Shown piece after piece: positions 1 through 49,415 of a DNA stretch of 49,415 nt (position 1 is its first letter; every line of letters starts with the position of its first letter). The notes beneath the pieces were generated by a model. That model searched no databases and had not been told where the DNA came from. It saw only the letters and a program-made list of their open reading frames with translations. This stretch comes from a virus, in IMG/VR virus record IMGVR_UViG_3300025872_000082, positions 1 to 49,415 of that record; one strand, given 5' to 3'. A program made the position numbers and the translations under genes.

Positions 1-12
1 TTACTGGAATGA
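1..12 (+). CDS. 3' end of an upstream tail gene (partial)
   Basis: The first twelve bases read Leu-Leu-Glu-stop, and the TGA overlaps the ATG of the next gene in an ATGA arrangement. Gene order in siphovirus tail modules would make this the tape measure protein, but only three residues are visible, so identity is inferred from position alone. Confidence 0.45.
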   Translation, partial: LLE

Positions 13-1085
13 AGCTCCGAGAAGACGTGCTACTTGGAGATTTTGTACTAAACAGGCTCGACGAAAACAACGTTCTTTGGGTGTGCACAGATATCCAGGG
101 TTGGTGGGAGCACCCAGACCCTGAGATTCCCGACATCCCACGCGGTTGGGGAGACGGCTCGTTCGACGCTTCAGGCCGCTGGGCGGCACGCCAGATCACT
201 CTCACAGGGTCATTTCTTACACCTGGGCCTGATCTAATGCCGGCGGCAAGAGCTGAACTGATAGACGCTACCAGTCTTGTTAGATCGGGCGCGTGGCTGA
301 AGACCAAGGAATCTCCAACACGCGCTGCCTTCGTTCGCCTAAGCGGTAAGCCAAGCATTCAAACCGTAAACGCGCGCGGAAGAACCGACTTCTCGATCGG
401 ACTTCGTGCCGCTGATCCGATCAAGTACTCGTGGAACGACTCGGACCCAGATGGCTACGATATCGTCAACCTAGCGTGCGCAAACTCGTCTACGCTGGCA
501 ACAGGTGCGACGACGATCGAGAACGTCGGAAACACCGAGGTGCCCCTGTTCATCGAGGTTACCGGCCCTATCGTTGGCCCGGCGACGATAACAAACAGCG
601 CGAACACTCAGGTCCTGACAATAGTCGAGCCTCTGCGGACCAGTGAAACGGCGACAGTCACGTATAAGCAGATCGTAAACTACGTCATAACACTGACGCT
701 TAGCGCGGCGCATACGATAGTAGAGGGTGACTACGTCACCGTCTCCGACATGGGAGCTCCTTACGATGGAGTAGTTTTGGTCACTGGAGCAAACTCCGGC
801 GCCGGCGTCTACAACATCAGCTACACAAACACGACGACACAGACGGTGTCAAACACGGCGGCTACAGGCACGGTGTCGCGAGATGCCGACGTTCTTGAGA
901 TCGACACGTACACTCACGAGGTCGCGCTGAACGGCGAGACGATCGGCGCCCGCGTAAAGATCGACACTCTTACAGATTGGTTGACGCTTTCTTCAGGCGA
1001 CAACCCGATACAGTTCACAGACGAAGGCGACGCCACGTCCGACGCGTCCATGGTAATTTACTATAGGTCGGGTTGGATCGGTTAA
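9..1085 (+). CDS. Distal tail (Dit-like) protein
   Basis: This 358-residue protein is probably the distal tail protein that forms the hub between tail tube and tip. The N-terminal part (about 1-150) has the pattern of siphovirus Dit/tail-component proteins, including a segment on rescaling or trimming of a beta-rich ring (LTGSFLTPGP, then an Arg-rich GRTDFSIGLRAADP). Residues about 220-300 are a Thr/Ser/Val-rich beta insertion carrying the VEGDYVTVSDM type of motif that recurs in the next gene. It overlaps the preceding gene by 4 bases and is followed 32 bases later by the large minor tail gene. The family call rests on these features and position; a generic minor tail protein is the alternative. 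Confidence 0.7.
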   Translation: MKLREDVLLGDFVLNRLDENNVLWVCTDIQGWWEHPDPEIPDIPRGWGDGSFDASGRWAARQITLTGSFLTPGPDLMPAARAELIDATSLVRSGAWLKTKESPTRAAFVRLSGKPSIQTVNARGRTDFSIGLRAADPIKYSWNDSDPDGYDIVNLACANSSTLATGATTIENVGNTEVPLFIEVTGPIVGPATITNSANTQVLTIVEPLRTSETATVTYKQIVNYVITLTLSAAHTIVEGDYVTVSDMGAPYDGVVLVTGANSGAGVYNISYTNTTTQTVSNTAATGTVSRDADVLEIDTYTHEVALNGETIGARVKIDTLTDWLTLSSGDNPIQFTDEGDATSDASMVIYYRSGWIG

Positions 1086-1117
1086 CCTTGACAAAGAAAC
1101 AGAGATGAGAGACAGAC

Positions 1118-4093
1118 ATGACAGGGTTCGACCCCACAGCACCAGAGTATAGATACTTTGTAACAGATCTGCTGTCTAACTCTCTTCTTGCCGAAATTCC
1201 TTTTCAGGGCGTTTCGTACGAAAGATCTCTCAAGAGCGCCGGAAAGTTTAGTGGCAACATCGCCGTTATCGACGCGACGGACGCGTTGAACCTATACGAA
1301 AACACGATGCCGGGTAAGACGGCGTTGTACGTCGTTAGAGACGACGAATGCGTCTGGGGCGGAATCATCTGGAGCAGATCGTACAGTCTAACCGAAAGAA
1401 GTCTATCGGTTCAAGCTGCTGAGTTTACGAGCTATCTGCACCACAGAAATATCTGGCGCACGTTTAGCCACGACTTTGGAGCCACTGCGCAAAAGTCAAC
1501 CGTAGGTGGGCTCACGGTTGTAACTCTTAGCAGCGGGTCGTACCATTTCACCGCAGGCGCTCCTGTAAAGCTCGAGTTCTACGATGTCTCGAACTTTACG
1601 TACAACGGCTACTACACCATTCTTGCGTCTGGTCTTACGGACACGTCGTTTGCCGTAAGCATACCTACTCTGCCTGTCGGTACGTATGCCTCTACGACAG
1701 TTAAGGTTAGGGTAGATACCTACGACTATACCCGTGAGCTTCTTACGGAGATGCAGGTTGACTTCTCGGACATTCAGTTTCCAAACTCTGAGATACAGCC
1801 TGGAGTTAGAAACGAGTTTGCTGTATCGACGAGAGCGTTGACAAACAACGTAGCCACTTTGACAACGTCATCGGCTCACGATCTGAGCGTTGGCCAGACC
1901 GTTGATGTTGAAAACATCAAAGCGTATAGAACTAACCTGATCAACAACCCATCTTTTGAGACGAACACGACTGGGTGGGCTACCACTAACGTGAATCTTG
2001 CGCGAGTCACGACGGATTTCTATGTCGGTAGTGCATCCTTGCAGATAACAAGCGCAAGCGCAACCGACACGTTTGCTCGTGCTCGTCTGTTTACACGGTT
2101 GACTGCCATAGCAGGTTCTCCCTATACCGCAAGCGTTTATCTAAAGAACACTGCAGGGAATAATCGTCAGCATCGCATTTCATTATGGTGGCGGGACTCA
2201 GGTGGCACGCTTATTAGCGCAACGGACAGTACTGCAACGACGCTTGATGTTGGTGGCGCATGGCAACGGTTCACAGTTTCTGGTACAGCACCGGCAGGAA
2301 CTGTTTCGGTCGACTTCGTTATCTTAATGCAGTATTCGAATGCGAGTCTTTCAAACGTGACTCTTGCCGATGCTTGTATTGTTGAACAATCATCTACAAT
2401 CGGCGACTATTTCGACGGCAACACGTCTAGTCTGTCGGCGTGGACTGGCACCGCAAACAACTCGACGTCAACTATGTTCGTAGATCTTAACGGAAGCTAC
2501 GAGGTAAGTGCGACAACCTCGACGACTGTGTCATACGCTTTTGAAGAAGTCGATATAGCAAGTGCACCGACGTCGACGATAATTGCCACGGTGACTAAGA
2601 AAGAGCTGGACGCGACGACGGGTCTTGTCACTCTTACAACTTCGTCAAGTCACGATTTTTCTGTTGGACAGTACGTTGAAATTGAAAACGTAGACGACCC
2701 TGCCGCCGCGTACGCTACTTTTGACGGTAGACATCTAATTAACTCAGTGCCAAGTTCTACTACGTTTACGTACTATGTCTACGTTGCGTCGAGCGAAGTG
2801 TATGAGGCGACGATAACGAGCATAACGCACCCGAAGATTGAAAGCACTGCTCACGCGTTTGGATTGTTCTGGTACTTCTGCGACTCGATAGTGCCATTTA
2901 AAGTCGGCGATACGGTGACAGTTACGGGAGTCGACCCTGTAGCATATAACATCACCGGCGCCGTCTATAGCGTGGACTCAGAAACTAAAAAGATATTTAC
3001 GATACTCAACGCGGGCACTCCAGCGGCATACGTGTCGGGTGGAGAAGTTTCTGGTCACATCACGATAACGGCAGACAACTCGTTCTCAGTTGGTGACAAG
3101 GTCAGTATCGCCGGCGTGACCCCAAGCTCTTACAACTCTAGCGAAGAAACGGTGACGATCGCGACTTCAACGTACTTCACTATAGCAAGTGCAAACGTAG
3201 ACGAGTATGAGACCGGCGGATCTATCAACCTAATCGTGCCGCTGACGGGAACAGCTACCGTTACTCCACGTCTTTTCTCAAACACGTACGGGCCATTTCC
3301 CGGAAGCTCAGATGTTGGCATCGACTTTTCAACAAACGACTATAGCGGCGTGACGATCGATAACCATACGTACCGAGGATATGAGCTACGCTCTATCGGA
3401 GAAGAACTTGACGAATATTCTGACACCGTAGATGGTTTTGAGTATCGAATCGACTGCGCGTACGACCCAACAACATCTACGTTCACCAGAACGTTCGTGT
3501 TGTTGCCGATCAATGTACCAAATCCACCTGCGCCAGGTGAGGTATCGCCGCTAAGTCGTTTTGGTGCTGACGAGCTCGTGTTTGAGTATCCAGGTAACAT
3601 AAACACGGTCACCATGGACGAGTCTGCGGAGAACGCCGCGACAAGATTTTTTGTTGTTGGTAACATCGGAGACCTTGGCGGTGAAGCCAGCCAACCGTAC
3701 GCAGTGGCGTCGGCAACAGATCTTTTGAACGGCGGTTGGCCACTTCTCGATGAGTCGCAGACACGCCAGGACGCGTATGCTGAGAGTCAACTGTATAGCT
3801 ACGCTCAGCGGTACCTAAGCGAGTTTAGACCTCCGGTTACAGATCTAAAGATCGGGGTCAACGGCAGCATTGCTCCGGTTATTGGGACATACGCGCCGGG
3901 TGACTGGTGCGCCGTCATTATCTACGACAACTTTATACAGATGAGAATGTCGAGTGATCTTGAGATTAGAGATGACATTCTTGTAAGAAAGATCGAGAAC
4001 ATCAAGGTACGAGTTCCAGATGGCGTAGCGTTCCCAGAAGAAGTTGAGCTGCTGCTGTTTGCCGAGTGGGAGGTTGACAAAGTTGGCGAGTAA
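1118..4093 (+). CDS. Large minor tail protein with inserted carbohydrate-binding-like domain
   Basis: At 991 residues this is the main tail-tip protein, of the kind that in actinophages and other siphoviruses follows Dit. The N-terminal 115 residues and the C-terminal 270 (about 720-991) look like the conserved tail-hub scaffold. Between them lie several copies of a beta-repeat with a SVGDxVxVxGV core (near residues 255, 515, 590 and 650). A domain of about 183 residues (roughly 271-453) interrupts one repeat. It starts NLINNPSFETNTTGW and ends near DYFDGNTSSLSAWTGT, the hallmark of CBM4/9-like domains in phage tails. Its codon use is looser than the flanks, suggesting late insertion. It likely contacts the host surface. 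The ATG has an AGAG-rich leader. Confidence 0.8.
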   Translation: MTGFDPTAPEYRYFVTDLLSNSLLAEIPFQGVSYERSLKSAGKFSGNIAVIDATDALNLYENTMPGKTALYVVRDDECVWGGIIWSRSYSLTERSLSVQAAEFTSYLHHRNIWRTFSHDFGATAQKSTVGGLTVVTLSSGSYHFTAGAPVKLEFYDVSNFTYNGYYTILASGLTDTSFAVSIPTLPVGTYASTTVKVRVDTYDYTRELLTEMQVDFSDIQFPNSEIQPGVRNEFAVSTRALTNNVATLTTSSAHDLSVGQTVDVENIKAYRTNLINNPSFETNTTGWATTNVNLARVTTDFYVGSASLQITSASATDTFARARLFTRLTAIAGSPYTASVYLKNTAGNNRQHRISLWWRDSGGTLISATDSTATTLDVGGAWQRFTVSGTAPAGTVSVDFVILMQYSNASLSNVTLADACIVEQSSTIGDYFDGNTSSLSAWTGTANNSTSTMFVDLNGSYEVSATTSTTVSYAFEEVDIASAPTSTIIATVTKKELDATTGLVTLTTSSSHDFSVGQYVEIENVDDPAAAYATFDGRHLINSVPSSTTFTYYVYVASSEVYEATITSITHPKIESTAHAFGLFWYFCDSIVPFKVGDTVTVTGVDPVAYNITGAVYSVDSETKKIFTILNAGTPAAYVSGGEVSGHITITADNSFSVGDKVSIAGVTPSSYNSSEETVTIATSTYFTIASANVDEYETGGSINLIVPLTGTATVTPRLFSNTYGPFPGSSDVGIDFSTNDYSGVTIDNHTYRGYELRSIGEELDEYSDTVDGFEYRIDCAYDPTTSTFTRTFVLLPINVPNPPAPGEVSPLSRFGADELVFEYPGNINTVTMDESAENAATRFFVVGNIGDLGGEASQPYAVASATDLLNGGWPLLDESQTRQDAYAESQLYSYAQRYLSEFRPPVTDLKIGVNGSIAPVIGTYAPGDWCAVIIYDNFIQMRMSSDLEIRDDILVRKIENIKVRVPDGVAFPEEVELLLFAEWEVDKVGE

Positions 4094-5000
4094 TCTTAGA
4101 AGAAGTAGGCGTACGTTTGGCCAAAGGTTTCTTGAGACAGAAACAAAGGTTTCATCGATCGTTAGACGCGGAACCCCAACTCGTATCGGCTCAAGAGTAA
4201 TCACTTCAGACAACATAGCACCAGGTGCCATCACGGCACTGACTCTTAGCACAGAACTAAATGAAAACGTTGCGTTCATTCAGGCAAGTGCGAACGGGAA
4301 GAACGTTATCTATAGACAACCAAGTGAGCCGACTGGTGGAAACTATAAGTCTGGTGACATCTGGTTTGACACAGATAACGACAATAAGTTCTATCGCTAT
4401 CAAGAGGACCCTGTCAGCCCTGGCTGGGTTGGATTCACTCTAGGCGACAACGCGCTTGACAGCATCAGCGCTAATAAGATCACCGCCGGTACTATCGACG
4501 CTAGCGTGATCACCGTGTCGAATCTTGACGCCGGCAATATCACGACCGGAACTCTTACCGGTAGAACGCTGTCAGGCAACACGATCATCGGCGGCACGAT
4601 CACGATCGGCTCCGGAACGTCAATCTTCAAGGCGGATACCAACGGTATCTATCTTGGAAACTCGACGTTTGCCAGCGCGCCGTTTAGGGTTACTCCCGCT
4701 GGGGCGATGACGTCTACTACCGGGTCTGTCGGCGGCTGGACGATTAGCGCGTCTTCGCTATCGTCTGGTGCGTTAGACGAACTAGGCAACGCGTACCTAA
4801 ACACAAATGGAAGCGCTTGGTTCTCGATCGGAATACTTACACCACTCGTTGGTGGCTACCTCGGACCTACAAGAACTTCAGGGTCAACAGGCACGACGAC
4901 GATCTCTATCTCCGGCGGTACCAGTGGGTTCTTAAGAAATATCTCGTACGGCGCGACTAAACCAACTGCCCCGGCTCTAGGCGACATTCACTTTAGTTAG
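4083..5000 (+). CDS. Tail tip protein
   Basis: About 305 residues if translation begins at TTG 4083. That start sits 9 bases after GGGAGG (4068-4073) and overlaps the end of the large minor tail gene by 11 bases. Other TTG codons further upstream (4044, 4059, 4074) lack this spacing. Residues about 75-120 carry the DIWFDTDNDNKFYRYQ pattern of phage tip and fibre proteins. The middle is a Gly/Thr/Ile-rich beta stretch (GTITIGSGTSIFKAD, GGWTISASSL) typical of central tail-tip proteins next to a receptor-binding protein. No enzymatic motif is visible. It is probably a structural baseplate or fibre-attachment protein. Confidence 0.65.
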   Translation: MASNLRRSRRTFGQRFLETETKVSSIVRRGTPTRIGSRVITSDNIAPGAITALTLSTELNENVAFIQASANGKNVIYRQPSEPTGGNYKSGDIWFDTDNDNKFYRYQEDPVSPGWVGFTLGDNALDSISANKITAGTIDASVITVSNLDAGNITTGTLTGRTLSGNTIIGGTITIGSGTSIFKADTNGIYLGNSTFASAPFRVTPAGAMTSTTGSVGGWTISASSLSSGALDELGNAYLNTNGSAWFSIGILTPLVGGYLGPTRTSGSTGTTTISISGGTSGFLRNISYGATKPTAPALGDIHFS

Positions 5001-5012
5001 TGAGAACCAAGT

Positions 5013-7208
5013 ATGGCACTTGAAGTTTGGAACGGGTCGTCGTGGGCCTCGATGTCAGATCCGGAGATCTGGAACGGGTCAGGGTGGGCCAACATCAACA
5101 AAGGCCAGGTGTGGGACGGCACCAACTGGGTAACTTTCTATCAACGAAACTCAAACGAAACGTACAGTGATCTCGACACCGTCGATAAGACTCTTACGTC
5201 GATCAAAATTGGAGTCAATCACACCGGAACCGATAGACGTCGTGCAGTCGTGTGGATCAGCGGTCAATTTCTTACGACTGCGCAGACTACAAGCGTGTTT
5301 ACGTCGAACATGGTGTCGTCGAACACGTCGGCACAGCTAAACTTTACCGGTCTTACGCGCGGCACTACGTATCAGTTTGATTCGTACATCGAGTATCTAG
5401 ACTCCAGCAACAACGTCATTTCGACGGGGCCGTCGATGCCGGTTCTTTATGAAGACACCACACTTGACTACGTCAAGACCGTCCCCACAACGCCTGTAAA
5501 CACCGGCACGATTACGTCGACAAGTCTTTCATTTTCGTCGTCATCAAACGCAAATTACTCGATCAACGGTGCGACGGCGTACATTCAGTTTAGACTGTAC
5601 GACTACCCCGGCGGAACTCTTCAAGACACGGTCAACAGCACAAATCTGCCATCAAACGACACCACGACGTCCAGAACTGTGACGTTTACAGGGCTGAGCT
5701 ACAACACCGCCTACTATTGCATAGCAAGAACGTACTACGGCTCTCCGGTGTCCGGCTATAGTACAAACAGTGACCCGTCAAACGTAGTTTTAACGTACCC
5801 TCTTCACACATCGTCTACTCCGACAAAGATTGATGGGTTTACCAGCGACACTGTTATTACCATGTTGTCAGACGGTAATGCGTACAATAACGGAAGCGCG
5901 TATATGAACTGGGAGCGTAGCTACCGAACCGCTGGCTCGAGTGGCTCGTGGACGGTAACAAACTATGCCGACTCTTCAAATCTTCTTACAAACGACGCAA
6001 CTACGCGTTTAGTTTCGTACTCGTTTTCAGCAAATCAAACGGACGAGTACAGATTTAGAGCACGTGTCTACTACCAAACACTAGGAGTGTACGGGCCTTG
6101 GAGTTCGTACTCTGCAACCGTAAGACCGAAGCTCTGGGTTAGAACCTATATACCGTCGTTTTCTGGCTACGCTGCCGCTAGTCAAACTTCGTACTTCTCG
6201 GGTTCGTCATACGCAGCTTCAAGCGTAAACGGCGCCAACGACGAGTATAAAGCATCAGACAACAACTCGAGCACGCAGTGGGAGGCCTACCCATACAAGA
6301 CTGTGTCGGGCACCGAAAGCCACGTAAGATCTATAGCTTACTTTGAAAGAGCTAACGCATTTGGGACAAACGGTTACTACGTAACTTCTGCGTTTGATTT
6401 TGACGACGCGTACCCGAACATCAACACAACGATAACGTCGCTGTCGTACGGTATCAGTACTCTTACTCTTCAGAAAGGCGGTAACGTAAAGGTTGTTTTG
6501 GACTCGTCAACAAGAATCGGTCTCCAGGCAGGAGACAGAGTGCGCGTGGTTAACAGCACGAGCTCTGTCTACAACCAAACGTATCTGGTGTCGTCAGCGG
6601 CCGGGGACACGGTGTTCTTGACTCCGTACGACAGCGCGATATCAAGTCCGTCAAGCGCGAGCAACGGGTCTCTTAGAGTTGACGAATCCCGTGGAATTTC
6701 AGTCAGCGTCTTTGGTGGTACTAGCGCGAGGACCGCATCAACTTCAACGTACGTAACGAGACTAGACGCTGACTACCCGTACGATGTGCCTACGTCTGCC
6801 GCGTTTGGGACCGTGTCGTACACCGTCACGACTTCAAGTAAGGTTGCAAAGACGACAAGCGATGACGACTTCGTGAGTATCTTATTTATACCGATACTCC
6901 CAGACGGATACCGTGACGCGAAACTTGAAGGCGTTGCCGTTCAGATCGGCGCGATTGCAGCCAGCAGAATTCAGGTCTACATGAACGGAACAACTGCCGG
7001 CGATCTTAAGTTCGACTCCGGCGGCTTTGGTACAGTCGCTAACGGCTGGATATATCTGTCTGGGTTCAGCCTCACTCCTACATACGCTGGAAATTCTTTC
7101 TATATTCGATGCAACGTCTTCCCGGGTTACTACTCTGGGGACGGCTTGTATTACTCGACGATCAAGGAAATTCAACTTAGGTACAGCTACGAGACATTGA
7201 CTGGATGA
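5013..7208 (+). CDS. Tail tip protein with WNGSxW repeats and FnIII-like domains
   Basis: This protein has 731 residues. The first 45 contain three short repeats of the form (V/I)WNGSxW (VWNGSSW, IWNGSGW, VWDGTNW), a motif seen in phage tip proteins. The next 330 residues are Ser/Thr/Tyr-rich with several beta-sandwich units resembling fibronectin type III, including LNFTGLTRGTTYQFDSY and FTGLSYNTAYYCIARTYY. The C-terminal third (about 390-731) is another beta-rich region, probably a host-binding or glycan-binding tip. It lies 12 bases after the previous tip gene and ends in an ATGA overlap with the next gene, so it belongs to the same transcript. The adhesion function is inferred. Confidence 0.65.
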   Translation: MALEVWNGSSWASMSDPEIWNGSGWANINKGQVWDGTNWVTFYQRNSNETYSDLDTVDKTLTSIKIGVNHTGTDRRRAVVWISGQFLTTAQTTSVFTSNMVSSNTSAQLNFTGLTRGTTYQFDSYIEYLDSSNNVISTGPSMPVLYEDTTLDYVKTVPTTPVNTGTITSTSLSFSSSSNANYSINGATAYIQFRLYDYPGGTLQDTVNSTNLPSNDTTTSRTVTFTGLSYNTAYYCIARTYYGSPVSGYSTNSDPSNVVLTYPLHTSSTPTKIDGFTSDTVITMLSDGNAYNNGSAYMNWERSYRTAGSSGSWTVTNYADSSNLLTNDATTRLVSYSFSANQTDEYRFRARVYYQTLGVYGPWSSYSATVRPKLWVRTYIPSFSGYAAASQTSYFSGSSYAASSVNGANDEYKASDNNSSTQWEAYPYKTVSGTESHVRSIAYFERANAFGTNGYYVTSAFDFDDAYPNINTTITSLSYGISTLTLQKGGNVKVVLDSSTRIGLQAGDRVRVVNSTSSVYNQTYLVSSAAGDTVFLTPYDSAISSPSSASNGSLRVDESRGISVSVFGGTSARTASTSTYVTRLDADYPYDVPTSAAFGTVSYTVTTSSKVAKTTSDDDFVSILFIPILPDGYRDAKLEGVAVQIGAIAASRIQVYMNGTTAGDLKFDSGGFGTVANGWIYLSGFSLTPTYAGNSFYIRCNVFPGYYSGDGLYYSTIKEIQLRYSYETLTG

Positions 7209-8365
7209 CAATGAAATACGTAACATTTTTTCAGTTTAGCGAAGATCTAAACATATATGAAACTCTTAAAGGCGACTTTCCGGCGCCAGAAAAAACGTTC
7301 TTTCTTCTCAACGCTTACGATGGTCAGACTTCTATTTCTAAGGTAGAAGATACGTTTGATTTCTCGAGAATCTCGCCAGAGATGATGGGTATCTTTAACA
7401 TAAGAATTCATTCAATCGAAGAGCTACGTGACTTTGTAAACACGAATTCCGACTACAGCTCTACTGTAAGCGCACTAAACCCAGACGTCTTTCACATATC
7501 GTCTCCGCCTCCGTTTGACGACCTTACAGATCACAAAGACAGAGACACGGTTCCGTTCGAAAACTGGGTGTGGAACGACGTTGATGGCCACTGGGAGCCG
7601 CCCGTCAAGCGCCCGCGATTGTCTAACAACTTCTCCTGCGTGTGGAACCAAGAGCGTTTGAACTGGGACATTGAAATAATAAATCAACCAGAAAGAAAGT
7701 TTACCGGCTTTCAGTTGTGGAAACCAGTCCTAAGAACATCGTCGAAGACGTACGCAAATGCGTGCTCAGCGAACAACTACACGATTAAGAGCTTTGAAGA
7801 AGTGACACACGGCACGGCAAACTTTGACGTTGAAATAACTTCGTTTAAAGGCGCAAGAGACGCTCAGGAGCAGGGCCGTGGCGCGTTCCCGACGATAAAA
7901 CGCCACGACATGGCTGTCGACATCGCGCCGGTCGCGTTCATTACCTACAGCGAGTTAGACGAAACATACGTTGACGTTGTCGGCACGCAGAAGATATGGC
8001 AGACACATCCGCAATGTATGGCGCACACGGCGCATGAACTCTTTAGGATGATCATCGAGTGGGCGTGGGCACATACAGAACTTGGCAATAACGAGCCAAT
8101 GGCGATAACGTGCCATAACGTTTTGAGAGCTCTTCAAATGCCACTGAACGTAAGAAACGACTTGCTAAGCATTGTTCCACCTCAGCCTGTAGCAAAGTAT
8201 CTGCTGGGCGATCGCACGGCGCTTGTTAAGGCAACAACTTCTCCAGAGTGCCCAGAATCATTTAGGTACTGGCTAATGGATGTCTACAGATTGTTCTATA
8301 AAAGATTTGACGACGAGCAGGTGCACGTGGACTATGACGCACTACCTGCTTCGTATCCAATGTAA
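7205..8365 (+). CDS. Tail-module protein, paralog family member 1
   Basis: No named function. This 386-residue protein overlaps the preceding tip gene by 4 bases (ATG 7205; ATG 7211 is a possible alternative). Its C-terminal third (about 275-370) has the signature IIEWAWAHTELGNNEPMAI followed about 40 residues later by VAKYLLGDRTALVKA. The same pattern occurs in the proteins at 26766-27671 and 27684-28400 on the other strand, so the three are paralogs. The N-terminal halves are more diverse. Association with tail tip and fibre genes at both loci suggests a virion or fibre-associated role. This is inference. Confidence 0.6.
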   Translation: MTMKYVTFFQFSEDLNIYETLKGDFPAPEKTFFLLNAYDGQTSISKVEDTFDFSRISPEMMGIFNIRIHSIEELRDFVNTNSDYSSTVSALNPDVFHISSPPPFDDLTDHKDRDTVPFENWVWNDVDGHWEPPVKRPRLSNNFSCVWNQERLNWDIEIINQPERKFTGFQLWKPVLRTSSKTYANACSANNYTIKSFEEVTHGTANFDVEITSFKGARDAQEQGRGAFPTIKRHDMAVDIAPVAFITYSELDETYVDVVGTQKIWQTHPQCMAHTAHELFRMIIEWAWAHTELGNNEPMAITCHNVLRALQMPLNVRNDLLSIVPPQPVAKYLLGDRTALVKATTSPECPESFRYWLMDVYRLFYKRFDDEQVHVDYDALPASYPM

Positions 8366-8443
8366 AAACGGTCTTGCTATGAACACGAGAAGATGGTTTA
8401 CATATTATGATTCAACTAGTTCGCTACGAAAGATGGTATTCGC

Positions 8444-8920
8444 ATGATACAGGTAAAAGACGGAGATAGAATTCTTCAGTTCAACGGTAAGCTTCTTGGT
8501 AAGTCGTCGTCGTGGCGCAGAGACTCGCTGCGTTGGATAGAGTTCGAGCTATACAAGACTGAGAGTGGCTCGTACGTTCTTTCTCGTGTTGGAGTATCCG
8601 TCGTCTACCACTCAGCGGCGTGCCACCTCGTGAAAAGATATGGGCTTAGCGAGGTACCTACACAGTCGATCACCGCCCCGAGAGAGCTCGTTCCGTGTGA
8701 AATCTGCAATCCATCGCTTTCAGCCGCGGTTATCTTCCCAGAGAAAGACCGCAACTGGGCGCAGGTAAGCGAGGATCCGAACGCTGTTCTTGAGGCTCTC
8801 TACAAGTACGACGAAAGCGGTGCAAGATACCTTACGCACGTCGCTCAGAGGCTTCTCGAGGAAGCTTCAAAGATCGATAAAGGAATTGAGACAGTATACC
8901 GTATCGAGGTCATCCCGTAA
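8444..8920 (+). CDS. Hypothetical protein, possible metal-binding
   Basis: This 158-residue protein was not recognised. Residues 50-90 hold a YHSAACHL segment and a CEIC pair about 30 residues later, which could form a single zinc site. The C-terminal 50 residues look helical and charged. It opens the DNA metabolism block after a 78-base gap that marks the boundary with the tail module. That gap contains TATTAT at 8403-8408 but no well-spaced -35, so promoter evidence is weak. The gene contains an internal exact copy of the 16-base TTTCAGCCGCGGTTAT element found upstream of the GT8 gene. Confidence 0.6.
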   Translation: MIQVKDGDRILQFNGKLLGKSSSWRRDSLRWIEFELYKTESGSYVLSRVGVSVVYHSAACHLVKRYGLSEVPTQSITAPRELVPCEICNPSLSAAVIFPEKDRNWAQVSEDPNAVLEALYKYDESGARYLTHVAQRLLEEASKIDKGIETVYRIEVIP

Positions 8921-8980
8921 TCGATCATCTTTTGCGTTTGAAGACGTTATATAGTAGACCGCCAAAGGACGGATTGACGA

Positions 8981-9982
8981 ATGTTTATAGTCTTAGAAGG
9001 TGCAGACGCTTCAGGTAAGAGCACCCTTGCAGAAGAGATCAAAAGCCAACTTAAGCGAGCTAAGCCTGGCGCCGACGTAGAAGAGTTTCACAAAGGCAAG
9101 CCTGAAGAGCTTACCCGCAGGTGGGCACTTCATGAATACGCTGTAGCCATTGAAAGCATCGACTGGACGAGTCGTGTTGCCGTGTCAGATAGGTGGCACT
9201 GGGGCGAGGTAACATACGCGCCGATCAAGCGACCCGAGACGTGCAAGGACGAGTACGGTCTTCTTGGAGTAGCCGGCTGGCGCTGGGTAGAGCTATTCCT
9301 CGAGTCACGTGGAGTAGCGCAGTTCTGGGTTTATCAGCCTCTTGAGGTCATCACCGAAAGAATCAATAGTCGCGGCGATGACTTTGTCGATGCGCATGAA
9401 CTTGCCGGCATTCTCGATAGGTATGAGTTTGGGTACAACAAGGCGTATGGCGTAGAGCTAAAAGTCACCATACCAGACGGAATAAACTACGTTAAGTACG
9501 CCGCAGACGCTATAATTGACGCTGCGACAAAAAAGTCAAAGGCAGCGGAACCACTTTCTAAGTTCCCGATGTACATCGGACCAAGGTGGCCACATTCGCT
9601 TCTTATCGGCGACAAGAGAAATGACCCGACCGAGACGATTCTCCCGTTCATGCCTATCAACGGAAACTCAGGCGACTACCTTCTTTCGTCACTCCCTGAA
9701 GCAAGTTGGCGAGCCTGTGGCATCATCAACTCAGACGACTTTTCAGAAGACTCGCTGAACGATCTTTTAGAAGTCCTCGGTCAGCCAAAGATCGTAGCGC
9801 TTGGGAGACTGGCAGAAAAGAAAATTCGCCAGTGCGGCTTGGACGATGACAGGTACGTCGTTCTCCCGCACCCGCAGTACGTCAGAAGATTCCATCATCA
9901 GGACCGCTTCGAGTACGGGCAGGCGATTACAAGTTTTGTCTACAATAGAGATGAAAGGTACACGCATTGGATACTTCCATAA
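8981..9982 (+). CDS. Deoxynucleotide kinase fused to a UDG-like domain
   Basis: This is a 333-residue two-domain protein. Residues 1-190 form a thymidylate-kinase-like P-loop kinase with Walker A GADASGKST (7-15) and an SDRWHWGE segment matching the family DRxxxS-type motif. It would phosphorylate a deoxynucleoside monophosphate or possibly a modified base. Residues about 200-333 resemble the uracil-DNA glycosylase fold: LLIGDKRND, then FMPINGNSGDYLL, then IVALGRLAEKKI, then LPHPQYVRRFHH, in UDG-superfamily order. Classic UDG catalytic residues are not obvious, so this half may bind rather than cut. It is followed by an overlapping TS-family gene. A typical dTMP kinase is about 210 residues, so the C-terminal half is clearly extra. 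Confidence 0.75.
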   Translation: MFIVLEGADASGKSTLAEEIKSQLKRAKPGADVEEFHKGKPEELTRRWALHEYAVAIESIDWTSRVAVSDRWHWGEVTYAPIKRPETCKDEYGLLGVAGWRWVELFLESRGVAQFWVYQPLEVITERINSRGDDFVDAHELAGILDRYEFGYNKAYGVELKVTIPDGINYVKYAADAIIDAATKKSKAAEPLSKFPMYIGPRWPHSLLIGDKRNDPTETILPFMPINGNSGDYLLSSLPEASWRACGIINSDDFSEDSLNDLLEVLGQPKIVALGRLAEKKIRQCGLDDDRYVVLPHPQYVRRFHHQDRFEYGQAITSFVYNRDERYTHWILP

Positions 9983-10827
9983 AATCCATTCACATCGAGG
10001 ATGCTGTCAACGGGTACGTCGATCTTGTTAAGCACGTTCTTGACAACGGCAGACCGGCTTCTCCACGAGGTTTCAACACCTTAGAGATAGAAGATGCCGT
10101 CATTCACATTGACAATGTATTTGCTGCTCTCCCGCTTGGAGTTGGCCGCGGCACAGTGCCGGGCATTGGTGCCGTTGAGGCGTGTCAGCTTCTTGGTGGA
10201 GTAAGCACTCCAGAAACTGTCATCGCCGTCGGCCCGCAGTTTAAGAACTACGCTGAAGACAACGGAATATTTCATGGAGCGTATGGACGTAGAACAAACG
10301 GTCAGTACGACTACGCCATTGAAAAGCTGAAAAACGACCGAGACACTCGGCAGGCAGTTGTCACTATTTGGAACCCGGAATACGACAACCAAGAAGGCAA
10401 GAAAGACTACCCCTGCACGGTTCTTCATCAGTTTAGGATCAGAGATAACAAACTAAACATGAGCGTATACATGCGCTCGAACGACGTGTGGTTGGGTGCA
10501 GCGTATGACTTCTTCCAATTTACAAGGGTCCAACTTGCGATGTGCAGTGTGCTTGCTGTTGAGCCTGGTACATACGCTCATCATGTTGGGTCGTTGCACA
10601 TTTACGAATCAAATTATTCTGCGGCAGATAACCTCAAGAAGACCGACAACGTTGAGAACGTTCCGCCGATCTATGGCGATTCGTGGGACGAGGTGAAGGA
10701 TTCCGCGATAGCGATTCTTAACTCGGTGAAAGATCATAGCATACTAAATTCTCTTTCTCCGCAGGAGCGGTGGTATGCTAGTTCTATGATTACGGCGATC
10801 GAAAAGAACAAAAGAAAAGAGGCGTGA
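9967..10827 (+). CDS. Thymidylate synthase family enzyme, possibly dCMP hydroxymethylase
   Basis: This 286-residue protein transfers a one-carbon unit from methylene-tetrahydrofolate to C5 of a pyrimidine nucleotide. The TTG start follows AAAGG at 8 bases and overlaps the previous stop by 16 bases. Family residues visible are the nucleophile Cys150 (DYPCTVLHQF), the phosphate-binding RS at 170-171, and His211 and Tyr213. The position that is Asn177 in E. coli TS is Asp181 here (LGAAYDFFQF). In known enzymes Asn at this site selects dUMP, and Asp is the hallmark of T4 dCMP hydroxymethylase. The usual SRR phosphate motif reads TRQ. I therefore favour a dCMP-directed enzyme but cannot exclude dTMP synthesis. 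Confidence 0.85.
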   Translation: MDTSIKSIHIEDAVNGYVDLVKHVLDNGRPASPRGFNTLEIEDAVIHIDNVFAALPLGVGRGTVPGIGAVEACQLLGGVSTPETVIAVGPQFKNYAEDNGIFHGAYGRRTNGQYDYAIEKLKNDRDTRQAVVTIWNPEYDNQEGKKDYPCTVLHQFRIRDNKLNMSVYMRSNDVWLGAAYDFFQFTRVQLAMCSVLAVEPGTYAHHVGSLHIYESNYSAADNLKKTDNVENVPPIYGDSWDEVKDSAIAILNSVKDHSILNSLSPQERWYASSMITAIEKNKRKEA

Positions 10828-11015
10828 TGAGCGGCGACTGGGACGACGACTACTCCTCACCGATGAAGGAAGCCGCGGTAAGCATGCACGAGATGTACCT
10901 CACTCTGCGTGAAGCTGGTTTTTCTAGACGTGACGGGCTAGAGCTTATTGCAAAAATGCTAATCACAGGCATCGCAGAGGCCTCGATAGAAGACGACGAA
11001 GATGACGAAGATTGA
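10827..11015 (+). CDS. Small acidic hypothetical protein
   Basis: This protein has 62 residues from ATG 10827, which overlaps the preceding TGA by one base; a GTG three bases upstream is possible. The middle is a predicted amphipathic helix pair (AVSMHEMYLTLREAGF, LELIAKMLITGIAEA) and the tail is very acidic (EDDEDDED). It is translationally coupled on both sides to nucleotide metabolism genes. Function unknown. Confidence 0.6.
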   Translation: MSGDWDDDYSSPMKEAAVSMHEMYLTLREAGFSRRDGLELIAKMLITGIAEASIEDDEDDED

Positions 11016-11497
11016 TGAACGATACAAGACCGTCCTGGGATGAAACATGGCTTGCCATAGCCGAAACTATTGGCCTTAGGTCTCGTTGTTCTCGCGCGCA
11101 ACTTGGCGCCGTAATCGTTTCTAGAGAACAAAGAATATGCGCCACTGGGTACAACGGGCCTGCCGCCGATTGGCCTGAATCTGGGACGTGCAGCCAGTGG
11201 TGCCCAAGAGCACGAGGAGAGGCGCCGCTCGACAACATGTACGACGCTTGTCCAGCAATTCACGCTGAGGCGAACGCTCTACTGTACGTCGACCGTTCAA
11301 GCGTTGCCGGCGGGACGTTGTATGTGACAAGCGCTCCGTGTATGCAGTGCGCGAAACTGATAACGAACTCCGGACTTGCTCGAGTAGTCTGTAGACTGCG
11401 ATCAGCAGATCTCCACCGTAGGCCGTATGACGTGTTTGAGTATCTCAAGAAGTGTAAGATAGAGCTAACAGTAGTTAAGGACAACGACGTTGAGTGA
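11015..11497 (+). CDS. Deoxycytidylate (dCMP) deaminase
   Basis: This 160-residue zinc deaminase would convert dCMP to dUMP. The CDA-fold signature is complete: His83 and Glu85 in AIHAEANAL and the PCMQC zinc pair (Cys109, Cys112). The insert between the first strand and the HAE motif, with GYNGPAADWPESG and two extra cysteines, is the arrangement of dCMP deaminases rather than cytidine deaminases. It lies one base after the small acidic gene and overlaps the polymerase start by 8 bases. T4 carries the same activity next to its dCMP hydroxymethylase pathway, which fits the context here. Confidence 0.88.
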   Translation: MNDTRPSWDETWLAIAETIGLRSRCSRAQLGAVIVSREQRICATGYNGPAADWPESGTCSQWCPRARGEAPLDNMYDACPAIHAEANALLYVDRSSVAGGTLYVTSAPCMQCAKLITNSGLARVVCRLRSADLHRRPYDVFEYLKKCKIELTVVKDNDVE

Positions 11498-13313
11498 CAA
11501 CGATCTTTCGAACGTACAACTTCATCTTGTAGACAGTGTCGAGAAGGCGCAGAACTTTCTTCATTGGCTCGGGCAAAGAAGACCGTACAACGCTATCTCA
11601 GTAGATACGGAAACAGGTGAGCTACCGGGCAATCCACGAGATCATGCGCTATCACCGTGGCACGGCCGTCTTCGCCTCGTGCAGGTTGGCGACGGCGAAC
11701 AAGGGTGGTCTATCCCTTGGGACGAGTGGTCCGGAGTTTTCTACGAGGCCATGGACAAGTTTGATGGCCCACTGATTTGTCACAACATCGCATTCGAGGC
11801 TCGTTGGTTTGATGTTCAGTCTCGATGGGACATCCCATGGCACCGCGCTCACGACACGATGATCATGGCTCACGTTGTAGACCCGCTTGGGTCGGGGGCT
11901 CTTAAGCGTCTTGCAGCTCTTCACGTCGACAGCCGAGCCGTCGCTTTGCAGGAGACACTTGACGTTGAACTCGCTAAGAACGGTTGGACGTGGGGAACTG
12001 TCCCGACGAACTTCACTCCATATTGGTCATACGGTGCGCTTGACTGTGTTCTAACCACTCGTCTGTGGGAGATGTTCTACAAGCAGTGTGGACCAGAAGG
12101 TCCGTATCAGCGCGCGTACGAACTCGAGATGGCAACACGCAAGATCGTTACCCGCATGGAGATCAACGGCGCGCGTGTAGATCTTGACTACTCTCGAAGA
12201 AAGTATGACGAACTTACCGCATACACCGAGTCTGTAAAGAAGTGGGCACGTGACACGTATGGTGGAGTGTCTATCACCAGCAACGTTCAACTAGTTCGTT
12301 TGTTTGAATCGCTTGGCGCGGAGATTACAGAGTTTACTCCAACCGGACAGAAGTCTTGCACAAAGGATCAGTTGAAGATTCTTATGAGAGACGGGAACAC
12401 TGAAGTCTCGTCACTTGCAGACACAGTTCTTAAGCAGCGTAAGGCTGACAAACTTGCCGGAACATATTTCTCTAACTTTCTTACCGAGTCCATCGACGGT
12501 ATAGTTCACCCATCTGTGAAGACACTCGGCGCTCGTACATCGCGTATGTCGATCACCAATCCCGCGCTACAGACGTTGCCTAAGGGCGACGACGTAGTCC
12601 GTCGTGCGTTCATTCCTAAGGACAAGGATCACGTGATTATCACGAGCGACCTTGACCAGGTCGAGTTCCGCATGTTCGCCAGTCTGTCAAACGACAGCAA
12701 CCTAATCAATCTGTTCCACCTCGCCGATGCTACAGGCTCTGACCCGTTCACCGAGATCGGCCGTGAGGTGTACAACGACCCGACGATGCAGAAGTCTGAC
12801 AAGCGTCGAGGCCTCATCAAGAGCATGATCTACGGTCGTCTTTACGGAGCCGGCGTCGCAAAGCAGGCGTTGACCGCAGGAGTCGCCGAGATACAGATGA
12901 AGCAGACATCGGACGCGTTCGATAACAGATTCCCAGGAATGTCCTACTTCCAGAGACAGATAGAAGACATCGGGATGAGAAGACTGAAGGCTGAAGGTCA
13001 GGGGTACGTCTACACCTGGACAGGTCGTAGACTGCCGTGCGACGAAGGCAGAGTCTACACGCTGGTGAACTACCTCATTCAAGGTGGAGCTGCCGAGGTG
13101 TTCAAGTCAAATCTTGTAAAACTTGACCAGGCAGATCTTACAGAGATGCTGATCGTTCCGGTGCACGACGAAATCGTGCTACAGGCGCCCCGTGAGGACG
13201 CTGAGGAGATCAAGCAACTTGTCAAGCAGTGCATGACCACAACCGAGGGCTGGGCCGTGCCTCTTACCGCAGATGTAGACGGTCCGCTTGAGACCTGGGG
13301 CGACAAGTACTGA
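11490..13313 (+). CDS. polA: Family A DNA polymerase with 3'-5' exonuclease
   Basis: This is the replicative DNA polymerase, 607 residues, without the 5' nuclease domain of bacterial Pol I. Exonuclease motifs are DTETGE (near 39), HNIAFEARW (near 98) and YGALDCVLT (near 180). Polymerase motif A is DLDQVEFRM (near 387), motif B is KRRGLIKSMIYGRLYG (near 438) and motif C is VPVHDEIVLQ (near 556). The aromatic residue of motif B is Tyr, as in T7 polymerase, rather than the Phe of E. coli Pol I. Translation begins at TTG 11490 inside the end of the deaminase gene, with a TGATG overlap to the next gene. Confidence 0.95.
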   Translation: MSDNDLSNVQLHLVDSVEKAQNFLHWLGQRRPYNAISVDTETGELPGNPRDHALSPWHGRLRLVQVGDGEQGWSIPWDEWSGVFYEAMDKFDGPLICHNIAFEARWFDVQSRWDIPWHRAHDTMIMAHVVDPLGSGALKRLAALHVDSRAVALQETLDVELAKNGWTWGTVPTNFTPYWSYGALDCVLTTRLWEMFYKQCGPEGPYQRAYELEMATRKIVTRMEINGARVDLDYSRRKYDELTAYTESVKKWARDTYGGVSITSNVQLVRLFESLGAEITEFTPTGQKSCTKDQLKILMRDGNTEVSSLADTVLKQRKADKLAGTYFSNFLTESIDGIVHPSVKTLGARTSRMSITNPALQTLPKGDDVVRRAFIPKDKDHVIITSDLDQVEFRMFASLSNDSNLINLFHLADATGSDPFTEIGREVYNDPTMQKSDKRRGLIKSMIYGRLYGAGVAKQALTAGVAEIQMKQTSDAFDNRFPGMSYFQRQIEDIGMRRLKAEGQGYVYTWTGRRLPCDEGRVYTLVNYLIQGGAAEVFKSNLVKLDQADLTEMLIVPVHDEIVLQAPREDAEEIKQLVKQCMTTTEGWAVPLTADVDGPLETWGDKY

Positions 13314-13633
13314 TGAATCGCTACCTTGAAATGGCGCTTGGGGTCGCAGCGAAGAGCAAGTGCCGCCATAAGCACGGATGCGTCGTCGTAAGAAACGGAA
13401 AAATCGTCTCAACGTCGACAAACAAAAAGATCGGCGATCCGAAGACAGCGTGGCGGGTGTCTCATGTTCATGCTGAGTTTGCCGCTATCACCGCGGCAGG
13501 CAACCTGGCCGTCGGTTCTAACGTCTACGTTGCCAGAATTGCGGCAGACGGGTCGCCGGCTCCGTCAAAGCCGTGCAAGAAGTGCGAAAGTATACTACTA
13601 AGGTCGGGAGTGTCTAGGGTGGTTTGGACATGA
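13313..13633 (+). CDS. Small CDA-fold deaminase
   Basis: This 106-residue second deaminase has His53 and Glu55 in HVHAEFAAI and zinc ligands Cys88 and Cys91 in SKPCKKCE. It lacks the long insert of the dCMP deaminase two genes upstream, so its substrate may differ (free nucleoside, base, or modified nucleotide). It overlaps the polymerase stop by one base and the next gene by 4 bases. The length matches minimal single-domain members of the family. Confidence 0.75.
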   Translation: MNRYLEMALGVAAKSKCRHKHGCVVVRNGKIVSTSTNKKIGDPKTAWRVSHVHAEFAAITAAGNLAVGSNVYVARIAADGSPAPSKPCKKCESILLRSGVSRVVWT

Positions 13634-14094
13634 GGCTTATTCTTGCTGTAGACCCGGGGAAGAAGAGCGGTATCGCTACAATTTCCCATGAGAGTGGCCT
13701 AGAACCGCTCCTCTTGGCCTCCGGGGAGTTTCTTATGGAAGAATACCATAAGCCGATACTTGAGGCCATTCAAACGGCCAAAGAGACGGGCGCGAAGCTA
13801 GAAATTGTCTGCGAGAGGTTCACGATCAACGCTCAGACGGTGAAAAACTCACAGGCGCCGTTCAGCCTCGAGCAGATCGGTATTCTCAAGTATCTCATGC
13901 TTAGCAACGGCATAGATCCAAATACGTTGCTGTTTCAGTCTCCATCTGACGCAAAAAGAATGTTTGACAACACGGCTCTAAAGAAACTAGACTACTGGTA
14001 TCGCGGTGGAGAAGGTCACGCGCTTGACGCGATTAGACACGGGCTTCTGCGCTTAGTAAAGACAGGCTGGGCGCCAACTAGGCTGCTCGAGTAG
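13630..14094 (+). CDS. RuvC-like Holliday junction resolvase
   Basis: This 154-residue protein from ATG 13630 has an ATGA overlap with the deaminase. RNase H-fold acidic residues are visible: Asp8 in LAVDPGKKSG, Glu62 in IVCERF, and His130/Asp133 in EGHALDAIRH. This is the layout of phage RuvC-like nucleases that resolve branched DNA during replication or packaging. It ends the first replication transcription unit, with an 86-base intergenic region following. Confidence 0.82.
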   Translation: MRLILAVDPGKKSGIATISHESGLEPLLLASGEFLMEEYHKPILEAIQTAKETGAKLEIVCERFTINAQTVKNSQAPFSLEQIGILKYLMLSNGIDPNTLLFQSPSDAKRMFDNTALKKLDYWYRGGEGHALDAIRHGLLRLVKTGWAPTRLLE

Positions 14095-14122
14095 TCATAC
14101 TAAGAAAAAATTGCATGCGTGA

Positions 14123-14151
14123 AGACATTTCCGCTTAGTATGTGATACAGT
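14123..14151 (+). promoter_or_regulatory. Extended -10 promoter ahead of the SNF2 helicase gene
   Basis: The -10 TACAGT (14146-14151) is preceded by TGA, giving TGATACAGT, with AGACAT 17 bases upstream. The core ACATTTCCG, six bases, then ATGTGRTAMRGT is shared with the site at 45629-45655. The GTG start lies 29 bases downstream with AGAGG at 6 bases. Confidence 0.6.
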
Positions 14152-14180
14152 GACAGATAACGAACGACAAGAGGTATTGA

Positions 14181-15983
14181 GTGCCAGTTGATGTAGAACT
14201 TAGTGATTCGGGTGAGCATATCCGTATCGACACCGAATGGCGATACAAAGAGCTATGCAAAGGTATCCCGGGCGCGACATGGTCGGCCGCTGACAAAGCG
14301 TGGCGTGCACCACTTGGCTGGTCAACGTGCCTCGCTCTTCGGTCGGTGTTTAAGACCGAACTGCGCATCGGACCAAGACTTACAGAATGGGCTACAAACG
14401 AATTCAACGAGCGTGTTGCTCCGTGCAACGCGCTACGTGAGCTTGAGACAGCCGACGGTGACGAGGCATTGTTCCCACATCAGCGTGCTGGAGTAAAGTT
14501 CCTTGCCGCTGCGCGTCGCGCTCTTCTTGCTGATGAGCCGGGCCTTGGAAAGACAGCGCAGACGATCCGCGCATTGAAAGAACTAAAGGACAGAGGCGAG
14601 GAAGTGTTTCCTGCGCTCATCGTGTGCCCGAACACTCTGAAGAAAAACTGGAAGCGCGAGTTTGCGATGTGGTGGCCTGGAGTGAACGTTCAGGTTATCA
14701 GCGGATCAGCGACACAGCGCCGTAAGCAATTCGCCGAAGAAGACGTTGACGTATACGTCATCAACTGGGAGTCATTGCGCACTCACTCGCGTCTTGCCAG
14801 TTACGGATCTGTTGCGTTGGCGCGATGCGTTGAATGCGGCGGTCATGATGAGAAGGTTTCGGAAAACCGCTGTGAGGTGCACATTCGTGAACTCAATAAG
14901 ATCGACTTCAAGTCGGTAGTTGCTGACGAGATTCACCGTTCAAAGGAACCAAAGAGCAAGCAGACACGAGCGCTTTGGGCGGCAACAGGAAACGCAGACA
15001 TCCGTTTCGCGCTCACTGGTACGCCTATCGCCAATAACGTTCTTGATCTATGGCCGATTCTGCACTGGCTGTCGCCAAACGAATGGCCTAGCAAGACTCG
15101 TTGGATCGACCGCATGGTTGACACGATGTTGAACGCATTCGGTGGAATGATGGTGCTTGGAGTCAAGCCACACATGCACGACGAATTCTACGCGGCTATC
15201 AACCCGCGTATGCGCAGAATGCTCAAGGCAAAGGTTCTTCCATGGTTGCCACCTGTGATCAAGGAGCGCCGCGACGTAGAAATGTCTACTAAGCAGAAAA
15301 AGGCGTATGAACAGATGCGCGACGTCATGATCGCTCAGTTGGAAAGCGGTGAAGCGCTAACAGCGCCGAGCCCGCTAACTCAGGCTACACGGTTGTTGCA
15401 GTTCGCAAGTTCATACGCCGCGATCGATGTAGACGAGTTTACCGGAGAGATCGCCGTCAAACTGGCAGAGCCGTCGTGCAAGGTAGACGCGCTGATGGAC
15501 GACATTGAAAACGGCGACTTTGGAGATGATTCAGTCGCCGTGTGTGCGGTGTCTCGACAGCTCATCGAACTTCTTAGCGCCCGCCTTGAAAAGGCGAAGA
15601 TTCCTCACGGATTGATTACTGGCGCACAGACAGAGGAAGAACGCCAAAAGGCCATCGACGATTTTCAGAATGGCAGAATTAAGTGGATTCTTTTCACGGC
15701 GCAGGCCGGTGGAGTTGGCGTCACGTTGACTGCCGCGCGCAGACTGATCATGCTTCAGCGCCCGTGGTCACTGGTTGACTACAAACAGGCTCTCGACAGA
15801 GTTCACAGAATCGGTAGTGAGATCCACGACTCCATCGTGATCACAGACTACGTTACCGATGGGACGATTGAAGAGCGTGTCATTCAGGTTCTAGACACCA
15901 AGGCCGATAACTTCGAGCAGATCGTACGAGATAAGGACCAACTTCTCAAGATGTTGAGAGACGACAAGACAGGATCACTATGA
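14181..15983 (+). CDS. SNF2-family DNA helicase/translocase
   Basis: This 600-residue superfamily 2 ATPase has Walker A DEPGLGKTA (near 118-126), a DEAH-box variant VVADEIHRS (near 250), motif III LTGTPIANN (near 280), and the C-terminal QALDRVHRIGS (near 540) that marks SNF2 enzymes. Residues about 215-235 contain a Cys/His cluster (CVECGG then RCEVH) between motifs Ia and II, a likely zinc insertion. The first 85 residues resemble a HARP-like or substrate-binding N-terminal module, PGATWSAADKAWRAPLG. The GTG start has AGAGG at 6 bases. It probably remodels forks or drives recombination with the following nuclease and Sak4-like ATPase. Confidence 0.9.
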   Translation: MPVDVELSDSGEHIRIDTEWRYKELCKGIPGATWSAADKAWRAPLGWSTCLALRSVFKTELRIGPRLTEWATNEFNERVAPCNALRELETADGDEALFPHQRAGVKFLAAARRALLADEPGLGKTAQTIRALKELKDRGEEVFPALIVCPNTLKKNWKREFAMWWPGVNVQVISGSATQRRKQFAEEDVDVYVINWESLRTHSRLASYGSVALARCVECGGHDEKVSENRCEVHIRELNKIDFKSVVADEIHRSKEPKSKQTRALWAATGNADIRFALTGTPIANNVLDLWPILHWLSPNEWPSKTRWIDRMVDTMLNAFGGMMVLGVKPHMHDEFYAAINPRMRRMLKAKVLPWLPPVIKERRDVEMSTKQKKAYEQMRDVMIAQLESGEALTAPSPLTQATRLLQFASSYAAIDVDEFTGEIAVKLAEPSCKVDALMDDIENGDFGDDSVAVCAVSRQLIELLSARLEKAKIPHGLITGAQTEEERQKAIDDFQNGRIKWILFTAQAGGVGVTLTAARRLIMLQRPWSLVDYKQALDRVHRIGSEIHDSIVITDYVTDGTIEERVIQVLDTKADNFEQIVRDKDQLLKMLRDDKTGSL

Positions 15984-16939
15984 CAATCACTGAAACACCG
16001 GTGCAGCTTAACCGCGAGCCGCTAAGAATCTCAAACTCTGAGATTCAAACGTTTAAGGACTGCAGAAGAAAATGGTGGTTGAACTACTACCGTAGACTTC
16101 AGCCGCAGACTCAAAACTTTACGGGCGCTCTTGCGTTAGGCTCACGTGTTCACTCGGCGTTGGATATGTACTATTCAACAGGAACTCCACTGCTCGAGGC
16201 ATACGCTCACTTTGTGCAGCTCGACAAGAAGGCTCTTGTAGAGAGCTTCCGCGACACGATGGAACTCGAGACAGAAGCCGAGCTCGGTAGAATCATGCTC
16301 GAGGGATATCTCGACTGGGTCAACGAGAACGGCATCGACGCCGATCTTGAGATGATCTCGACAGAAGAAATCATCACGATGCCGATGTTCGAGGGCAGGG
16401 TAGAACTTCAAGGTAAACTTGACATGCGTGTTCGTCGCAAGGCAGACGGTGTGCGCATGTTCCGTGACTTCAAGACGGTCGGTGGTTCGTTCACAGAGTT
16501 CGCTGCTCTTGCTCACATGAACGAGCAGATCCTAACGTACATGCTTCTCGAGGCGGCGCAGAACAAAGAAGGCGAGCGCAGTGAAGGCGGTATCTTCACG
16601 ATGTTGAAGAAGGTCAAGCGTACAGCAAACGCAAAGCCGCCGTTCTACGATCAGATCGAGGTCAGACACAACACCTTCGCGTTGAGAGCGTTTTGGAACA
16701 GAATTCATGGTACTGTAGGCGACATGCTCGCTGTGCGAGACGCATTGGACGAAGGACAAGATCATCACTTCGTTGCATACCCTCGGCCAAGCCGAGATTG
16801 CAAGTGGAAGTGCCAGTTCTTTGCAGTATGCCCGTTGTTTGACGACGGTAGCGCTGCAGAGCACGCGATCGCCGAGCTGTATACGCAAGGTGATCCGTAT
16901 AAGTATTACGAATCAACAGAGATGAAAGGAAGTGAATGA
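15980..16939 (+). CDS. Cas4/RecB-like PD-(D/E)XK nuclease with Fe-S cysteines
   Basis: This 319-residue exonuclease candidate has nuclease core motifs GKLDMRV (near 147), RDFKTV (near 162) and QILTYM (near 180). Four cysteines (Cys28 in DCRRKWW, and Cys274, Cys278, Cys284 in CKWKCQFFAVC) are arranged as in Cas4 and AddB-type nucleases that hold a 4Fe-4S cluster. It overlaps the helicase by 4 bases and the Sak4-like gene by 4 bases, so the three form a recombination unit that could produce and pair 3' single-stranded ends. Confidence 0.88.
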   Translation: MTITETPVQLNREPLRISNSEIQTFKDCRRKWWLNYYRRLQPQTQNFTGALALGSRVHSALDMYYSTGTPLLEAYAHFVQLDKKALVESFRDTMELETEAELGRIMLEGYLDWVNENGIDADLEMISTEEIITMPMFEGRVELQGKLDMRVRRKADGVRMFRDFKTVGGSFTEFAALAHMNEQILTYMLLEAAQNKEGERSEGGIFTMLKKVKRTANAKPPFYDQIEVRHNTFALRAFWNRIHGTVGDMLAVRDALDEGQDHHFVAYPRPSRDCKWKCQFFAVCPLFDDGSAAEHAIAELYTQGDPYKYYESTEMKGSE

Positions 16940-17697
16940 CCATGAGTGGGGTACAGCGATCGCTTACTCTCATGGTGTACGGTGAATCAAAGGTCGGTAA
17001 GTCGACGTTTGCAGTCACCGCACCATACCCGCGTCTGATGCTGGACGTGGAAGGCGGGCATAGATTCCTGCCTATCAACGTAAAGTACTGGGATCCGTTG
17101 CGTGAGGAGCCGCCGGCTGCTGACGGGACGTGGGATACCTGCGTTGTCAACGTCACAGAGTACGACACCGTTCTCAAGGCGTACCAGTGGCTTCAGATCG
17201 GACGCCACCAGTTCAAGTCGCTGATCATTGACTCGGTCTCCGAGTTGCAGGTTAAGTGCATGGACAACATCGCCGGAACAAATCAGATGCAGATGCAGCA
17301 GTGGGGCGAACTTCTTCGTCACATGGGTGCGCTGCTTCGTGATCTCCGTGACCTTACGATGCACGCAACGAACCCGCTCGAGGCAGTCGTGCTGACAGCG
17401 ATGGCACGTCAAAGCCAGGATGGCCGGTATCGTCCGTACCTCCAAGGTCAGCTTGCCATTCAGGCTCCGTACTTCTACGACATCCTCGGCGCGATCAACG
17501 TCGAAGAGTTCAACAACCCGGACCCGACACAGGGACCGTACAAGGCGCGTCGTATGTACGTCGAGCGCACAAGTCAGTACGAGGCAGGCGAGCGTGTTCA
17601 AGGCCGCCTCGGCAAGATCGTCGAGCAGGGAGACCTCAGTGTCGAACGAATGCTCGATATCGTTTTCGGACCCCGTCCGGATCAGCAAGCAAAGTAA
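16936..17697 (+). CDS. Sak4-like RecA-fold ATPase (recombination)
   Basis: This 253-residue P-loop ATPase has Walker A GESKVGKST (16-24) and Walker B SLIIDSVSE (near 95-104). It has the size and layout of phage Sak4-type single-strand annealing/RecA-core proteins, with no DNA helicase motifs. ATG 16936 overlaps the nuclease stop; ATG 16942 is also possible. Sak4 proteins work with a cognate SSB, and the next gene encodes an SSB-like protein, which supports the call. Confidence 0.8.
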   Translation: MTMSGVQRSLTLMVYGESKVGKSTFAVTAPYPRLMLDVEGGHRFLPINVKYWDPLREEPPAADGTWDTCVVNVTEYDTVLKAYQWLQIGRHQFKSLIIDSVSELQVKCMDNIAGTNQMQMQQWGELLRHMGALLRDLRDLTMHATNPLEAVVLTAMARQSQDGRYRPYLQGQLAIQAPYFYDILGAINVEEFNNPDPTQGPYKARRMYVERTSQYEAGERVQGRLGKIVEQGDLSVERMLDIVFGPRPDQQAK

Positions 17698-17725
17698 CCA
17701 ACACAGAAAGACATAGGTAAAAACA

Positions 17726-18298
17726 ATGAGCACACTCAATTGGGGTGACCTCGTCAAGGAGGCAGGTGACGCCGGTGGGTATGACCCGCTTCCCGACGGC
17801 GACTATGACCTCGTGATCGTCGAGGCACAGGCTAAGGCCACTCAGACGGGAAAGACGATGTTTGCCGTGAAGGCACAGGTCACAACCGGGGCGCACGCTA
17901 AGCGTCTCGTGTGGGACAACCTCGTCGTCTCGACAGACAACCCGAACGCACTCGGAATCTTCTTCCGCAAGATGAACGCTCTCGGTCTTGATCGCAACTA
18001 CTTCGCGACCAATCCGACGAACGCTCAGATCGAGCAGACCCTCAAGGGTCGTAGCTTCCGCGCGCAGGTTGGTAGCCGTACGTGGCAGGGTCAGAAGAAG
18101 AACGAGATCAAGACGTACTACGCTCTTCCGACGGCCTCGGCTCCTGCCCCTATGGCTGCAGCCCCTGCTCCCGCTCCGGCACCTGCTCCGGCGCCCGCAC
18201 CTGTTGCCGCTGCTCCAGCTCCGGCACCTGCCCCTGCCCCTGCTCCGGCGCCTGTTGCCGAGGTTCAGGCACAGACACCGCCAGCAGCTCCGTTCTGA
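17726..18298 (+). CDS. SSB-like DNA-binding protein with Ala/Pro tail
   Basis: This 190-residue protein matches the DUF669-type single-strand binding family in residues 1-135 (YDPLPDGDYDLVIVEAQ, FFRKMNALGLD, FRAQVGSRTWQGQKKNEI). Residues about 137-185 are a near-pure Ala/Pro linker and the last residues are PPAAPF. Bacterial and T7 SSB tails end in an acidic tip; here the terminal Phe is kept but acidic residues are absent. It lies 28 bases after the Sak4-like gene. It would coat single-stranded DNA for replication and recombination. Confidence 0.75.
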   Translation: MSTLNWGDLVKEAGDAGGYDPLPDGDYDLVIVEAQAKATQTGKTMFAVKAQVTTGAHAKRLVWDNLVVSTDNPNALGIFFRKMNALGLDRNYFATNPTNAQIEQTLKGRSFRAQVGSRTWQGQKKNEIKTYYALPTASAPAPMAAAPAPAPAPAPAPAPVAAAPAPAPAPAPAPAPVAEVQAQTPPAAPF

Positions 18299-18315
18299 CG
18301 AGCCGCTGTTCTTTG

Positions 18316-18353
18316 GTGGTCGCCCGCGGCATGAGAATGCCGTGGGCGGCCAC
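18316..18353 (+). terminator. 17-bp hairpin with GAGA tetraloop
   Basis: Arms 18316-18332 and 18337-18353 pair over 17 positions, with two G-U wobbles in RNA, closed by GAGA, a GNRA tetraloop. There is no T-run after it, so it may be a weak terminator, an RNA 3' end stabiliser or a processing site between the SSB-like gene and the glycosyltransferase-like pair. Confidence 0.55.
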
Positions 18354-18379
18354 TTGAGTATCACACAAAGGATGAATCA

Positions 18380-19588
18380 ATGAAGATTTTAATGACAGGG
18401 TTCACGGCTCTTCAAATCAATACAGAGCACAGAACTATTAAAAAGATCGACGTGCCAGCGTCGATCGTTGAAGCTCTTGAAAGCGTCGGCCATCAGGTAG
18501 ATTGGCGACGCGTCACACCAGGTGAAGATCTATCGTCGTACGACGTAATCTGGGTCAACCTTGGACCCTTGAACTCTCTTAACGGCCGCCAGGGCGCTAT
18601 GGGCGCGCTGTACGCACTCAGCTCCGGTATCCCGGCTGTTGGGTTCTTTGATGACTGGCAATTTGCCGCCGTGTTCAACGCGTGCCGTTCACTTGTTCGC
18701 CACCCGGAAATCCTATACAAGTATCTTCTGTCTGGGTCATCGGTTCGTGGAGACGAAGGCGCAACGTACTTCTCAAAGGCTGAAGCTGACGCGGCACTGG
18801 AAAGAATCATTGCCGCTAATCCCGATGCTGCAAAGAAGTGCGCCGTCGGTAGATACTTCTTTAACGACAACGACGACAACATCAAGGCGCACGAAGGTCA
18901 GTTGGTGCAGACAGCCCAGGCTCTTCTAGGCGAGCGCTGGTCGTATGGCATGGTTCCAGTGTGCCCGATGTACTCGTTTGGTGACCGTTCATTGGTCCGC
19001 AAGAGAATGCCCGCCGAGATGGCCGGCATTGAGGCGCTAGACCCAAGTTCAACGATCTTCAATATCCTGTCGTCAGCCGAGCCGCTCCCTCCGTCTGAGA
19101 AAAAGCGTGCCTGGGTTCTCGGGGCGCTTGTGCCGCACGACACTTGGCTCGAAAAGAAGAATCCAGATTGGCCTGTAGAGATCGTAGGAAGCCGAAAGCT
19201 AATTAGAAAGTTCGGTGGGCAGCGTTTTGACACAGAGGAAGACGTTCTTTCGTTCTACAACGAATACTGGGGAATTCTTTCACCTCCGTATCCGCATGCC
19301 GGCTGTGGTTGGTGGAGAAGCCGATTTATGTACGCCGCTAGGGTGAAGTCTATTCTTGTTACAGACAAGGGAGAAGGAAAGCCGCTCGGTGCGCCATACT
19401 CGTTGACAATCAAGCAGGTTGAGTCGATGTCAGACGACGATCTGGCTGGTGCGGCAAACGCACAGGCTGACACACTTCGTTCACACATGCCGACATACGA
19501 TTCATTTGTTGATCACTGCAACAGGATCGTTCATCGTGCGCTGAATGAAGACAAGGGACTGAGGATCAATCCAGACGGTAGCAGGTAA
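18380..19588 (+). CDS. GT-B-like glycosyltransferase candidate 1
   Basis: This 402-residue protein reads as a two-Rossmann GT-B fold. The N-terminal half has MKILMTGFTALQ, IVEALESVGHQVDW, YDVIWVNLGPL and LSSGIPAVGFFDDW. The C-terminal half has ILSPPYPHAGCGWWRSRFMYAARVKSILVTD, written here as overlapping pieces ILSPPYPHAGCGWW and RSRFMYAARVKSILVTD, in the position of the GT-B donor-binding loop. It shares this layout with the next gene. It follows an AAGGA at 9 bases. Its place between an SSB-like gene and an NTP pyrophosphohydrolase, rather than among tail genes, suggests DNA base glycosylation. Substrate is inferred. Confidence 0.6.
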   Translation: MKILMTGFTALQINTEHRTIKKIDVPASIVEALESVGHQVDWRRVTPGEDLSSYDVIWVNLGPLNSLNGRQGAMGALYALSSGIPAVGFFDDWQFAAVFNACRSLVRHPEILYKYLLSGSSVRGDEGATYFSKAEADAALERIIAANPDAAKKCAVGRYFFNDNDDNIKAHEGQLVQTAQALLGERWSYGMVPVCPMYSFGDRSLVRKRMPAEMAGIEALDPSSTIFNILSSAEPLPPSEKKRAWVLGALVPHDTWLEKKNPDWPVEIVGSRKLIRKFGGQRFDTEEDVLSFYNEYWGILSPPYPHAGCGWWRSRFMYAARVKSILVTDKGEGKPLGAPYSLTIKQVESMSDDDLAGAANAQADTLRSHMPTYDSFVDHCNRIVHRALNEDKGLRINPDGSR

Positions 19589-20601
19589 TGAAGTCAATTG
19601 CCATCTCTGGTATGACCGCCTCTCAGGCGTCGTACAGATCGTTTCATCACCGCGCGAGCTTCATAGGCTGCGTTGCTTCAATGTTGAAAGACAACAACGT
19701 TGCCGTGCACTTTATAGAGCCAAGCGTTTTGCTAAAGAAAAGTGATCTCGATCAGTACGACTCTGTGCTGCTCGGTGTGGCTCCTATTCTTAGTATCTCC
19801 GCAAACAAGGCGTATGGAATTCTGCACATGATCAATCTGCTAAAAAACGATAGCAGACTTAGACTATTCGTAGACGCTCCAGAACCCGCTAAGATAGCCG
19901 CAAGCCTACGCGCCATCGATAAAAACAACGATGACATCGTCAAACAGTTCTACTCGGGTAGAAAGCAGTATTTAGACGTAGTTGGCAATAAAAAGATTCT
20001 TGAATCCACGCTAGGTGGAGTAAAAACTCTTTTTTCTCATTGGGACTACGTTACCTTGTATCCGAGTAGCCCGTTTGTAGATTCTCAGGTTGTTAAGGCG
20101 CAGCTCCCATGCACAGATGTTTCTGCGGTTCTTCCTGTAGAAGTAGACAGTGCTCTTATCTCGTCTGAGATAGGCTCTACAGCAACGTCAAGAAGTAGAC
20201 GCTGGGTAGTTGACAGCATGAACTCAAGGTGGTTCAAGTCTCTACAAAATACTCTTGGTAATTCTGCTGTTCAGATGAAAAGCAACAGACTGTCAACTGA
20301 CTCAGACGTAGAAAAGATGATGCTCGAGTCTCAGGGGTCGATTCTAAGCGTACAAGATGACGGAATGCTCTGGTGGAGCTACAGAATGTCGCAGGCGATG
20401 AACTCTAGAACTCCAATAGTAAGCGACTGGAAGATTACGTCTATTCTTGGAGATTCTTGGTCGTTGCTGCCAGCAAACGTAGAGGAAATGGATTACGTTG
20501 ATATCTACGAACTATCGGTGGCACAGCGGAAGCGCTACACAGGCGCTCTTATGAACGCACAAGACACTATACACACACTAAAGAATGGATTAGGGCTGTG
20601 A
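19588..20601 (+). CDS. GT-B-like glycosyltransferase candidate 2
   Basis: This 337-residue protein parallels the preceding gene. The N-terminal half has MKSIAISGMTASQ, YDSVLLGVAPILSIS and LRLFVDAPEP. The C-terminal half has QGSILSVQDDGMLWWSYR, then MNSRTPIVSDW and a final helical segment AQRKRYTGALMNAQDTIHTL that matches the end of its neighbour. The two appear to be divergent paralogs. It starts at the last base of the previous stop codon and overlaps the next gene by 4 bases. Sugar donor and acceptor cannot be read from sequence. Confidence 0.5.
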   Translation: MKSIAISGMTASQASYRSFHHRASFIGCVASMLKDNNVAVHFIEPSVLLKKSDLDQYDSVLLGVAPILSISANKAYGILHMINLLKNDSRLRLFVDAPEPAKIAASLRAIDKNNDDIVKQFYSGRKQYLDVVGNKKILESTLGGVKTLFSHWDYVTLYPSSPFVDSQVVKAQLPCTDVSAVLPVEVDSALISSEIGSTATSRSRRWVVDSMNSRWFKSLQNTLGNSAVQMKSNRLSTDSDVEKMMLESQGSILSVQDDGMLWWSYRMSQAMNSRTPIVSDWKITSILGDSWSLLPANVEEMDYVDIYELSVAQRKRYTGALMNAQDTIHTLKNGLGL

Positions 20602-21083
20602 CAGACAAGGTGCTATTTGGCAAGTGGCTAGAGAAGACTCGTCAACTGCAAACAGATGTGTACAACGTCGACTACTCGTCGTTTCATAGCGACGAGCATG
20701 ACGATCTGAGAAACCTTATCGAGTACATCCGTTGGAACATGCTGGCGATCGACGACGAGCTCGCTGAGGTCCGTAAGGCCATCTCGTGGAAGCCTTGGCA
20801 GCACGATGACCCGTACGCCGATCGCCACGAGATCCTCAAGGAATGCGTTGACGTTCTGCACTTCGTTGCAAACATTCTTTGCGCCGCCGGCGCGACGGAC
20901 GAAGAACTTGACGCTGAGTATCTGGCTAAGATGCAGAAGAACGCTGATCGCCAAAAGAACGGCTACAGAGTTCTTGACAGTGGTGTCAAGTGCGCCCAGT
21001 GCTTCAGAGCTCTTGACGATTATGACGTCAACTCATGCCTTGAATCGTCGTGCCCGCAGCAGACATCAAAAGGCGGGTCATGA
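20598..21083 (+). CDS. All-alpha NTP pyrophosphohydrolase (MazG/dUTPase-2/dCTPase class) with Cys-rich tail
   Basis: This 161-residue protein contains the class signature ExxE-x24-ExxD: Glu54/Glu57 in DELAEV and Glu82/Asp85 in KECVDVLHF. These helical enzymes cleave nucleoside triphosphates to monophosphates; the class includes MazG, dimeric dUTPase and T4 dCTPase. The last 35 residues hold a possible zinc site (CAQC then CLESSC). The GTG start overlaps the upstream stop. A dCTPase role would fit a genome with substituted cytosine, but dUTPase is equally possible from sequence. Confidence 0.75.
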   Translation: MTDKVLFGKWLEKTRQLQTDVYNVDYSSFHSDEHDDLRNLIEYIRWNMLAIDDELAEVRKAISWKPWQHDDPYADRHEILKECVDVLHFVANILCAAGATDEELDAEYLAKMQKNADRQKNGYRVLDSGVKCAQCFRALDDYDVNSCLESSCPQQTSKGGS

Positions 21084-21316
21084 ACGACCTATGGGAAGAT
21101 GCCTCGTCTCTTGAGATAAAAATTGACGACGTTTTAAGAGTGAAAAAAGACGCGTATGGCACAGATGCTGGTAGGCTTCATAACGGAAGACTTGTTAAGG
21201 TTGTAGAAGTTAAGGGCGGTGACATCTACGTCACTACCATAGACTATAAGACTCCACACATACCTTCTGCCAGACACCCTGCGTATAAACTAGAGAAAAA
21301 GATCGCTTCGATATAG
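21080..21316 (+). CDS. Small hypothetical protein
   Basis: This is a 78-residue protein using ATG 21080, which overlaps the upstream TGA and follows GGCGGG. A GTG 30 bases upstream is possible. The sequence is SH3-like in feel (DVLRVKKDAYGTDAGRLHNG, VVEVKGGDIYVTTIDYK), but no family is recognised. Confidence 0.6.
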   Translation: MNDLWEDASSLEIKIDDVLRVKKDAYGTDAGRLHNGRLVKVVEVKGGDIYVTTIDYKTPHIPSARHPAYKLEKKIASI

Positions 21317-21317
21317 C

Positions 21318-21710
21318 ATGGATAGCCAGATTGATCTTTCTGCGGTTCTTTTAAGATTTGAAGAAAACTGGTCAAGAAGAATTGACTGTTCTCCAGGCTG
21401 GCACTCACTTATCGTAAAACTTGACGAAGAGCTGAGTGCAATAGACCCGGACTACACGATACAGCAGATCAAGGAAAAATTTGGCGGTCTTAGGTACTAC
21501 TTCAATACTAAGACAGACCGGTTCGAGGAAATGAACAGCGTCGTACGTAGATACGAACAGATCGCCTGGGAAACCTGCGAAGTGACGGGCGAGCGTGGCG
21601 TGTTGATGGTAAGAAGTGGCTGGTACAGAACTATAAGCCCAGATCTCGCTCCACCTGGATTTGAAGTTGTAGACAGGGAGAAACTTCTAAATGGCGAAGC
21701 TAATTCGTAA
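21318..21710 (+). CDS. Hypothetical phage protein (KEKFGGLRYY motif)
   Basis: This 130-residue protein carries the combination GWHSLIVKLDEEL, IDPDYTIQQIKEKFGGLRYY and WETCEVTGERG. I recall this as a widespread but uncharacterised family of phage proteins. It lies one base after the previous gene and overlaps the next by 20 bases. Function unknown. Confidence 0.65.
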   Translation: MDSQIDLSAVLLRFEENWSRRIDCSPGWHSLIVKLDEELSAIDPDYTIQQIKEKFGGLRYYFNTKTDRFEEMNSVVRRYEQIAWETCEVTGERGVLMVRSGWYRTISPDLAPPGFEVVDREKLLNGEANS

Positions 21711-21891
21711 CGCTCTTAAGTGCCTAACGTGCGGAAAGGTAATCGAGTCGGTGCACAGACACGACTTCGTCCGCTGCGAATGTCCGGAAGACGCGGACAC
21801 GGGAATATTTGTAGACGGCGGTCTTTTGTACCAGCGAGTCGGCTACGGAATAAAGGCAGAGTTTGAAGACATCAGCGAGTACGAGGAGTAG
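21691..21891 (+). CDS. DUF7695-like zinc-ribbon protein
   Basis: This 66-residue protein has cysteine pairs CLTCG and CECP flanking VIESVHRHDF, then VDGGLLYQRVGY. The order and spacing match the small phage DUF7695-type family, which binds zinc but has no known role. It overlaps the previous gene by 20 bases. Confidence 0.7.
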   Translation: MAKLIRNALKCLTCGKVIESVHRHDFVRCECPEDADTGIFVDGGLLYQRVGYGIKAEFEDISEYEE

Positions 21892-21893
21892 AA

Positions 21894-22094
21894 GTGAGAC
21901 TTCACATCGAGATGAAATGCACCGGCAGAACGTTTGAAGAAATTCAAGAGTCTCTCACAAGTAAGTGGTGCGAGTTCATTCAAGACCAGTCGGCAACTAT
22001 CCCTCTTGACTCGGAGGTTTTTGTCTCGCAGCCTGAAGATGACCCAGATTCCGCGTTCTACGTCGCTAAATTGATCGCGAGGGTGAAGGCATGA
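21894..22094 (+). CDS. Small hypothetical protein
   Basis: This 66-residue protein begins at GTG 21894, just after the previous stop, and overlaps the next gene by 4 bases. A beta-alpha-beta arrangement is plausible (RLHIEMKCTGRTFEEIQESL, then EVFVSQPEDDPDSAFYVAKL). No family recognised. Confidence 0.55.
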   Translation: MRLHIEMKCTGRTFEEIQESLTSKWCEFIQDQSATIPLDSEVFVSQPEDDPDSAFYVAKLIARVKA

Positions 22095-22387
22095 AGAACG
22101 AAAAGAGCCCGCGGCAGGAAATGCTTGAAACTGCAGCGAAGATAATCTCAGGCCAGCGTGACACGCAGTACGGGGGGCCTGAAGATAACTTTGGAAGAAT
22201 CGCCAAAATATGGGGTGTTCTTTTTGGCAGAGAGTTTACCAACGAAGACGTCGCTATGGCGATGGTTGCCGTCAAGGTGGCTCGTTACGCATCTAACTCT
22301 GGGTTTCAACCCGATACGTGGACGGACATCGCTGGGTACGCTGCGTGCGGCTACGAAGTTGGTCTAAATAGTCAGGTCTCTAAGTAA
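22091..22387 (+). CDS. DUF6378-like protein
   Basis: This 98-residue protein contains AAKIISGQRDTQYGGPEDNF, then IAKIWGVLFGREF, and DVAMAMVAVKVAR with DTWTDIAGYAACGYEV, the pattern of the DUF6378 phage family found with nucleotide metabolism genes. A divergent second copy lies on the minus strand at 38548-38943. Biochemical role unknown. Confidence 0.75.
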   Translation: MKNEKSPRQEMLETAAKIISGQRDTQYGGPEDNFGRIAKIWGVLFGREFTNEDVAMAMVAVKVARYASNSGFQPDTWTDIAGYAACGYEVGLNSQVSK

Positions 22388-22391
22388 TACG

Positions 22392-22400
22392 TGTTAGTGT
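22392..22400 (+). promoter_or_regulatory. Possible extended -10 ahead of the C5 methyltransferase gene
   Basis: TGTTAGTGT fits TGnTAnnnT, 31 bases before the ATG, which is preceded by GAGGAAG. No clear -35 is seen. It lies in the only gap in this run of genes. Confidence 0.35.
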
Positions 22401-22431
22401 TAACCATCGCATTAGACAACGAGGAAGAATA

Positions 22432-23673
22432 ATGAGCAATCCGACGTTTATCGACTGTAACGGCCTCGCCGGTTTTATGAGCCTTGGCTTTGTAAGATCC
22501 GGCATCGACATGAAGGTCAGAACTGGCACTCTCAACTTTGGAAACCCCGTCGCCGAGGTAAACAGAAAACACCTCGGTAACGAGTGGACGTCTTTCTTTT
22601 CTGAAGATCCAAATGATTGGCCTGACATGAGCGCCGACGTCGTGCTTGGTTGCCCTCCGTGCTCCGGATGGTCGCTGTGGTCGGGTCCAGCAAACAGAGG
22701 TCCTGACGCCAAGGCGCACGAGCACACACGCGCGTTCATGAAGTACGCCGCTAGAATCAAACCAAAGATGGTTGTGTTTGAATGCGTACAGCAGGCGTAC
22801 ACGCAGGGTCGTGCGGTGATGAACCAATACCGCGACATGCTCGAGGAGCTGTCAAACAAGAAGTACGACCTATATCACGTCAAGCACAACAACCTTATGC
22901 TTGGCGGTTTCTCGTATCGTATGCGCTACTTCTGGGTAGCCGTTGAAAGCGGTATGCCTTTTGGTGCCCACGCGGAGATGCCAAAGGAAATGCCCAAGAT
23001 GATCGACGTGATCGGTGACCTTGAAAATCTTGAGATTACCTGGAACAAGCAGAAGTACAACGCTGAGCCGTCGAAGTTTGTTGCAAACCTGAGAAACCAA
23101 GACGGTTACGTCGACGGCCACATGAACAGAACAAACCTCGAGTCACAAAGAATTCAAGAGATCTTCGACATCCTCGGAAACGAAGGATGGAAGCCTATGG
23201 ACGCTTTGAACGTCGCTCTTAAGGAAGCCGTCGAAAAGAACGGAAACAGGTTCCCGCAGTCTTGGGCGACAAAGGAAGAGAAGATTCGCCTGAACGACTT
23301 CTACATGGGATTCTCACTGCCAGCCCGCTGGGACGCTAACTCATTCTGTCACGTCATGACCGGCAGCGCTCTTGATCACATCGTTCACCCGACGCAGCCG
23401 CGCCGTATCACTCACAGAGAAGCCGCAAGAATCCAAGGTCTTCCCGACGACTGGGAATTCGTAAGCGTCAACAACTACTCGGCTCTTGGGGCGACGTGGG
23501 GTAAGGCAGTCGCCGTGCAGGCGGCAACGTGGATCGGCGAGGCAACTGCCGCTGCCCTTAACGGCCAGCCAAACGGACCGCAAGGCGAGTTGATCGGCGA
23601 ACGCGAGTGGCTTTTGGACACTGACAAGGGATTTAGCCGTAACTTCGTGAAGAAGAACTTCTACCAAGAATAA
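22432..23673 (+). CDS. DNA (cytosine-5) methyltransferase
   Basis: This 413-residue enzyme has C5-methyltransferase motifs in order. Motif I is FIDCNGLAGFMSLGF (5-20). Motif IV is GCPPCSGWS with nucleophile Cys77. Motif VI is VVFECV (near 125), motif VIII is RMRYFWV (near 165), motif IX is RRITHREAARIQGLPDDW (near 325) and motif X is GATWGKAVAVQAATWI (near 355). Motifs I and X deviate from the textbook DxFAGxGG and GNAV forms. No restriction endonuclease or TET/JBP oxygenase gene is visible nearby. It would methylate, or otherwise alkylate, cytosine in phage DNA, perhaps to evade host restriction. Confidence 0.88.
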   Translation: MSNPTFIDCNGLAGFMSLGFVRSGIDMKVRTGTLNFGNPVAEVNRKHLGNEWTSFFSEDPNDWPDMSADVVLGCPPCSGWSLWSGPANRGPDAKAHEHTRAFMKYAARIKPKMVVFECVQQAYTQGRAVMNQYRDMLEELSNKKYDLYHVKHNNLMLGGFSYRMRYFWVAVESGMPFGAHAEMPKEMPKMIDVIGDLENLEITWNKQKYNAEPSKFVANLRNQDGYVDGHMNRTNLESQRIQEIFDILGNEGWKPMDALNVALKEAVEKNGNRFPQSWATKEEKIRLNDFYMGFSLPARWDANSFCHVMTGSALDHIVHPTQPRRITHREAARIQGLPDDWEFVSVNNYSALGATWGKAVAVQAATWIGEATAAALNGQPNGPQGELIGEREWLLDTDKGFSRNFVKKNFYQE

Positions 23674-23694
23674 CATAAAAGTGTGCGTCACAAG

Positions 23695-23717
23695 TTTTTT
23701 AGCCGTCCTGGTATAAT
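23695..23717 (+). promoter_or_regulatory. Extended -10 promoter with TTTTTTAGCCG element
   Basis: A consensus TATAAT (23712-23717) is preceded by TGG, making an extended -10, with TTTTTTAGCCG six bases upstream. The downstream ATG at 23747 has GGAG at 8 bases. This is the cleanest promoter in the window. Confidence 0.75.
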
Positions 23718-23746
23718 CATTGTTCTAAACAGTGACGGAGTGACTC

Positions 23747-24259
23747 ATGCAATCTTTTCTTGTATCTACAAATTCGTTTGAAGAAACGGCCGCGGTGCTT
23801 GACAACAAGCGCCTACACAAGCAGACCCTTGAGGCGTGGCAGTGCCTGCTTACGATGTGCAGGCTTGACCCAGACGGCAACGACCGCGAGCCTAAAGGCT
23901 GGTCTAGTCACCCTGTAGTCAAGATGTGGCGAGGACACGAGACGCTGCTTGTTTCGTACATTACCGCTACGTATTTTGAGTGGCGCTCACGAGGGTACAA
24001 GTCGACGTTACTCGAGAAGACGTTGCGTACATACGACACCGCCGTGTCCTTGGGCAGAATTTCCAGCGACATCACGCTGCCTTCGTGGATGCAGGACCTT
24101 CAGTACTTTGAGAATCTGTGCTCTACTCATCGCGTCGCGCTTCTGAACAAGAACTACGAGTGGTACTCGCAGTTCAAGTGGTCAGAAGACACCGGCACGC
24201 GTCCCAGCGGGTACGAGTACCTGTGGCCGCACCAAGACGGATACGTTATAGCGGCCTAA
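23747..24259 (+). CDS. Pyr_excise/MSMEG_6728-like protein (pyrimidine dimer glycosylase superfamily)
   Basis: This 170-residue protein starts MQSFLVSTNSFEETAAVLDNKRLHKQ and continues with GWSSHPVVKMWRGHE and FEWRSRGY, then a THRVALLNKNYEWYSQFKW tail. These are the features of the actinobacterial MSMEG_6728 family, which shares a Pfam family with DenV endonuclease V. Whether it excises UV photoproducts is not established. It has its own promoter. Confidence 0.7.
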   Translation: MQSFLVSTNSFEETAAVLDNKRLHKQTLEAWQCLLTMCRLDPDGNDREPKGWSSHPVVKMWRGHETLLVSYITATYFEWRSRGYKSTLLEKTLRTYDTAVSLGRISSDITLPSWMQDLQYFENLCSTHRVALLNKNYEWYSQFKWSEDTGTRPSGYEYLWPHQDGYVIAA

Positions 24260-24347
24260 GCCCTGTAGAAGGCCTCTAATTCAGCGTCTCATCCGCTAAC
24301 GTGAATAATCTAGCCAAGATTACCGCGCTTACGGCGAGTGACAAGAT

Positions 24348-24353
24348 ACAATC
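24348..24353 (+). promoter_or_regulatory. TACAAT -10 for a possibly leaderless transcript
   Basis: TACAAT ends only 8 bases before ATG 24362, which has no Shine-Dalgarno sequence, so transcription would begin at or beside the start codon. Leaderless mRNAs are common in actinobacteria. No good -35 is seen. Confidence 0.4.
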
Positions 24354-24361
24354 TTTCTACT

Positions 24362-24712
24362 ATGAAAGATTCTAGAATTGGTGAATCTCTCTGGGTCGAA
24401 TGGTCTGGAGAAGACTACGACTCTTTTGACAGAGATCTAGCGACGTTTTATACTGTAGGTCACGTAGACCTTGAGAACGACGTAGTAAAAAGAGCTCTTG
24501 CATCTGCCCTACAGAGAGACGGTATCGCCGTCTCGCTGGGAGAAGGGTATAAGCTTTTAGACGGTGCCACTGCAATGCTCGGATACGCCGGCTGTGTTGA
24601 TGGTGACACCGACATGACAATCTGCGCCCAGGACGGCGAGACACGCGACGGAGATGACGTTGACGAAGTTCTCGAGGTGACCTGGGTGGAGATTCAATGC
24701 CAAAAGGTGTAG
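24362..24712 (+). CDS. Acidic hypothetical protein
   Basis: This 116-residue protein starts at ATG 24362; a GTG at 24338 is an alternative but overlaps the proposed -10. It is rich in Asp and Glu with a DGDDVDEVLEVTWVEIQ tail and no recognised family. It overlaps the WhiB-like gene by 16 bases, which suggests co-expression. Confidence 0.6.
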   Translation: MKDSRIGESLWVEWSGEDYDSFDRDLATFYTVGHVDLENDVVKRALASALQRDGIAVSLGEGYKLLDGATAMLGYAGCVDGDTDMTICAQDGETRDGDDVDEVLEVTWVEIQCQKV

Positions 24713-25182
24713 GCGACTTTGAGTGGATGGACGAAGCTGAATGCGGCAAACGTAGCAACAAGCACATGTCGTCTTACTTTTTCTCCGCTGTTCCGCGAGA
24801 AAAATATGACGCTAGAAACCTATGCTTTCAATGTGACGTCCGCAAGGAGTGTCTAAAGTACGCTCTTGAAAACAAAGAAATCTGGGGAGTCTGGGGCGGA
24901 AAGGACGAGGCAGAGATTAGAAGAACTCTGTCATTGTCGCACGAAGGTAAGGAAATACGTAGAACAAGATTTCCAAACTGCCCATACTGTGGAGCTCGTC
25001 CAGTAAAACTTTCTGTAGTCGTCGCGCCGTCGCCTGAAGGCGGGCGTTGGACAACAATGAAGCTTGTTAGATGCTCAGAATGCGAGTTTACGTGGAGAAG
25101 TCGCACGAGCGCAAACGCTGTAACCGCATATCATGCTTCTCGTAAGAAATCTGAAAACGAGAAGAAAAAGAAAAAAGACTAG
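24697..25182 (+). CDS. whiB: WhiB-like Fe-S regulator with C-terminal zinc ribbon
   Basis: This 161-residue protein has the WhiB signature of Cys16, Cys43, Cys46 and Cys52 followed by GVWGG (64-68) and a basic helix EIRRTL. WhiB proteins are actinobacterial 4Fe-4S transcription factors, and phage copies can alter host development and superinfection. Unusually, residues 95-129 add a second site CPYC...CSEC of zinc-ribbon type, and the C-terminus is Lys-rich. A standard WhiB is 80-120 residues. It converges on the minus-strand fibre operon with a 4-base overlap and no obvious terminator. Confidence 0.85.
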   Translation: MPKGVGDFEWMDEAECGKRSNKHMSSYFFSAVPREKYDARNLCFQCDVRKECLKYALENKEIWGVWGGKDEAEIRRTLSLSHEGKEIRRTRFPNCPYCGARPVKLSVVVAPSPEGGRWTTMKLVRCSECEFTWRSRTSANAVTAYHASRKKSENEKKKKKD

Positions 25183-25322
25183 TTGTCTTCTTTGCTTTGA
25201 AGCGCCCTGTTCAATGCGTCTACAGTCGCTTCTAGGATCGCGATCTTCTGCGCTTGCTGCGCTATCTGGTTTGTAAGACTTAGGACGATCTTGTCGATGT
25301 CAAGTTCTAGGTTATCTGACAT
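25179..25322 (-). CDS. Small coiled-coil protein
   Basis: This 47-residue protein begins MSDNLELDIDKIVL and has a continuous heptad-like region (LTNQIAQQAQKIAILEATVD) likely to form a coiled coil. Its ATG overlaps the TAA of the glycosyltransferase gene by one base (TAATG), so it is translationally coupled. It is the last gene of the fibre operon. Function unknown; a small fibre trimerisation or assembly factor is only a guess. Confidence 0.6.
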   Translation of the reverse strand: MSDNLELDIDKIVLSLTNQIAQQAQKIAILEATVDALNRALQSKEDN

Positions 25323-26119
25323 TATCTATTCTCCGTCTGTTCATTTAGTTCTTCAAATCTGCTGTCTATCATATCACTGTACTTCGAAGAAATCTTGATC
25401 ACGAGGTCTTGAATTAGCGCGTTTCTCTGCCTTTGTGCAGTTGAAGGTCCGATGTGCTGCTTGTATAGAAGTTTATTGATGTGAAGAAACTTTGTCTCAA
25501 GAAACGTTCTTACAACAAGTTCGTAGTCGTCGGCAACTACGTACGCCGGGTTGTGACCGTTGAGTTTTCTGTACACGTCTGCTCGCCACGCTCGAACATG
25601 ATTAGGCGCAGACACGATGTGCTTCATCGTCGTCGGATTGATCTCTGGTGCTGACATCGCCCAGACGCCATGTTCTTCAGACCAGTAGTCGCTGCCGTAT
25701 CCAAATCCCCAACCTTCTGGGTATCGACCGGAGTTGCCGTCGGGGAGGATTTCGCACCAGTCGGAGTAGACAAACCCTACATCCGGATTCTCATTAAATG
25801 CATCGTTAATCAGTTGAAGCGCATCGGGGGTTAATTCGTCGTCGTGGTCCAATTCGACCAGAATGTCACCCTTAGCAACCATGAAACCATTCCGCTTCAC
25901 CTCGCCGATAGAGCCGGAATGAACATGCGAACGATGCATTTGAATCCTGTACCGTTCATCGGAGCAGAAACCGTAGATTTGCCGCCAGGTTTCGTTATGC
26001 GTGGAGTCATCCCACACAACCCATTCCCAGTCCGTGAATGTTTGTGACTTAAGGGAGCCCCATGTCCGGGCCAGAATGTCCTGCGACGTATTATACGTCG
26101 GTGTGATTATTGAAATCAT
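25322..26119 (-). CDS. Family 2 glycosyltransferase
   Basis: This 265-residue GT-A enzyme has MISIITPTYN, VKRNGFMVAKGDILVELDHDDEL with the DHDD metal-binding motif near 92, and a later VVADDYELVVRTF acceptor-side motif, all typical of GT2. There is no membrane segment, so it probably acts on a soluble protein or a nucleotide-linked acceptor. It follows the oxygenase directly, with ATG adjacent to its TAA. Modification of fibre proteins encoded upstream in the same operon is a reasonable inference; host surface glycan change is the alternative. Confidence 0.85.
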   Translation of the reverse strand: MISIITPTYNTSQDILARTWGSLKSQTFTDWEWVVWDDSTHNETWRQIYGFCSDERYRIQMHRSHVHSGSIGEVKRNGFMVAKGDILVELDHDDELTPDALQLINDAFNENPDVGFVYSDWCEILPDGNSGRYPEGWGFGYGSDYWSEEHGVWAMSAPEINPTTMKHIVSAPNHVRAWRADVYRKLNGHNPAYVVADDYELVVRTFLETKFLHINKLLYKQHIGPSTAQRQRNALIQDLVIKISSKYSDMIDSRFEELNEQTENR

Positions 26120-26764
26120 TTATTCTGCCTTGTGCACATGGAACTCAACTGGATTGCAGACCAGGAATGAACTAAGAATGAGTTTTTCAGATGAAATTGG
26201 AACAAGCGCTTCATGTGGGTACATCCATGATGTTGGAAACAGCACAATTGCTCCCTTTTGTGGCTTGACTTTTAGGTCCTGATAGCGAAAGTACGTTTCT
26301 CCACCTTCATCAACTGTATTGATGTAACACAAAATCGCGGCAACTCTGTTGAACACATTGAATGACCATTGCTCGCCATCGATGTGCTCTTTGTAGTAGC
26401 CCTCATTCTTCTTGTACATTTGCCATAGATACCCAGTATCTTCAATATTTGGCGCAGTTGATAGATATTGAAAATTATCTAGGTAATCAGTAATTGTTGA
26501 TTTGATTTCCTGATAAATTTTTTCGTCAATAATCTGACGTTCTTTAAGAATCTCTCCCTCATTGATGAAATTCTTATTGACATCTTGGTCAAGAGTGTTT
26601 TTCCATTTGACGTTGTCTGGGCCAGATGATTGTCCGGAAATGGTAATTCCTGGAGACGACTTGTGGAGATTATTGAAATAGAAATTCCATATTTCATCAC
26701 ACAGTTCATCGGAGAGTCCATTTTCGTAATATGCAATACCCTGATGTATAAATTTTGCAGTCAT
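26120..26764 (-). CDS. 2-oxoglutarate/Fe(II) oxygenase, prolyl 4-hydroxylase-like
   Basis: This 214-residue double-stranded beta-helix oxygenase has a HxD...H...K iron and 2OG site. His-Ile-Asp occurs in YYKEHIDGEQW, the distal His is in YPHEALVP, and the 2OG-binding Lys is in SSEKLIL. The LCYINTVDEGGETYF stretch is typical of P4H-type enzymes. It would hydroxylate Pro or another residue. It lies in the same operon as a collagen-like fibre. There is no export signal. The AT-richer base use of this stretch differs from the replication genes. Confidence 0.85.
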   Translation of the reverse strand: MTAKFIHQGIAYYENGLSDELCDEIWNFYFNNLHKSSPGITISGQSSGPDNVKWKNTLDQDVNKNFINEGEILKERQIIDEKIYQEIKSTITDYLDNFQYLSTAPNIEDTGYLWQMYKKNEGYYKEHIDGEQWSFNVFNRVAAILCYINTVDEGGETYFRYQDLKVKPQKGAIVLFPTSWMYPHEALVPISSEKLILSSFLVCNPVEFHVHKAE

Positions 26765-26765
26765 T

Positions 26766-27671
26766 TCAAATAAACATGTTCCTGTAGAGGTGGCCGATGT
26801 TGTCGTAAAACATTTTTGATTTTATCCACATCTTTGTCAATGGTTGCATTTCTGAAAGTTTTTCAACTGGGGGCTGTCTTCGGGCATCTGCCTCACCGCG
26901 CAAATATCTATAAACATGCATGTCGCTTTGATTTTCCTCAATCTCGTTCTTCACTTCTTCGGGCATGCGAATCTTATACAAAAAATCACGCGCCGCAAGT
27001 GCTACTGGCTCAGTAGAGCACCACGGCTCATTCGTCATTTCTGCCCACTCAATAATTAGTTTGAGATTTGGCAAGAGGCTTCGTGATGCTGTGGGTAAAT
27101 CGCTTTCATTAGTTTCAAAGACTTCATTAGAGTCATTCTGGCCCTCAAAATACTTCACATAAATCAAGTGTCCTACTCCATCAACAGAAAGCAAAGAGAA
27201 ATAAACCTCTAGATTACTCAGGGCAAAAGGCCGCAAACTATTTACGGCAGAACCGAGTGCGACTTGGCCATTTCGTATAAATACCGCTGGGCCATTTCTT
27301 GCAGCATCACATCTTTCTTCGCTGTATCTGCGTGCTGGTTGAGAGTCCATGAACTTAAAAAATCCGACTGATGAATTTGCCGGTCTAGTAATTAGTTCTG
27401 CAATGTACTCATGCCTAATATTGTTAATCACATAAGTATCATCGTCGTAAAACAAAGTAAACGTATAGGTATTTATCCCCTCGTTCATTGCGAGGAATAT
27501 GTTTCCTCTCTCATCACTAAACAGGCTGTACAGGTAGGGCGAAACCATTTTGCCGGTCGCATCAATCCTCAAGGAGTGAGTGTCGCTTGGGATTTTGGTG
27601 AATGCAGACGTGCGAGTTGAATTTAGGTCATGCCTCACTGGATATATGTGATTACATTGCGTTATGTCCAT
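26766..27671 (-). CDS. Tail-associated protein, paralog family member 2
   Basis: This 301-residue protein shares the C-terminal signature of the family at 7205-8365: LKLIIEWAEMTNEPWCSTEP, then VYRYLRGEADARRQPPVEKL. The N-terminal 200 residues are beta-rich and not recognised. It is 12 bases from the next paralog and one base from the oxygenase gene. A structural or chaperone role at the fibres is inferred from location. Confidence 0.6.
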   Translation of the reverse strand: MDITQCNHIYPVRHDLNSTRTSAFTKIPSDTHSLRIDATGKMVSPYLYSLFSDERGNIFLAMNEGINTYTFTLFYDDDTYVINNIRHEYIAELITRPANSSVGFFKFMDSQPARRYSEERCDAARNGPAVFIRNGQVALGSAVNSLRPFALSNLEVYFSLLSVDGVGHLIYVKYFEGQNDSNEVFETNESDLPTASRSLLPNLKLIIEWAEMTNEPWCSTEPVALAARDFLYKIRMPEEVKNEIEENQSDMHVYRYLRGEADARRQPPVEKLSEMQPLTKMWIKSKMFYDNIGHLYRNMFI

Positions 27672-27683
27672 GATTTATGTCAA

Positions 27684-28400
27684 TCACTTTGGGCCGTATG
27701 GCCAGATAGTTGGACGATGCAAAATCAACTCTTCAACCCATTCATTAAATTCGTTAGTCATGTCGGGGATACCCTCAATAGGTGCTCTCAATCTTGCGTC
27801 AGTATGTCCACGTAGATATTTGGCAACCTTTTGGTCTGGGACAGACGACCAGAGCCAATCCAAAATATTTTCTGGAATGTTTAGTTCATTAATAAACTCA
27901 GATGCTGCGATAGCAACTGGTTCATTGTTTCCCATATTCTCATGAACCCATGCCCACTCTAGGATGCCGCGAAATACTTCCTGGAATGTTCTACCATTAC
28001 ATTCTGAATTCTGCATACTATAGTCTTCATTTTCAGGATTAAAGTATTCAAGATAAACAATGAATCCCTTTTCAGTCTGGACCGGTACTCGGAAAATTTT
28101 GCAATGCGTCAAACATGTGTAATGGTCATTGGTAGTTCCGTAAGGTTTTGACGTAGAGCCACAGGAGCACACCCCTGTTTCATAATTCCATTCGTGAAAT
28201 GCGCTTGGAAGGTATACATTTCTGGGAGCACTGTTATCGCAGCGATTGAATGTGGCATTAGTTTCATCATCTACATCGGCTTCAAATCTAAAATTCTTGA
28301 CTGCTTTGCAGAAATTGAATAAGCCGACAGAATCAGTAAGACCAATTTCGCGGAAATAGTAACCGATTCCGCCTTCGTGTGTTGGGTGATTCTCAAGCAT
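27684..28400 (-). CDS. Tail-associated protein, paralog family member 3
   Basis: This 238-residue member of the same family is closer to the plus-strand copy at the C-terminus: GILEWAWVHENMGNNEPVAI and VAKYLRGHTDARLRAPIEG. A Cys cluster (GVCSCGS, then TCLTHC) in the middle is absent from the other two and may hold a metal. It has GGGAG ahead of its ATG and lies 9 bases after the last collar protein gene. Confidence 0.6.
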   Translation of the reverse strand: MLENHPTHEGGIGYYFREIGLTDSVGLFNFCKAVKNFRFEADVDDETNATFNRCDNSAPRNVYLPSAFHEWNYETGVCSCGSTSKPYGTTNDHYTCLTHCKIFRVPVQTEKGFIVYLEYFNPENEDYSMQNSECNGRTFQEVFRGILEWAWVHENMGNNEPVAIAASEFINELNIPENILDWLWSSVPDQKVAKYLRGHTDARLRAPIEGIPDMTNEFNEWVEELILHRPTIWPYGPK

Positions 28401-28409
28401 TTTATCTCC

Positions 28410-29255
28410 CTAGAATTTTATGATAAAGCATATCGGCACAACATTGAGTGTGTGATTATGGGCCGTTGTATTGGCTGAATCAGAAGTCGCGCTGTTTGAC
28501 CATGTATGAGAATGACTTAATGTTGTTGATGTTGGAATTGTGTGTCCATGGTTGGCATTTGACGTCTGGGTTCCAGTTGTATGGCTATGAACTTGGGCAT
28601 TATCAACAGAAAAGTATCCATGTTGTGTTGCATCATGTCCGGTAAATCCAGTTTGATAGTTTGCTGCAGTATTACCGGCAGGTATCGTGTGCCTGTGAGT
28701 ATTGCTTGGTCCCCCCGTATTATGGGAGTGATTCCAGTTTGAGGTAACTAGTGAGTGGTTATGCGAACCACCATCACTCAAGGTGTGGCTATGGGAAGCA
28801 CCGTCGGCATTTGTTGTCGCATTTGCGGTCAATGTATGGGTATGCGCAAGTGATGTTGCGGCGTATGATGCTGTCGTTGCTCCGGCATTTGCCCCAGATG
28901 TAATTCCAATTGGGACATACGCCGTCATATCTGGCACTCTGAAGTGACTGCTCCCAGCACCACCGCTTCCATTAGTATAAGCACCATATCGTGTTGTTAT
29001 TACCTGTGATAAAGCGTAGTACTGAGAACCTGCGGAGCCAATTTCGTACTGACCACCATCACAAAGCAGCCATCCTGAGGGGATTGCTGAAGAAAGCCCA
29101 GCCCACATCTCAATTGTCCCAATTGGAACAACGCTATCAACAACAAATGATGTTCCATCAAATACGAACACCTCGCTATCAAGCGGAGATGAAGCATCTA
29201 GAACGATGTTATCTATCGTAATTGTTGAGGGAATTCTAAAAGTAGACTCAGCCAT
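28410..29255 (-). CDS. Tail collar fibre tip protein 3 (HxH-rich)
   Basis: This protein has about 281 residues from ATG 29255, which overlaps the upstream TGA. The N-terminal half is a phage tail-collar domain (PIGTIEMWAGLSSAIPSGW, LLCDGG, FRVPDMTAYVPIG). The C-terminal half carries about nine His-x-His motifs in Ser/Thr-rich repeats (AHTHTL, SHSHTL, GHTIP, SHSHTW), ending in CFIIKF. In T4 gp37 such HxH motifs coordinate iron along the needle tip. It is probably a receptor-binding trimer. Confidence 0.8.
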   Translation of the reverse strand: MAESTFRIPSTITIDNIVLDASSPLDSEVFVFDGTSFVVDSVVPIGTIEMWAGLSSAIPSGWLLCDGGQYEIGSAGSQYYALSQVITTRYGAYTNGSGGAGSSHFRVPDMTAYVPIGITSGANAGATTASYAATSLAHTHTLTANATTNADGASHSHTLSDGGSHNHSLVTSNWNHSHNTGGPSNTHRHTIPAGNTAANYQTGFTGHDATQHGYFSVDNAQVHSHTTGTQTSNANHGHTIPTSTTLSHSHTWSNSATSDSANTTAHNHTLNVVPICFIIKF

Positions 29256-30082
29256 CACTGAAACCTTATATAGAAATATACGCCAGTAACTGACGTTACG
29301 GTATGTGAATGATTGAATGTAGTATTGGAAAGCGTAGTGCTGTAATTGTGAGACGAATGCGTTCCTCCATCACTACTTGACCCATGTGTATGTCCGGATG
29401 CTGCGTTTACGTTATGATTATGGCTCGCTGTAGCGTTGTTGATATTATGCGTATGGTTTGCGCTAATTCCGCCGGTATTGCCACTCCCAGATACATTTGT
29501 TAAAGCGATATTGTGAGCATGCTGCGTAGATGTTGATGACCCAACATGACTATGCCCTCCGGAGTTAGCAGATGAATTTCCAAAATTATGAGTATGTGCT
29601 ACGGACTCATTTCCACTTATTGTATGAGAATGGTTATGTGCTTTGTTTGCACCAGCATCAACTGTTCTAGTTATTGTCGTATTATGCGTGTGGCTGCCGT
29701 CAAATGTTGTCCCACCAATATTTATTGTTGTTGGTAGGCTTGTGTTCGCAACGCTTCCATATGGGAAGCCATAGTCTATTAAATTTGGTAGATTAAATGT
29801 TGTTGAGTTATCGCCAACTCCATATTTCGTACCAATGACAGAAAATAATGCTGAATAAGTTGTGCGAGAAATTGCCTGACCATTGCAGATGAGGCAATTA
29901 CTGGGGGCAGTTCCAGTCACATACATCCGCACAACCCCAATTGGTATTGCCTGAACAGTTGCAACGAACTTACCAGAACTCAAACTATAAACAAGGTTTC
30001 GTTTATCCGTAACGCCAGATGTATCAATAAGGACGCTCTGTGTCGTAAGTGTTGTTGGAGTTGAAAACGTTGAAGAAGACAT
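29255..30082 (-). CDS. Tail collar fibre tip protein 2 (HxH-rich)
   Basis: This 275-residue protein has a collar domain (PIGVVRMYVTGTAPSN, LICNGQ, FNLPNLIDYGFPYG) followed by about nine HxH motifs (HTHN, HSHV, HAHN, HNHN, HTHG) and a C-terminal YFYIRFQ. It is paralogous to both neighbours with only moderate identity. Compared with those, the cysteine motif is LICNGQ rather than LLCDG. Confidence 0.8.
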   Translation of the reverse strand: MSSSTFSTPTTLTTQSVLIDTSGVTDKRNLVYSLSSGKFVATVQAIPIGVVRMYVTGTAPSNCLICNGQAISRTTYSALFSVIGTKYGVGDNSTTFNLPNLIDYGFPYGSVANTSLPTTINIGGTTFDGSHTHNTTITRTVDAGANKAHNHSHTISGNESVAHTHNFGNSSANSGGHSHVGSSTSTQHAHNIALTNVSGSGNTGGISANHTHNINNATASHNHNVNAASGHTHGSSSDGGTHSSHNYSTTLSNTTFNHSHTVTSVTGVYFYIRFQ

Positions 30083-30084
30083 GA

Positions 30085-30894
30085 TTATGACCTGATGATA
30101 AACATTACTTGCATTACGTCAAATGTCCCATGGCTATGGTTACCAATACTTGTATTTTGTGATGATGCTGAAATTGACGTAATTGCATGAGTATGAGAGA
30201 GGCTCGTGCTTCCCGTCGCAGTGTGGGTGTGGTTGGCGCTATTTCCAGCATCATTGTGCGAATGGGCGGCATCATTGGCGGTAATTCCATGCTCGTGTGT
30301 ACTATCTGAAAAACCAGTGTTTGTTGTTGAGCCAGATAGTTTTGTTTGATAGGTGTGTGTATGCGCTCCTCCGGCAGCAACAGAACCGCCGTGTGTATGC
30401 GTGCCCTTATCGTCGCTTGTTACAGAATGTGAGTGTGCTCCATCTGTATCGGAGTTATGGGAATGTGCTAATGAAACGGAAGTACCGTCTGTTCCATATG
30501 TAGCAGTATGTGAATGATTGTGTGTAACCGTTGAACTTTCAGAGTTTTGCAATGAGTTAGCAGTATTTGATGTCATTCCTATCGGAATACGTGACACCAA
30601 ATTCGGAACTCGCACATTGCCTGCTGTTTCTCCGCCAGTATTAAAACGAGTACCTAATAATGTTCCAAGAGCCGATGATGATAATACTTGTTGGCCATCG
30701 CACAATAACCAGCCAGATGGCACGGAACTTCCGGCATACATGACGACTGTACCAACAGGATTTTCTGTCGTCGGGGTAAACGACGTCGAAGAAGAGGCGT
30801 ATGTCAATACCTGACCGGATGTTGCTCCAGCAAGATTAAATGTCACGCCATCCAGATTTAGGTCATCTGATATTTTGAATGAACTAACAGCCAT
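30085..30894 (-). CDS. Tail collar fibre tip protein 1 (HxH-rich)
   Basis: This 269-residue protein has a collar domain (PVGTVVMYAGSSVPSGW, LLCDGQ, VRVPNLVSRIPIG), about ten HxH motifs (NHSHTA, AHSHNS, THTHGG, AHTHTY, NHTHTA) and a C-terminal MFIIRS. It is 2 bases after the collagen-like fibre gene, so it may form the tip of that fibre. Three successive versions may broaden or switch receptor choice. Confidence 0.8.
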   Translation of the reverse strand: MAVSSFKISDDLNLDGVTFNLAGATSGQVLTYASSSTSFTPTTENPVGTVVMYAGSSVPSGWLLCDGQQVLSSSALGTLLGTRFNTGGETAGNVRVPNLVSRIPIGMTSNTANSLQNSESSTVTHNHSHTATYGTDGTSVSLAHSHNSDTDGAHSHSVTSDDKGTHTHGGSVAAGGAHTHTYQTKLSGSTTNTGFSDSTHEHGITANDAAHSHNDAGNSANHTHTATGSTSLSHTHAITSISASSQNTSIGNHSHGTFDVMQVMFIIRS

Positions 30895-30896
30895 GA

Positions 30897-33800
30897 TTAC
30901 ACCATTACGAACTTCTCAAGTTTGGCTGTTACATTAGTAGTTGCTGCATCGCTTGCGGCAACAAGCAATCTAAAGTTTGGTGCTGAGTAATCTGCTGTTA
31001 CGGAGACACCACTTATTGCACCACCCGTTTCAATGACGGCATATTCGACATAGTCAACGTCTGTGCCAGCGCTATTTGGATTAACAAGAATCTTAGAGAG
31101 CCTTCTCTTACTTCCTTGCGTAAGCCTCAACGTATACTCAATAGCGAGAGTTCCGCTAGCGGTTACGGAGTCAACGACGGTCGCGGTACTGTTTGTTGTG
31201 ACTGTATTGTCACCGTTTTCTCCAGTTACTTGGAAGGAGTCGCCCATTACGGCAGCAGGTATTGTTCCAGAAAGGTTTCCTGCCGTCAGGTTCGTGAGGT
31301 TTGCTCCCGAGACTGCACCGAATGAGCCAGACCAGGTTCCTGAAGTGATTGTTCCAACCGAGGTAAGACTCGACCCCGTGACTCCAGAACCAAGAGTTGT
31401 AGAACTAAGTACCGACGTTCCATTGATGTAATACGCTTTCCCTGATGCAAGGTTGAGATGCTCAGAGGAAGTCCAGGCATCTGTTGCGTCAACCCAGTTA
31501 AATGTCTTATCTGACGCACCCTTGAGAGTTATACCTCCGCCATCTGCTGCTGTGTCAAGCGTATTGTCCGCGCCAAGAACGATGTTCTTGTCGTCAATGC
31601 TCAATGTTGTCGAGTTGATCGTTGTGGTCGTGCCGTTGACCGTCAAGTTTCCGGCAATCGTCACCGTGCCAGACGAGTTTCCAATATTTAGTGTTGTCGC
31701 CGCTCCGGCAAAGTTTATAGTTGTTGCCGTCGTATTGATTAAGTCAAAAGAGGCAGAGGAGGTGGTAATACTGGTGCTAATTGAGGGCGATAATGCAAAT
31801 ACAAGGTTTCCAAGCCCTGTGGTCCCAGATATTAGTGTGCGTAATTCGGTTGGTGTCGTGCCAGATGCAAACTGAGCAAGGGTTCCAGTCGTTAGTGCAA
31901 CGTTGGTAATCGCTCCACTATTTCCATTTACCGTAGTAACGCCAGTTGTTGATGTCAGATATGTCGCTGTGTCTACGCTCCAAGTCCCGGCGCCGTTAGT
32001 CTTAAGGAAACCTGAAGTTCCAGTTAAGGCGGCGATCGCAGAAAGATCTGCGTCGTACGCTTGAACGTTTGTTCCGATAACAAGACCTAGTGTGGTCTGC
32101 GCGGCGCTTGCGTCGGCGTCGTCAACCAAAGAACGACCAAACGAGGTAAATGTTGCCAATGACGCCGTTCCCGAGCCCGTAAAGTACGGCAACCTATCTG
32201 CGGCACTGGTCAGCCCGGCGATGGCAGCAAGTTCTGCGTCATACGCCTGAACGTTAGTTCCGATAGCAAGACCGAGGTTGCTTCGTGCAGTGGCGACGTC
32301 CGTCGCTCCGGTTCCGCCGTTAGCTACCGCGATAGTTGTTCCGTTCCACGTTCCGATCGCGATCGTCCCGACGGAAGTCAAGCTCGAGTTAACAACGGTT
32401 GAGTTAAGCGACGTACCGGTAAGCGTTCCGGCTGCTGCAGTTACTGTTTGCGCGCTGGCGCTTGTTAAAGATACAGATGTTCCATTAAGTGAAATGCTCG
32501 TATTTGACAAAGATATTGTCGCGTTTGAGCCTTCACCTGGAGTGTGCGAAACTGAAATTCCAGTACTGGCGGTAACGTCAGAAACGTAGTTTCCAGTGGT
32601 GTCTGTTCCTAAATTGATGGGGTCGTTAACCCAGGAGCCAGCGTTGTACTTAAGAAAGTCACCAGTTACTGGACTTGTCAACGCGACATCAGATAGATCG
32701 TCGATCGAGCCCGTAGGTCCGGCAGGGCCTTGCACTCCTGTCGCGCCTTGTGGTCCCTGTGCGCCTTGAGCACCTGTTGCACCCTGCGGACCTGTTGAAC
32801 CTTGCGGTCCAGTGGATCCTTGTGCGCCTTGTGGGCCCGTGTCGCCTTGAGGACCAGCGGGTCCTTGTGCCCCGGTTGCGCCCTGCGCGCCATTTGCGCC
32901 TTGCGGTCCAGTAGCTCCTTGCGGTCCGGTGTCACCTTGCGGTCCAGTGGATCCCTGTGCGCCTTGCGCACCCTGCACACCTGTTGCGCCCTGCGGCCCT
33001 TGTGGCCCTGTATCTCCCTGCGGACCCTGCGGACCGGTGGCTCCTTGTGGGCCCGTAGCACCCTGCGGCCCTTGCGGGCCAGTGTCGCCCTGCGGGCCGT
33101 CAAGACCTTGAGCGCCAGCAGCACCCTGTGCACCTTGAGCACCTTGCACTCCCGCTGCGCCTTGCGGTCCGGTGTCACCCTGCGGACCTTGTGCACCTGT
33201 TGCTCCTTGTGCACCGGTGGCGCCTTGAGCACCTTGCGGACCGACATCACCTTGCGGGCCTTGTGAACCGGTTGCGCCTTGTGCACCTGTTGCTCCTTGT
33301 GCACCGGTGGCGCCTTGAGCACCCGCGTCGCCTTGTGGTCCTTGTGCTCCGGTCGCGCCTTGCGCGCCCGTTGCTCCTTGCGCGCCTTGCGCTCCGTTTG
33401 CACCTTGCGGCCCTTGTGCTCCTGTCGCGCCTTGTGCCCCTTGCGCGCCGACGTCGCCAGTGCGAGCAAAGGTAATAACGATACTTTCACCGTTACTGAA
33501 CGAAGACGCCGAGCCAGAGACATATGAACATTCGACGTCAAAGAAGCCCGTCTCCTCGGTGACCGCTGAAATTGTAAACACCGCAAAGTCAGAAGAGTCG
33601 CTCTTATTGGAGATGCGGAAGTGACCTTTCATCGTACTCGTTGAGTCGTCGATTGTTCTCAGGTACGATTGAATGTCTGTTGAATTGGCGTCAACGTCAT
33701 CAATTTTTAGTTCTGAAGCAAGAGTGATGTCTGAGTTGCTGAACTTAAGTTTTCCTGCGCCGGGGTCAGTGTGCGCCGTGTCGGTATCAAAGACGTATTC

Positions 33801-35948
33801 AAAAGTAACGCCACCAAAGTTTCCTTGCGCACCTTGCGGGCCTGTGGCTCCTTGTGAACCTTGAGCGCCTTGAGCTCCTTGAGCACCTTGCGGCCCTGTA
33901 TCGCCTTGCGGCCCTTGTGCACCAGCGGCCCCTTGTGAACCCTGCGCGCCTTGAACGCCCTGTGCACCTGTTGCGCCTTGGGCACCTACATCACCTTGCG
34001 GACCTTGCGGTCCAGTTGCCCCCTGTGCTCCTTGAGCGCCTGTTGCGCCTTGAGCACCCGCGTCGCCTTGTGGTCCCTGCGGACCTGTAGATCCTTGTGC
34101 TCCTTGTGACCCCTGCGGCCCTGTAGCGCCTTGTGGCCCAGCGTCACCTTGAGGGCCAGCGTCACCTTGAGGGCCTTGTGCGCCTGTTGCTCCCTGCGGG
34201 CCGACGTCACCTTGCGGGCCTTGCGCGCCCTGAGCTCCAGTTGCACCCTGCGCTCCCGTATCTCCCTGCGCGCCTGTTGCGCCTTGAGCGCCTGTAGCAC
34301 CTTGCGGCCCTTGTGCTCCTGTAGCGCCTTGCGGGCCGTCTACACCTTGCACTCCTGCTGCACCTTGCGGGCCTTGTGACCCAGTTGCACCTTGAGCACC
34401 TTGAACACCTTGAGCGCCTTGCGCGCCTTGCGCACCTTGCGGTCCTGCTGCGGTGGCGGGAGCAAACTTTGTTCCGTTAAACACTAATGCCTGGTTTGTT
34501 GTAGCGCCTGTCGTGTCGATCTCGATGCTGTCAACTGTAAGAGTTGATGACGACAATGCGCCGGTCACGTTCAGTGACGAAGCGTTGCGGGTTCCGTCAG
34601 CAAGCAGGTACTGAGTATGGTCGTCATCAGAAAGACCAGTAAGCGAACCATGGTCAGAGACTGGTGTTGCCGGAACGCCACCAAGAGGAATGCTTACTCG
34701 CTTATCGACAACCGAGGTGATGCGAGCGTTTGGTGTATTTACATAAGCGCTGGCTGTTTGGTAAATGATCTTATAGAGAGGTCTAAACTCAACAACAGGA
34801 AATCCACCAAGGTCCATCTGCTCCCATGTAACTGCTTCTGCTTCACCTTGGGTGTTGTATTCTGCCTGACCTAGCACACCTATGATCGGGTTACCAAGAT
34901 TATTTGTAGCGGTGATCCATGTGATACCGAATTTGTTGTTACTAATGTCGGTCGTCGACCAAGTGCCTGCGGTATTTAAGTTGTATTGAACGAGAGATGT
35001 CCCCTGTTTCATTGGGAACTGTGTCGCTGTGTCCGTGCGCCAGTGATTATTAAGACGATAGAAAACGGGAATGTAAGCGCCACCCTGTAGTCGCTGTTGC
35101 CACGTATTTGCGGTCGGGGATGCGGAGTGCGTGATGTCTACCTGGAGGTCCTCATCAAAGAAGGTTCCGTCGGCAATATCAATCTTTGCATGAGCATCAA
35201 GTGAGCCGTCGCCAGTTGTGGTGTAGTTGTTGGCACCAAATCCATTGGCAATTGCGGCACCACGGGTTCTATGAAGATACTCATGTGTTGCCCAGTCAAG
35301 AACAATTCCATGTCTTTCGTCGGCAAAGAAATACGCCTTGTTATCTACTTCGTTCCAGTAAACATACGCTGTAGGCGTGTCGTTTTCCCAATCAAAAAAC
35401 GTCGTGCTGTAGGAAAGTTCACCTGTATTATCGTAGTGAATATAGTAAAGACCACTGGTGTCAGGAATGTCTATTGTTTCCGTAGTGGTTTTTGTAAACT
35501 TGACGCCTTTACACCAGACCTCAAAAGAGCCAGACACTGGTGCGATCGAGAATCTACGGTTGCCTTCATCAAAAGAAATAACACTCTGTGTTTTGTCCGT
35601 GTGTCCGATCGGCTCGCCGCCTGGGATGTTGACAGGAGCTGTCCCTGGCGCAAATTTTGTTCCATTGTAGACAAAAGTATTTCCAGTAGCGGCACCTGTC
35701 GTGTCTACCTCAATACTGTCTACGTAGAGAGCGGGAACCTTAAGTGTATCGTCGGTCTTAAGCGTGTTTGCTGAGTCACGGTATAGATTTGTGTCAACAG
35801 CGTTTGTGCCATCTCCCCAAGTAATCCGACCGCCAGCATCAACGGCCAAACGAGGATTTGACTCATCCTTGATGCCGACCTCGATTGCAGCATTGCTTTC
35901 ACTATTGAAATAGCGAGCACGCAATAGATTAAATAGTTTGAATGACAT
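30897..35948 (-). CDS. Giant collagen-like tail fibre protein
   Basis: This protein has 1683 residues. Residues about 1-500 form an N-terminal attachment and shaft region. Gly-X-Y repeats dominated by GPQGAQG, GATGAQG and GDTGPQG occupy about 502-705 and 830-1083, separated by a non-collagen domain of about 120 residues. Pro lies almost always in the X position. The C-terminal 600 residues contain repeats seen in phage fibres ([20 protein letters not shown], and [18 protein letters not shown] twice). It should form a long trimeric fibre. The operon also encodes a prolyl-hydroxylase-like enzyme and a glycosyltransferase that could modify it. Confidence 0.88.
32700..33470 (-). repeat. Collagen-type Gly-X-Y coding repeat, block 2
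   Basis: Nine-base units coding Gly-X-Y triplets, mainly GAQ, GPQ and GAT, run without break. Repeat length makes copy-number change by slippage or recombination likely. Confidence 0.9.
33826..34450 (-). repeat. Collagen-type Gly-X-Y coding repeat, block 1
   Basis: This is a second block of the same Gly-X-Y units, upstream in the gene. Both blocks share long near-identical stretches, so intragenic recombination between them is possible. Confidence 0.9.
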
Positions 35949-35998
35949 AGAGCCTCGACTCTGCGCTGTTTTTTATGTTTGCCCCTCGAGGCGAACTA

Positions 35999-37336
35999 TC
36001 AACCTGTAACTACTACTCTATACGAATCTGTCGACGGAGCTGACGCAAACGTGACTGTCACCGTGTTTACAGTTGCGCGAGCAACGTCTACGTGCACGGT
36101 GTCGTGCGGTGAGTTAACTTCATAGACTTGAACAACGACATCTCTTGTGTTGAAGTTGTGAGTGACCGTGAATGAAGTGCTGCTATTGTCACCGATCGTC
36201 TGAGAAGCTACCTTAGAAAGAGCGGGTGTACTTGTGGACCCTCCGGTGATGTCTCCGGCAAGGTTTGTTCGTGCACCAGATGCTGTAGATGAGCCCGTAC
36301 CGCCTGCGGTCACTGCAACGTCTGTTGCGTTCCACGTTCCTGTAGTGACCGTACCAAGAGTTGTAATTGTATTTTGGCCAACATACGTACTTGCAATGTC
36401 AATCGCGTCTGCGGAGACGCTGATGCGGTCTGCCGTGCCGACAGCGTCGATCGTGTTGCCGGTCTTTGTAAGACCGTTGCCAGCGATGCTTTGACCGGCA
36501 GCCGAGAACTGAACAAACGTAAGATTTGTCGAGCCAAGAGTGATCGCCCCGTCTGTTGTAAGAATCCAGCCAGAGTCGGCCCACGCGGTACCTTGCTCGA
36601 CGAACGTGAACATTCCCGGCGTAACTTCAGTATTGGAGTCGGCGTCGGTCGCTCGAGTCAATACCCACGGATTACTTGCGTCACCGGCATCGGTGACTGT
36701 GTAGATACCGTTGTACGGGGCGTTGCTTGATGTCTCGTTCTTAACGAGAACGCGAGTGCCGTTGTCGCCTGAAGTAAACGTCGCACCGTCGATCGAGAAC
36801 GCGCCGTTTGCAGAAGCTGTCAAAACTCCAGTGCTGTGAGTGAACGTCGCTAAAGCCGCGTTTGTCGCGTACTTTACAGACGCCTTAACGTCAAGACCGG
36901 AGCGAGCCGCGTCAACGTACGCCTTGTTCGCTGCGTCGAGATCTGCCGATGGTGCCGTAACCTGCAAGCGACCTGAACCGTCGCGCTTAGCAAGCGTGCT
37001 GTTTGTGTTCGATGAAGTCGCCGCGTTTAGATCTGAGTAAAACGTAGATGAAAGTAGACCAGCGTTTGAGCCATCAGCAAGGTTAGGAGTGATCGTGATT
37101 ACTCCACCGCTCTCGGTGATGGTAAGAGCGTTTGAGTGTGTGCCACCTGACTGAACGTTCTCGATTAGGACGTGCCATGCGGAGCCGTCGCAGATCTTGA
37201 GAACGTCAAGATCTGTACGATAAATGATCCAGCCTTCTGCAAGACCTGTAGTCGGGTCAGCTCCAAGCTTCTGAATGACAGCGTTAAGAAGTTGATTCTT
37301 ATTGAGATCTATGTTTGTGAGAAACTTCTGTGCCAT
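35999..37336 (-). CDS. Tail fibre protein
   Basis: This 445-residue protein starts MAQKFLTNIDLNKNQLLNAV, a common start of phage fibre proteins, followed by WIIYRTDLDVLKICDGSAWH. The segment AAATSSNTNSTLAKRDGSGR in spirit (actual text LNAATSSNTNSTLAKRDGSG), then AANKAYVDAARSGLDVKASV, is the fibre shaft repeat of many tailed phages. The C-terminus is beta-rich (HNFNTRDVVVQVYEV). It lies 50 bases upstream of the collagen-like gene and probably attaches the fibre or forms its proximal part. Confidence 0.8.
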   Translation of the reverse strand: MAQKFLTNIDLNKNQLLNAVIQKLGADPTTGLAEGWIIYRTDLDVLKICDGSAWHVLIENVQSGGTHSNALTITESGGVITITPNLADGSNAGLLSSTFYSDLNAATSSNTNSTLAKRDGSGRLQVTAPSADLDAANKAYVDAARSGLDVKASVKYATNAALATFTHSTGVLTASANGAFSIDGATFTSGDNGTRVLVKNETSSNAPYNGIYTVTDAGDASNPWVLTRATDADSNTEVTPGMFTFVEQGTAWADSGWILTTDGAITLGSTNLTFVQFSAAGQSIAGNGLTKTGNTIDAVGTADRISVSADAIDIASTYVGQNTITTLGTVTTGTWNATDVAVTAGGTGSSTASGARTNLAGDITGGSTSTPALSKVASQTIGDNSSTSFTVTHNFNTRDVVVQVYEVNSPHDTVHVDVARATVNTVTVTFASAPSTDSYRVVVTG

Positions 37337-37348
37337 GGAAGAGAACTC

Positions 37349-38509
37349 CTATGTGAGGTACGCGTAGCCTGAGAAGGGCGCGGCGAATGAAACTGTCACC
37401 GATGTATCACTATTATAGGCCACGTCTCCAACAACGACAGTTGCGCCGGTGTCTACGACTGTCACAGAAGGCCTTCCGCCAAGGGCATGAGTGATGTTCC
37501 ACGTAGCTGAAGCTACGGTCTGAGTATGGACGTGTCTTTGTGTAGTAGTCGCCACGAGTGTGATCGAGAAGAACGGAGAAGCAGGCCATTCTCCATTGGC
37601 CTTTGGTCCATAGTATTCTCCTAGGTCTTCGTCTATGTAGATGTCGCCGTCGAAACCGACTAGCGGCCCTGGAGCGCCAGATCCTACGATAGTTCCCGGA
37701 CCTCTTGGGCCGACAGGGCCGCGGAGAGTAGAGGTCTGAATGGTTGAATCCGCGATCGTGGTCGATACGGTGCTGACGGAATTGATCAGGTCTACGGCGG
37801 TGCCGTCTCCGTACGGAAGAAGAATGAAGAACTTAAGCGGCTTAACACCGTACAGACGAACGTTTACCTCATAGGCCCAGTTTTCTGGCTTTAGAAGAGT
37901 GTTGTCAGTCGTCGGAAGGCTCAGCGATATCGAACCGTTCGCGTCTAGGTTCGCGACGATGGTGTCTTCGATGATGACCGAGTCTCTTTCATCGACAACT
38001 CTGGCGGTCGGGGTGAAGGTGACTCTACCTTTTGCGGCTGCTCCTGTGGCTGTCACGTAGGTTGCCGTGATAGCCCTTGTAAGAACGTCGCTTGGCCACT
38101 CGACTGCGGGTCCCGACTGCTCCGGAACTATCTCGTAATTTGCAAACGGAGAAGACGTTACAGGCGTCGGTTGAGTGCTAATTTCATTATTTATATTTAC
38201 AGCAGAACCGTCTCCGTACGGAAGAAACGCGAAGAACTTTCGTGGACGAAGACCATGTATGCGTACACTGACCTCGTACGCCCAGCCGACCGGATTGAGA
38301 GCCGTGTTGTCTGTAGTTGGGAGAGCAATGCTGAATTCACCGTTTGCGTCAAGAGTTGCTGTGATCGAGTCTTCAACTATGACTGCATTATTCTCATCAA
38401 TAACACGCGACGTAGGGGTGAAAATGACACGGCCGCTCGCAGCAGAACCCGAGGCTGTTACGTAGTTGCCGGTGACAACTCTAGTAAGCACGTAGTTAGG
38501 CCAAGACAC
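37349..38509 (-). CDS. Tail fibre/baseplate protein with tandem duplicated domain
   Basis: This 386-residue protein has a domain of about 125 residues duplicated in tandem. Both copies contain DVLTR or YVLTR, FTPT(A/S)RV(I/V)DE, LPTTDNT, GWAYEV or NWAYEV, and FLPYGDG or LLPYGDG. They are followed by a short collagen-like GPVGPRGPG and a C-terminal beta domain with YIDEDLGEYYGPKANGEW. The GTG start reads MSWPNYVLTR. DNA identity between copies includes CCGTCTCCGTACGGAAGAA. It is probably a fibre adaptor at the baseplate. Confidence 0.75.
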   Translation of the reverse strand: MSWPNYVLTRVVTGNYVTASGSAASGRVIFTPTSRVIDENNAVIVEDSITATLDANGEFSIALPTTDNTALNPVGWAYEVSVRIHGLRPRKFFAFLPYGDGSAVNINNEISTQPTPVTSSPFANYEIVPEQSGPAVEWPSDVLTRAITATYVTATGAAAKGRVTFTPTARVVDERDSVIIEDTIVANLDANGSISLSLPTTDNTLLKPENWAYEVNVRLYGVKPLKFFILLPYGDGTAVDLINSVSTVSTTIADSTIQTSTLRGPVGPRGPGTIVGSGAPGPLVGFDGDIYIDEDLGEYYGPKANGEWPASPFFSITLVATTTQRHVHTQTVASATWNITHALGGRPSVTVVDTGATVVVGDVAYNSDTSVTVSFAAPFSGYAYLT

Positions 38510-38547
38510 GCAGACTCCAATCGGACACTTGCCGATATTCTATCAAA

Positions 38548-38943
38548 TTAGTTGCGTGGTGAGGTTGTATGCCCGGGAGAAAACCCTATCGGACTACCAG
38601 ATATTTTATCATCAAAATCTTCGCTAATTAGCGGATCGATGCCAGCCTCCGGTCTTTCACAGGAGGCGCCGATAGCAGCATAAGACGCGACGTTTACCCA
38701 GTGAGGTTCGGCGTCTACAAGACGGGTCGCTCTAATGAGCTCGTACGCACAGAGCATGGCCGCAACTTCGGTCGCTTCTACAGGCTCGTCGAGTCCGAGA
38801 ACTCCAGCCCACAGTACTCCAACCCTAGAAAGCTCGTCTAACGAATCGTCTTCTATTTGCCGAGAAGATATTTCGTCAGCGAGCTCAAGAACACGAGAAA
38901 GACGTGCTGTGGTCTTTTTTCGCTTGAGTGCCATCAACTTCAT
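38548..38943 (-). CDS. DUF6378-like paralog
   Basis: This 131-residue protein has a central region SRVGVLWAGVLGLDEPVE, then MLCAYELIRATR and HWVNVASYAAIGASCE that aligns with the protein at 22091-22387. It carries a basic N-terminus and a 30-residue C-terminal extension. ATG 38943 or ATG 38934 could be used; neither has a strong Shine-Dalgarno sequence. It sits between fibre and nuclease genes. Confidence 0.6.
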   Translation of the reverse strand: MKLMALKRKKTTARLSRVLELADEISSRQIEDDSLDELSRVGVLWAGVLGLDEPVEATEVAAMLCAYELIRATRLVDAEPHWVNVASYAAIGASCERPEAGIDPLISEDFDDKISGSPIGFSPGHTTSPRN

Positions 38944-38968
38944 ATTACTCTATGGCACTCTGTGCAAC

Positions 38969-39985
38969 TTAGTCAAGCCAGATGACGTACTCTGCTGTTA
39001 CTCGTGCCTTGTCTGGGTCGATGAAGTGCAGCCGCTGCGACGGCTTGCCCTTTGCGGCGATAAACTCAGCGGCATAGACGCTCTCAGATTCCGGAGATCC
39101 GGTGACAAAGATACGTCCGCCGTTTGCCATCGTAAGACTCATTGGCGTGTGGAAATGGCCCATGTACACGTCATGGAAGTCAGGCACTACGCCTGTCGCC
39201 CACGCGTTGCACTTTCTTAGAATACCAAATGCGGGTGTGTTTCCGCCGAAAGACTTGATCTCGTCACCATGAACAAGAAGTGCTCGATAGTTTCCGATCG
39301 TCACGATCTGATACCAGTCAGACGAGAGCTGCCACGAGACGTTTTTGAGGTCGCGGGTTCTTTCTGAGGCAATTCTGTATGAAATGGCGTCTATGTTATC
39401 ATTCGCCGGCAGTTCACCCTTGCGGCCCAGACGTCCGTGGTTGCCGTATTCACACACGACGTTGACCTTTTCGAAGAACTGCGCAAGAGACCGTACAATC
39501 ATCTCTTCGATGCGAACTGTCTCAAAGAGCTGCTCGAAAAGGTGAGCTTCAACCTCCCAGGCCTGTCCCGGGAAGATCGTAATGCCTTCGACCATATCGC
39601 CACCAAACATGATGGTACATTCACGCACTGGATGATGAGCGCGTTGAAGTTCTGTCAGCTCCATCACCTTCTGGGTAAACTGCTCCATACGGCGGCCGCA
39701 CGTCTCGATGTCGTACCCGGCTGTCTTCTTACCGAGCTGCCAGTCCGTTGGATGGATCAGGGCGTGCTCTGCTTTACCTTTTCGAGTGTCCTTAGCCGGC
39801 GGCTTTGCTGCGACGGTCTTTGGCTTATGAGAAGCCAGAGCCGCGTCTCGAGCTGCTGTATAGACAGCCTCGACGATGTCCTCACTTGCTCTTTTCGCCT
39901 TGTACTCAGCCTGCTGCGCTCTTTTCAGCGCTTTTTTAAGCTCAGTAATCTCGTCTTCACTGCGGATTTCATCAGATAGACTCAT
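38969..39985 (-). CDS. Metallophosphoesterase (calcineurin-like)
   Basis: This 338-residue protein has an N-terminal Lys/Ala-rich coiled coil of about 70 residues, then the five metallophosphoesterase blocks: HPTDWQLG, FGGDMVEG, EYGNHGRLG, LLVHGDE and MGHFHTP. The first block has DWQ in place of the usual DxH, which occurs in phage members of this family. It may act as a nuclease or phosphatase in DNA processing, as for Mre11-type relatives. It overlaps the upstream HTH-like gene by 14 bases. Confidence 0.82.
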   Translation of the reverse strand: MSLSDEIRSEDEITELKKALKRAQQAEYKAKRASEDIVEAVYTAARDAALASHKPKTVAAKPPAKDTRKGKAEHALIHPTDWQLGKKTAGYDIETCGRRMEQFTQKVMELTELQRAHHPVRECTIMFGGDMVEGITIFPGQAWEVEAHLFEQLFETVRIEEMIVRSLAQFFEKVNVVCEYGNHGRLGRKGELPANDNIDAISYRIASERTRDLKNVSWQLSSDWYQIVTIGNYRALLVHGDEIKSFGGNTPAFGILRKCNAWATGVVPDFHDVYMGHFHTPMSLTMANGGRIFVTGSPESESVYAAEFIAAKGKPSQRLHFIDPDKARVTAEYVIWLD

Positions 39986-40220
39986 CGAACTTAGTCACCA
40001 GCTCTCCACGTCGGTAGCGACTAATCACGTTAATCGCTAGTTTGTAACCACGCTTTCCCATTGCTTTTGAGATGTTAGACGCGGGGATGCTGTGATCATT
40101 GAGCGCCTTTAGCAAATCTTTTCTGTCCAAGTCGCTCAGATCTTCTAGGATCTCTGCAATTCTGGATTTGTTACCAGCGGCCGCTTTTTCTTTTTGAATG
40201 TCATCGAAAAGACTACCCAT
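39972..40220 (-). CDS. Small HTH-like DNA-binding candidate
   Basis: This 82-residue protein contains DRKDLLKALNDHSIPASNIS followed by KAMGKRGYKLAINVISRYRRGEL, which reads as a helix-turn-helix with a recognition helix. It is the first gene of the minus-strand operon, directly next to a divergent promoter with an inverted repeat, so it could be an autoregulator. GGAGG precedes its ATG by 4 bases. Confidence 0.6.
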   Translation of the reverse strand: MGSLFDDIQKEKAAAGNKSRIAEILEDLSDLDRKDLLKALNDHSIPASNISKAMGKRGYKLAINVISRYRRGELVTKFDESI

Positions 40221-40273
40221 GAACCCTCCACGCTAGTTTCTGTAACGGTACCATGTACTAGAAGATGTATTGA

Positions 40274-40311
40274 ACATTATCACGACTAAAGCGTCTTGCT
40301 TGTGATATTGT
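40274..40311. promoter_or_regulatory. Divergent extended -10 promoters forming an inverted repeat
   Basis: TGATAATGT reads toward the minus operon (40282 to 40274) and TGATATTGT reads toward the plus operon (40303 to 40311). They are inverted copies matching at 8 of 9 positions, separated by 20 bases. The surrounding 262-base gap (40221-40482) also holds a small possible ORF and no other clear feature. Confidence 0.55.
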
Positions 40312-40337
40312 CGAATTCTCAAAGAAAAACTAAGTCG

Positions 40338-40490
40338 ATGCCTTGGAGAGAGACTGTGCCCGGTTATATTTCAACTGTTGTCTTTTCAGTAGTCCGTAGC
40401 GGCATCATTACTTCTCCCAATTCAAGGTGTCACATGTCGAGCGAGTATTCGCAATCAACTAGTTTAGTCGTCGCAGGTTCCAATGAGTAG
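40338..40490 (+). CDS. Possible leader peptide gene
   Basis: This is a 50-residue open frame beginning MPWRETVPGY. The start lies 26 bases after the plus-strand -10 and the end overlaps the primase gene by 8 bases. GTG 40356, behind GGAGAG, is a better-supported start. No family resemblance. It could be a leader that couples translation of the primase gene, or chance. Confidence 0.3.
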   Translation: MPWRETVPGYISTVVFSVVRSGIITSPNSRCHMSSEYSQSTSLVVAGSNE

Positions 40491-43110
40491 TTGGGAGAAC
40501 GCCGAGGGGCGTCTCGGACCAGCAGCTCTCTGGTATGCTCAGCAAGGCTGGAAGGTCATGCCTTGCTACGGAATCATTAACGGTAAGTGCACGTGCGGCG
40601 GCACGCACCTCGAGCCGAAAGATGTCGGCAAGCATCCGAGCATTCCGGAATGGAATATTCATGCAACGAGCGATGTTGAAACAGTCAAGTCGTGGTGGCC
40701 AGAAAGCAGTCAAAACAACGTCAGCGTTTTCTGTCGCCCCAGCGGGTTCTTTGTTATCGACATCGATCCACGCTCGGGCGGGCCAGACTCGTTTGAAAAG
40801 TTCGAGGCGCTCGTTGAAGGCGCGCTGCCTCCAACCGTTGAAGCGATTACCGGCGAATACTCGATGGGCGGAAAGCTTATTCGTGGTCGACACCTATTCT
40901 ATCGTTGCGACGAGTCAGAGGCTCTTGTTGGCAACCTTAAGAAGTCAGGTCTTCCTGGAGTAGATATCAAACACAACGGCTACGTGCTTATCGCGCCGTC
41001 ACGACATTTTTCTGGTGTGTGCTACGAATGGGTTCAGGGTAAGGCGCCGTGGGAGATCCCCATCGCTGAAGCGCCTGAAGAGCTTCTAGCATCGCTTAGA
41101 AAGAGATCTCGTCGTCTTGAGACAGCGTTGTCTGAAGGCGACTGGGGTTTCCTCGATGGCATCGAGTTTGGTGGTCAGAAAATTGACATCGACAGACTCT
41201 TGTCAGACGGTATCGACGAGGGTTCTCGTGCAGTTGATATCTACGCGCTGACGTGCGCTCTTGCAAACAAGTTTCCCGTCGACACAGAAGCCGGAAAGCT
41301 CGCTGTCGAGACGATGATGATTCGATTCAACGCCGAAAAGGTGCGTCCTCCTCTCGAGCTCGAAGGCCCGGGTGGATTGTTGATGCACGTTCGGCGTGCT
41401 ATTCAGTTCGTTCTTGACAATCCGAAGACTGAAAGACTGTGGCCCGGTCTTCAAGAGTGGGCGAAGAAATCTCAGGAGGAGACGCGTGAAACTTCAACAT
41501 CTGCTCCTAAGAAGCAACAAACAAAATCGTCTACTACAGCGTCATCTTCGTACAGCATTGAAGCTCTCCCTGGCACTATCGGGGGCTCTGTTCATAGCGC
41601 TGTCGTTGACGGTGATTCGCTCTCGTCTGCGAGTAAGCTTACAAACATTGATGTTCCTCTTGACCCCGACGCGTTGGGAGAAGACGAAGGTGGCGAACCT
41701 GGTAAGCGAACTCTCACTGATACCGGAAATGGACGACGACTCATTGATTCGTTTGGTCCTGCTGTTCGATACACTCCAGGACTAGGTTGGTTTCACTGGG
41801 ACGGCGGGTACTGGAAGCCTGACGTTGAAAATCTAGAAATGCGCGAGCTATCAAAGAAGCTTGCGCCGATCATCGCGAGCGAGGTAGTTCACTACCTTGA
41901 CGACGCAGACAAGCAATCAGAAGTGATTAAGTGGGCGCAGCAAGCGAAGTCAAATGCACGTATCGGTAACGCTATTGAAAGCGCAACATCAGACCCTAGA
42001 GTGCTTGTCGGTGTTGACACGTGGGACAGCGGTGAAACGCTTCTCGGCGTAGCAAACGGAGTTATTGACCTGAGAACAGGAGAGCTACTTCGTGGTCGTC
42101 CAGATCTTTACATCACTCGTCGCGCTCCTGTCGCTTACAACCCTGGTATTAGGAATGTTCGCTGGGAACAGTTCATCGACTTCGCAACCGGAGGCGACAG
42201 AGAGTTGCAGGAGTGGTTGCAAAAAGCAGCAGGATACTCACTGACTGGTCTTCGCACATACGACATCATGTTCTTGGTGTACGGTCCTCCCGGGTCCGGT
42301 AAAAACACGATGGTTGAAGCGCTCGTCAAAGCGATGGGCACGTCACAGTACGCATGGCCACTTGACTCAAGCATTCTCGCGCAAGGCGATGGTCAGTCGC
42401 ACGGATCTGATCTGTATCACTGGGCTGAGCTTCGTGGACGACGTCTCGTATGGGTTGACGAATTGCCGGAGTCAGAGCGCATGAAGGAAAACTCGGTTAA
42501 GAAACTTACGGGTTCGTCTGAAATATCAGCACGTTCACCTGGAGAAAAGCCGTTTACGTTCCAGTCACGCGCAAAACTATGGATCACGACGAACCACAGA
42601 CCGATCATCAGCGACGACGCGATGTGGCGACGTATTCGTCCCGTGCCTCTTACTAACGTGCCAGAAAATCCTGACCCCGATCTCAAGCACTATCTGTTCG
42701 ACCCCGAAGGCGGGTTGCCTGCTGTTCTTTCGTGGGCCGTCGAAGGTGCGATCAAACTTCTCGGCTCGAGTGCGAGAGACGCTCTTGGTTGGTGCTCCGT
42801 TGTTAGCGAGGCCGCGGAGATCTATCGCAAGAACGAAGACCGCATCGGTTTCTTCTTCCAAGAAGAGACAAAGGAGTCTGAAGGCGCGACAACACCGATC
42901 AAGTCTCTGTACGCAGTGTACCGCGTGTGGAGCGAGGAGCGAGGCGAAAAACCAATGACACAGATCGCGTTCCAGCGCAAGATCTCAGAGCGCGGAATGG
43001 AGATCAACGGCTTCGGTTCTCGAGCAGAGATCGTTGGAAGAATGCTTATGCCACGAGCCGTGTCAACCGGTGAGGTTGACTGGGGGATCGCATCGAGGTT
43101 TGCTCGATGA
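40483..43110 (+). CDS. Primase-polymerase/SF3 helicase
   Basis: This is an 875-residue bifunctional replication protein. Residues about 1-210 form an archaeo-eukaryotic-type primase-polymerase with FFVIDIDPRSGG (near 88-99) holding the catalytic Asp pair, and GRHLFYRC (near 140). Residues about 320-400 are a low-complexity linker. From about 430 comes the D5-type domain, then the SF3 helicase with Walker A YGPPGSGKNT (near 602), Walker B RRLVWVDELPE (near 648), sensor LWITTNHRP (near 696) and arginine finger MWRRIRPVP (near 712). It would prime and unwind at the origin together with the family A polymerase. Confidence 0.93.
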   Translation: MSSWENAEGRLGPAALWYAQQGWKVMPCYGIINGKCTCGGTHLEPKDVGKHPSIPEWNIHATSDVETVKSWWPESSQNNVSVFCRPSGFFVIDIDPRSGGPDSFEKFEALVEGALPPTVEAITGEYSMGGKLIRGRHLFYRCDESEALVGNLKKSGLPGVDIKHNGYVLIAPSRHFSGVCYEWVQGKAPWEIPIAEAPEELLASLRKRSRRLETALSEGDWGFLDGIEFGGQKIDIDRLLSDGIDEGSRAVDIYALTCALANKFPVDTEAGKLAVETMMIRFNAEKVRPPLELEGPGGLLMHVRRAIQFVLDNPKTERLWPGLQEWAKKSQEETRETSTSAPKKQQTKSSTTASSSYSIEALPGTIGGSVHSAVVDGDSLSSASKLTNIDVPLDPDALGEDEGGEPGKRTLTDTGNGRRLIDSFGPAVRYTPGLGWFHWDGGYWKPDVENLEMRELSKKLAPIIASEVVHYLDDADKQSEVIKWAQQAKSNARIGNAIESATSDPRVLVGVDTWDSGETLLGVANGVIDLRTGELLRGRPDLYITRRAPVAYNPGIRNVRWEQFIDFATGGDRELQEWLQKAAGYSLTGLRTYDIMFLVYGPPGSGKNTMVEALVKAMGTSQYAWPLDSSILAQGDGQSHGSDLYHWAELRGRRLVWVDELPESERMKENSVKKLTGSSEISARSPGEKPFTFQSRAKLWITTNHRPIISDDAMWRRIRPVPLTNVPENPDPDLKHYLFDPEGGLPAVLSWAVEGAIKLLGSSARDALGWCSVVSEAAEIYRKNEDRIGFFFQEETKESEGATTPIKSLYAVYRVWSEERGEKPMTQIAFQRKISERGMEINGFGSRAEIVGRMLMPRAVSTGEVDWGIASRFAR

Positions 43111-43385
43111 GCGCCGTAGTAAGAGTCACGGGAATGGCTAGCGTATACATGATCAATAGCAGTGATGCTACGATCGCCGACGTTAGAAAGTGGCTTGATG
43201 AAGTTGAGAAACTTGGGATCCCAGACACCACAAAACTCGATGGGACAAACCTCAAGGTGACACTAAGATCTGACTACGTAGAGCAAATTGAGTGTGGAGA
43301 TCACGTTCCGCCGGAGACTCATCGAGGCATCATAATGTTCGACGGACCGTGCAAAAAAGACGGAGAAATGACGCCTGAGCAGTAG
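43107..43385 (+). CDS. Small hypothetical protein
   Basis: This 92-residue protein has an ATGA overlap with the primase gene. Segments ATIADVRKWLDEVEKLGIPD and TLRSDYVEQIECGD suggest an alpha-beta fold. No family recognised. It ends the operon just before a strong terminator. Confidence 0.6.
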   Translation: MSAVVRVTGMASVYMINSSDATIADVRKWLDEVEKLGIPDTTKLDGTNLKVTLRSDYVEQIECGDHVPPETHRGIIMFDGPCKKDGEMTPEQ

Positions 43386-43442
43386 ATCTTAATGTACATT
43401 TGAACTAAGCCTGGCAACGCTTTTGGGAGAGAGCGAGGCCAC

Positions 43443-43503
43443 AGGGACCGGGATTGAGCATGACGCACGGCTAAGCAGATTGCTCTCCCGGTCCCTCCTT
43501 TTT
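43443..43503 (+). terminator. Long hairpin terminator after the primase operon
   Basis: AGGGACCGGGA (43443-43453) pairs perfectly with TCCCGGTCCCT (43486-43496), extended inward by GAGCA/TGCTC across a 2-base bulge, then T5 (43499-43503). A competing upstream arm GGGAGAG (43425-43431) can instead pair with CTCTCCC (43483-43489). The C-terminal codons of the opposing recombinase gene lie inside the hairpin. Confidence 0.8.
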
Positions 43504-44163
43504 GTAGTTAGTTACCACGTACTTAATCGTAGACGCGTACCACTTCTTACCTTGCGCCGTCTGCGTCTCTGTCTTGTTGAGTTTATCGGCAATCTTCCCG
43601 TAGGACATTCCAGCATCGCGCCATTCAAAGATCTGGCTCACGACGTCTGTGGGAAGATTCTGCTTAGGCCCTAGGTCTACTCCCCACTTGAGACCTTTTT
43701 CTCTGCGATCTCGATGAACGTCCTTCTGCCGTTCGGCGATGATGGCACGTTCCATCTCGGCGAGGGCTGACATGATCGTGACGACGAATCTGCCTTGATA
43801 CGAGGAGGTGTCGAGGTTGAGATCGAGCATCACGATTCTCCATCCGTTGGCCCCGGCTCTGTCGATGATCGAGAGGAAGTCCTGGGTTGATCTAGCGAGA
43901 CGGTCGATTCTGGTGACGAACAACGCTTCGGCGTCTCCACGGTCGAGACGATCGAGAGCCTCGCGAAGAACCGGACGACCTTTGATGCTCTTGCCAGACC
44001 GGCCTTCTTCACGAAGAAGCTCTACGTCGTCGTACCCAGACAACGCGGCGGCCCTTTTTAAGTCGCGCTCCTGCGCATCGAGGGACATTCCGTCGTTTAC
44101 CTGCATCGACGTCGAAACTCGGGCGTATAATAAAGCTACCTTACTTTTTGGCCCTGTATCCAC
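43471..44163 (-). CDS. Short serine recombinase
   Basis: This 230-residue protein has a resolvase catalytic domain of 150 residues with Ser17 in LLYARVSTSM and the Arg-rich DRLARSTQDF segment, and the long helix VVTIMSALAEMERAIIAER. This is followed only by a small helix-turn-helix region ending KKWYASTIKYVVTN. The N-terminus resembles that of large serine integrases but the protein is only half as long. The GTG start has AGGAG at 10 bases. It may act as an invertase, resolvase or minimal integrase; no target sites are evident. Confidence 0.85.
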   Translation of the reverse strand: MDTGPKSKVALLYARVSTSMQVNDGMSLDAQERDLKRAAALSGYDDVELLREEGRSGKSIKGRPVLREALDRLDRGDAEALFVTRIDRLARSTQDFLSIIDRAGANGWRIVMLDLNLDTSSYQGRFVVTIMSALAEMERAIIAERQKDVHRDRREKGLKWGVDLGPKQNLPTDVVSQIFEWRDAGMSYGKIADKLNKTETQTAQGKKWYASTIKYVVTNYKKEGPGEQSA

Positions 44164-44190
44164 GGTCTTTGCGCTCCTAGAGGCGGTCTT

Positions 44191-44222
44191 TTGTACAATT
44201 TAAAGTATACAACCTTAAGGTT
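44191..44222 (-). promoter_or_regulatory. Recombinase promoter with palindromic operator
   Basis: On the minus strand TATACT (44209 to 44204) is a good -10. The perfect 12-base palindrome AACCTTAAGGTT (44211-44222) sits just upstream of it. A second, imperfect 22-base palindrome centred on TTTAAA (44191-44212) covers the -10. The rest of the 131-base gap holds nothing else. Confidence 0.5.
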
Positions 44223-44294
44223 AAGGATGTATGAAATACCGTATCACATCAATGGCCACACCCAGGCACTTTGTAGAGTGGATAGATCGCGACG

Positions 44295-44705
44295 TCAGTT
44301 GGCCAGTTTTACCGCTCTGCGCTGGCGGAGGAGTTCAAAGTCCTTCACCTTGGTGTCGCCCATGTACTCCCAGGCGTATCCGCCGGCGATAAGAGCCTCG
44401 TTCACAGACTTGTCCGCTCCGTCAAGATACAGCCAGCCGAGGATTCTGCCGTACTTCTCAGAACTGTCGAGCTTCTCGGTCTTGATGACGATCGACTTCG
44501 CCGAGTCGATGGCCTTCTTGAGGTAGTCCTTGCACTCGAGGCCCAGAACCTTCTCTGCCTTATCTGTCGTCCGTGACTCGGGCGTGTCGATGCCTGCTAG
44601 GCGGACTCGAGACGAGAAAGTGATATCAAACCCTAGATCGATGTCGACGTCGATGGTGTCGCCGTCCACAACCTTGGTTACGCGCTTTACGTGGTACTCG
44701 TACAT
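44295..44705 (-). CDS. Thermonuclease (SNase-like)
   Basis: This 136-residue OB-fold nuclease has VDGDTIDVDIDLG, VRLAGIDTPE with the catalytic Arg, and EKYGRILGWLYL with a second Arg. The length equals staphylococcal nuclease without its signal; no export signal is present, so it acts in the cell, perhaps on host DNA. AGGA precedes ATG by 7 bases. Confidence 0.9.
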   Translation of the reverse strand: MYEYHVKRVTKVVDGDTIDVDIDLGFDITFSSRVRLAGIDTPESRTTDKAEKVLGLECKDYLKKAIDSAKSIVIKTEKLDSSEKYGRILGWLYLDGADKSVNEALIAGGYAWEYMGDTKVKDFELLRQRRAVKLAN

Positions 44706-44737
44706 GATGAAATCCTAATTGGAGTGGCTTAGGTTCA

Positions 44738-44764
44738 TTTTTTCAGCCGCGGTTATTGTAGAAT
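44738..44764 (+). promoter_or_regulatory. TTTTTTCAGCCG element and promoter ahead of the GT8 gene
   Basis: TTTTTTCAGCCG is followed by TATTGT (44754-44759) and TAGAAT (44759-44764), either of which could be the -10. The ATG at 44782 has AGAGGAGG upstream. Confidence 0.5.
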
Positions 44765-44781
44765 AGACAGAGGAGGAAGAG

Positions 44782-45579
44782 ATGGGTGAGAAAAAGGCTA
44801 TCGTGTTCGTGCTCGATGATGGGTACGCGGATAAGGCTCTTCCGGCGATCTTGGACGTGTGGGAGTTTTCGGGGAGGAAGTACCCGGTCTATGTCATGCA
44901 CGGGAACAACCTGAGCCAGAACTCAAAGTTCAGGATAAGAAAACTTGCCGACATCCACAAGATCGACCTACGGTTCTACGACGTAAGTGTAAAAGGCGCG
45001 TTTCTTGAGAATCTTACGACTCGAAATCACGTCTCGATCGTCGCGTACGCAAAACTACTTCTAGGCGAGCTTCTCTGGGAAGGCGTCAACTTCGCCTATT
45101 ATTTCGACGCTGACATTCTTGTTCTTCGAGACCTAACAGAGCTTTTCGCCATCGAGCCAAAGAAGGCGATTGCTGTCGTCGATCACAACGAACCCGAGAA
45201 TCACGTCAGACTTCATGGCACAGAGGGCCGCTATATCAATACTGGGGTGATCGTGGCAAACCTACCGCGATGGAACGCAATCAACGCCGTTGAGATGTTT
45301 AAGAAGGCTATCAAGACTCATGCCGACAAGTTTAAGTACAATGACCAGGACGTGTTCGCTGTCGCGTTTGATGACGAGAACGAAGAGCTGCCGATCGAGT
45401 ACAACTTCATGATGAGCACGAGAGCGAACCCGTACATAGAAAGCTGTGGAGACAAGGACTGGGACCCGAAAAAGATCAGTCCAGCCATTCTTCATTTCCT
45501 CGGACCGGTGAAGCCGTGGTCGGCTAATTCTCACGGGAAGTCACACAAAATGTGGCGAAAGAGAAACAGTTTGATCTAA
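44782..45579 (+). CDS. Family 8 glycosyltransferase
   Basis: This 265-residue GT-A enzyme has the GT8 motifs FAYYFDADILVLRDL (DxD near 108), INTGVIVANL (near 155), YNDQDVFAV and the C-terminal HFLGPVKPW with the second metal-binding His. No membrane segment or signal is present. It may modify host surface polysaccharide, DNA or virion proteins. It is alone behind its own promoter. Confidence 0.88.
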   Translation: MGEKKAIVFVLDDGYADKALPAILDVWEFSGRKYPVYVMHGNNLSQNSKFRIRKLADIHKIDLRFYDVSVKGAFLENLTTRNHVSIVAYAKLLLGELLWEGVNFAYYFDADILVLRDLTELFAIEPKKAIAVVDHNEPENHVRLHGTEGRYINTGVIVANLPRWNAINAVEMFKKAIKTHADKFKYNDQDVFAVAFDDENEELPIEYNFMMSTRANPYIESCGDKDWDPKKISPAILHFLGPVKPWSANSHGKSHKMWRKRNSLI

Positions 45580-45607
45580 TTTTTGACGGTGTACCTAGGC
45601 GTGATGC

Positions 45608-45628
45608 AACTATCTACCGTAGATAGTT
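45608..45628 (+). promoter_or_regulatory. Perfect 9-bp palindrome (operator candidate)
   Basis: AACTATCTA and TAGATAGTT flank CCG. It lies directly before the -35 region of the next promoter, a classic position for a regulator site; it could also be a terminator hairpin for the GT8 gene, but there is no T-run. Confidence 0.5.
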
Positions 45629-45655
45629 ACATTTCCGTAATAAATGTGGTAAGGT
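45627..45655 (+). promoter_or_regulatory. Extended -10 promoter for the lysozyme-like genes
   Basis: TTACAT, 17 bases, then TAAGGT (45650-45655) preceded by TGG. The ACATTTCCG-N6-ATGTG core is shared with the promoter at 14123-14151. TCTAAT at 45655-45660 is an alternative -10. Confidence 0.6.
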
Positions 45656-45704
45656 CTAATTAACAGCCCCCCATACGCTCCCTTTGAGAGGACTGCCCCC
45701 CACC

Positions 45705-46205
45705 ATGAAAATTGTAGGTACCTTTTTACTTTTTACAGGTCTGATGCTTTCAGGTGGCACGGTGCAACTAGCAACGGTGTCTGCACAGAGCGCTCCACCG
45801 ACGCCTCCGATAGATCTTTCGGGAGTCAACTGGACGGACCTCGCTCGTCTAGTTTACGGGCAGTGTGGCGAATACCACGATCTTGCTATCAACGTCGGTT
45901 GGCCGGAAAAAGAGTGGAAGACTCTCAGCCGAGTCATGTATCGCGAGAGTAGATGCAACACAAATTCTTTATATAAGAAAGACCCTAACGGCGGAAGCCG
46001 CGGGCTCATACAAATCAACGGCTATTGGTGTCGCCCAAGCCGGTACAGCAAAGCAGGTTGGCTTCAGGACCAGGGAATCCTCAACTCGTGTGAGGACTTA
46101 TTTAACCCTGAAGTCAACCTTCGTGCCGGACTAGCGATCTTTAACTATAGCAAAGTAAAAAACAAGTGTGGGTGGCGTCCCTGGGCTACCCGTTGCACTA
46201 ACTAG
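45705..46205 (+). CDS. Exported lysozyme/transglycosylase-like protein 1
   Basis: This 166-residue protein starts at ATG 45705; an in-frame TTG 21 bases upstream would spoil the signal. Residues 1-28 form a Sec signal (hydrophobic VGTFLLFTGLMLSGG, cleavage likely after VSA). A goose-lysozyme/SLT-like core follows with Glu81 in MYRESRC, GLIQING and LRAGLAIFNY. Six cysteines suggest disulphides, ending CGWRPWATRC. It would cleave peptidoglycan outside the membrane. Signal-bearing lysozymes need no holin, so this may aid release or act at another stage. Confidence 0.72.
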   Translation: MKIVGTFLLFTGLMLSGGTVQLATVSAQSAPPTPPIDLSGVNWTDLARLVYGQCGEYHDLAINVGWPEKEWKTLSRVMYRESRCNTNSLYKKDPNGGSRGLIQINGYWCRPSRYSKAGWLQDQGILNSCEDLFNPEVNLRAGLAIFNYSKVKNKCGWRPWATRCTN

Positions 46206-46219
46206 AGAACGGAGTAAGC

Positions 46220-46789
46220 ATGTCAACAATTAAAGCGATATTGGTAATTCCTACGCTACTGATAGCTGCAATTCTTGGAGCAGTCAATAACACAGATTCA
46301 TCTACAGAGACAGCGCCCGTACAGCCAGTGCGAGTTGACGCGATAGACTATGCAACGACAACAACGACAACAACGACAACTCTCCCACCCACCACGACAA
46401 CTCTTCCACCAGACCCTGTAGAGCTTGCGTACGACGCAGCTCGACTAGAGGTAATCGCAAACGGCCGATGCGTTGAACTGTTCGACGCAGCGCGCGCAGG
46501 CGGCTGGCCTCCCGAGCTGATGGCGGACGTTCTTGATGAGGCGTGGAAGGAGTCGCGCTGCGATAACACGATCCAGCCTGGTCATCCGCAATACAACGGA
46601 ACAGACCATTGCGCGATGCAGATCAACGCTGCCGTGCATCGCGACTACGTGGCGATGGTGTACGGACCAATGGCCGTTCTTGCTAACGACCCTGTAGCGT
46701 GCTTTGGCTTTGCATGGAAGCTGTACACAGACCTTGACCAAAAAGGTCGCTGTGGCTTCAAGCCATGGACTCGTCCCTGCGACGACTGA
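46220..46789 (+). CDS. Exported lysozyme/transglycosylase-like protein 2
   Basis: This 189-residue paralog of the previous gene lies 14 bases downstream. It has an N-terminal hydrophobic segment (IKAILVIPTLLIAAILGAV), a Thr/Pro linker at about 45-65 coded by a simple repeat, and a core with Glu111 in WKESRC, CAMQIN and a CGFKPWTRPC end. The spacing of active-site and cysteine motifs matches its neighbour but overall identity is low. It is either anchored or secreted. Linker length could vary by slippage. Confidence 0.7.
   Translation: MSTIKAILVIPTLLIAAILGAVNNTDSSTETAPVQPVRVDAIDYATTTTTTTTTLPPTTTTLPPDPVELAYDAARLEVIANGRCVELFDAARAGGWPPELMADVLDEAWKESRCDNTIQPGHPQYNGTDHCAMQINAAVHRDYVAMVYGPMAVLANDPVACFGFAWKLYTDLDQKGRCGFKPWTRPCDD
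46353..46380 (+). repeat. ACAACG-type microsatellite
   Basis: Three copies of a nine-base ACGACAACA unit code the Thr-rich linker of lysozyme-like protein 2. Confidence 0.7.
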
Positions 46790-46812
46790 ACAACTAACGT
46801 AGAAACGAGATA

Positions 46813-46839
46813 GGCCGCGGTCACCTCCGAGCCGCGGCC
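46813..46839. terminator. GC-rich hairpin between convergent units
   Basis: GGCCGCGG (46813-46820) pairs with CCGCGGCC (46832-46839) around an 11-base loop. There is no T-run. It lies just after lysozyme-like gene 2 and before the end of the minus-strand lysis operon, where a bidirectional terminator would be expected. Confidence 0.45.
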
Positions 46840-46884
46840 GTATCCCCCTAAGGTAGCGCTTAGAACTAAGACGCTAGAATTTGA

Positions 46885-46905
46885 TTTTTCAGCCGTCCCT
46901 ATTAG
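46885..46905 (+). promoter_or_regulatory. Orphan TTTTTCAGCCG element
   Basis: TTTTTCAGCCG is followed by TCCC and TATTAG, like the other copies, but on the plus strand it points into the antisense of the lysis operon and no plus-strand gene follows closely. Confidence 0.35.
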
Positions 46906-46950
46906 AGAGTCTCCTTTCGAAGTTACAGCGGATAAATCATTTTCACTGCG

Positions 46951-47139
46951 TCATTTAGACTTAGACTTTTTGCTGCCCTTCTTTTCAAGAGAGACGTGAG
47001 TGCGCAAGGGGTCACCAGGTGCCGTGCGCGTTCTCTTCTTTCCAGCCTTCGTGCCAGGTACAGTCTCGGTCACGCCTGTCAGCGGATTCACTCGAGTGCG
47101 CGAACCGCCGTTGCCACTTGACTTCTTCTGCTTGCCCAT
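46951..47139 (-). CDS. Small basic protein
   Basis: This 62-residue protein is very rich in Lys, Arg, Ser and Gly (MGKQKKSSGNGGSRTRV start, KKGSKKSKSK end). It is probably disordered and nucleic-acid binding. It follows the holin-like gene after 2 bases and closes the lysis operon. Function unknown. Confidence 0.6.
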   Translation of the reverse strand: MGKQKKSSGNGGSRTRVNPLTGVTETVPGTKAGKKRTRTAPGDPLRTHVSLEKKGSKKSKSK

Positions 47140-47141
47140 CG

Positions 47142-47333
47142 TCAGCTTACCTTTCTAGCACGGAACTTTCCGACAGCATGGTCGTTGATGTGGCCGTCGA
47201 TCTTTTCTTCAATTCGACCAAGTGCGTCGACGACCATCGCGTGATCGCGAACGTTTTCCTTGCGACCCTTTTGAACAAGAGCAGCAAGAACACCACCAAC
47301 GGCGGCGATGATAGCGACGATGATCGCTTCCAT
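47142..47333 (-). CDS. Holin-like small membrane protein
   Basis: This 63-residue protein starts at ATG 47333, which overlaps the endolysin TGA. Residues 2-20 are one transmembrane helix (EAIIVAIIAAVGGVLAALV), followed by a basic segment and an amphipathic C-terminal helix. Size, topology and coupling to an endolysin gene fit a single-helix holin or antiholin. Longer upstream starts would overlap the endolysin and add an implausible charged extension. Confidence 0.7.
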   Translation of the reverse strand: MEAIIVAIIAAVGGVLAALVQKGRKENVRDHAMVVDALGRIEEKIDGHINDHAVGKFRARKVS

Positions 47334-48151
47334 CAGCCGAACATCTTCTTCCAGGTGACGGGTCCAACGACACCGTCCCCCTTGAGGCCGTTCGCGTTCT
47401 GCCATGCCTTGACGGCAGCGGCTGTGACGTTGCCAAACTGACCGTCAACGAGGGTTACGCCAACGACAGCCTGCACGAGCTTAACGGCCGCGCCTGTTGA
47501 ACCCTTTTGCACTGGCGAACCGGGGTAGTCAAACTTCATTCCACCGCCGGCGGGCGCAGCGGCTGGCGCTGGCGCAGCGGCTGCCGCGGGAGCGGCAGCA
47601 GGCGCGCCGCTTGGCGTCGAGTCGCCGAGGCAGTACTGCCAGTGCCACGCCTCGAATTCCTTGGAGTTCTTGTCTGCTGTCTGAAGATAGAAACCCCACT
47701 TTGGAGCGTTCGCGCACATCCAGTCGAAGCACGCTCCACCCATACCAGTCAGCTTGCCTCCCTGGTCGTAACCAAGATCGATGGCAAGTCCCCAACCGTG
47801 GTTGGAACCCTTGACTCCTGTAGGATCTGGAGCGGCGCTCGGAGCCTTGCCCTTCTTGAGATACCAGGTCTTGCCCTCGTACTGACGTGTCACGCCGGTA
47901 CCGGTGTCTTCGGTGACGTAGCGATCCATGAACATCTTGAGCTGATCCTCGAAGCCGCGGTAGTCGCCTACGTTCTTCAACTTAAAGCCGGCGGCAAGAG
48001 CCGCGTCATACATCGCGTTGAACTGCTCGGCAACCGGAGCATACATGCGTCCACCGGTCTTGATCTTTGCCAGAACAGAGTCGGGCAACTGCCCGTTCTT
48101 ATACTGCTTCAGCGCGGTTGGCACTACTAGTTTGATGAAAGGCAGACTCAT
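47333..48151 (-). CDS. Endolysin: M15 (VanY-like) peptidase with peptidoglycan-binding domain
   Basis: This 272-residue protein has an N-terminal L-Ala-D-Glu/D-Ala-D-Ala peptidase domain with zinc site SNHGWGLAIDLG (His118, Asp125) and EAWHWQY (Glu167, His170). An Ala/Pro linker (about 180-204) and a C-terminal PG_binding_1 domain (VQKGSTGAAVKLVQAVVG, DGQFGNVTAAAVKAWQ) follow. It lacks an export signal, so it needs the adjacent holin. AGGAG precedes ATG by 9 bases. It cleaves the cross-linking peptide of the host wall at the end of infection. Confidence 0.92.
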   Translation of the reverse strand: MSLPFIKLVVPTALKQYKNGQLPDSVLAKIKTGGRMYAPVAEQFNAMYDAALAAGFKLKNVGDYRGFEDQLKMFMDRYVTEDTGTGVTRQYEGKTWYLKKGKAPSAAPDPTGVKGSNHGWGLAIDLGYDQGGKLTGMGGACFDWMCANAPKWGFYLQTADKNSKEFEAWHWQYCLGDSTPSGAPAAAPAAAAAPAPAAAPAGGGMKFDYPGSPVQKGSTGAAVKLVQAVVGVTLVDGQFGNVTAAAVKAWQNANGLKGDGVVGPVTWKKMFG

Positions 48152-48216
48152 TTGTAGTCGCTCCTATGGAAGGTGGTGAACGGTTAATCAACATCATAAT
48201 CCATGATGAAAACCGT

Positions 48217-48239
48217 CACTTTTCAGCCGCAGTTATTGT
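48217..48239 (+). promoter_or_regulatory. TTTTCAGCCG element ahead of the methyltransferase gene
   Basis: TTTTCAGCCG followed four bases later by TATTGT (48234-48239), matching the site at 44738-44764. The gap 48152-48278 also must hold the minus-strand lysis promoter, which I cannot place with confidence. Confidence 0.45.
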
Positions 48240-48278
48240 TGTGTACGAGGGAGAGGACGAAGAGGATAGGATAGAAAA

Positions 48279-49073
48279 ATGAAAACGGATCCGTACAACG
48301 GGGTACATGAACGTGTGGAGAGTGTGGTTCGGGACGTTCTTCAGGGGGCCGATGAGTACCACAGCGTTCATACCGCGAGATTGGCCAGGACGGCGGATCT
48401 GCTTTTTAGGGAAAACCTAAGTGGAAAGATGCTCGAGATCGGGACAAGCGGATTTATCCCGATGGTCGCCAAACATCTTCTACCAAACCTAGAAATCCAC
48501 GGCACTCGTCTGCGTGATCATTCTGAGCAGACTACAGGAACAAGCGACGTTGAGTTTGCGCTGGGGCGTTACAGCACGACGGTCCGTTGCTACAACGTCG
48601 ACCTCGAGCACTCAATAGTGCCAGTTAAGGACGAGACATTTGACTCGGTTCTGTGTTGCGAGGTTCTTGAGCACATGGAGATCGATCCGATGTTCATGCT
48701 CGCTGAAGTCAACAGAGTTCTCAAGACCGGCGGCACTCTTCTTTTGACAACACCAAACGTCGTAAGTTCTCGAGGGATCACAAAGATGCTCAGCGGTCTT
48801 GAGCCGTACTTCTTTATGCACTATCATCGAAGCCGAGAGTACCATCGTCACAACTATGAGTACTCGGTGACGAGTCTTATAAAAGTTCTAAAGAGCGCTG
48901 GATTCACTCCAAAGGTGTGGACGGAGGATCTTTTTGAAGACGGGTTGACCCAGGCTGTCAACGCGCTGCGAGACGCCGGGTTTGAGATAGAAGACGTCGG
49001 CGATAACATAATCGCGCTAGCGAAGAAAACATCTCCTGTCATAGATCGGTATCCTCTTGGACTCTACGTTTGA
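48279..49073 (+). CDS. Class I SAM-dependent methyltransferase
   Basis: This 264-residue protein has motif I MLEIGTSGFIPMVAKHL (near 49), the acidic motif II region, and CCEVLEHMEIDPMFMLAEVN with VLKTGGTLLLTTPN, as in type 11 methyltransferases. The substrate is not evident; the C-terminal half with FMHYHRSREYHRHNYEYS resembles those acting on sugars or glycolipids. A GH130-like gene follows with a 17-base overlap, which suggests glycan metabolism. GAGG-rich leader before ATG. Confidence 0.8.
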   Translation: MKTDPYNGVHERVESVVRDVLQGADEYHSVHTARLARTADLLFRENLSGKMLEIGTSGFIPMVAKHLLPNLEIHGTRLRDHSEQTTGTSDVEFALGRYSTTVRCYNVDLEHSIVPVKDETFDSVLCCEVLEHMEIDPMFMLAEVNRVLKTGGTLLLTTPNVVSSRGITKMLSGLEPYFFMHYHRSREYHRHNYEYSVTSLIKVLKSAGFTPKVWTEDLFEDGLTQAVNALRDAGFEIEDVGDNIIALAKKTSPVIDRYPLGLYV

Positions 49074-49415
49074 AAAGCTTGGCGGCGAGATTCGCTATCT
49101 AAGAAGATTGGTTGACAAAGAAGACAAGCTTTGGTCTGCGTTCAACCCGTCTATCGGAATCAATCCCTTCAAGGGATACGCGATTACGTTTCGCTCGAGT
49201 AACTATGTTATTCTGCCACACGGCGAACTTAGCGTAACATACGGAGACAAGATTAGAAACAACGTCTGGTTTGCTGAGCTCAGCGACGATCTCGAGCTGC
49301 AGAACCTAAGACCGATCGACTTCTCTAGATGTGGAGTAGATCTGTACCGCGGTGTTGAAGACGCTAAGTTGCTTTGTCGTGACGGCAGGTGGATGTTTAC
49401 CGCCGTCGCTATGGA
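49057..49415 (+). CDS. GH130-like beta-propeller protein (partial, runs off the window)
   Basis: The open frame continues to the window end, at least 119 residues, beginning at TTG 49057 (the only start after an in-frame stop at 49042). It reads MDSTFEKLGGEIRYL, then FNPSIGINPFKGYAITFRSS and GVEDAKLLCRDGRWMFTAVA. The GxED followed by a strand is characteristic of family 130 glycoside phosphorylase-like propellers. With the preceding methyltransferase and upstream GT8 it suggests a glycan-related cluster. Assignment is based on a fragment only. Confidence 0.55.
   Translation, partial: MDSTFEKLGGEIRYLRRLVDKEDKLWSAFNPSIGINPFKGYAITFRSSNYVILPHGELSVTYGDKIRNNVWFAELSDDLELQNLRPIDFSRCGVDLYRGVEDAKLLCRDGRWMFTAVAM

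Follow-up and report, generated by a model that had tools for sequence, protein, structure and literature searches.

A predicted pathway for hydroxymethylation and glycosylation of cytosine in the DNA of a freshwater phage lineage

A single gene block in the freshwater phage sequence analysed here (IMG/VR record IMGVR_UViG_3300025872_000082, positions 1 to 49,415; all 49,415 nucleotides are referred to as the window) likely encodes an enzyme set by which cytosine is replaced with hydroxymethylcytosine (5hmC) and sugar is then attached to it in the phage DNA. The modified cytosine probably protects the phage DNA against bacterial defences. The pathway appears T4-like, but the sugar-transferase family differs from that of T4 and is unstudied. 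So far, glycosylated hydroxymethylcytosine has been described chiefly in T4-like phages, and the sequences point to a lake-phage lineage with another sugar-transferase family as the new element. No report of hydroxymethylcytosine in actinophages was found among the titles and abstracts retrieved from the open-licence literature. The host is probably an actinobacterium; the window holds no tRNA genes, and a search of bacterial genomes found no relative. All window features given below with coordinates lie on the plus strand.

The TS-family enzyme

The thymidylate synthase (TS) family member at 9967..10827 (TTG start, 286 amino acids) is a predicted dCMP hydroxymethylase, based on the Pfam match PF00303 (E=6.6e-23), residue classes and phylogeny. 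It retains the requirements of the TS fold, namely the catalytic Cys, the Arg/Ser phosphate site and equivalents of Glu58 and Tyr94 (E71, Y106, R128, C150, R170, S171); further key residues in the alignment are D147, T151, D173, D181, H211 and Y213. Asp181 (codon 10507..10509), noted in the first-pass annotation, falls at the position of E. coli ThyA Asn177 and T4 gp42 Asp179. Asp147 (codon 10405..10407) corresponds to T4 gp42 Asp145 and is of the hydroxymethylase type, the synthases having Leu or Ile there, and Thr151 occupies the position of E. coli His147. The synthase C-terminal tail is lacking (C-terminus NKRKEA). Asp179 of T4 determines cytosine specificity and the D145N variant is strongly deficient (PMC6400193); Asp177 combined with a residue other than His147 is a mark of modified-cytosine contigs (PMC8670742).

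The combination D147/T151/D181 (D/T/D) without an AV tail is common to the window family, T4 gp42, CC31 gp42, VPE25 and AXL3; in these other phages cytosine modification has been demonstrated or inferred. D/T/D is also found in Aes012 gp42 and in all 34 of the 34 intact relatives examined. The enzymes of the 5hmU phages SPO1, M6 and a ViI-like phage display D/N/N at the same three positions. Synthases in the comparison have Leu or Ile three residues before the Cys, His, Met or Val beside it, Asn177 and the C-terminal tail; Lynlen has Asp in place of Asn177. The Asn/Asp switch had served as the anchor of the earlier proposal. Asp181 is indeed present, but Asp at this site is not diagnostic alone, as Lynlen and PaMx74 carry it too; hence it was dropped as a stand-alone proof and the residue set is used in its place. 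Arg128 and Ser171 form the dCMP-type pair of the MilA CMP-versus-dCMP switch. They stand in place of Lys133 and Ala176, which favour CMP in the CMP hydroxymethylase MilA. Nor does the enzyme have the marks of ThyA: it lacks Asn177, His147 and the tail and falls outside the TS clade. Homologs in DSL-LC01 and in Gordonia phages are annotated as thymidylate synthase.

A phylogeny of the TS superfamily, proposed earlier as a way to place the enzyme with hydroxymethylases or synthases, excludes it from the TS clade (support 98/96). The window clade adjoins the SPO1, ViI-like and M6 enzymes with weak support (87/72), and T4 gp42 sits on a long separate branch. The window enzyme shares with T4 gp42 the TS fold, the nucleophilic Cys followed by Thr, the two Asp residues (at C-3 and at the Asn177 position) and the missing TS tail; it differs in having about 20% identity over the alignment, in its distance in the tree, in its longer and different C-terminus, and in Gly104 at the Ser94 site. 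Ser94 of T4 gp42 coordinates the attacking water. Gly likewise occurs in the 5hmU-phage enzymes of M6 and the ViI-like phage, so Ser94 is no general hydroxymethylase requirement; even so, the window protein does not count as a strict ortholog of gp42. Large relatives show neither a second TS nor ThyX, and ThyX was not found in window-type relatives; dTMP would therefore have to be supplied by the host.

Nucleotide-metabolism genes and conserved gene order

The TS homolog was described as flanked by a nucleotide kinase and a dCMP deaminase, and profile matches at 8981-9982 and 11012/11015-11497 agree. The first gene (8981..9982) encodes a deoxynucleoside monophosphate kinase, predicted to act on hmdCMP or dNMPs, which matches PHROG_761 thymidylate kinase (E=5.7e-16) and the profile of SPBc2 YorR (2axp, E=1.6e-8). 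Sixteen orthologs of the kinase were aligned. At its C-terminus the protein has an additional domain of some 140 amino acids, weakly similar to the UDG superfamily (Pfam E=0.007-0.015) and without a match among solved structures. dCMP deaminase (11015..11497; ATG at 11015 inside a TTG-started reading frame at 11012) matches PF00383 (dCMP_cyt_deam, E=9.9e-19) and PHROG_174 dCMP deaminase (E=1.8e-41). A family A DNA polymerase (11490..13313; PF00476, E=3.5e-55) is its fixed downstream neighbour by synteny.

The all-alpha, dCTPase-class NTP pyrophosphatase that had been suspected in the block is confirmed at 20598..21083 (PF08761, E=3.7e-12). It aligns with the dCTPase/dUTPase gp56 of T4 at 29% identity over 136 columns in BLASTP (E=1e-13) and with a probability of 97.6 in hhalign. 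By these alignments it is a true gp56 homolog, and dCTP hydrolysis is predicted. Homology spans about 110-135 residues and takes in the DDE..E core, the HFV.N motif and the RQ.NGY end. The nearest solved structures are dUTPases, and the enzyme may prefer dUTP.

The order kinase, hydroxymethylase, dCMP deaminase, DNA polymerase, followed by two putative glycosyltransferases (GT1 and GT2), dCTPase and a C5-methyltransferase homolog, is kept in related viral contigs. In the contigs that extend far enough to include the neighbour in question, GT2 is present in 68/68, the dCTPase in 60/60, the C5-methyltransferase in 41/41 and the TS homolog in 27/27, all of these contigs representing one lineage, so that the counts are not independent. 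The arrangement is not due to chance. In 60 contigs the genes for GT1, GT2 and dCTPase overlap and follow one another without a break. The divergent C5-cytosine DNA methyltransferase homolog (22432..23673; PF00145, E=5.7e-23) is conserved with the cassette, and in DSL-LC01, L070 and Sixama it retains the PPC and RxR motifs. Its presence fits poorly with complete replacement of cytosine, since the enzyme would find nothing to act on if all cytosines carried a 5-substituent.

The putative glycosyltransferases

GT1 (18380..19588) is a candidate 5hmC-DNA glycosyltransferase and its paralog GT2 (19588..20601) a candidate second one; the profiles of the two match each other. Neither has a Pfam match or a sequence-profile match to solved structures, and fold comparison was used for this reason. 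The AlphaFold model of GT1, of medium confidence (pLDDT 72.9), yields 14 matches in the PDB at E<=1e-3, each of them a glycosyltransferase of the GT-B kind, and matches T4 beta-glucosyltransferase (1bgu) at E=9.6e-3. For GT2 (pLDDT 90.7) the best PDB match has E=1.9e-3, none reaching E<=1e-3, T4 alpha-glucosyltransferase (1xv5) matches at E=1.1e-2, and viral proteins annotated as glycosyltransferases match down to 1e-5. Of the two GT-B-like proteins named in the first-pass annotation, the models thus support a GT-B fold for GT1 and, more weakly, a GT-B-like fold for GT2.

GT1 shares the GT-B fold class with the T4 DNA alpha- and beta-glucosyltransferases, as GT2 probably does, and the T4 enzymes are among the structural matches at E of about 1e-2. 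Both proteins lie outside the T4 families: PF11440 and PF09198 have no match in any relative genome, which rules out membership. As controls, PF09198 was detected in T4, CC31 and VPE25, and PF11440 in T4. Homologs of GT1 are present in Gordonia phages whose hydroxymethylase is of this type and, beside a UDP-galactopyranose mutase, in T4-like Aeromonas and Erwinia phages without the T4 glycosyltransferases. In the T4-like phages FBB1 and Aes012 the GT1 homolog adjoins the mutase, and the T4 alpha- and beta-glucosyltransferases are absent. Some of the phages with both a GT1 homolog and a D-type enzyme are T4-like, and one also carries ThyX. No Escherichia phages are among the organisms with GT1 BLAST matches. 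In DSL-LC01 and several contigs the mutase gene sits between GT1 and GT2; it was not found elsewhere in 8 window-type contigs, and the galactofuranose reading is therefore not extended to the window.

Comparison with other phages

The Gordonia phages Sixama, GMA2 and GodonK share with the window the order kinase, D-type TS homolog, deaminase, as well as GT1 homologs; Sixama also has homologs of GT2, dCTPase and the C5-methyltransferase in a row. They differ in the TS homolog (about 31-36% identity), in the middle slot of Sixama, which holds another glycosyltransferase, and in the ThyX of GMA2. No statement on restriction testing of GMA2 DNA was found in the literature on this phage. Stenotrophomonas phage AXL3 has a D/T/D enzyme, a deaminase and a kinase with a similar C-terminal domain, but it lacks GT1 and has ThyX beside the D-type enzyme. 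Digestion of AXL3 DNA succeeds only with enzymes whose sites consist of A/T, and 35 enzymes whose sites contain G/C leave it uncut (PMC7504290); given the lack of GT1, this protection says nothing about the glycosyltransferases. VPE25, a phage of Gram-positive bacteria, has a D/T/D enzyme like that of the window, together with a beta-glucosyltransferase, and glycosylated cytosines (PMC4999554). The arabinosyl-hmC system of RB69 uses a non-T4 sugar and has its own candidate donor-synthesis genes (PMC6024577). A sugar on hmC is proposed for the window too, which in contrast to RB69 has no recognised donor-synthesis gene.

Proposed pathway

Homologies, residues and conserved gene order come directly from the sequence; the activities, the order of the steps, the sugar and the modification of virion DNA are what we infer. 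The gp56-like pyrophosphatase would cleave dCTP, thereby depleting the normal precursor while supplying the pathway with dCMP. The TS-family enzyme would attack dCMP via Cys150, with Asp181 recognising and protonating the cytosine ring; methylene-tetrahydrofolate would provide the one-carbon unit, and water instead of hydride would end the reaction, yielding 5hm-dCMP. The kinase may then form the diphosphate and the host the triphosphate, to be incorporated by the phage polymerase, and dCMP deaminase would convert some of the dCMP into dUMP, the source of dTTP. Finally, GT1 and perhaps after it GT2 would transfer one or two sugars to the hydroxymethyl group of the base in DNA. The UDP-galactopyranose mutase of the DSL-LC01 branch would supply UDP-galactofuranose, and the sugar in mutase-bearing relatives is possibly galactofuranose. 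The window branch, without a mutase between GT1 and GT2, would draw on a host UDP-sugar.

Cytosine hypermodification, the parallel to T4 drawn in the first-pass annotation, is supported as the best reading. The evidence now goes well beyond the Asn/Asp switch, owing to two further residues that discriminate, a residue pair of the dCMP type, the lack of the tail, the phylogeny, the gp56 homolog, the conserved cassette and the GT1 homologs in D-type phages. The analogy does not extend to the sugar, since nothing indicates glucose and the glycosyltransferases are not homologs of the T4 enzymes by profile.

Alternative interpretations

5hmC may be made while GT1 and GT2 act elsewhere, on the cell envelope, on tail proteins or on some other target, leaving DNA with plain 5hmC or another decoration. 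Phage glycosyltransferases can have other targets, the purpose of those of GMA2 has been left open (PMC4524720), and AXL3 combines a D-type enzyme with protected DNA without GT1. We regard this as unlikely, given the unbroken GT1-GT2-dCTPase string and the replacement of the T4 glycosyltransferases by GT1 in T4-like phages. A dCMP 5-methylase that would put 5-methylcytosine into the DNA, the situation of Xanthomonas phage XP12, appears very unlikely. According to Liu and Santi (1992), as cited in PMC8670742, an Asn-to-Asp change turns a synthase into a dCMP methylase, and the restriction resistance of AXL3 could equally stem from 5mC; however, the synthase tail is missing, D147 is as in hydroxymethylases, no DHFR was seen in the conserved block, and the adjacent glycosyltransferases need a hydroxyl.

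An ordinary thymidylate synthase raising dTTP would accord with the annotation of the homologs, the deaminase and kinase alongside, and the large relatives without a second TS or ThyX. D181, T151, D147, the lacking tail and the position outside the TS clade argue against it, as does ThyX in GMA2 and AXL3, and we consider it highly improbable. Equally improbable is that the enzyme hydroxymethylates dUMP, so that the DNA contains 5hmU and the sugars sit on that base: dCMP deaminase would supply dUMP and the weakly supported adjacency in the tree fits, but the SPO1, ViI-like and M6 enzymes carry Asn at the two discriminating positions, which Asp and Thr occupy in the window.

Implications

Taking 5hmC followed by glycosylation as the preferred reading, we tentatively propose, as a possibility short of an even chance, a widespread and unrecognised type of phage DNA hypermodification. 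It would comprise 5hmC, a novel family of DNA glycosyltransferases (GT1, frequently accompanied by its paralog GT2) and a swappable donor slot, with UDP-galactopyranose mutase in some lineages, and would place galactofuranose-type sugars on the cytosine of actinophages and of T4-like phages infecting Aeromonas and Erwinia. Phage UDP-galactopyranose mutase has so far been interpreted as cell-wall metabolism (PMC10611076, PMC6630229). If the proposal holds, the mutase of DSL-LC01, annotated as an auxiliary metabolic gene of the cell wall, would instead be a gene for DNA modification, the presence of this enzyme in some phages would be explained, and new DNA glycosyltransferases would be gained. 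The culturable Gordonia phages would then provide a ready test system.

Gene neighbourhood and host type

The TS-family ORF of the window, an IMG/VR virus record of 49,415 bases, is located at 9967-10827 (286 aa). A kinase ORF (8981-9982) overlaps it, and downstream come a dCMP deaminase and then a family A polymerase; kinase and deaminase are the flanking genes named in the first-pass annotation. The WhiB-like protein encoded at 24697-25182 is consistent with an actinophage. The closest annotated genome is that of Actinomycetia phage DSL-LC01 (OQ999401, 129 kb; 65% identity between the TS-family proteins), a lake-metagenome assembly assigned to Actinomycetia by prediction (PMC10611076).

The C-terminal domain of the kinase (9548-9979; L044:3550-3999) is conserved, with GD..N and PHPQ motifs and a weak likeness to uracil-DNA glycosylases; AXL3 gp29 shares this domain. 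A second, small cytidine-deaminase-like ORF (13313-13633, 106 aa) follows the polymerase, and is shared only with the contigs nearest the window.

Substrate and chemistry of the TS homolog

When the window protein is aligned with TS-family members whose chemistry is known or inferred, three classes emerge, split at positions that the literature ties to function. The first comprises the thymidylate synthases (E. coli, T4-type td, T5, phi3T, Xenomorph), in which a hydrophobic C-terminal tail goes with Asn177, with His, Met or Val at position 147, and with Leu at the third residue before the catalytic Cys (C-3). The second, from 5hmU phages (SPO1, a ViI-like phage, M6), combines Asn177 and Asn147 with Asp at C-3, and the third, from cytosine-modified phages (T4, CC31, VPE25, AXL3), Asp177 and Thr147 with Asp at C-3; both lack the synthase-type tail. 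Cytosine modification rests on bisulfite and restriction tests in VPE25 (PMC4999554) and on restriction tests in AXL3 (PMC7504290). The window protein, whose Asp at the Asn177 site had been noticed at the outset, falls with all intact relatives scored (34/34) into the last class, having Asp at C-3, Thr147, Asp177 and no tail. In the T4 hydroxymethylase, Asp179 sets cytosine specificity, and D145N removes much of the activity and makes dCMP binding undetectable (PMC6400193). Positions 177 and 147 also showed the two strongest ties to cytosine modification in a metagenome association study (PMC8670742). Furthermore, window Arg128 and Ser171 match the pair that switches MilA from CMP to dCMP (Lys133 to Arg, Ala176 to Ser), hence dCMP is the expected substrate. 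The TS homolog is very probably a dCMP hydroxymethylase.

Asp at the 177 site was rejected as a sufficient marker, as two phages carry it with other residue sets. The homolog of Microbacterium phage Lynlen (NC_073446, L053:408-1316) ends in a synthase-type tail and has Ile at C-3, and a DHFR gene is encoded close by; it is a candidate dCMP 5-methylase and possible source of 5mC DNA. That of Pseudomonas phage PaMx74 (L049:495-1391), flanked by genes for a pyrophosphohydrolase and a dCMP deaminase, lies outside all three classes (Asp177, Pro147, Asn at C-3).

Maximum-likelihood phylogeny places the window protein outside the TS clade (98/96) and with Gordonia phages (99/96). T4 gp42 occupies a long, distant branch, so functional likeness to gp42 is claimed here, not orthology; its Ser94 is not conserved in the window protein.

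Pyrophosphatase and predicted glycosyltransferases

GT1 (18380-19588), GT2 (19588-20601) and the pyrophosphatase (20598-21083) form an overlapping or abutting string, in line with the two GT-B-like proteins and dCTPase-class enzyme first proposed. The pyrophosphatase is homologous to T4 gp56 (BLASTP 29%, E=1e-13 in a single comparison; hhalign probability 97.6) and shares the RQ.NGY motif at which gp56 ends. T4 requires gp56 so that dCTP stays out of phage DNA; its homolog therefore points to wholesale rather than sporadic cytosine replacement. At E<=1e-3 the fold of the GT1 model (pLDDT 72.9) matches 14 PDB entries, every one a glycosyltransferase (including SenB, PglA, MshA); T4 beta-GT follows at E=9.6e-3. 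PDB matches of the GT2 model (pLDDT 90.7) include GT-B enzymes at 1.9e-3 and T4 alpha-GT at 1.1e-2, and its matches among viral glycosyltransferases reach 1e-5. Profile comparison identifies GT1 and GT2 as paralogs.

Conservation and independent cases

A search with the TS protein gave 33 viral contigs, which repeat the sequence of genes kinase, TS, deaminase, polymerase, GT1, GT2, pyrophosphatase up to their ends. Among contigs found by GT1, counted where there was room, GT2 is present in 68/68, the pyrophosphatase in 60/60, a C5-methyltransferase homolog in 41/41 and an upstream TS-family enzyme in 27/27, each of these 27 with the Asp/Thr/Asp set. In one relative (L038), TS and GT1 are each broken into two ORFs, perhaps by assembly errors.

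As these contigs represent one lineage, independent cases were sought. Gordonia phages GodonK, Sixama and GMA2 combine an Asp/Thr/Asp enzyme with kinase and deaminase, as in the window; Sixama encodes consecutively GT1, another GT, a GT2-like protein, the pyrophosphatase and the C5-methyltransferase homolog. GMA2 also encodes ThyX and could therefore obtain dTMP without its TS homolog. Two TS-family genes are present in each of the T4-like phages Aes012 (Aeromonas) and FBB1 (Erwinia), the second of Aes012 being Asp/Thr/Asp. In a profile search positive for both families in T4, PF09198 and PF11440 were absent from the two phages, and a GT1 homolog immediately follows a UDP-galactopyranose mutase in each. 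This apparent replacement of the T4 glycosyltransferases is the best evidence that the GT1 family may act on hmC DNA.

Sugar donor and extent of modification

Residue classes, gp56 homolog and conserved cassette support the proposed T4-like cytosine hypermodification pathway, apart from the identity of the sugar. We consider 5hmC likely to be present in virion DNA, and its glycosylation by GT1/GT2 reasonably likely. DSL-LC01 has the mutase gene in the slot separating GT1 from GT2; seven more contigs contain relatives of it, adjoining GT1, GT2 or both in six. For the authors who described DSL-LC01, the mutase is an auxiliary gene of cell-wall metabolism (PMC10611076); gene position favours a role in DNA modification instead. 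The window-type branch has no mutase in this slot, and a search of eight of its contigs, partly long ones, did not find one elsewhere. As the slot contains a mutase in some branches, another GT in Sixama and no gene in others, the sugar may differ between branches; galactofuranose is a tentative candidate in mutase-bearing ones.

The divergent C5-cytosine DNA methyltransferase homolog (22432-23673; related loci L002:23375-24619 and L061:14117-15415) does not fit this scheme. It is conserved as strictly as other cassette genes and fixed beside the hydroxymethylcytosine cassette; its PPC and RxR motifs are intact, and motif I is unusual (DCNGLAG). Were every cytosine hydroxymethylated, it would have no normal substrate; either replacement is incomplete, or host or early DNA is the target, or the chemistry is different. 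Neither ThyX nor a second TS was found in large relatives, in which dTMP would therefore depend on the host enzyme.

Elsewhere in the window, a weakly glycosyltransferase-like ORF (25322-26119(-)), a 2OG-Fe(II) oxygenase (26120-26764(-); PHROG_61, E=1e-34) and a collagen-like tail fibre gene (30897-35948(-)) form one block, and the fibre may be a phage collagen that is both hydroxylated and glycosylated.
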